From the NCBI GenBank assembly GCA_002964805.2, contig PUDQ02000068.1:1-33431 (forward strand): 33,431 nt of DNA. The letters are read 5' to 3'. The DNA comes from Trametes villosa. Taxonomy: Eukaryota; Basidiomycota; Agaricomycetes; Polyporales; Polyporaceae. Position numbers and translations under genes: made by a program. Positions 1-33,431 of the stretch are shown here, piece after piece (position 1 is the stretch's first letter; every line of letters starts with the position of its first letter). The notes beneath the pieces were generated by a model that was not told the DNA's origin, searched no databases, and worked only from the letters and a program-made list of their open reading frames with translations.

Positions 1-2
1 AT

Positions 3-2879
3 CAAGACCAGATCCGGATGGACGTTGCTCGAGCGAAGTATCGCTCGAAAATTGATCTGTCCGACGCCTACGAACAGATCCGCATAGTTGCGGAGGACGT
101 GTGGAAGACCGCGTTCGCGACGCCTTACGGGACGTTCGTGAGCGAGGTCATGCAACAGGGCGACACCAACGCCCCGTCCACATTCCAACGTCTAATGACA
201 GCCATATTCCGTGACTGTATCGGAAGGTTCGTCCATGTCTATTTGGACGACATTTTCGTATTTTCGGACTCCAAGGAGGAGCACGAAGAACACTTAAGGA
301 TAGTGTTCGAAAAGCTTCGAGAGGCGAAGCTTTTCCTAAGCCGCAGCAAGTGCGACTTATACTCCAAAGACTTGGATTGTCTCGGTCACCGAATAGATGA
401 CAAGGGACTACACGCCGATACGGATAAGATGAGCCGTATCAGGAACTGGCGAACACCTCGCTCGTATAACGAGGTGCAGCGGTTCCTCGGGCTAGTAAAC
501 TATCTGGCACATTTTATGCCAGATGTAACGGCGTACACATCGCCGTTATCGGACATGGTCCATAACGACCGTCCGTTTGTATGGCGCGCACTGCACGACA
601 AGTGTTTTGAGTCTATCAAAGCACTCGCGTGTAAGGTGCCCATACTGAAGCCGATAGATCCGGCTTCCACAGATCCCATTTGGTTGATCTGTGATGCGTC
701 CGTGTATGGACTCGGAGCGTTATACGGGCAAGGACCCGACTGGCAAACTTGCAGGCCAGCCGGGTTCCTGTCGAAGAAATTTACGTCCGCACAACGGGCG
801 TATCGCACCTACGAGCAAGAAGCTCTAGCCATCATGGAAGGCTTGTTCAAGTGGGAGGACAAGCTCATAGGACAAAAGCTCAATATAGTCACTGACCATA
901 GAGCTCTCGAGTTCCTTGAGGGACTCGAGCGTCCTAACCACCGTCAGATACGGTGGTACGAATTCTTGTCGAGGTTCGACAAGACGATTACCTATATTCC
1001 AGGTAAACTGAACAAAGTAGCGGACTGCTTATCCCGCTACTTCGAACACGACGACATAGAGGAACTAGCCGAAGATTTCGACTATGTTAACGCCGACTTG
1101 CGGCTAGATCCTGAAGGGGATGATCTCCCCTTCTCCCGACTCATCGAGCTACGCGCAGCTCGAGTGTTGCGTCGATCTGCGCGGAAACTCGCGCAGCTAG
1201 AGACAGATAACGCGCACGCTACACGCGTGCAAGAACCAATAGAGGAACGAGTCGTAGAGTCGGCTCGTTATGCTGCACACGCACCTATCTCGGTGACTGC
1301 AGCAACCCCGGACAGCGACAATGTGATGCTGTCGGACTCGCTATCTGCGGGTCCCTCTTTGCGTGTCTGGGTAGAAGGAGACGACGGCTTCCTGAAAGCC
1401 GTCAAGTCAGGTTATGTTAATGACCCGACGTTCCAGAAAATACTGGAACGGCCTACTCAGCATCGCGCATTCGTAATGCGCGAGGGTGTGATATACACCA
1501 AGAACCGTGAAGGCGACGAGGTATTATGCATACCTCGTGGTCTGTATCGGAAACGGGCCCTTCAGGAGCTCGTGTTAGACCAAGCGCATAGCGCGCTTGG
1601 ACATCTTGGACCTCAGCGCACGTCAGAGTACGTGCGCAAGTGGTTTTGGTGGCCCGCGTTACGCAAGGATGTAGACAAGTTCTGCATTTCGTGCGGCGTG
1701 TGCCACACCACAAAAATAAGTACACAGCCCCCTATAGGGCTGTTACACTCGCTACCAATACCTACGGTGCCATGGACGTCTATGTCCATGGATTTCTTCG
1801 GTCCGTTTCCGCCCTCGCACGGATACGACTACATATGGATTGTAGTCTGTCGGTTGACCTCGATGGTACACCTTATACCCATCAAGACAACCGACACAGC
1901 GTCAGACCTGGCGCTGGTCTACTTCAGGGAAGTAGTCCGTCTACACGGGCTACCGGACTCCATAGTCTCTGATAGAGACTCGAAGTTCACTTCCAAGTTC
2001 TGGAAGGAACTGCATCGCCTTATGGGGGCGAAGCTGCTTATGTCCACGTCGTTCCATCCACAGACGGATGGATTATCTGAGCGTAGTATACGCTCAGTGT
2101 CGCAGATACTCCGTGCACTGGTAGCTCCTGACCAGTTGGACTGGTATGAGAAGCTACCGATAGCGGAGTTCGCTATCAACTCTGCGGTAAGTTCTACCAC
2201 AGGTTTCGCTCCGTTCGAGTTGAACTACGGGTACCTCCCGCGTTCTATGAACGGAATCGGAACGGATACTCCGTTTCGAGGAGTGCGAGAGTTCGCACTC
2301 AGAGCCAAGGCGAACTTGGAGATGGCGCATGATGCCATCATCGAGGCGCGAGTGCGCCAGACACACTATGCGAATAAGCATAGGCAAGCCGAACCCGACT
2401 TTGAGGTCGGGGACAAGGTATACCTATCGACAAAGAATTTGTCGATACCTAAGGGTCGGGCACGAAAGCTCGTGCCTAAGTACATCGGACCGTATGCTAT
2501 AATTGAGAGCATACCCAGTACGTCAAACTACGTACTGGAGTTACCAGAAGAACTCCGGAACCGAAGGATACACCCTCGGTTCCACGCGTCGCTATTACGA
2601 CGCTATGAGCCAAACGACGATGCGGTATTCCCGCATCGTGAGGCGAAGTCGTATTACGACTTCGGCAATGAAGACTCCACCGAATGGTTGGTGGAAGAGA
2701 TTATCGGCCACGAGTGGAATGGCAATAAGTGCCAGTTCCACGTGCGGTGGACGATGGGGGACCATACATGGGAACCCTACGAGCACTGTAAGGAGCTCGT
2801 AGCATTAGACGAGTATTGTCGTCTAATGGGCGTGTCATCTTGGCGCGCGTTGCCCAAGAAAACATCCGCCAAGACTTAG
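3..2879 (+). CDS. Chromovirus pol: RT, RNase H, integrase, chromodomain (5' partial)
   Basis: Copies element RNA into DNA and inserts it in the genome. The frame is open from base 3, so the true start lies outside the window; the ATG at 18 is internal to RT (the preceding codons still read like RT). Counting from that ATG, YLDD of the RT active site is at residues 75-78 (bases 240-251). An RNase H domain follows (DASVYGLGALYGQ, then the E of EQEALAIMEG and the D of TDHRALEFL). The integrase has an N-terminal HHCC zinc finger (HSALGH, then CISC) and the D, D, E catalytic residues in SMDFFGPF, VSDRDSKF and DGLSERS. Next come a GPY/F-like module (YIGPYAII) and a C-terminal chromodomain starting at EWLVEEIIG, expected to guide insertion to marked chromatin. 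No frameshift or stop breaks the visible part. The coding sequence is packed with short inverted repeats. Confidence 0.95.
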   Translation, partial: QDQIRMDVARAKYRSKIDLSDAYEQIRIVAEDVWKTAFATPYGTFVSEVMQQGDTNAPSTFQRLMTAIFRDCIGRFVHVYLDDIFVFSDSKEEHEEHLRIVFEKLREAKLFLSRSKCDLYSKDLDCLGHRIDDKGLHADTDKMSRIRNWRTPRSYNEVQRFLGLVNYLAHFMPDVTAYTSPLSDMVHNDRPFVWRALHDKCFESIKALACKVPILKPIDPASTDPIWLICDASVYGLGALYGQGPDWQTCRPAGFLSKKFTSAQRAYRTYEQEALAIMEGLFKWEDKLIGQKLNIVTDHRALEFLEGLERPNHRQIRWYEFLSRFDKTITYIPGKLNKVADCLSRYFEHDDIEELAEDFDYVNADLRLDPEGDDLPFSRLIELRAARVLRRSARKLAQLETDNAHATRVQEPIEERVVESARYAAHAPISVTAATPDSDNVMLSDSLSAGPSLRVWVEGDDGFLKAVKSGYVNDPTFQKILERPTQHRAFVMREGVIYTKNREGDEVLCIPRGLYRKRALQELVLDQAHSALGHLGPQRTSEYVRKWFWWPALRKDVDKFCISCGVCHTTKISTQPPIGLLHSLPIPTVPWTSMSMDFFGPFPPSHGYDYIWIVVCRLTSMVHLIPIKTTDTASDLALVYFREVVRLHGLPDSIVSDRDSKFTSKFWKELHRLMGAKLLMSTSFHPQTDGLSERSIRSVSQILRALVAPDQLDWYEKLPIAEFAINSAVSSTTGFAPFELNYGYLPRSMNGIGTDTPFRGVREFALRAKANLEMAHDAIIEARVRQTHYANKHRQAEPDFEVGDKVYLSTKNLSIPKGRARKLVPKYIGPYAIIESIPSTSNYVLELPEELRNRRIHPRFHASLLRRYEPNDDAVFPHREAKSYYDFGNEDSTEWLVEEIIGHEWNGNKCQFHVRWTMGDHTWEPYEHCKELVALDEYCRLMGVSSWRALPKKTSAKT

Positions 2880-3126
2880 CGGATGTACGAAGCGCAACAT
2901 GCGCTTCGTGGTCAAGACTACCCGAGTGAGTAGTCGTGGTGAAGGACAGAGCACGCGCAGAGAGCGCGTGACCGTGAAGTAGTACGTCACGTGCAGACTC
3001 GCGTGCGCGAGGCAGCCACCGACGCGTTCGGACTCCGCCGGCGCTTTAAGACGGCGACCTCGCGAGTGCAGGGTCATAACCGACCTCTGCCACCTCACCA
3101 CCACCACCAACAACGACGCCCGCGCC

Positions 3127-5694
3127 ATGAACGACGCCCCGCAAGACAACACGCAAGCCAGCAGCTCCGGGCAGCAAGCCTCGGAGCAACAGGGGTCGCA
3201 ACCTGCGGCCCCTCAACAACAAAACATCCCCTTCCCCCAACCTTCGCAGTTCCTGCTGCCGCAACAAGCGGCAGCCCCCGCATTCTCGTCCATGCCGGGG
3301 GTAACCCACCCCCAGCAGTTCCCGCATGCCTTCTCGCAGGGCATGCCCGCCTACGGGTTTCCGTACGGCGGCGGCTTCCAGTTCCCGCATCAAGCGGGTC
3401 CTGCATTCCAGAGCGCGCCCAGTTCGAGCGCGCCGATGCCACAGACTGGTGGCATCCCCCTCATGCCCTTCTCGAGCATGACCTGGGCGCCCGTAGCGGG
3501 CCAACACTTGTTGGTCGCGCACAGCGACAACTGCGCTGTGTGCGCGGACTTTGTCCGCCACTACAACTCGGCGGCGTCAGACTCGACGTTCCGGGACGCG
3601 CAGACGCGCGTCCAGTCAGAACTGCAGCAGCGGTTCTGGCGGCACTTCGAGGAGCACCAGAGGGTGGAGGAGGGGAGGAGCCGCGATCGGATCGCGGAGC
3701 TCGAGGCGAAGCTCCAGAAGATGAAGGAGCTCGTCGACGAGACGAAGTCGATCCGGGACAGATACCGGAGCGAGCGCGAGGCCGCTCGCCAGGAGCGCGA
3801 CGAGTACGAGCGCGAGCGCGATGAGGTGCGCTCGCAGTTGGAGGCTGAGCTCAGTCGGGCTCGGCACAGGAGGGCGTCGCCTCCGCGCGACGAACGACGA
3901 CGCGACCCGAGGGAACTCAGCCCTCGGAGGAGGGATACTGCGAACGATAGGTCGTTCGCGTCGACATCAAGGAGCTCAGCGCCGTCCGCTGGGCCCAGCT
4001 TGATGCCGATCGTGTCGCTGCCCAGCGGGGCAGGACCATCGAGGACTGGAGCGTCGCAGATGACGACGCCAAATGTGGCAGGACCGTCGAACTCGACGGC
4101 GATGCCGACCTCGTCGACATCCGCGGACCGGGACCACCCTATGGTGGACTGGGAGAACGCGACGAGCGACGAGGACGACGACATCGACGAGAGGCGGATC
4201 GAGAGACTCGTCTCTCGAAACCGATATCGTCGTGCTCGTCGCGACACTGGCCCGGCACATGCTCCGGGTCAGGGCGCGCCGTTTGGCACGCAACCTCCGC
4301 CGCAACCAGCGACGGATGTGGCGAGGGTCCCCGGGTGGCCGTACTACCTATTGGCCCTCCCCACCGACTCGGACCCGCGTCTCGCGGGGCACTGGTACAA
4401 TTACGTGCCGGTGTCCGTCGCGGACGCCAACAACATCATCATGGCTGCTCGCCGTGATACGGGTGAGGCGGCTCACCGCATCCGCGACCTAATTGGTCAA
4501 GTGAACTCCCGTTCGGAGTACACAGGAGTGGCTGGTCTCAACCAGCTACAGTCGTCGTGGCGTCGAGAGGCGCCGCCGCCGCTGATCGCGGCGGCTCAAC
4601 GAGCCGACTCCCGGGGAAACACTCCCCCTGGACTCGAGCACGCGTCGACGGCGCACTTGCCGCCGCCGTCGTCGACCCTCTCGCGCAAGCGGACGCCCGC
4701 CGAGTGGCGGGAGGTCAAACTGAAGCTGCGTGCCCAGCGCACGGCGCCGGCCCCAAATCAGCCGAGCTTCAGTGACCCGCCTGCTGTGTGGCAGGCTTGG
4801 TATGGCGTCGATGAGCGCCGTATCCCTCAGTGGATGGAGCGGGAGCCAAATGGGCTTCCTACGACGCGCAGCGTGGAGTACCACGTTGCCGTTCGAGCGA
4901 TGCTGCCGCGCGGCACGCCACTGGGACCGCGAGGGCATTGGGTGACCCTCGCCCACTGGCTGTTCTCAGTGCCGGGGCTCTACCGTTACGTGGTAGAGCA
5001 GGGGCAGTACCCTGTGGGTACTAGCTACCACCCGGGCCCCTACCCCAACGACGTCGCAAGCACGACGTTGTTCCACCTAGCGCGCTGGTTTGCGGCGCGC
5101 GGTCTTACCCCGACGGCTGCGGAGCGGTTCCTACCGCTCGCGAGACTGTGCCGCAACGAGCGGAATGGGCGCGACCTTCGGTCGCTGCTGCCTCAAATGG
5201 ATGGCGGCCCGAATTCGACTCTCGACGTCGGAGTCGTGCCCAGTTCGCGGGACTTGGGACCAGTCGCCACAGGCGGCCCACTGCCGCCCCCAAACGCGCC
5301 CGCACCTGCGCCCGCGCCCGCACCCGCACCAGCACCCGCACCCGCACCAGCACCCCCGCAGGCGCCCGAGGCGCCTGCCGTTACCACCGACGACGTCGAC
5401 ATGACCGACGCGTCCACTACCACCGCCGCGACCGCCATAACTGCGGTCGCCGAACCGTCGAGCATTGCCTCGACCCCGTCACACGTAGTGGCGGGTACCC
5501 ATCCCGATGACGGAGTCCCACCTCCGCCGTACTCCCCCGCTCGCGCGATGGAGGACGTGCAGGAGGCACCTGTCGCCGGGCCTTCCCAACCGCCTGCCGC
5601 TACTAGCGACAGGCACGACGAGAGCGAGAACGCGACGGGTGAGCAGGGATCCTCCCCCCTCACCCCGTCATCGCCACACGACGACACCGCGTAG
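3127..5694 (+). CDS. Extra ORF of the chromovirus between pol and the 3' LTR, function unknown
   Basis: An intact 855-residue ORF on the pol strand, starting 247 bases after the pol stop. The ATG at 3127 is the first of a long open frame, with the favourable context gccATGa. Residues 1-125 are rich in Gln, Pro and Ser. A CxxC pair (C136, C139) precedes a strongly charged predicted coiled coil at about 155-248. A Ser/Arg-rich linker follows, then a more folded-looking region at about 398-690 with many Trp and Tyr (for example HWVTLAHWLFSVPGLY). An Ala-Pro repeat lies near 720-750 and a disordered acidic tail ends the protein. I see no signal peptide or membrane segment, so despite its env-like position it is not an obvious envelope protein. 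It has no protease or polymerase motif. I do not recognise the family; a structural (gag-like) or RNA-binding role is only a guess. Confidence 0.75.
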   Translation: MNDAPQDNTQASSSGQQASEQQGSQPAAPQQQNIPFPQPSQFLLPQQAAAPAFSSMPGVTHPQQFPHAFSQGMPAYGFPYGGGFQFPHQAGPAFQSAPSSSAPMPQTGGIPLMPFSSMTWAPVAGQHLLVAHSDNCAVCADFVRHYNSAASDSTFRDAQTRVQSELQQRFWRHFEEHQRVEEGRSRDRIAELEAKLQKMKELVDETKSIRDRYRSEREAARQERDEYERERDEVRSQLEAELSRARHRRASPPRDERRRDPRELSPRRRDTANDRSFASTSRSSAPSAGPSLMPIVSLPSGAGPSRTGASQMTTPNVAGPSNSTAMPTSSTSADRDHPMVDWENATSDEDDDIDERRIERLVSRNRYRRARRDTGPAHAPGQGAPFGTQPPPQPATDVARVPGWPYYLLALPTDSDPRLAGHWYNYVPVSVADANNIIMAARRDTGEAAHRIRDLIGQVNSRSEYTGVAGLNQLQSSWRREAPPPLIAAAQRADSRGNTPPGLEHASTAHLPPPSSTLSRKRTPAEWREVKLKLRAQRTAPAPNQPSFSDPPAVWQAWYGVDERRIPQWMEREPNGLPTTRSVEYHVAVRAMLPRGTPLGPRGHWVTLAHWLFSVPGLYRYVVEQGQYPVGTSYHPGPYPNDVASTTLFHLARWFAARGLTPTAAERFLPLARLCRNERNGRDLRSLLPQMDGGPNSTLDVGVVPSSRDLGPVATGGPLPPPNAPAPAPAPAPAPAPAPAPAPPQAPEAPAVTTDDVDMTDASTTTAATAITAVAEPSSIASTPSHVVAGTHPDDGVPPPPYSPARAMEDVQEAPVAGPSQPPAATSDRHDESENATGEQGSSPLTPSSPHDDTA
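5284..5361 (+). repeat. Ala-Pro coding microsatellite in the extra ORF
   Basis: A run of CCC/GCA/GCG/CCT-type codons alternates Pro and Ala about ten times (AP repeat). The unit is 6 bp, so length changes would keep the frame. It lies in the disordered C-terminal third of the protein. Confidence 0.8.
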
Positions 5695-5712
5695 GTGTCT
5701 AATCAACATCTT

Positions 5713-6150
5713 CGAGTGCATCCGTCATGCACTCGTCGTATACCACGACGGTATGACTGCAAATATTTGCAGTCCCCGTAGGAGACGATATTATCGTCTC
5801 CTCGGGCATAACGCAACCGATCTGCGTCAAAAATTGATCGGTTCGTCCGCCATAGCTGCGGTACTAATGTACATAGCCGCACCCCACGGTGCGCGCATCA
5901 ATAACCCAAAAACAAAAACACTACCATATCATGGTAGTGTAGTGGTATGACTGCTACTATCTGCAGTCGTGTATATATCCCACTGCACTGCTATGACCAT
6001 CCTGTGAGCCTACTTGGCTCACTGACTCATTGTATATATGAGTTGCGCACGCACTATGCGCAACTCTTTGTATCATATAGTGCTATGACTGCGAATATCA
6101 GCAGTCGTTCCTTTTATTATAATATTCTATTGTAGACCCGTACAACGGGT
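5713..6150 (+). repeat. Hairpin-dense 3' non-coding stretch of the chromovirus
   Basis: About 440 bases between the extra ORF and the polypurine tract that are almost entirely short perfect inverted repeats. Examples: CGAGTGCA 5713-5720 with 5728-5735; a 20-bp palindrome 5755-5774; GGAGACGATA 5781-5790 with 5792-5801; AACCGATC 5815-5822 with 5836-5843; ACACTACCAT 5918-5927 with 5931-5940. The stretch is AT-richer than the ORFs. No convincing gene is seen in it. Confidence 0.85.
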
Positions 6151-6153
6151 CTA

Positions 6154-6164
6154 GAGGGGGAGAG
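6154..6164 (+). other. Polypurine tract
   Basis: GAGGGGGAGAG directly precedes TGTAAC. In LTR retrotransposons a purine run immediately upstream of the 3' LTR primes plus-strand DNA synthesis, so this site also fixes the LTR start at 6165. Confidence 0.75.
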
Positions 6165-7139
6165 TGTAACGACCCTCCGCGGTCGTTACGGGTTCTTGTA
6201 GGACATAGCGCTAGTTGCGCTATGTCGCAACCAGTACCTGGCGCTAGTTGCGCTAGGATAAGATACCGCGTAGATATCATGTAGTAGATAGACGCGTACG
6301 ACGCGCGGGTATTCGGAGCCCGCGCGTCTGGTGAGGGCAGCCTTCTACAACTGCCCCACCATCTCCCGAGTACGCCGAGCCCTAATAGAGCCCGGACCAG
6401 AGTACTTGGAGACTGCGGGCATCAGGAGTGCCCGACATTCGTGAGTTTTACACTTGCACACGTTCTGGACTTGCGGGGAGGGCGCCCTCTGGTCGTGTCC
6501 TGCGGCAGGGCGCCCACCTCGTGGTTGCCCTCTTCCGCTCGCGGTGCGCAGGGGAGACTCGACGGCTCATGCTCCTCCGCACCGGTCGCGCTGCCGCCGT
6601 ACTCCCTGCCGCTTTCCCTGGGGCCAGCGTTGGCAGATAGGGCACCGGCCCCTCCAGCAGCGCGGAGGCTCAAGACCGCTGTCGGGGTAGTTTGCCGTGG
6701 TGGGGTGGGGTTATTTGTGTGGGTGTTCGTAGTTGCTCTGTGTCCCGCGTAGTACAACTATTCTAGGCGGTCAGGAGGCATATACCGGCCTCCTCGGTCG
6801 ACTATGCACTCGGGGCGAGGTGCCCCAGGTTCCATCTGCACCCGGCCTCGCCCTGCCGGCTTGAGCCTCTCGGCACGGCACGTCGAGGCCTCAATAGGCC
6901 GCCATTGGGTGATTTCGGAAAAGGGTGAACGTACTCGCTTTCCTGCTCAGGACAGTAAATGTGGGCTTGTACGGACCAACCCCTGCGCTCGCATCCTTGA
7001 GGTCGGGTTTGAGGCGAAGAGGTCGCGCGGTGCACGCTCGCGGCGGTGGTCAGCCGTCACTACGCTTGGCGGCGTGCGGCACAGCGAAGTAGGATTCTAC
7101 AAGTATGTGCGATTGTAGGGTTCACAAGACGTGGTTACA
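6165..7139 (+). repeat. Probable 3' LTR (right border tentative)
   Basis: It starts TGTAACGACC right after the polypurine tract, typical of Ty3/gypsy LTRs. The only later end I can pair with it is GGTTACA ending at 7139 (6-bp inverted termini TGTAAC/GTTACA), which gives about 975 bp. The first 360 bases still contain strong hairpins: GTAACGACC 6166-6174 with GGTCGTTAC about 6 nt later; GACATAGCGC 6202-6211 with 6217-6226; GACGCGCGGG 6300-6309 with 6319-6328; GGGCGCCCT 6480-6488 with 6507-6515. Without the 5' LTR the right end cannot be proved. Confidence 0.55.
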
Positions 7140-7237
7140 TGCCGAGGTGCACGGGCTCAGGCTGTACGCGAGGGACATCAGCGCGCGCCGCGCTCAAGGC
7201 GTCGGGCGCGCGCTATACATAGGAGGATACTGAGGGG

Positions 7238-8980
7238 TTAGTTGTCGAAGTTTGGCCCCGGGAAAGGGTACGGCGGTGGCGCGCCATACGCGTGCTGCCC
7301 GCCGTGCATCTGCTGGTTTCCGTAAGTAAGTGCCGCGCCGTGTTGCTGCTGCTGGCCCTGGATCGGCGGGGCTCCATACGTCTGCATGTGCGGCTGGACC
7401 ATGGGCGCGTTCGGCGCCGGCGGGGGGTGCTGCTGCTGCGCCTGCGCCTGCGCGAAGACCTGGGACCTGTTGTGGCGACGTCCGCCTCCCCGCTGCAGGT
7501 TTCCGCGTTGCCCTCCCCCGCGCGCGCCACGGCCTCCTCTGCCCATCGATCCGTTGTAGGCGTTCGCGCTCTGGTCGTCGTACTCATCCTGGTACTGGTT
7601 GCCTAGGCTTCCGGGCGCGCCTTGCGCGTACGCCTGCCTGTGCTGGCCGGCTTGCTGCAGGCTGACGCCGGCGTGCTGCGGGTACATCTGGGCGGCGTTG
7701 CCCGGGTTTGGGTACAGGTGTTGCTGCTGCAGGGCGGGGTACATCCTCGCGGCGTCGTGCGCTCGGTTCTGCTGGGTAGGGTGCGCCAGCCCAGGGTGAG
7801 GCGCCGCAAGCTGTGGTTGCGGTGCCGCGGCCGCAGCCATCATGACCTGGCCGAGGTGTGCCTGCGTCGTGGGCTGTGGGTCAAGGAGGAGGTCGCCGTG
7901 CCAGCCTGGGATGCTCTCGAAGGGGCAGTGAAGGATGTCGTGGTCGCCGCCGTGGCAGCCCACGCAGCCGTCCGGGACGAAAGGATTTCCGGGGGAGTCG
8001 AGGGGGTGGGCGATCGGCGTGTGTGCTAGCAACAGCCTCCATGCTTCCCAGGCATCCGGGATGGTCGTCGGTGGCGCGAAGTAGAGAGCCGCAGACACGA
8101 TGGGAGGGGTGTCTCTAAGAGTCGGGGTTTCATGGACGACGACGCGGAGGTTCTCGACGATCTTCTCCGCGGCGATCCTTGCCTGCGGACCGTTCGGCTT
8201 GTTCGGGTCGTTCTCGACGAGCTTAACGATCGGGTCGAAGTTCTCGGGCTTGTTCTTGAAGTGCTCGACAGCCCACTCCTTGATGCGGGCCTCGTCCGCG
8301 TGCTGGAACCCGACGTACGAGTACACGTAGTCGCCGACCTCGTCGATCTCCGACACGAGGTGCAGGGTGATCCGTTCGAACGCCCAGACTCCACGGGTCT
8401 CGTGGATGGCGTGGATGCCCAGGGGTTTGAGTCCATGGACGAGCCATAGCTTGGGGACTTTGGCGAAATGCCCACGTCGCGGGGATATCGGGGGTGCGAT
8501 GATGTAGAATGACGAGTCGCCGACGATGATCGTGAGGGTGTTCCTCAGGAGGTCCTGGACGACGACGCCCTTCGCGCCGACGAGCTCGGTTTGTCCGTGT
8601 ATGAGGATCGCGACGCGCGTGTCCTTGTCGAGCTTCTTCCAGGCCGTGATCGTCTCCGGCGGGATGTGGCACGTGAGGTCGTACGGGGACTTGGTGTACC
8701 GCCAAGGCCATCCTGCGGCGGGAGGCTTCATTGCTCTTAGCCCTGTCGCCGCAAAGATTCGGTCGATCGTGGGCCACACCGTTTGGCTCTGGATAGTCCT
8801 CTTCTCAGCGGGGAAGAAGGGGTGTTCGACGCCCATGCTTCGAAGGAGCTGTGGACTCAGGCTCGAGTTCGGCCAGTCGCTCGCCATGTTGTCGAGTAGC
8901 AGCGCTCCCCGGTCAAGAGGCGCGTCGACGTCCATGTCGTCACACTCGCCTCGGTGGCCGCGATTCTCGACACCCAGCAT
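7238..8980 (-). CDS. Gag-like protein with CCHC zinc knuckle and RGG box
   Basis: A 580-residue intact frame starting at ATG 8980. A CCHC zinc knuckle (C-x2-C-x4-H-x4-C) lies at residues about 339-352 and is followed by CPFESIPGW. The preceding block contains IPDAWEAWR. This arrangement resembles an abundant Agaricomycete family of gag-like proteins that I associate with ORF1 of non-LTR retroelements (recollection of the family, not a search). The tail (from about residue 380) is Gln, Ala and Gly-rich, with an Arg-Gly block at about 476-508 that suggests RNA binding. No endonuclease or RT frame follows it before the neighbouring LTR, 99 bases downstream, so it is either an orphan ORF1 or a domesticated gene. 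An upstream acceptor (CGCAG before 8995) would splice in phase 0 to the unit at 9776-10844, so the true N-terminus may be much longer. Confidence 0.65.
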   Translation of the reverse strand: MLGVENRGHRGECDDMDVDAPLDRGALLLDNMASDWPNSSLSPQLLRSMGVEHPFFPAEKRTIQSQTVWPTIDRIFAATGLRAMKPPAAGWPWRYTKSPYDLTCHIPPETITAWKKLDKDTRVAILIHGQTELVGAKGVVVQDLLRNTLTIIVGDSSFYIIAPPISPRRGHFAKVPKLWLVHGLKPLGIHAIHETRGVWAFERITLHLVSEIDEVGDYVYSYVGFQHADEARIKEWAVEHFKNKPENFDPIVKLVENDPNKPNGPQARIAAEKIVENLRVVVHETPTLRDTPPIVSAALYFAPPTTIPDAWEAWRLLLAHTPIAHPLDSPGNPFVPDGCVGCHGGDHDILHCPFESIPGWHGDLLLDPQPTTQAHLGQVMMAAAAAPQPQLAAPHPGLAHPTQQNRAHDAARMYPALQQQHLYPNPGNAAQMYPQHAGVSLQQAGQHRQAYAQGAPGSLGNQYQDEYDDQSANAYNGSMGRGGRGARGGGQRGNLQRGGGRRHNRSQVFAQAQAQQQHPPPAPNAPMVQPHMQTYGAPPIQGQQQQHGAALTYGNQQMHGGQHAYGAPPPYPFPGPNFDN

Positions 8981-9296
8981 CCTGGCAGGTGCGGTCTGCG
9001 GGTTCTGTGCCGAGTTCTGTGGTCGGCGATGTGAGTTTTGGAGAGCGCGCTCGCAGGTTGTCGCGGAGGGACGGAGCGCTCAGGAAGGCGGACTTAACCT
9101 TCTGAGGCTGGACATGTGCTGAGACGAGCGGCGGGGCCCGAACAGCGGCGAACACGGGTAAGACAAGGAATAAGGAGGTAAGTACGCAGCAGGGACACGC
9201 ATCCCCCGTACCGACAGAGGTCTGGTAGGGCTACAGCGGTATGCTACGGACCCGGACAACGGGAGCCAAGGGAGAGGTCGGCTCGAAGGCGCAAGA

Positions 9297-9371
9297 CTGT
9301 CCCCAATGACGTAAGTATATTGCCTGGTATGCGTAGTACAGGGAGTGCTCACCTGTCCCCAATGACGTAAG
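9297..9371 (-). repeat. 19-bp direct duplication bounding an intron-like segment
   Basis: On the minus strand CTTACGTCATTGGGGACAG occurs at 9371-9353 and again at 9315-9297. The segment 9352-9297 between the first copy's end and the second copy's end is 56 nt, begins GTGAGC, contains CTTAC about 15 nt before its end and ends ACAG. It therefore has all signals of a fungal intron. Confidence 0.7.
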
Positions 9372-9422
9372 AGGTCAAGATGGGGAGCAGGGGCGATATC
9401 TACCCTACCTATATACTGGAGA

Positions 9423-9562
9423 GAACAATAGCTTCCTATCTAGGGTGAACAATAGTGTGCCTAAACAAAGAACAAAGGAACAATACAACGAAGAACAATA
9501 GCGTGGCTAAATGTAGAACAATAGAGCGGAGAACAATAGCGTGTACGAACGAGGAACAATAG
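9423..9562. repeat. Cluster of seven GAACAATA motifs
   Basis: GAACAATA starts at 9423, 9447, 9478, 9493, 9516, 9531 and 9554; six of the seven continue with G. Steps are 24, 31, 15, 23, 15 and 23 bases. Looser GAACAA copies flank the cluster (about 9469, 9578, 9594). The sequence between the motifs is not repeated. It lies in the unresolved stretch between the two gag-like coding blocks. Confidence 0.85.
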
Positions 9563-9775
9563 GACGACCATAATGGGAACAAGGCCGCTCAGAGAACAAG
9601 GAGCTACATACTGGGAATGGACGCGATCACATGTTCTGTCACCTGACCGTGTTCAGGCGCTTCGTACTTGTACTGTGCTTATGCTCGTGAATATGTAGGT
9701 AAAAAGGTGGGAAAAAGCGGAAAATAATAGGGTGTCTAATCGTCTCCACGACACAGGTGAAGCGGTCTCGCTTAC

Positions 9776-10844
9776 GTCTGGGGCGCGTTGCGCCGACCTT
9801 GCGTCACCCTGGCCCATCGTGTGCACCACTGCGTCTGTGTGGGGCCTCGGGGCGGCTTCCACCCCGGTCCGGTGCGTCTGGTTGTCGAGGTGTGCCAACG
9901 CCGCGGAGGCTCGGCTTGTTGTCGCCTGGGACGGGGCGAGGAGGCCTGCGTCGATGAGGGCGTCGTACTGCAGTATGGCCGCGCGCATGGCAGCAATTTT
10001 GTCCTGGATAGGAGGTTCGCCCTGCGCCGCTTCTGGGTGTGCAGGCGGCGCGCTCGCGGCTGAGGCGTCGGGCAGGGGGACCACCGGGCGGGGCGCGCTC
10101 GCGCTGATGTCATGCATGTGGTGGGAGTGCGGAGCCACGTTCCTCGTCAGAGTAGACGTTGTGGCTGCCGGCGTGGAGGGCCCGTCGCCGGTCGGGTTGT
10201 CCTGCCGGCATGCCAGGGGAAACGGGTTGTATGCAGGTGCGCTTGTCCCGTGCTCGTTCGGCGAGGTTTCGTGCGGCCTGGGTCGCTTCCTCGGGGGGTG
10301 CTCCGTTCCTTCGCCGGCTGCCTGGGGCCCTTGTTGGGATGCCGCATGCGTCGGCGCTGGCTGCCCAGGGAAAGCCGCTGTGGACGCGCCCCTCCTGACG
10401 GGTGTGTGCGGCGCGGTCGGGCTCAGCGCGTACGAGTCGAGCAGGTCGCCTAGTCCGAGTGCTACGGTCTGGGAGCCGTCTTGTTCGTTGTTGCTCTGGT
10501 GGCCGAGCGGGTGGAGGTGACGGCGTCGCTCGCTTGGCGTTGGCGTCCCCTCATTGCCCGAGGCGATCGGTGATGCCGCAGGATGCTCCATCGCGAGTGC
10601 CGGCGATGCGGCTTCGGGGTTCGGACCCTGCGTAGCATGGTTAGGGTGCGTCCATACAGATGCGAGCGGTGTATCATACGAGAAGAAGCGGGTCAATGGC
10701 TTCGGGTCCAGCGTCCGGCTGCGCCACGGCCGCCGCTGCGTCTCCGACGCCGTCTTGGGTGTCGTCAGCCGGCAGCTCGGCAAAGCGCGGTGAGCCAAAG
10801 GTTCCGGGCGGGAAGGGGTACGCCTGGAAGTGTTGGGGTTGCAT
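9776..10844 (-). CDS. Two-exon disordered protein unit, probably the 5' part of the gag-like gene
   Basis: Exon 1 is 10844-10680 (ATG, 55 codons, starting MQPQHFQAYPFPP). A 52-nt intron follows (10679-10628, GTATGA donor, CTAAC branch site, CGCAG acceptor). Exon 2 is 10627-9776 (284 codons) and ends exactly in phase 0 at a GTAAGC donor. The protein is Pro, Ala, Ser and Thr-rich and mostly disordered, with a basic PPRKRPRP stretch that could be a nuclear signal and a short helix-like region (AAMRAAILQYDALIDAG) near the end. No stop codon is used before the donor, so at least one further exon must follow. The in-phase acceptor just upstream of 8980 makes the zinc-knuckle frame the natural continuation, but the connecting 0.8 kb is not resolved. 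Confidence 0.5.
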
Positions 10845-11394
10845 GCAGGCAGTCGAGAGGTGGGAGGGGTAGGCTGCTCAGCTCAGAGGATCGTAGCCTG
10901 CTATTGTACTATCTGGGCCCCTTCCAGCGCTCGCGCGTACTCCCCTCCATTGTGTCCTGGCGTGTTCCCTTCGAGTTCGCGCTGCTTGCGCGCAGAGATT
11001 GGTGTGTGGGCAGCCGTTTTCAGCGCGCAGCCGCCAGTTGTAGTCGGGCGCCTCACGTGTTCGGGGCTCTCTGCATCGGTTCCGGTTCGCGTGCCCACTC
11101 GTGATGGTCACATCATGCTCGTGACACACCCTCTTGGGCGTGCTTGACTGTGATCGTGCCCCCTCCTCTCGCTCTGTCATGCATTGGTGCACTCTTCTCG
11201 CCATCTTTGGCTTATAGAATCACTTCGTAGGCTGGTACACGTCTTTCCGCCAGCGTCCTCATCACGTCAAAGGTCCGTCCATCCAGCTCTCTTCAGTCAT
11301 CTTGTCCTCACGTTATCCGATCCTCTCCCCGTTCCTGCTCGCTCGCTCGCTCGGCTCCTTCTCCCGTGCCTTGTCCAGCCCCTACTCGGTCCGG
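10845..11394. other. No gene seen
   Basis: 550 bases between the start of the two-exon unit and the end of the 184-codon ORF, both on the minus strand. It should hold the promoter of the former. I see no coding frame with recognisable content and no repeat. Confidence 0.5.
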
Positions 11395-11949
11395 CTATCT
11401 GGCGTCATCGCTCTTCGCGGTCTCCAGTGCTTCGCGGCTGACGATCTCGGCGTTGGTGTCCAGTGGCACGTGCCTGGTGTGGGGCAGCATGGGGAGGGCG
11501 AGGACTCGCAGCGCCGCTTTCCACCACGGGAGGTTGACAGTAATGCCCTGGGCGTGCTGCACTGTTAGGTACGCGAAGTTCGTGTGCGATTCGCGGCGGT
11601 GGTTCTCGACAATGAACTCCGTGATTGCGAGTTCCATTCCCCGGACGGCGATGATCCGTCCCTGTATTCCGGTGTCGTCGGATACGTACTGCGTTGGCCC
11701 GCCTGGGCGCCTTTGCCTCGATATCTCCAGTTCCTCCAAGGAGTAGATACGGACGCTCTGCCCGACATGGAGGGGGGTAGTGGGCGGGATTCGGACGTCG
11801 TAACTGATGGTGTCGTAGGTGTTCGGGCTTCGGGGGAGGCTCGAGGGGGCTCTGCCACGCTCTAGGGCGTAGATAGTGGTAGTCAGCGAGGCTGGCTTCA
11901 GGCAGTTCGCGAGTAGGCCGTTCAGCTCATTTGGAGTCGAGGGAGGCAT
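11395..11949 (-). CDS. Hypothetical protein, 184 residues
   Basis: A single open frame from ATG 11949 to TAG. The composition looks like a folded protein rather than chance translation: alternating hydrophobic strands (VGQSVRIYSLEELEIS, GRIIAVRGMELAITEFIVE) and few Cys or Arg runs. I do not recognise the family. A small beta-rich (OB-like) fold is conceivable from the pattern but is not shown by any motif. It sits on the same strand as, and 550 bases upstream of, the gag-like unit, so it may belong to the same element. No introns are needed. Confidence 0.45.
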   Translation of the reverse strand: MPPSTPNELNGLLANCLKPASLTTTIYALERGRAPSSLPRSPNTYDTISYDVRIPPTTPLHVGQSVRIYSLEELEISRQRRPGGPTQYVSDDTGIQGRIIAVRGMELAITEFIVENHRRESHTNFAYLTVQHAQGITVNLPWWKAALRVLALPMLPHTRHVPLDTNAEIVSREALETAKSDDAR

Positions 11950-12152
11950 GGTGCGTGGTGCAGCTTGTCTGCGTTGTACGTACAGCGGGCTTTATGTACA
12001 ATCTTATGTATCGTACGGTATGGATGCAATCTCAGATGGACTTGAAGGTGAGCTGCTTCCCATCTGTGCTTTCTTCCGTTCCTCCCTTCTGCTGTGGCGC
12101 ATGCATGTGTGCGACGCAGTTTGGGCGCATCATTGGTTTGGCTGGGTTTGCG

Positions 12153-12235
12153 CGGACGTATGCACGGACGTATGCACGGACGTATGCACGGACGTATGCA
12201 CGGACGTATGCACAGACGTATGCACGGACGTATGC
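12153..12235. repeat. 12-bp tandem array, seven copies
   Basis: The unit CGGACGTATGCA starts at 12153, 12165, 12177, 12189, 12201, 12213 and 12225. Copy six has one change (CAGACGTATGCA) and the last lacks its final A. The unit is four codons long, so several frames stay open across the array by construction. Confidence 0.95.
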
Positions 12236-12652
12236 TGTCTCAGCGCACGGGCCCTGTTTAGGGCCGGCGTTGCTTTCCTTTCCGCAGTGCTCCGCCACGC
12301 GCGTGGCACTGTGCTTTTCCAGGCTTTTGGGGCTCACCTACCCATCTGCCGGCTCACTCCCCTCCAGGATCACTTCACATCCTTGTTTATCGGCTGTGGT
12401 TCAATATCCACGTTATTTCCAGGGGGAGGGGTGCATATGCCCAGCGCGCTCTGGTTATATGCGATTTTGGACTCTGGGTTTTTATTACCTACGCTTTACG
12501 GATGTGGGTAGCACAGCGAGCTAGCATGTAGTGCATCCACGGTGTTCACTACTTTAGCATCTCGAGGTTGATGTCTCTCTTATTCCTCTTCAAGCGCAGC
12601 TTGCACCTCGGTGGGCGTCTGCGTGCTGGTTTGTCATCCTCCGACGGTCTCG

Positions 12653-12747
12653 GGCATCTACTCATTCGCAGGCATCTGCTCTCACGCAGGCATCCGCTCG
12701 TCTGCGGGCATCCGTTCGATATACGGGCATCCGTTTGGACATACGGG
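12653..12747. repeat. 18-bp degenerate tandem array, five copies
   Basis: GGCATC recurs at 12653, 12671, 12689, 12707 and 12726 (steps 18, 18, 18, 19), each followed by a diverged Y-rich half and CGCA/CGGG-like end. It looks older than the 12-bp array 420 bases to its left. Confidence 0.75.
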
Positions 12748-13576
12748 TGGTCATCAGTACACATCGCATCATTCCAGCCCGGCAAGCCTGCCACAGTCAC
12801 CAGGGACTGGGATCCTAGGGTCTCCGTGGTGGCCCTGAGTCGTCTTGACACGCGTCGGTGCCCCTGGGGTCCCGCAACACTCACTTCTCTCGTCAGACTC
12901 TGTCCGACTAACCTTGGGCCATCTTCAGACATCCATCGTCACCTCTCAGCTTCCGTTCTCACTTCAGGTTGGTTTGGGTTACTTATTCCTTCGAGGTATG
13001 CCTTCCGCACGCTTGGGGGAGCGTGGGAAAAACACAGCAGTTGGTGGTACGAGATCAAGGAGCCCCGCCGGCGCCCATTCGTACGACGACGGTGATCTGC
13101 TAGCTTCATCGAGTATCGCGCGCATACATGCAACGAACAGCACTAGCCATAGATATGTTATAGCACTGGCTACTCAGCAGAGATCCGGAGCAGAACTATC
13201 TCTACATCTAGGGACAGCGCGACGAGTCGGGTACCGCTACACAAGAATCCCTTCGTATACAGCACTAGCACAGGTCCTGCTACTGAACATTATTTTGCCA
13301 CCGTTATCCAACATGTACGTGAGTGATATGTTATCCGGAGGGCCGTAGGGCCCCCAATGAGCGTGAGCGTCGTAAGATCGTGTGGGGTCCTGATGAGAGG
13401 AGCAGCGCCGCACGCGGGTTCCCAACCCCGTCGTCCCATGCGGCAGGCGCTGGGGCAGCGTGATGAGCACCAACAGCGCGTGCAGGCGAGGGTAGAGGCA
13501 GGCACGCGCGGCGCGATCGGAGGACGCGCGGGTATAGGTGGGGTCGTGAGAGAGCTGTTGAAGCGTAAGGGGGCGT

Positions 13577-16500
13577 TTACACGACCTGGGCCTGCACTTG
13601 GGCCTTCTCCTCGTCGTGAGGCGCATCAAGCGCGTCCTCCGCGGGCTCGGAGGTGTTCATGATATCGGGACGGTTCGAGGCGGGGCCCTTGTAGTGCCTG
13701 TGCCCGCCGACCGCGTACCAGACGCTGCATGAAATTCGTGATCAGCCATAGGACGTGCTGGAGCAAGATACGATGCTTACAGAGAGAGCAGGATGACACC
13801 GCCGGTGATGGGCTGTATTCCGAACCTGTCAGACTCGCGTTCTGGTCAAATGATCGGAGGTACCTACCGCAGCGTAGTTCATCGTCTCCGCGGTGACCGG
13901 AAGCACGGTCGGGAGCGCGAAGATGACACAGACGAAGAGGGTCCACAGGATGCAGTTCACGTTCGCGAACCACCCAAGCAGGCCGTCGCCCATGTAGAAC
14001 GGTCCGGGGACGAACTTGACCTCGGGGTGGTTCCGGTACAACCTCCGGCTGCATCACGGCCGTGAGCGTTGAATCGAGCATACGAAGATGCGAGCGCACG
14101 TACCAGAAGATGGGGATGATGTACGAGAGGTCGAGCGCCATGGCAGTCATAGCGAAGATGGCGTTCAGGGCAATGTCGCTCACCAGCTCGAGGAGGCCAG
14201 GGAGGATGCCAATAAGCGTGACGAACCAGATGGCGCGGAGGGGGGTCTGCGTCCACGAGCTAACGTAGCCGAAGTAGCCGCCGTCGGGAAGACCCTTGTC
14301 ACGGCTGAACGCATACACCGTGCGCGAAGCGGCCTGGAGAGCGGTTTGGCAGACGAAGAACGCCGTCATGCAAACGAAGGCCTGGGCACTTCCGTGAGTA
14401 TCACCCACGCCTGGATCGTACGAGAGAACAGACGTACCCAAAGGAAGAGGGCGCCGGTCTTGCCCATGCGCAGAGCCATGATCTAGAATTTACGAGGAAA
14501 ATCAGCTTTATTTTCCTGGATGCGAGGCCGAGCTATCGGCGCGCATGGCGCCGCCAGCAGAGGTGCACGAGTCAGAGCTTGACTCTACCAAGTCAAACGG
14601 AGCTGATGTCCGACCAAAAATCCGACACTGGGTCAACCGCAGACGAGGCAGAGGTCAAGGGATTCGCACGTAGATGCAGTAGACCCTGGGGTCAACGTTC
14701 CCCGACGCACCCCGCAACCTGGTTGAACCCTGTCCCGCCAAGGTCGCACATGTCTCGATGCTCTCATGGGTTGACCCCGACCGCATGTCATCGTTTTGCG
14801 ACCGACGGTCTGGCCAGCTCTAGCACACCTCTCTGTCTCGCAGCACCCGGCGGATCGACATCACGTACCTCGAGGAAAGCGGAGCCGGAGGGACCGGGAA
14901 GGTTCTCCCTGTAACCACGGTCAGTACCGTCATCAACCAAACATGCTACGGGGGCTTACAGAGGGCCCGAGCACAGGACCACCACGATGTTGAGAAGCCA
15001 GCCGATAAGACCGGTGCCGATAACTACAGGCACGGACTTCATGTTAAAGAGAAGAATCGCAGACCGAAAGAAGTAGCACATACCGGCGATGAAGATAGCA
15101 GAAGGAGCAGCGTATGCAGCGCGCTTCACTTCCTCTCTATAGCACAAATTAAGCTAACGTGAAGATGAGCTTTCGATAGAAACTTACGAGATATGCGCCG
15201 TCGCATCGTAGTCCTACGTGACCACCCACCTCGTTAACTACGGTATATGCATATCTCGGTAAAAGTAACTCACGGTCATCTGTGAAAGGGCCGATCAGCG
15301 CCATATGTTATAAACGGGTTTCAACTTAGACGTACCGTCCACTGCACGCTCAGCAGGCCGAAGAGGAATGCGATGCCATCGTTCCAGCCGCCGGTCTGGT
15401 TGACGATACCCTCAGAACCGAAAACGTACGCCGCGCTGTGCATCTCGCTCCTGGGCGTGGTGGCCAAAAGAACGATGATGATAACTGCGAAGCTGTCAGT
15501 GCCCATGCTGTGCACACGCGACTTATAGATGACTTGTGACTTACGGAATGTAGCGCCCAGGTTCACGAAGACGAAGCCAGTGGTAAGACGCGCGAGTTGG
15601 CGGGTCGCAAGGCAGTTCTGCACGTCCTGTCAACAATACGAAGTCGCAAGCCATCTTTCAAGAAGCGTACCAGGATTCCGTGAATGATGAGCAATCCTAC
15701 AAAGAGGCCGACCTTCATGCCAGCAGTGATGTGGAAGTCGTCTCCCTGCACCAACCGTCAGAACCCACTCTGACGCGAGACGGACGGGTACTGACCTTGC
15801 CAACCACTACCGCAGCCCAAATCATGTTCGCCAGACCGAACTCGGTAGAGGACAGCCCGAGGATTTGGCCGAGGATGTTCAACCATCCGACAATCCATCC
15901 GACGATAGGACGCTGCCGCTTCGGAACGAGCTGTGCAGAGGCGGTGTACCTACGATTCTGTTAGACTATGCTCGCGAGAGCACGTAAGGGCACTTACAAG
16001 CCTCCGCAGGTCGGGAAAGCGCTGACAATCTCCGCGATACTGGCACCTGCAAAGCCGTTAGTACGCTTTCGAGGCAGGTGTCCATAGCAATCCAGATATT
16101 GTGAACGAGCTCCCGCTAGCACCACTACGCCTTCACAATGACCACCCACCCTGACCAGATCGGAATGTCAGATGAAAGGCTTCCCCGGATTCCAGATGCG
16201 CCGCCGACATGCGCATCCCTTTCACATAAATCCGTAAGGCTCATACAAGACGGATGCAGGTACCAGCTCGCGGGTGAAGGTTTCCCGCGGGCCCGAAGGG
16301 ACACTTCGACCGGAACGGTTCACGCTGCGTTAACTCCGTACGATGCGCCGCGTTGGCTTGCGATTGCCTTGGAGGCGCAACGCACGATCGAACGGTGCTC
16401 AAGCATGACCTAATGGTGAATTCCACTAACGCGCCGGTGAGCGCGCCGCTGGACCCGCGAGTACGCGCATACGACGGGTACGCGCCTTCATAGCCCAACC

Positions 16501-17183
16501 CGTCCACAGTATACCCTGCTTGAGCAGCTCCCCACTCCCTGCTCCGTACGCAGAGGGTCCTGACCGCTTCAAGAAGACGGTGTGCTATGCCAAGTCATGC
16601 GGTCGAATTTGAGGACCGCTGCCGTACACGGCGCGCCCAAAGCCGTATCCGGCGACGGAACATACGCGCGCTCCGTTCCGACTTCGCTTCCCGACTCCGG
16701 AACTGAGCACACGGATTCGGGGTGCCCCCGTGACGACTGCGATCTCACTCCGAAGAAGAGCGGACAGCCGGTGCGTCATTTTGGACTAGCGACGTCAAGC
16801 GTGGTGCAGGCGGGCGCTGTGAGATACGAGGGGACGAGCGCGATACGCACCGAGGGTGAAGCACATCGTCGCGCCGAGGATCCAGCACCATGTTACGGAG
16901 GCAGGCCCACCGAGCAGCATGGGCGAGTTGAAGGTGGTCGCTACACTCGAGCAAAGGCCCATGATGCTGAACGCGAAGCTGATCTGTACTACTGTCAGTG
17001 CATCATCCTCCAGGGTGATTTCTGTGTGATGCGTACCGTTGCGACATTGGAGAACTCGCGCTTGAACGAGGGGACGTAGCCGATCTCGAGCAGCTTGTTG
17101 TCGTCGCCGGAGTCGTCACTGCTGTCCCCGAGCGAACGGGTGTCGGCCTGAGCATCCTTCTTTTCGGAGAGGGGGGGAGACAT
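13577..17183 (-). CDS. APC-family amino-acid permease, 17 exons
   Basis: A plasma-membrane type transporter, probably for amino acids or GABA. Exons (5' to 3'): 17183-17037, 16983-16851, 16046-15998, 15949-15796, 15745-15671, 15617-15545, 15484-15336, 15279-15274, 15213-15188, 15136-15084, 15023-14960, 14908-14869, 14482-14438, 14381-14104, 14048-13868, 13812-13781, 13724-13577. They total 1653 nt (550 residues), in frame throughout and of normal family length. Motifs of the fungal APC group appear in order: a soluble N-terminus, SFAFSIMGLCSSVATTF, GGPASVTWCWILGATM, VSAFPTCGGLYTASAQ, QWTMTDYDATAHISEE, SRTVYAFSRDKGLPD and IFCRRLYRNHPEV. About 12 membrane helices are expected. Introns are 48-60 nt except intron 2 (804 nt) and intron 12 (386 nt). 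Exon 8 is only 6 nt. The ATG at 17183 was chosen because it opens the frame leading to the typical GYVPSFKREFSNVAT. The exact substrate cannot be read from sequence. Confidence 0.93.
14483..14868 (-). other. Oversized intron 12 of the permease
   Basis: 386 nt between the exon ending LPGPSGSAFLE and the exon starting IMALRMGKTG, against 48-60 nt for 14 sister introns. It contains several GGTCAA/TTGACC cores, with GGGTCAACC at 14630-14638 inverted as GGTTGACCC at 14769-14777. This suggests a small inserted element. Donor GTACGT and acceptor TTCTAG are intact. Confidence 0.7.
16047..16850 (-). other. Oversized intron 2 of the permease
   Basis: 804 nt between the exon ending MCFTL and the exon starting ASIAEIVSAFP. 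Donor GTGCGT and acceptor TTGCAG are good and the frame is kept (split Gly codon). No coding content or clear terminal repeats were seen. An insertion into a normal 50-60 nt intron is the simplest explanation. Confidence 0.65.
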
Positions 17184-18494
17184 GATGGCGGGGCGAAAGG
17201 AGGGTGGAAGGAGCTGGCGGGCGACTGAGGCAGATAACGAGAGCCGCTGAGCAGATGGCTGCGAACGAAGAGCGGGAGGAGGAGGGGGTCGCGTGCCAAG
17301 CTGCCACACTTTTCGCAGGCGCCCGGCGCAGAATCAAGTGCGCACCGCGCGACACGGTGTCGGCCGGCACTTCGAGGCACCGCGGCGGCGTCGGCGACCC
17401 CGGCGCGGCCAGATGCGTCCTTGACCGACGCCTCGACGCCGCCATCTGCGTTTTTGCTGGGGGTTTTCACTTGGAAACTGTTCTGCCGCCCTTGGCCCCG
17501 CCCCCGCGTCCTGTCGCGTCCAATCACGACGCACGTGCGTCGTTATCAGTCACGTATGGTGTGACACACTCATCCGTCACACGATCACCGATCCGATCGT
17601 TTTGCGCGCTCCCGCGACAACTCTCTCTCGACGCAACGCCGCCCAGTGTACTACTTACTAGCCTTGGTTGTACTCCTCGCAAAGCTGCTGCTTCATTCAC
17701 TGTTTGTTCGGCTATGGAATTTAGAGCAAAACTCGAGGGTGAACTGTAGTCTACCTCCACAAGAGTATGTGATTTCATGATAAACCTCACGTCAACTCGT
17801 CACCGCCTCCCTTGATTGTTCCGTGGGCACACGCTTTTTGGGACCGCCGTCGAATACAAACCCTTTATGCTCTTGAATCGGGCGTTGAAGCTTCAAGCTT
17901 CATTATCTAGACTAAGTCCCCTCATACCCGAAGATACCCGAAGATAGAGAGCGTCACGGTGCTGGACAGCATATGCACTTCCGCCTGGTCTTGCAGGTAC
18001 GTCGGAGGGATCACCCCATGCACATGGAACGTGGTCTGACATCGTCAGGTCCGCGATGCATCTCGCCACAGCTACCAGATGCAAACCTTACAAACACCGG
18101 TGAAAGCAAGATTCAGAGGCTGCGTTACTACCGCATCCCCGAGTTGCCGTTACAAGGCGGTGCCGGTCAGCTTCCCCCCGGCTTTCATGCGCTTTACGCT
18201 TCTCGAACACGGATGCAGGTGGATCCCACCACATCGAAGCCTGTTCATCCTGACCGTAACATCCATCTGCTACGCTACGCGTGGCCGAAGCGTAAACCCT
18301 CGCTACTGGCTCCAGAGCGGTGAGTGTCGCGCATCGGGCGCGGATGTTCTTGCGGATGGTCGCAATTGCATCCCCGTTGGCAACTCGCAGGAACGCGCAG
18401 TCCATTTGTATAAGTAATACAGCCATGGCCACAAGCACTATCCGTGCCTCCTACCCCTCCCTCGAAGTCTACTACACCTAGGCCTGCATCCGAG
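17184..18494. other. Divergent intergenic region, no gene seen
   Basis: 1.3 kb between the starts of the permease (minus) and the MARVEL-like gene (plus), so it should carry both promoters. A TATA-like TATAAG lies about 85 bases before the latter's ATG and is followed by a C/T-rich run. Nothing coding is seen. Confidence 0.5.
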
Positions 18495-19276
18495 ATGTCT
18501 TGGGTATACGACTACCGCGTTTTCTCCTACGGTGAGCCATTGCATCCTTTACGTGCACCTTGTACATCTGCTGATCTGCGTTGAACCCAGTGATCGCCCT
18601 CGGGAGCGCGTTCGGAGTCCTGGCGGCGAGCATCGTGACGCTCCAGATGACAGACGGCGTCGACATGTCCTTCACCTACGCCAGGATGGGGATCGCCTCG
18701 GCGTCCATCACCGTCTTGCCGCTCCTCTTCATGTGCGTCTCCCCCTCTACCACCAATGTTCTCGAGCGTCCCACTGACGTTGCCTCCAACCCGCAGCCTT
18801 CTACGCGACTGCGTCAACCGCCCTGTCAGCTTCAAGACCGAGCTCATCATGATCCGTACGTCTCACTCCCTTCCTTCCTCCCGCGTCATCCCCGGTACTC
18901 ACCTCGACCCCACGCCAGCTCTCATGTCGGCGTTCTGGCTCGCAGCCGGGGGAGTCACCGTCGTCACCCGCGTGAACGCGTTCGGGCATGGCCCGTGCGA
19001 CGACATCGAGGACACGCACTTGAACAGCCTCTGCAACTACACCGAGCCCATCTCCACCTTCTCCTTCGTCCCCGCCGGCCTCCGTACGTACCTCTCCCAT
19101 ACGAGCCCCCACCGTTGTTCGAGAGATGGCGCTGACGGTGTGTTTGCTTGCGTGAAGTGCTAACGTACGAGCTGCTGCTGCTGCTCATCGGCACGCGCGA
19201 GGAGAGCCGCCAGAAGCCGCTGTGGGCGCATCCGGTTCGGGAACTCGGACCCGCCAAGCGCGAAGCTGGACGCTGA
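18495..19276 (+). CDS. Four-helix membrane protein, MARVEL-like
   Basis: Exons 18495-18531, 18591-18732, 18797-18855, 18919-19083 and 19158-19276 give 173 residues; introns are 59, 64, 63 and 74 nt and all junctions keep frame. Four hydrophobic segments are visible: VIALGSAFGVLAASIVTL, IASASITVLPLLFI, a segment around MSAFWLAAGGVTVV, and FSFVPAGLLTYELLLLLIG. A Cys-bearing loop (GPCDD, LCNYTE) lies between helices 3 and 4 and a short charged tail ends the protein. This size and layout match the small MARVEL-domain proteins common in Agaricomycetes, thought to organise membrane domains. The assignment is by pattern only. The ATG at 18495 is the first that leads into the spliced frame. The third intron's acceptor is the least certain. 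Confidence 0.7.
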
Positions 19277-19790
19277 GCTTTGGGGGTGCCGCTCCCGTTT
19301 CCGGTTCGGCGAACAAGGGTGGTGGACACTGGCATAGAGATGTCGGCTCGATTCCTGTATAATTCTTGTATTCTTCATGCTATGTACGATACCCCCGGTT
19401 GAACTGTTCAACTCGGAACCGTGAATCAGTACTCCTCTGTTAAAATTTGGCGCTGTTACTCAAAGAAGTGAGGCTATATATGTGTATCCATTTCAACCTG
19501 AGTCTAGGGGTCCATTGCTTCGCCTAAACGTCTGGCGGGTACAGTAGAATCGGAACCTGGAGGTGTCTACGCCCATGGGGCTGTAGGCTAGCGCTAATAA
19601 GTCCGGGAGATCTCAGATCGAGGGGCGGGACCACGTGGCATGGCTAGTAGGCGCCGAAGTACGCGCCCGCGGACATTTCGTGGAGGAGCTGTGCGGATTT
19701 CTCTCAGTTCCTCTGACCCTACAGCTTGCTTGCTATCCTTCGCTTGCTTTCTTAGTCGGCTCTCCGGGACTCGCGAAAGGAAGTGTCAGG
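19277..19790. other. Intergenic, no gene seen
   Basis: 514 bases between the MARVEL-like gene's stop and the chosen OXA1 start. It should hold the terminator of the first and the promoter of the second. I see nothing else. Confidence 0.5.
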
Positions 19791-21253
19791 ATGGTGATGT
19801 GTGCGGGATACATGGGCCGCCTCGGCGCGGTCGGCCTGAGGTGCGTGTTTCTAGGCTACGTCGGCGAATAGCCCTGGCTCACCGGTAACCCTTAGAGCTG
19901 CACGGCCAGCTCTTGGTACTCCCCAGGCGCGATGCTTGTCTACGTTTGGACTGCAGGTACGAGCATTGTTGTTGATCGCCTTCCCTGCTGAACACCCAGC
20001 AGCACCCCAAGAGAGCGCTCACGCGCAGTGACCTCCGTGCGCTTCCCTCAAGTACACGGACGTTTTTCTGGGGCTCGTCGAAGGCTGCTCCACCGGCGGA
20101 GAAGACGGAAGCCGTCTTGTCTGAGACGCCTACGCCCGAGGTTGCGCCTACATCTACGCCAGAACCTCTCGCCGCAGAGCCCTCTGCAGCACTAGACGCG
20201 GCCTCCTCCGCGCCCTCACCAGACGCAGCGCTTCCCCCAGTCGAGGTTCCGACAGACGTGCTCCCCACTGAAGTCCTCTCCGCCATCCCGCCAGCACTGA
20301 ACTACGGCGACCTCGCCGCGCTCGGACTCGCGGGCTGGACACCGGCAGGGATCTGCCGCTGGGGCATGGAGCTCCTGCAGGTGTCCACGGGCATGCCGTG
20401 GTTCTGGACGATTGTCGGCGCGACGTTCGCCTCGCGCGTGCTCCTCTTCCCGTTCACGGTGAAGCAGATGCAGAGCACTGCCGCGCTCGCGCCGTACCAG
20501 AAGGACATCGCGTCAATCCGCGACGAGATGGCGGAGGCGCAGAAGAAGAAGGACATGCTCGCGATGCAGCGCGCCGCGCTCCGCCAGAAGGTCATATACC
20601 AGAAGGCGGGCGTGAGCTTGGGGGGGATGGCGCTCGCGCCGTTCGTGCAGCTGCCGGTTACGCTTGGCATGTTCTTTGGCGTGAAGAAGCTGTGCGACTT
20701 GCCGGTGGAGCAGCTCAAGTTCAGTGGGTTTGAGTGGGTGCCCGACCTCACCGGCATCGACCCGACGTGGACGCTTCCTATCATCGCGACCGTCCTGATG
20801 AACGTCCAAATCTCGGTGCGTGGCCTGAACTGTACCGGCGCTGGATATTCCTAACGCAGGATGTGGCGGGTAGGTGTCAATGCGCGACCTTGTCGGCCAG
20901 ACGCCGCAGATGGGCCACATCATGAACTTCCTCCGCGTCCTCACGACTGGCTCCGTGTTCCTCATGGCGAACCTCACTTCCGTAAGCAAACCACTCTTCC
21001 TAACGCGTTCTACGCATGACGCTGACATCCCATCCCACTCCAGGGCGTGCTCGTGTACCTCATCTCGAGTATCACCGCGATGACCATCCAGAGCCTCGTC
21101 CTCCGCCAGCCCGCCATCCGCCGCGCGCTCGGCATCCCCATCATCCCCGCGCATCTCCACACGCCCGCCCCTTCGATGCGCGACTCTCTCCAGTATGCGC
21201 GCAAGTGGTGGAACGACAAGGTCGCGGACGCACGCGCTGCCAACCGGCCTTGA
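19791..21253 (+). CDS. OXA1: Mitochondrial inner-membrane insertase Oxa1
   Basis: Inserts mitochondrially and nuclear-encoded proteins into the inner membrane (YidC/Oxa1/Alb3 family). Exons 19791-19840, 19896-19956, 20000-20815, 20874-20981 and 21044-21253 total 1245 nt (414 residues), close to the known ~400. Introns are 55, 43, 58 and 62 nt. The N-terminus is Arg-rich with few acids and carries RCLSTF, as expected of a mitochondrial presequence. A Pro/Ala/Ser-rich linker follows. The family core starts around residue 166 (GMPWFWTIVGATFASRVLLFPF), then the helical hairpin with many Lys, a second segment (MALAPFVQLPVTLGMFFGVK), MNVQISV and a last segment GVLVYLISSITAM. ATG 19791 has A at -3 and G at +4; ATG 19812 in the same frame is the alternative start. 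The second intron ends CAGCAG, so two acceptors 3 nt apart are possible. Confidence 0.9.
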
Positions 21254-21656
21254 GCTCGAGATTATGGACGGGATACTTCGGGTTGCGCCCAGAGGAGGCC
21301 ACACAAACTCGCACGGGCCTAAGTATCGTATTGCTCATATAATTTGCCATTAGCTTATAGACACGACCTCTTCTCATGCTTAGTGTTACTCGAGCTCAGT
21401 GAGTGACGATGCGCTGGAACCAAGAGAGGAAGCATTGGATTCGAGTGCTGCAGTAGATATACAGTGCGAAGGGGGACGAACACTAAGTTCCGTGCGTGGC
21501 GCGTAGAGTACATGCTCTACAATATGGCGGGACGTACAAAGCGGCGACAGGAACTAACAGCAGGAGGCGAGAAAGCGCGAAGCCGGGCAGGGCTGTGAGT
21601 AGTACATATGAGCCCCTGAACGCGATGTGAACCAGGGAATACAACCCACGTCTAGA
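21254..21656. other. Convergent 3' ends of OXA1 and the TPR-J gene
   Basis: 403 bases between two stop codons on opposite strands. It holds both 3' UTRs; no gene is seen. Confidence 0.6.
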
Positions 21657-23589
21657 TCAGAACGAGTAGTCTCCTCGCGAATATCCGCCGTAGCCGCCTC
21701 CGAAGCCACCGCCGCCGAAGCCACCGCCGCCGAAGCCACTGCCACCGAAGCCAGGTCCGCGCCCACCGCCAAAGCCGGCACCGTGGAACTGCGCAAACAG
21801 GTCCGAAAGGTCCACGCCACCGCCCATGCCGCCGCCAAACCGGTCGTCCTCGTCGTCCTCGCCCAAGTCGTACCGCTGGCGCTTGGCGGGGTCGGACAGG
21901 ATGGAGTGCGCCTCGGACACAAGCTTGAACTTCTCCTCGTCGCCGCCCTTGTCCGGGTGGTGCTTCAGACTCTCGCGGCGGTACGCCTTCTTGATCTCGA
22001 CCTCCGTGCACGAGCGCTCGACTCCGAGGATCTTGTAGTAGTCCTTGCTCTTGCTCTGCTTGAGCGCGACCTCCGCCTTGCGCTGCTCGCCGCGCAGCGC
22101 GCGCACGTCCGCGTCGCTGCCCTCGAGCCCCGCCTGCTCGATCGCGGCCTTGAAGTCCGCGATTGCGGAGTCGTACTTCTCCATGTGCAGGTGTATGCGC
22201 GCGCGCGTGCGCAGCGCCTTGAACGACATCGAGTTCAGTTCGAGTGACTCCTCCGTGTCCGCCAGCGCCTCCTCGTATTTGTCCAGCTTGACCAGCGTCG
22301 TCGCGCGATTTGAGAGCAGCATGGCGCGTATGTGCCCTCCGCTACCTTCCCGCTCGTCTGACCCGATGCGCTGCGGCAGCCGGTTAGATACGGCAAGTAT
22401 TGTCCTAGCCAATGTATACCCACCTCGAGAGCCTCGCCATACTTGTCTGCCGCCTCTTGTAGCCTGCCGCTCTTGAAGGCGTTGTTACCTTCCTCCTTTA
22501 GCCGCTCGACGTCTTTGATCCGCTTCCGTAGGCGCATCGCAGCCTCATGTCCGGGATCTAACCGCAACGCAGACTGCACGTGCTGTGTCGCTTGCGCCGT
22601 CTTGACAGTCAACCAGAGCAGCAGACCGCGCACGGCGATCGCGTCCGGGGAGTTGGGCTCGTACCGCAGCGCCTCGCTATATCGCGCTGCGTGGTCAACG
22701 CTATCCCCAGCCCTGCAGTTCAGGCGCACTCACTTCGCAGCGATGCTCGCGTTGTCCCAATTCTTCCGTGCGATCTCGTGCTCGACCTTCCACACCCGCC
22801 ACTGGATGGGGATGTCGCCGCCCTCGCCCTCGATCACTTGCATGCACTTATCTAGCGCGAGTCGCGCCATGCCCCACTCTTTCCGGTCGCGCGCGCCCTC
22901 GAGGTTGCGCAGGTGCGCCTCGAGCTCGAGCACCTTCTGTTGCAGCTTCAGCGCCGCGTCGTTCTTCGCGTCGAGCGCGAGGACGGTCCGTAGCGTGGAG
23001 AGTGCGGGAGCGGTTGAGCCGGTGGAAAGCTGACACCGGGCGAGGCGGACGAGGGTCTTCGGGGATGGATCTGCGGATTGGAGCGTTGCGGCTTGTTGGC
23101 AATCCAGTAGTGCGGGCTTGAACTTCTTCAGCGCCATGTACGCTGCCGCGCGGTTTGTCCAGTAAGTTGGTTCCGAGGGTCGCAGCTCTGGTAGACGAAA
23201 GTTGGTCGTGTGCGCATCCGGAGAAAAGATAGAGCGTACCTATCGCTTTGCTGTACTGCTCGATAGCCTCCTGGAACTTCCCCGCCTTGAAGGCCGCGTT
23301 GCCCTTGGCCTTCACCTCCTCCGCCTGCACCACCGGATCCACCTCCGCGGCCGGCTCTTCAGGCTGCTTCTCTTCTTCCTGTGTATCGCTGGAGACCTCT
23401 ATAGGCTCATCCTTGAGCCCAGTCTGCCCCTCCTGCACATTCTCGTGCCTGCCGGTCAAATTGAGCGAGGCCACTCGATATCGGAGATCGGGGTACGCAC
23501 ACGTCCGTGGGCCCGTTATGGTCGCCGTTAGCGGCGGCAGCCTGGTCAGCCTGCTTCTTCTTCGCCTGCTTGCTCTTTTTGTTGGCCAT
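21657..23589 (-). CDS. TPR and J-domain co-chaperone (DNAJC7/Tpr2-like)
   Basis: A cytosolic co-chaperone expected to link Hsp70 and Hsp90. Exons 23589-23501, 23448-23240, 23187-22734, 22676-22424 and 22370-21657 total 1719 nt (572 residues); introns are 52, 52, 57 and 53 nt. The N-terminus is Lys-rich ([13 protein letters not shown]). TPR units begin near residue 77 ([20 protein letters not shown]) and recur ([36 protein letters not shown]). The J domain is at about 445-505 ([11 protein letters not shown]) with the essential HPD at about 473-475. A Gly/Phe-rich tail with GGFGGGG repeats ends the protein, longer than in human DNAJC7. The gene is divergent from the DUF202 gene with 298 bases between the starts. 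Confidence 0.9.
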
Positions 23590-23887
23590 TTTCGATGTAC
23601 AGAAAGGTATACGGAGGAGCAGGAGGTGGTAGCCGTGTAAGCGGCGTAAGTATAAGCTTTCGTCTCTGGGCGTCTGTGCCACAACTCAATTGAGCGCCCA
23701 TTCACGTGATTTATTACTTCATGAAATTGCCGCCTCTCGCGTGCCTCTGGCTCAGACACTCGGCTCGGAGTTGTTCCTGTTTCTGATCTCCTCCTGCTTA
23801 TGTGCTTTCGGTCAAGCATCAGCCAGAAATCCTGGCTATCGCTGAAGGAGGGGACTTGAGTACTCTGTGGCCTTCTCTCGTGCGACA
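23590..23887. promoter_or_regulatory. Shared divergent promoter region
   Basis: 298 bases separate the ATGs of the TPR-J gene (minus) and the DUF202 gene (plus), so both promoters must share it or overlap. I see no clear TATA box on either strand; a short CAACTCAATTGAG inverted repeat lies near 23683-23695. Coregulation is inference. Confidence 0.5.
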
Positions 23888-24517
23888 ATGAGCGAGACCG
23901 GTACTCACCGCTTCTACCGGTATGCTTTCTCAACCCAGAACGAAGGAGGATGACTAACATTCTGTGCTAGCGGCCACCGGTCGAAATCCTTCTACCCTCA
24001 GGATGTGAACGAGCTCGGTGAGTAACATAACACGACGAGTACCCACGCCGGCCGCTCACTCAATATCGGATTAGTTGAACTGCGTGCTCGATCGAGGACG
24101 TTTGACGGCGCATACGGCCGCAGCGCCATATCAAACCTAGGTTATGCTCTGACGATCTTACGCCTCTTTGACAAACGCTTCTTCAAGAGTAAGTTTGACC
24201 TGGCCAAAGCTGCCCAATCCCGTGTCTACTGTACATTCAAGTTGTACTGACGCTATCTCGCAGTCGGAATCCTGTACACAGCGCTCGCCGGTATCCTCTT
24301 CATCCTCGCCTACTTCCGGCAACGACACTCCCGCCACGACTTCGCCGACAACAACCGCAACGCCGCCGCGTACGACAGCGCGATCAAGACCGTCGGGCAG
24401 ACCGGGAAGCGCATCTTCGGGCGCCCGTTCGTCACCGCCGGCTGGATCGTGGCGCTGCTCTCCATAGTCGTCTTTGCGGTCGAGATCTGTCTGTTGGTCC
24501 TCATCTTCAATCTTTGA
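23888..24517 (+). CDS. Small DUF202-type membrane protein
   Basis: Exons 23888-23919, 23971-24017, 24075-24188 and 24264-24517 total 447 nt (148 residues); introns are 51, 57, 57 and 75 nt, and all splice sites are GT/AG in frame. The sequence VELRARSRTFDGAYGR, then NLGYALTILRLFDKRFFK, matches the start of the DUF202 fold (family PF02656, which also covers the membrane part of Vtc polyphosphate proteins). There are two or three membrane helices: around GYALTILRLF, IGILYTALAGILFILAYF and TAGWIVALLSIVVFAVEICLLVLIF. The segment between the last two is soluble and Asn/Arg-rich. The molecular role is unknown. The ATG at 23888 is preceded by GACA, a fair context. Confidence 0.8.
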
Positions 24518-26640
24518 CTTTCTCGGGATGCATCCCCGTATAGCCGGAACCGGCGCCGGACGCGGGCGCGCGGGCCCGGCGGCATTCAGTGATACACCGC
24601 AAGGGTAAGGCGGCGCAGCAGGACCACTGCCTGCGCACACAAATTCCGGCATTGCGATCAGGCTTGGCGGGTAACGCCCACAAGGCGATATTGCAGTCCG
24701 AGTCGCCGGCGCTTTCGCACTGCGGACTTGGGCGGCGCGATGCGATATGGCGTCTGTCTCCCGCACGAATAGTTGTGAGAACTGGATGTCGTCCATGCCA
24801 TCCGGCTTTCTAGGGACGTTCCCTCGGACTGCGCCTCTGTCGAGCATCGCTCTCAAGCACGCAAATTCTGCGCGTAGGGCTGCGGCTTGTGAGATAGGCG
24901 ACCGACAGGAGGATTCGCGCCGAGGTATTGCACGAGGTGAGTGCCCATGTCGAGCTGCGGTTCATCCTTGTCGTCTCATGCATGTCAAACTAGGCTGCGC
25001 TTCTGTATGCTGCTGTAGGCGACGCAGCAGGTTACAATGAAGTCTACTGGCACCATGTGGAGGTAGCACGCGCGTGGTCCATGTGCCGCGCTGTGGTTCG
25101 CCCGTCAGTAGTTCACACCACCTGCATCCCCGCAGCAGAAGTGAGTATGGACCGAAGACCTGCGCAGCCGCCAAAGTAGTTCTCAATTGCCATGCATCCC
25201 GCCTGTGTAGCGCCGCTATGTCGGAAGTGGCGCCATGGTGCCTTTGTACGTACGGTCAGTCTCTCCATCTATGCCTCGTTTATCCAGGACGCCTGCTGAC
25301 TGCGCCTGAAGTGATACGACTCGAGGCAGATTCGCGAACCTCTGCCGCCCTGGTTGTACATCGCCGGTGCTAAGCCCGAGCATCCCGATTTTCCCGCTAT
25401 TGAAGTGCTGCAGCCCAGGGCTTTTACCACCCGTCGCCGCCGTCGAACCTCACCCGCAAACATGCCGCCGCCGACCTCTCACACGAACTTCCTGCGCCGT
25501 TTGCGAACGCATGATCCGCGGTGCAGTAGTTTCTTCACGCGCTCGCAATTCCATCAAACGGTCGCTTCTATGACTGGGAGCCACTTAATTCATCGGGCTG
25601 CGCTCCTAAGTTTGCGCAGTGATGACTGTTCGGTCTTAGTTGCGGGGCCGCTCCGACTTGTCCCGCCGTGGTGTTTGATCGAATGGCCATAGTCTCAGTC
25701 CGCCGAGCTGCGCGGCGCCGCCGCCTCGACCCCCTGATCACCCCTCGACACGGTGCGCTCCGATATTGGCACCGTAGGTAAGCTTAGGTGAGGCAGATGT
25801 TGCAGGGTGCCGCGCCGGTCAGCACCCGGCCATGCGTGCAACAACACAGGCGGCGCGCTGACAGTGACCCGCCCACAGCGTTTTGATGTCCACCACCACG
25901 AGTTCTCCAGATGGGCGCGATCCACGCCGCTCTGCGACCGCTCCGAGGCTCCGTTGCCTACCGGACTTCCGGAGGCTTTATCGTTCAAGTACTCGACTTC
26001 TCGACACTTGTGATTATGCAGGGTCTAGGTACTCATGAAGCGCGATACGGTACATACTCGAAAGATGCTCTCCGGGTATAGCCGCCTCGCTAAAGCCGGT
26101 GGAGATCGTACAAAGTGGCTGTGCTCGAGCACGGCGTCCTATGGTATCCCGTACATTCTTGAGGCGCAGAGGGGGCCTCGGCCTACCTAGCAGGTATATA
26201 CAGCCGGCCCTACCTCCGAGCCCGTCGCTACCGTCCGTCTCCGATGTGAACGGGCGGTCCGAGCGGAGGGGAGCTTGACACCCGGACTCAGGCTCAGCAT
26301 CCGGACGGCGGGTCCGGCGAAGGTTCCGGCCATGCTGTAGGTCCAAGGGTTCCGGGTCGAAGGGCTGAAATTCATTTTCGGTTACCGGGTAACGTTCCAT
26401 GAGCACCGCAAACACAAAGGCATACATCAAACCAACCTCGGGAAGCGGATTTTGCTGTTTCCGGAGGTCAGCGTAGGAGGAGGCACCACTGCTTCCCTCC
26501 ATGCCGCAATCTCCTATGTCTCTAAGTACCGGACAACAAGACCGCTGTGTTCTACCTGCCGCTGGCCTTCTCCGGAGGGTATCCGGATCGTTAGTAGTGA
26601 TCCGGTGTCGGTATCTTAGCAGCTTACCGTCACCCTAGGT
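24518..26640. other. 2.1 kb without a recognisable gene
   Basis: Short open frames occur on both strands, including a 162-codon minus frame at 26014-26502, but none has a recognisable domain or a convincing exon chain. The region ends against the 8-bp duplication of the DNA transposon at 26649. It may hold decayed repeats that I cannot identify. Confidence 0.4.
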
Positions 26641-26648
26641 GGGCGCAC
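26641..26648. repeat. Left copy of 8-bp target-site duplication
   Basis: GGGCGCAC directly before the terminal inverted repeat, repeated in the same orientation at 27144-27151. Because the next base pair also matches as an inverted repeat, the border could shift by one base at each end, which would shorten the duplication to six. Confidence 0.8.
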
Positions 26649-27143
26649 AGGACCCATGCCTATGCGCTTAGAGGTCCGATACTAAAACACCTATATTTAG
26701 GGGTTTCTATCGACATAGCTTTTTGGCACTAATGTCGACATTAGTATCGGACCTACCAAAATGGGGTATGTTTATGTCGACATTAGGGCTCGGACCTTCG
26801 GCGGCATGAAGGTCATATAGCGGGACTCGGGTCATAGGAAACGGTGGTGTACGGTACTTGGGGGTGCCTTGGTGGACGAACACACCTCATGTCGAGCTGA
26901 CTGCCTGGCCATATGCTGGTCTGAGCCTGCTTCACCGGGCGCCTCCGCTGGCCGAGCACGGTTTATGTCGACATTAGGGATCGGACCTTCGCCGCCATAA
27001 GCCCTTTATATCGACATCAAGTATCGGACCTTGGGCACCATATGCCCCAAAATATCGACATTAGGGCTCGGACATTGAGGCCATTTTGAGGCCATTTATG
27101 TCGACATTAGTATCGGACATCCAGGCGCATAGGCATGGGTCCT
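26649..27143. mobile_element. Non-autonomous DNA transposon (hAT-like MITE), 495 bp
   Basis: Ends: AGGACCCATGCCTATGCGC at 26649-26667 and its exact reverse complement at 27125-27143. Slightly inside, GTCCGATACTAA (from about 26674) and TTAGTATCGGAC (to about 27117) are also inverted. It is flanked by the 8-bp direct repeat GGGCGCAC, the duplication length typical of hAT elements. No coding frame, so it would need a transposase in trans. The interior has about 140 unique bases flanked by repeated ATGTCGACATTAG...TCGGAC motifs. Such subterminal motif arrays are known binding sites for hAT transposases. The superfamily call is inference from the duplication length and structure. Confidence 0.85.
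26707..27117. repeat. Internal motif array of the MITE
   Basis: The motif core TCGACAT (or TCGACATAG/TCGACATCAAG variants) starts at 26710, 26735, 26777, 26968, 27011, 27055 and 27101. All but the first are followed by a TCGGAC box about 10-12 bases on. In the two blocks the steps are 42, then 43, 44 and 46. The copy at 26735 is the centre of the 18-bp palindrome ACTAATGTCGACATTAGT. Confidence 0.85.
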
Positions 27144-27151
27144 GGGCGCAC
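27144..27151. repeat. Right copy of 8-bp target-site duplication
   Basis: GGGCGCAC immediately after the right terminal inverted repeat, identical to 26641-26648. Confidence 0.8.
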
Positions 27152-28041
27152 TTACAAGAGACAGGCGCCGGGGCACGGCTAGCAGGTTGTGAATAGGGAG
27201 TTAAAGACCGACATTGCCTGACATTGCTCACTCAGAGAATTTTTACGCAACTGTAAACCACATTAATTGCATGCGGGGCTGCACTCGGAGACTCCAGAGT
27301 CCAGAGTGGCGGGCGAGTCTCAGTACAAGCACGGTCGGCCCGAGCTGACTCAAGCGCGCAACAAACCACATCCTGAACGCTCTCGGTCCGACCGAGTGGC
27401 TCTCCGCCCTCCGGGATCGTGAGGTCCGGGAGGAGAAGAGGGCGGATATGATTATCACCATTGCGATCGCGTCCGACCACAGTGGTGCGGCCGCCGGCAA
27501 GGAGGTGCATCTCGGCCCAGCGCGAGCAGTTCATCGAGGAGGAATTGAGCGATTGCGCGTCGGCGGGGCCACAGAGAGTCAGCGGCGATCGGATATGTCA
27601 ACAAGCATGCTGTCAGGAGGCGTGAGGGGTAGGGAGGATGGTCGCACAGGGGCCGGGTTGCCGAGGGTCTGCGTACGTCGGGGGCATTTGGCAACGGTCA
27701 GAAAATTGGGTTGTACGTCTGATACAAGCGGGCGATCCTCATCATGGCAGGCGCTGCGAATTGCGCAGGTTTCGAGGATCTGAATATCAATCGTACGCGG
27801 CGGCTGCGGTGGAGGGGAGGACGGCGAGAGGTGGGCGGGCTGCGGATGCGGCCCAGGTGAGGACGGGAGATAGGCGCGGAAGAGGGAGGCGCGGAGGCGA
27901 TGAGCTAACCGGGTTTACTAAATCCGTCGGGCGGCTTGGCGCGTGTAATGACGCACCCAGAAAGAGAAAGGGAGTGAAGCTAAACGAGCGGCTACACCTC
28001 CACCTCCTCTTATACCTCTACTTCCATCTCATCTGATTCCG
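27152..28041. other. Upstream region of the Ser/Pro-rich gene, no certain gene
   Basis: 0.9 kb. A minus frame of 100 codons (27534-27232) has no recognisable domain and I do not support it as a gene. The last 60 bases before the ATG at 28042 are C/T-rich (ACCTCCACCTCCTC and following), typical of fungal core promoters near the transcription start. Confidence 0.45.
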
Positions 28042-31013
28042 ATGCTATCCTCAATTTCCTCCTTTCTCCCGGCTGCGCTACAGATAGGAAACGACAAGTC
28101 CCCGCCCTCTTCAGAACCGCAAGCACAACTCACCGCTTCGCCGACCAAGGAGTCAGACATGGGTGCAGACGAGCATGGTGCCAAGAAGAAGAAGGAGCGG
28201 TCGAACGAGGTATGTCGCTGTACTTCTATCTTCTTTCCATACGTTGTGCAGCGCGAACGAACGTTGGCGTTGCTGGGTCCTGCATGCAGTCTCTTGGGTG
28301 TGCGGTGGGGGTCAGCGATGGTGCAGTCTGCGGGATCGGAGCTATGGGAACGATCCTTGACGCTGCGCATACCAACCAGACGCGCTCCCCCCATCGCACA
28401 TCTCAGAGACGTGTTTCATGTTGCAAAGGGCATATTTCCGCGCTGGACTAGTGTTTGGCCTGCCTGCCTCCGAGCACGAACGGATGGTCACCAACGGTTC
28501 GGCGCGTCAGTGGAGTGCGATGGTCATGGGGGCTCGGTCGACGCTCGTTCTGCCTCGGTCTTGCCCACTTGTCCTCCCGCATTTCTGCAAGTCGAGCCTC
28601 GTGTCTACGAACTCGCTGTGCATCCTTCCCTATGCTCTACCACGACCTGCTCAGTCCTGCGACCATGGCGGGGTACTAGGCACATACACGCTCGACGCGA
28701 TGCGAGCGACAGATCTCATCAAACTGTTGTCCAGTTGCTGTGCTTGTCACATCTGTCCGCCTTTGGGTATGCGTTTCGTAGGTGCATCGCACCGGGTCAA
28801 AGCTTTGGTGTCGACCCGGCACGCTACACGGGGGTTTGCCACGGCTCTGATCATCATTCGCACTGCATGTGCTTGGCTTTTGCCTCACATACGCCATCTA
28901 CTATCGGACGCTTTCAGGAGCTATGTGCAATTTCTGACCCCGTTCACAGTCATTCATCGTCGTTCGTCCGCCACCTTCAAAAAGCAACCACCCCTTGAAC
29001 CTTCAAGTCCAACTGGTTCCTCCGAGCAACCGCGATGTCAACCGGTCGAACAGCGGCCGACGCTCAAGGGACTCGTCGGTTGGCCCCGAGGAAGACGGGG
29101 CTTCGGACGTGCAACTCACACGCACAAGCTCCAACCGTTCCGACGTTTCTATGTATTCGTCATATTCTTCCACATCGGTCTCTTCCATGGCTTCCTCATC
29201 AACAACCTCATCCGGCCGGCGGATGATCATCCCTCTCTACAATCTCCAAGCGCACAACGTACTCACGAATGTCATCGTCGACGCCGGCACGGACGCGAAG
29301 GTCGCAAAATTCCAGAAGCGCGGACTCGAGGTCATTGGCCTCGCCGTTCTCGAGCCCGTCGAGGTATGGGGTGAGGGCGGCAACCCCGTACCCATTCCTG
29401 GGAACTCCCCGAGTGCCCGGGCTTCTTCTCTACCTGATGAACACCTTCCGCGTGCGAGCGTTGATGTCGCCCACCGACATATGACGCCAGAACCTCCCCA
29501 CACCCCGACATCCTCCGCTCTGTCGCTAACTTCAGATGGGACGTCCGAATACCCTCATACCCCTGCCCCTGTGACTCCCACTCCGATCTCTGCGGCACCC
29601 TCGCCTTCGACGCCCAGGAATACGCCCGGCGCGAAGAAGTTCTTCGGCAAGTTGTTCAAACGTCGAGGCGATTCGTCTCCCCTGCCTTCGCCCACATTCC
29701 CGCCATCGCCCCTGCCACCCATCAGCGCCCAACCTCCCTCACCTGCGCAACCTACTACGCCCATTCCATCTTCCTCCGCTGATAACTCGCGGGTATCTCG
29801 GCGGTCATCACTCCTTCTCGGAAACTCTCTGAGCGTTCCGGGCCACACTCCCTCTGCATCCGGCTCGGAGGCGCCGTTACCCAGCGCGCGCGAAGTCGTC
29901 CTCCAACCGCCGGTACTCGGTATCCAGCCAACCCTCAGTTCGCCTACGAACCCTCCACGGGGCCGCCCAACGAAGTACGTATGGGTCGTACGGAAATGGC
30001 TGAAGGGGACCCCGGACTCGCTCCTCAGCGGCGTCAAGGGCAAGTTCAACGACGCGCGCGGCGCCGTACCACCACCAACCGCGATCGAGAGCCTCGTCGA
30101 AGTCCGCTTCGAGTGGACGCGGGGCAAGAGCGGCAAGAAGCGCCGATCGCGGCGCGACACAGGAGATGACGGCGCCGAGCGGACGCGCTCGAAACGCCAC
30201 AGCCTCGCGCTGTCCTCTGCAGCACAGTCCCAGACTTCCCTGCATCAGCAGGGCCAGCAGGTGCTCGTTTCCGATCCCCCGCAGTCGAAGAAACGGGTGG
30301 CGTCCGCCTCGGCCGCTGAGGCACCGCCCGCCGTGCGCCGCTCTATCGACTCGCGGCGTTCCACCTCGCCGCACGCTAGCACGACTACGGCCGCGTCGGA
30401 CGAGGATCACCCCAAAGGGTCGCCGTCGACGACCGAGGATGCGGGCGACGAGAGCGATCCCGAGGACTCGGAGACGCCGTGGACGTGCACGCTCGTCGTC
30501 CGCCGCCTCTCCCCTTCGCGTCTCCCCCCACCCGGCTCTCCTCTGCCCCCAGCGGGCGCTACCCCTGGCGGCCCTGGCTCGAGCACCGTCCGCGTCAAGG
30601 TCGCGGGCGTCGTTCCCACCCCTCATCACCCGAAGGTTGTCGCGCTCCTCAAGGTGCCCTTCCCGCTCCCGGACGTCGAGATCGAGCACATGAACGTGCG
30701 CAAGCGCGTGATCACGCCCGCAGGCGTCGCGCGCCCCGCGACGTCCTCCGGCGAACACGCGGGGCACGGGAACGGGAGCGGGAACGGATTCGCGGGCGGC
30801 GCCAATGGGAAGCACTCGGGCTCGGGGATGAAGAACTTGTTTGGCGGCGCGCGCGAGCACGGAGGCGCGGGCGCGGCGGAGGGCCTGATGCTCAGCGCGG
30901 AGGAGATCAAGGACATCGTGTCGAGCACGGGGCTGTGGCTCGTCGTCCGCGAGGGCTTCGGCGGCGTCGGACGGGATCGCAGGAAGGGCGACGGGTGGCT
31001 GCTTCGCGGATGA
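28042..31013 (+). CDS. Ser/Pro-rich conserved-looking fungal protein, two exons
   Basis: Exon 1 is 28042-28209 (56 codons, ending KKKKERSNE at a strong GTATGT donor). Exon 2 is 28950-31013, entered at TTCACAG in phase 0 (SFIVVRPPPSKSNHPL). Total 2232 nt, 743 residues. The intervening intron is 740 nt, long for this genome. The N-terminal part is Ser-rich; a folded-looking block follows (RMIIPLYNLQAHNVLTNVIVDAGTD, KFQKRGLEVIGLAVLEPVEVW). A long disordered Pro/Ser region contains KKFFGKLFKRRG. Then comes a second conserved-looking part (YVWVVRKWLKGT, SLVEVRFEWTRGKSGKKRRSRR, WTCTLVVRRL, VKVAGVVPTPHHPKVVALLKVPFPLPD). The C-terminus is Gly-rich and ends SAEEIKDIVSSTGLWLVVREGFGGVGR. I do not recognise a named family; the ordered blocks suggest a conserved basidiomycete protein, possibly membrane- or cytoskeleton-associated, but nothing proves it. 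Confidence 0.75.
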
Positions 31014-32370
31014 GCGCCGCCGCGCGACCGGGTCCCGGATGCAGACGCAGACGCAGCGCGACACGGATGGTGCGTTGCGTATTTATCGCGGGGAGCAGGG
31101 GCGTGGCGCGATCTCGCTCGGTTGGTCTGTCTGCTCGTTTGGTGCTGGCTGCTCGTCTCATGTGCTTGTTGTTGCTTTGTAGATGCGTTCGCTCGCTCGC
31201 TGTGCTCGTCAAGTTGCTCGTCGTCTCGTATTTATGCGGCCCTGCGCTGTCCTGGCTATCTATTCAATCGAAGTCCAAGTCAACGTCTCCATCTCCTGCC
31301 TATCTGCTCCAGGAAGCCCTTCCTCCCCGCATTGTCCCTGGCCCGGAAGTGTGCTACATCGCATCGGAGCGCCGTCGCGCGCTGCATCACTCCATACTGC
31401 TCTCCCACTCCCGCTTCGTGATACCTTCCCAGCACGCAGCACCGCGTAGTCCCCACAACGAACGCTGAATCACGCTCGGACGTGGCATTACGAAGACATC
31501 AGTTCCTTCCTCCGGCCCCCTAGTCTCAAGCTGTCCACTCGCCCAATCTCTCCTCACTCTTTTTCGGTCTTTGGTTCTATCCTTGGCTTCTTGGGCGCAT
31601 ATGCTGCTTCGTCATTCACCAACCTGTCTTTTCGAGTGCACCAAACAATCCCTCACTGTACTACATCATGATACTTCGAGCCTACCCCCGATACTTACCA
31701 GTACACCCTACCTAGTAGTGCTGAAACGACCCCGCTCCTGATGCCAACCTCGCTTCCTCACATCGTTGCAGTGTAGCACTCAGCATGATACGACATGACA
31801 TGATTATTTATTGCCTTCCGTAATCATCGCATACCTCTACTCGGGGTTGGGTATTCTGGATGAATCCACTGGTACTGCTGCGGGAATGGCATGCGCGGCC
31901 GACCATACGAGATGGCCTTCAATGGTCGAGTGCTCGTTCGGGCTGGGTGGGGCTTGTGAAACTATGCTAGGGTCCTCGTATAACCTCACCAGGATACTAC
32001 GCTACAAGTTGGTGTTGTAGGTGTTCGTGTGGGCGGGAAAACGGATTGAATTGCTGCCAAGGGGGGTCACATTCGAACAGCCCAATGAATGCAACGTGCT
32101 TCTCCTTGTATTCCGACCGCCATGTCTGCTAGCCACCCCTCTCTGCCGCTACCACCGTGTACCCGTTGTACTGGTGAAACGTCGAGGAAGGTTGTACTGT
32201 TTTGACGCATATAGCCGGACCATCCTGCGAGATGATGACGGAATGAGAGCAAAGCGCGCAGTGCAGCTGGCGCCGTACGCAGCCGTCTCTCTGTTGCCTG
32301 CCACCACCACACCAGCTGCTGCTTGACTGCATCCAGCTCGCTGCCTCGCTCTCCCGGCCAGGCCGCCATC
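31014..32370. other. Intergenic, no gene seen
   Basis: 1.36 kb with the 3' UTR of the Ser/Pro-rich gene and the promoter of the exchanger gene. A CCAAT sequence occurs near 32081, about 290 bases before the exchanger ATG. No coding content is recognised. Confidence 0.5.
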
Positions 32371-33431
32371 ATGTCCTCGACGTTCCCCGCGGCCGTATTC
32401 GCTGCGGCACCCGCCGCGCCGACCGACACCCCGATTCCGGAGGACGAGGAGTACTACTCGTCCTGGTCGCTCTTCCTCGTCTGCGCGCTCCTGATTCTCT
32501 CGCTCTGGACGTCGTACTACCTTCAAATCAAGCGCATACGTGCTATCCATGAAACGCTGGTGGCCATCTTCGCGGGCTCGTTCGTAGGCTTGGTGGTCAG
32601 GCTAGCGCCAGGGACTATGATACGGGACATGCTGGTGAGTGTCAGGTACTCGTCGTTCGTTGCGGTCGTGCTGTGCGAAGGGATTCATTATGGCATCGCG
32701 AACGCGTACCTCGCTAGTGGATCGTTATGCTTCAAGCGTGCTTGCTGTGTAGATTGGTGCTCCTCTCCGGTTGGTCCGGGATATTGCCGCGTCTCGAGAG
32801 GTTGCGGCCTTCACAGAGCAGAAAGTCTTGCTGCCAAGGCATATGGCAGCTGGCGCACGGAGAACGGCTTGGCGATCCTGTTATTCATTGTGGATGTCGT
32901 AGCTGCTCGTATACCGCGACTAAACTGTTGAATGTGCTAGACGTTCAGGCACACGCTATTCTTCAACCTGCTCCTACCACCCATCATCCTCGCGTCGGGT
33001 TACGAACTCAAGCAAGAAAACTTCTTCCGTAACTTTGGTTCGATCCTCATGTTCGCGTTCTTCGGGACGTTCATCTCCGCTGTGGGAGTCGGGTACGAGT
33101 CTCCACCCGCCTCTTCCCATTGACAGCACTCATCACACGCAGTGCAGTGTCATAGTCTTCATATGGTCGTCACTGGGATTGGAATCCCTGGGATTCACAC
33201 TCATAGAGTGCTTGATTTTCGGGTCCACGCTCTCTGCTACGGACCCTGTGACCATCCTGGCTATATTCAACCAGTACAAGGTCGACCCGAAGCTCTATAC
33301 AATCATCTTCGGAGAGTCCTTGCTGAACGATGCTGTCAGTATCGTTATGTACGAGTAAGTAGCAAACAGTCCTGTTTGCATCTCGCCGCATATACTCAGT
33401 TGCGACGTAGGACGTTGTCTCAATTCCATGG
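32371..33431 (+). CDS. NHX1: NHX-type endosomal/vacuolar Na+/H+ exchanger, 3' end outside window
   Basis: Exchanges Na+ or K+ for H+ across endosomal or vacuolar membranes (CPA1 family). Exons 32371-32634, 32941-33092, 33148-33354 and 33411 to the window end; introns are 306, 55 and 56 nt. The frame is continuous at each junction. The N-terminus is a short acidic stretch ([10 protein letters not shown]) then the first helix ([14 protein letters not shown]). Family motifs follow: [59 protein letters not shown], and [15 protein letters not shown] with the conserved Asn-Asp of the transport site, continuing TLSQFHG in exon 4. The ATG at 32371 follows GCCATC and is the first in frame. The first intron is much longer than the others. 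Confidence 0.9.

What the first reader, a model, noticed from the sequence alone, without database searches (positions are those of the whole stretch)
1..6520. The whole visible chromovirus is a near-continuous chain of short perfect hairpins
In pol alone I count about 24 inverted repeats with arms of 8-10 bp and loops of at most 10 nt, and many more with 5-7 bp arms, so most of the sequence lies in one. Examples (arm/arm): 310-319/325-334, 502-509/517-524, 668-675/686-693, 937-944/950-957, 965-972/976-983, 1016-1023/1034-1041, 1113-1120/1126-1133, 1383-1390/1396-1403, 1429-1436/1443-1450, 1464-1471/1475-1482, 1516-1524/1530-1538, 1580-1587/1593-1600, 1616-1623/1630-1637, 1770-1777/1784-1791, 2077-2085/2089-2097, 2281-2288/2293-2300, 2425-2434/2438-2447, 2515-2523/2530-2538, 2618-2625/2631-2638, 2645-2652/2656-2663, 2777-2784/2795-2802, 2804-2812/2819-2827. 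A rough random expectation for 8-bp arms with such loops is below one in 2.9 kb, so this is a very large excess. Possible causes: selection for structured genomic RNA (similar in spirit to genome-scale ordered RNA structure in RNA viruses), an origin by template switching during reverse transcription, or an interaction with RNA silencing. I know of no description of a retroelement built this way.
Basis: partly seen in the sequence, partly recalled or inferred. Interest (0 to 1): 0.93.

Follow-up and report, generated by a model that had tools for sequence, protein, structure and literature searches.

The report
Retrotransposon built from selected perfect hairpins
A mobile genetic element in a fungus-like genome carries well over a hundred short perfect hairpins along its whole length, and their paired bases vary far less between copies than their neighbours do, so the folded shape is probably under selection and would likely shield the element's RNA from its host.

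Summary
All 22 listed hairpins are perfect. Pol holds 41 perfect inverted repeats (arms 7+, loops 3-12), against 1.6 in dinucleotide shuffles and 2.3 in shuffles keeping protein and codon use. Every part of the ~10 kb element shows the excess (LTR, gag, protease, pol, a fourth ORF, 3' UTR); flanking host DNA is near chance.

Sister families in the same genome range from strong excess to none; four copia loci have none. Hairpin positions mostly differ between families, so density rather than site is retained.

Across up to 22 copies, variants shared by two or more copies hit 11 of 515 third codon positions in arms but 140 of 1235 elsewhere; single-copy variants hit both alike (43 of 515; 93 of 1235). 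Arms are therefore most likely held by purifying selection acting as the element propagates, not by a low mutation rate. No template-switch footprint was seen in pol.

Best reading: an extreme, perfect-hairpin form of genome-scale ordered structure, nearly strand-neutral, arms at most 12 bp. That it prevents sense-antisense pairing and silencing is inferred, untested. Ten literature searches found no description of such a retroelement.

The parts
3..2879 (+). pol ORF (open at the contig start): RT, RNase H, H2C2 zinc finger, weak integrase core, Tf2-1-like SH3; 41 perfect hairpins with arms of 7+
   Evidence: Pfam hits; hairpin counts; 48 scored matches in the genome, 30 of them at 95% or more identity, window included
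2688..2816 (+). chromodomain-like C-terminus of pol
   Evidence: Pfam Chromo E 1.9e-4, 21.7 bits, below the curated cut-off of 25.1
309..335 (+). longest hairpin in the window's part of the element: 11-bp arms 309-319/325-335, 5-nt loop
1516..1538 (+). hairpin 1516-1524/1530-1538; sister family B has a hairpin at the same place with partly different pairs and a loop three bases longer (one extra codon, read by eye)
1919..1935 (+). hairpin 1919-1925/1929-1935, same register in family B with a T-A to C-G pair exchange
3127..5694 (+). ORF4, 855 aa, unknown function, 20 perfect hairpins of 7+
   Evidence: no Pfam hit; two homologues, one from Trametes coccinea
5695..6164 (+). 3' UTR ending in a purine tract (6153-6164, polypurine-tract-like by position, a label from general knowledge); hairpins with arms up to 10, e.g. 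5713-5721/5727-5735
   Evidence: sequence
6165..6452 (+). 3' LTR (TGTAACGACC...TTTTACA) with hairpins 6166-6174/6181-6189, 6202-6211/6217-6226, 6300-6309/6319-6328
   Evidence: 40 scored LTR matches in the genome, window included; alignment of 22 LTRs

Best explanation
The element's sequence is a chain of short perfect hairpins whose arms vary far less between copies than the rest, most likely because selection at each round of transposition keeps its single strands locally folded, which would hinder pairing with antisense copies and recognition by host RNA silencing. Shown here: the excess over controls that keep the protein, its presence in every part of the element examined, loops mostly of 3-12 nt, arms of at most 12 bp at such loops, and depletion of inherited but not of private variants in the arms of family A. 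Inferred: that the cause is purifying selection for folding rather than correction during reverse transcription; that new stems arise mostly by single synonymous changes; that family-wide density matters more than any one site. Predicted and untested: the benefit. I commit to shielding. Many near-identical copies in both orientations would give sense and antisense transcripts; if both strands are pre-folded, long duplexes should form slowly, and arms of about one helical turn should be too short for Dicer-type enzymes (general knowledge, not tested here).
For: Excess against protein- and codon-preserving shuffles: pol 41 vs 2.3, gag 22 vs 1.5, protease/5' pol 17 vs 1.0, ORF4 20 vs 5.0; 5' LTR 4 vs 0.2 against base shuffles. 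Loop spectrum in coding parts: 0, 2 and 5 stems at loops 0, 1 and 2, then 11, 8, 16, 16, 20 at loops 3-7, fading after 12, as strand folding would give rather than palindromes. Inherited variants (two or more copies) at third codon positions: arms 11/515, rest 140/1235; private variants 43/515 and 93/1235; contrast P = 1e-7 (unchanged after a correction). Outside CpG: 8/375 vs 118/975, P = 5e-10. None of 362 shifted masks is as low (lowest 5.9%, real 2.1%); in pol the result holds with each of 15 copies as reference. Family B, 7 copies: variable third positions 13/127 in arms, 232/825 elsewhere, P = 6e-6. LTR: inherited variable sites 3/77 in arms, 25/212 elsewhere, P = 0.045, plus one compensated A-T to C-G pair in copy L062. 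Folding energy in pol 35.6% (synonymous control) and 38.5% (dinucleotide control) beyond control. A and B hairpins overlap in place (13 of 25 B stems, null 5.4) but only 4 share register.
Against: No experiment shows that the hairpins form. If sense RNA alone were selected, G-U pairs should be tolerated better than A-C pairs; they are equal over all copies (45:47 in arms, 148:153 elsewhere; inherited only 10:11). A 15-copy subset leaned to G-U (18:8 by my count of the list), and stems with one interior wobble lean slightly the same way (44 G-U, 33 A-C). Sense and antisense folding gains are similar in pol (41.4 and 39.9%); only ORF4 clearly prefers sense. RNA phages MS2 and Qbeta reach similar folding energies with few perfect hairpins, so stability alone does not explain the perfection. 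Pols L029, L031, L035, L037 and L039 are in the same genome without hairpin excess. Private variants are themselves biased to third positions (arms 16, 19, 43; rest 53, 35, 93 at positions 1, 2, 3), so part of them also passed protein selection and yet are not depleted in arms; the inherited/private split is therefore not a clean before/after-insertion split. In family B private variants are also fewer in arms (10/127 vs 155/825). Nothing tested bears on silencing.
Confidence: 0.45

Rival explanations
1. The hairpins serve the particle rather than evasion: short local stems compact the genomic RNA, or offer many weak binding sites to Gag, as with dispersed packaging signals (general knowledge).
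For: Presence in every part including LTR and UTR; conservation of arms in inherited variants; Gag with a CCHC knuckle.
Against: No loop motif is convincing (best 3-mer P 2.9e-3 among 64, best 4-mer 5.4e-4 among 256) and the commonest stem 6-mer occurs in 5 of 174 stems; near strand-neutrality; relatives with recognisable pol lack hairpin excess.
Confidence: 0.2
2. Template switching during reverse transcription makes and repairs the hairpins (quasipalindrome correction), with protein selection filtering the outcome; the hairpins are by-products.
For: Perfect Watson-Crick arms; strand symmetry; stems with one interior mismatch are enriched only for transition-type mismatches (44 G-U and 33 A-C, against 9 and 12 expected), not for the others (41 vs 44); one compensated pair in the LTR.
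Against: Correction should copy changes into the partner arm about as often as it removes them (inference): of 41 variable pairs listed in pol, 29 lie in stems that most of 15 copies carry and none of these has two Watson-Crick types; one of the other 12 has. Arms show no extra divergence from four relatives at codon positions 1, 2 or 3. Close copies differ mostly by isolated third-position substitutions.
Confidence: 0.18
3. The arms matter as DNA dyads (cruciforms, centromere-type non-B DNA, or a chromatin protein reading dyad symmetry).
For: Strand symmetry; chromodomain-like integrase end; papers link dyad symmetry to centromeres (listing only); a small excess at loop 2 (5 against 1.05).
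Against: Loop-free and one-base-loop palindromes are not enriched (loops 0-1: 2 seen, 1.75 expected); copies sit at three places about 0.25-0.9 Mb apart on one 4.7 Mb contig; hairpin-poor relatives share the genome.
Confidence: 0.08
4. Base composition, codon use or chance.
For: None beyond the GC-rich context of ORF4, which raises its control to 4-5.
Against: Dinucleotide and codon-preserving shuffles, host flank, four copia loci and hairpin-poor sisters are near chance.
Confidence: 0.01

Closest known systems
[quoted passage not shown] 12 found passages seen, parts of the abstract among them)
   Same: Consecutive stem-loops along the whole genome, folding energy far beyond shuffles, pairs poorly conserved between relatives, lower diversity at paired sites.
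   Different: Retrotransposon, not an RNA virus; folding excess 35.6-38.5% in pol against 15% quoted for SARS-CoV-2 and 23.4% for the vertebrate-virus maximum (the paper used another shuffle); stems short and perfect; close to strand-neutral.
ssRNA phages MS2 and Qbeta
   Same: Folding excess of 24-34% by my measure in two genes of each.
   Different: 0.8-2.8 perfect hairpins of 7+ per kb against 14.3 in this pol; their one-mismatch stems are enriched for all mismatch classes (40 of the non-transition kind against 21 expected), here only for transition types.
Yeast Ty3 genomic RNA mapped by SHAPE-MaP (PMC11381356; abstract, outline and three passages seen)
   Same: Ty3-type element with a partly folded RNA genome.
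   Different: A discussion passage puts the well-folded core at about 20% of the RNA; in what I saw no hairpin chain is described, and the words hairpins, covariation and synonymous do not occur in its main text.
Quasipalindrome template-switch mutation (PMC7202029, abstract start in a listing)
   Same: Acts at imperfect inverted repeats by template switching; that it yields perfect short inverted repeats on either strand is recalled.
   Different: No templated clusters or arm-to-arm copying seen in pol here.

Membership tests
Ty3-type LTR retrotransposon (Metaviridae) | RT, RNase H and integrase in that order | tested here: met
   Pfam RVT_1, RT_RNaseH, Integrase_H2C2, rve (the last at 27.5 bits, cut-off 32.6) in order
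Ty3-type LTR retrotransposon (Metaviridae) | LTRs flanking gag-pro-pol | tested here: met
   288-bp LTR; outer LTR ends 10.3 kb apart on contig C112 and 10.5 kb apart on C3 (3.93-3.94 Mb), with pol matches between; CCHC knuckle over cut-off, aspartyl-protease hits just under cut-offs
Chromovirus | chromodomain at the integrase C-terminus | tested here: inconclusive
   Chromo 21.7 bits, cut-off 25.1; some of the 120 listed homologues carry PF00385
GORS | folding energy well beyond shuffled controls along the whole coding length | tested here: met
   gag 26-28%, pol 36-39%, ORF4 17-19%
GORS | pairing positions poorly conserved between relatives | tested here: met
   4 of 25 family-B stems in A's register, 13 overlapping in place
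GORS | lower diversity at paired sites | tested here: met
GORS | structure of the sense RNA in particular | tested here: inconclusive
   G-U/A-C parity; sense and antisense gains similar except ORF4
GORS | structure shown by probing | not testable with these tools
   sequence only
Quasipalindrome/template-switch product | multi-base templated changes or arm-to-arm copying | tested here: not met
   one compensated pair in one LTR copy is the exception
Centromeric dyad DNA | excess of loop-free dyads | tested here: not met
   loops 0-1 at chance; loop 2 five against 1.05
Centromeric dyad DNA | location at centromeres | tested here: inconclusive
   three places on one 4.7 Mb contig; centromeres themselves not mapped
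Known structured RNA family | match to an Rfam model | tested here: not met
   0 matches at gathering scores in window 1-6600

The most novel reading that the evidence does not exclude
Some Ty3-type families of this fungus have rewritten nearly their whole sequence, by synonymous choice in genes and freely outside them, into a strand-neutral chain of perfect hairpins of at most about one helical turn: a two-strand armour that keeps both sense and antisense transcripts from forming the long duplexes that RNA silencing needs, gained and lost between families in an arms race with the host.
Probability: 0.3. Interest if true: 0.93.

Novelty: new variant of a known kind. Interest (0 to 1): 0.82.

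Why it matters
Genome-scale RNA structure is known in RNA viruses, where its purpose is still debated. Here it appears in a retroelement at about five times or more the density of perfect stems found in MS2 and Qbeta, with near relatives in the same genome that lack it. That gives a natural comparison (same host, related enzymes, hairpins present or absent) in which the purpose of genome-wide folding can be tested by small-RNA counts, chromatin state and copy number. It would also show that synonymous sites of a transposable element can be under strong selection, which matters for dating copies by synonymous divergence.

Tried and rejected
Composition, codon bias and chance: rejected by shuffles, host flank, four copia loci and poor sister families. 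Loop-free DNA palindromes: not enriched. A common protein-binding motif in loops or stems: none convincing. Regular spacing of hairpins: gaps are not significantly more even than random placement in any of six pieces. A mutational cold spot in arms: not supported for family A, where private variants are as frequent in arms as elsewhere. Templated arm copying. Tandem repeats: two short arrays lie inside the element, both in ORF4 between 5295 and 5430, so they do not explain the hairpins. Rfam: nothing at gathering scores. Relatives in the viral collection: none confirmed. The 40-bp insertion in copy L012 looked like a possible inverted duplication; it is a direct duplication. Mistakes corrected: minus-strand loci were read in the wrong frame, and replace those rows; and 69 copy L002 was counted twice in the protease stretch, and repeats the counts without it (third-position counts unchanged; inherited first-position arm sites 6 instead of 7). 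The upper limit of arm length (none above 12 bp among 532 pooled stems with loops of 3-12) is an observation; I did not prove a cap, and with longer loops L038 has three arms of 12 and L040 one of 14.
Full report
What was checked. All 22 are perfect at the stated coordinates. I counted every perfect inverted repeat with loops of 3-12 nt. Pol (window 3-2876) holds 41 with arms of 7 or more, 25 with 8 or more and 11 with 9 or more. Twenty dinucleotide shuffles gave means of 1.6, 0.45 and 0.2; thirty shuffles that keep the protein and the exact codon use gave 2.3, 0.9 and 0.2. The remainder of the window is near chance: 3, 12 and 9 in three blocks against 4.9, 5.9 and 5.3; the 12 is above the shuffle maximum of 9 for its block.

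What the element is. Pfam finds RT, RNase H, H2C2, a sub-threshold integrase core and a Tf2-1-like SH3 in pol, and a sub-threshold chromodomain at its end. The window's own genome (46.7 Mb, 140 contigs) holds at least 48 scored relatives, 30 of them (window included) at 95% or more protein identity. The LTR is 288 bp (window 6165-6452), with 40 scored matches, window included. From other copies the order is LTR, gag with a CCHC knuckle, aspartyl-protease-like stretch, an in-frame TAG, pol; the window adds a fourth ORF, 3' UTR and LTR. Protein relatives point to Polyporales: Trametes coccinea for ORF4, T. sanguinea, T. versicolor and Phanerochaete sordida for pol (120 of 868 hits listed).

The chain covers the element. 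In comparisons of separate pieces (20 codon shuffles for genes, 20 base shuffles for LTR and UTR): 5' LTR 4 against 0.2, gag 22 against 1.5, protease/5' pol 17 against 1.0, pol 41 against 2.2, ORF4 20 against 5.0, 3' UTR with LTR 10 against 0.3. Stems are not spaced significantly more evenly than random placement. In 532 non-overlapping stems of 6+ from eleven stretches (three of family A, two of B, six further loci), no arm exceeds 12 bp at loops of 3-12; in family A none exceeds 11. With loops up to 200, L038 has three arms of 12 and L040 one of 14.

Shape of the hairpins. Over gag, protease, pol and ORF4, stems of 7+ number 0, 2 and 5 at loops of 0, 1 and 2 nt, then 11, 8, 16, 16, 20, 7, 4, 8, 3 and 2 at loops 3-12, against about 0.3-1.3 expected at each; at loops 13-30 there are 0-3 each, 26 in all against about 11.6 expected, so a weak excess continues. 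The scarcity below three and the peak at five to seven fit folding of a single strand. Loops are richer in A and T than linkers (A 0.30, T 0.26 against 0.24, 0.19). No loop or stem motif stands out.

Folding energy. Against synonymous shuffles in 350-nt fragments pol gains 35.6%, gag 26.4%, ORF4 16.6%; sister pols gain 27.3% (L020), 19.7% (L032), 8.7% (L029), 8.5% (L034) and 3.9% (L031). With dinucleotide shuffles pol gains 38.5% and genes of the RNA phages MS2 and Qbeta 24-34%. The phages reach this with 0.8-2.8 perfect hairpins of 7+ per kb; this pol has 14.3. Passages of PMC7642675 give 15% for SARS-CoV-2, 7-9% for HCV in the abstract, and 23.4% as the vertebrate-virus maximum; its shuffle differs from mine.

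Sister families. Among 21 pol loci tested (of 37 held), excess is strong in A (41-43), clear in B (9-13 against 1.1-2.3), in B-like L036 (6 against 1.0) and in L032/L033 (11 against 2.5-2.8), moderate in L034 and L040 (8 each against 2.5 and 1.6), marginal in L030 (6 against 2.3, equal to its shuffle maximum), and absent in the pols of L029, L031, L035, L037, L038 and L039. Over whole loci L038 does show an excess (20 against 5.1), as does L035 (19 against 5.0), which contains a family-A fragment. Four copia loci (of 74 matches) are at chance. Hairpin positions of A and B coincide more than chance (13 of 25 B stems overlap, null 5.4) but only 4 keep the register; A against L032, L030, L034 and L040 shows no significant overlap. 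At A's hairpins, relatives show about the complementarity that sequence identity predicts (my reading; not formally tested). Some shared places have new pairs, e.g. 1516-1538 and 1919-1935, where a T-A pair in A is C-G in B.

Selection test. Variants found in two or more copies have mostly passed through transposition; variants in one copy are mostly later. At third codon positions inherited variants hit 11 of 515 arm sites and 140 of 1235 other sites (loops 30 of 223, linkers 110 of 1012); private variants hit 43 of 515 and 93 of 1235. By region, inherited: pol 8/295 against 102/663, ORF4 2/103 against 22/312, protease 1/117 against 16/260. At first and second positions inherited variants are equally rare in arms (11 of 990) and elsewhere (29 of 2508). 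Excluding CpG sites: 8 of 375 against 118 of 975 inherited (P 5e-10), 18 of 375 against 67 of 975 private (P 0.17). CpG third positions: inherited 3 of 140 against 21 of 256 (P 0.015), private 25 of 140 against 26 of 256 (P 0.04, more in arms), as expected if methylated CpG decays after insertion (methylation is inference). Shifting the arm mask by 362 offsets never gives so low an inherited rate, and in pol each of 15 full-length copies used as reference gives 3-7 of about 290 against 73-77 of about 665.

What weakens it. Private variants are also biased to third positions (arms 16, 19, 43; rest 53, 35, 93 at positions 1, 2, 3), so part of them were screened by protein selection too, and these are not depleted in arms. 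Young, mildly harmful variants could explain this, but the split is not clean. In family B (7 copies, sites with four or more) variable third positions are 13 of 127 in arms and 232 of 825 elsewhere (P 6e-6), but private ones alone are also fewer (10 of 127 against 155 of 825), so B supports constraint without separating its cause. LTR (22 copies, columns with 15 or more letters): inherited 3 of 77 against 25 of 212 (P 0.045), with one compensated A-T to C-G pair in copy L062.

Which strand. Over all copies G-U-forming and A-C-forming changes in arms are equal (45:47; elsewhere 148:153). In 15 full-length copies they are 18:8 by my count of the list. Stems with one interior mismatch in family A: 44 G-U (9 expected), 33 A-C (12 expected), 41 others (44 expected). 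Sense minus antisense folding is significant for ORF4 (z -5.0) and weaker or absent in the other eight pieces (z from -2.6 to 1.3). I read this as close to strand-neutral with a slight sense preference.

Template switching. It predicts clustered changes in one arm, amino-acid cost, and copying of new mutations into the partner. Divergence of arms from four relatives is about that of other sites at each codon position. In pol, of 41 variable pairs listed 29 lie in stems that most copies carry and none of these has two Watson-Crick types; one of the other 12, in a stem carried by one copy, has. The 79-92 differences between L001 and L015-L017 are mostly isolated third-position changes. Correction during reverse transcription is not fully excluded, because it too would act at the transposition step.

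Function. The data show a held property without naming the benefit. Shielding from sense-antisense pairing and silencing is my choice because it fits strand-neutrality, whole-length spread, irrelevance of exact position and short arms; packaging and compaction come next. No call tests either.

Literature. Ten searches of the open-access library listed no paper that describes a retroelement built this way, judging by titles and abstract starts; one search returned nothing at all, and subscription papers and preprints are not covered. Two papers were opened in part; the rest were seen as listings only.

Noticed in passing
L002 829-831 and the same place in L006, L008, L010, L015, L018: An in-frame TAG separates the protease frame from pol in 6 of 6 copies looked at, so pol is probably made by stop-codon readthrough or re-initiation.
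   Followed up: partly
window 3127-5694: ORF4 downstream of pol, 855 aa with a coiled-coil-like charged middle (by eye), no Pfam hit; homologues P0001 (45%) and P0002 (Trametes coccinea, 37%).
   Followed up: partly
window 7241-9079, minus strand: A 613-aa gag-like frame with a possible zinc knuckle (by eye), perhaps from another element; no Pfam hit; the block it lies in has hairpins at chance.
   Followed up: no
L062 (one LTR copy), second LTR stem: A compensated A-T to C-G double transversion inside a 10-bp arm.
   Followed up: partly
L012, upstream part: A 40-bp direct duplication in the protease stretch of one copy.
   Followed up: yes
L035 8138-8558: A 97.6% identical fragment of family A lies beside a hairpin-poor relative, suggesting nested insertions.
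   Followed up: no
window 12149-12235: A 12-bp tandem repeat, 7 copies, open in at least two overlapping plus-strand frames.
   Followed up: no
window 13629-23239: Host genes: amino-acid permease piece, OXA1-like 60KD_IMP protein, TPR/DnaJ co-chaperone.
   Followed up: no
family A, CpG third positions: Private variants are enriched at CpG sites (25 of 140 in arms, 26 of 256 elsewhere, against 18 of 375 and 67 of 975 outside CpG), as if CpG is methylated and decays after insertion.
   Followed up: partly
P0003: A 1170-aa protein 85% identical to pol over its whole length, from a 6.2-kb contig with no source shown; its DNA could show hairpins at a divergence between the A copies and family B.
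   Followed up: no
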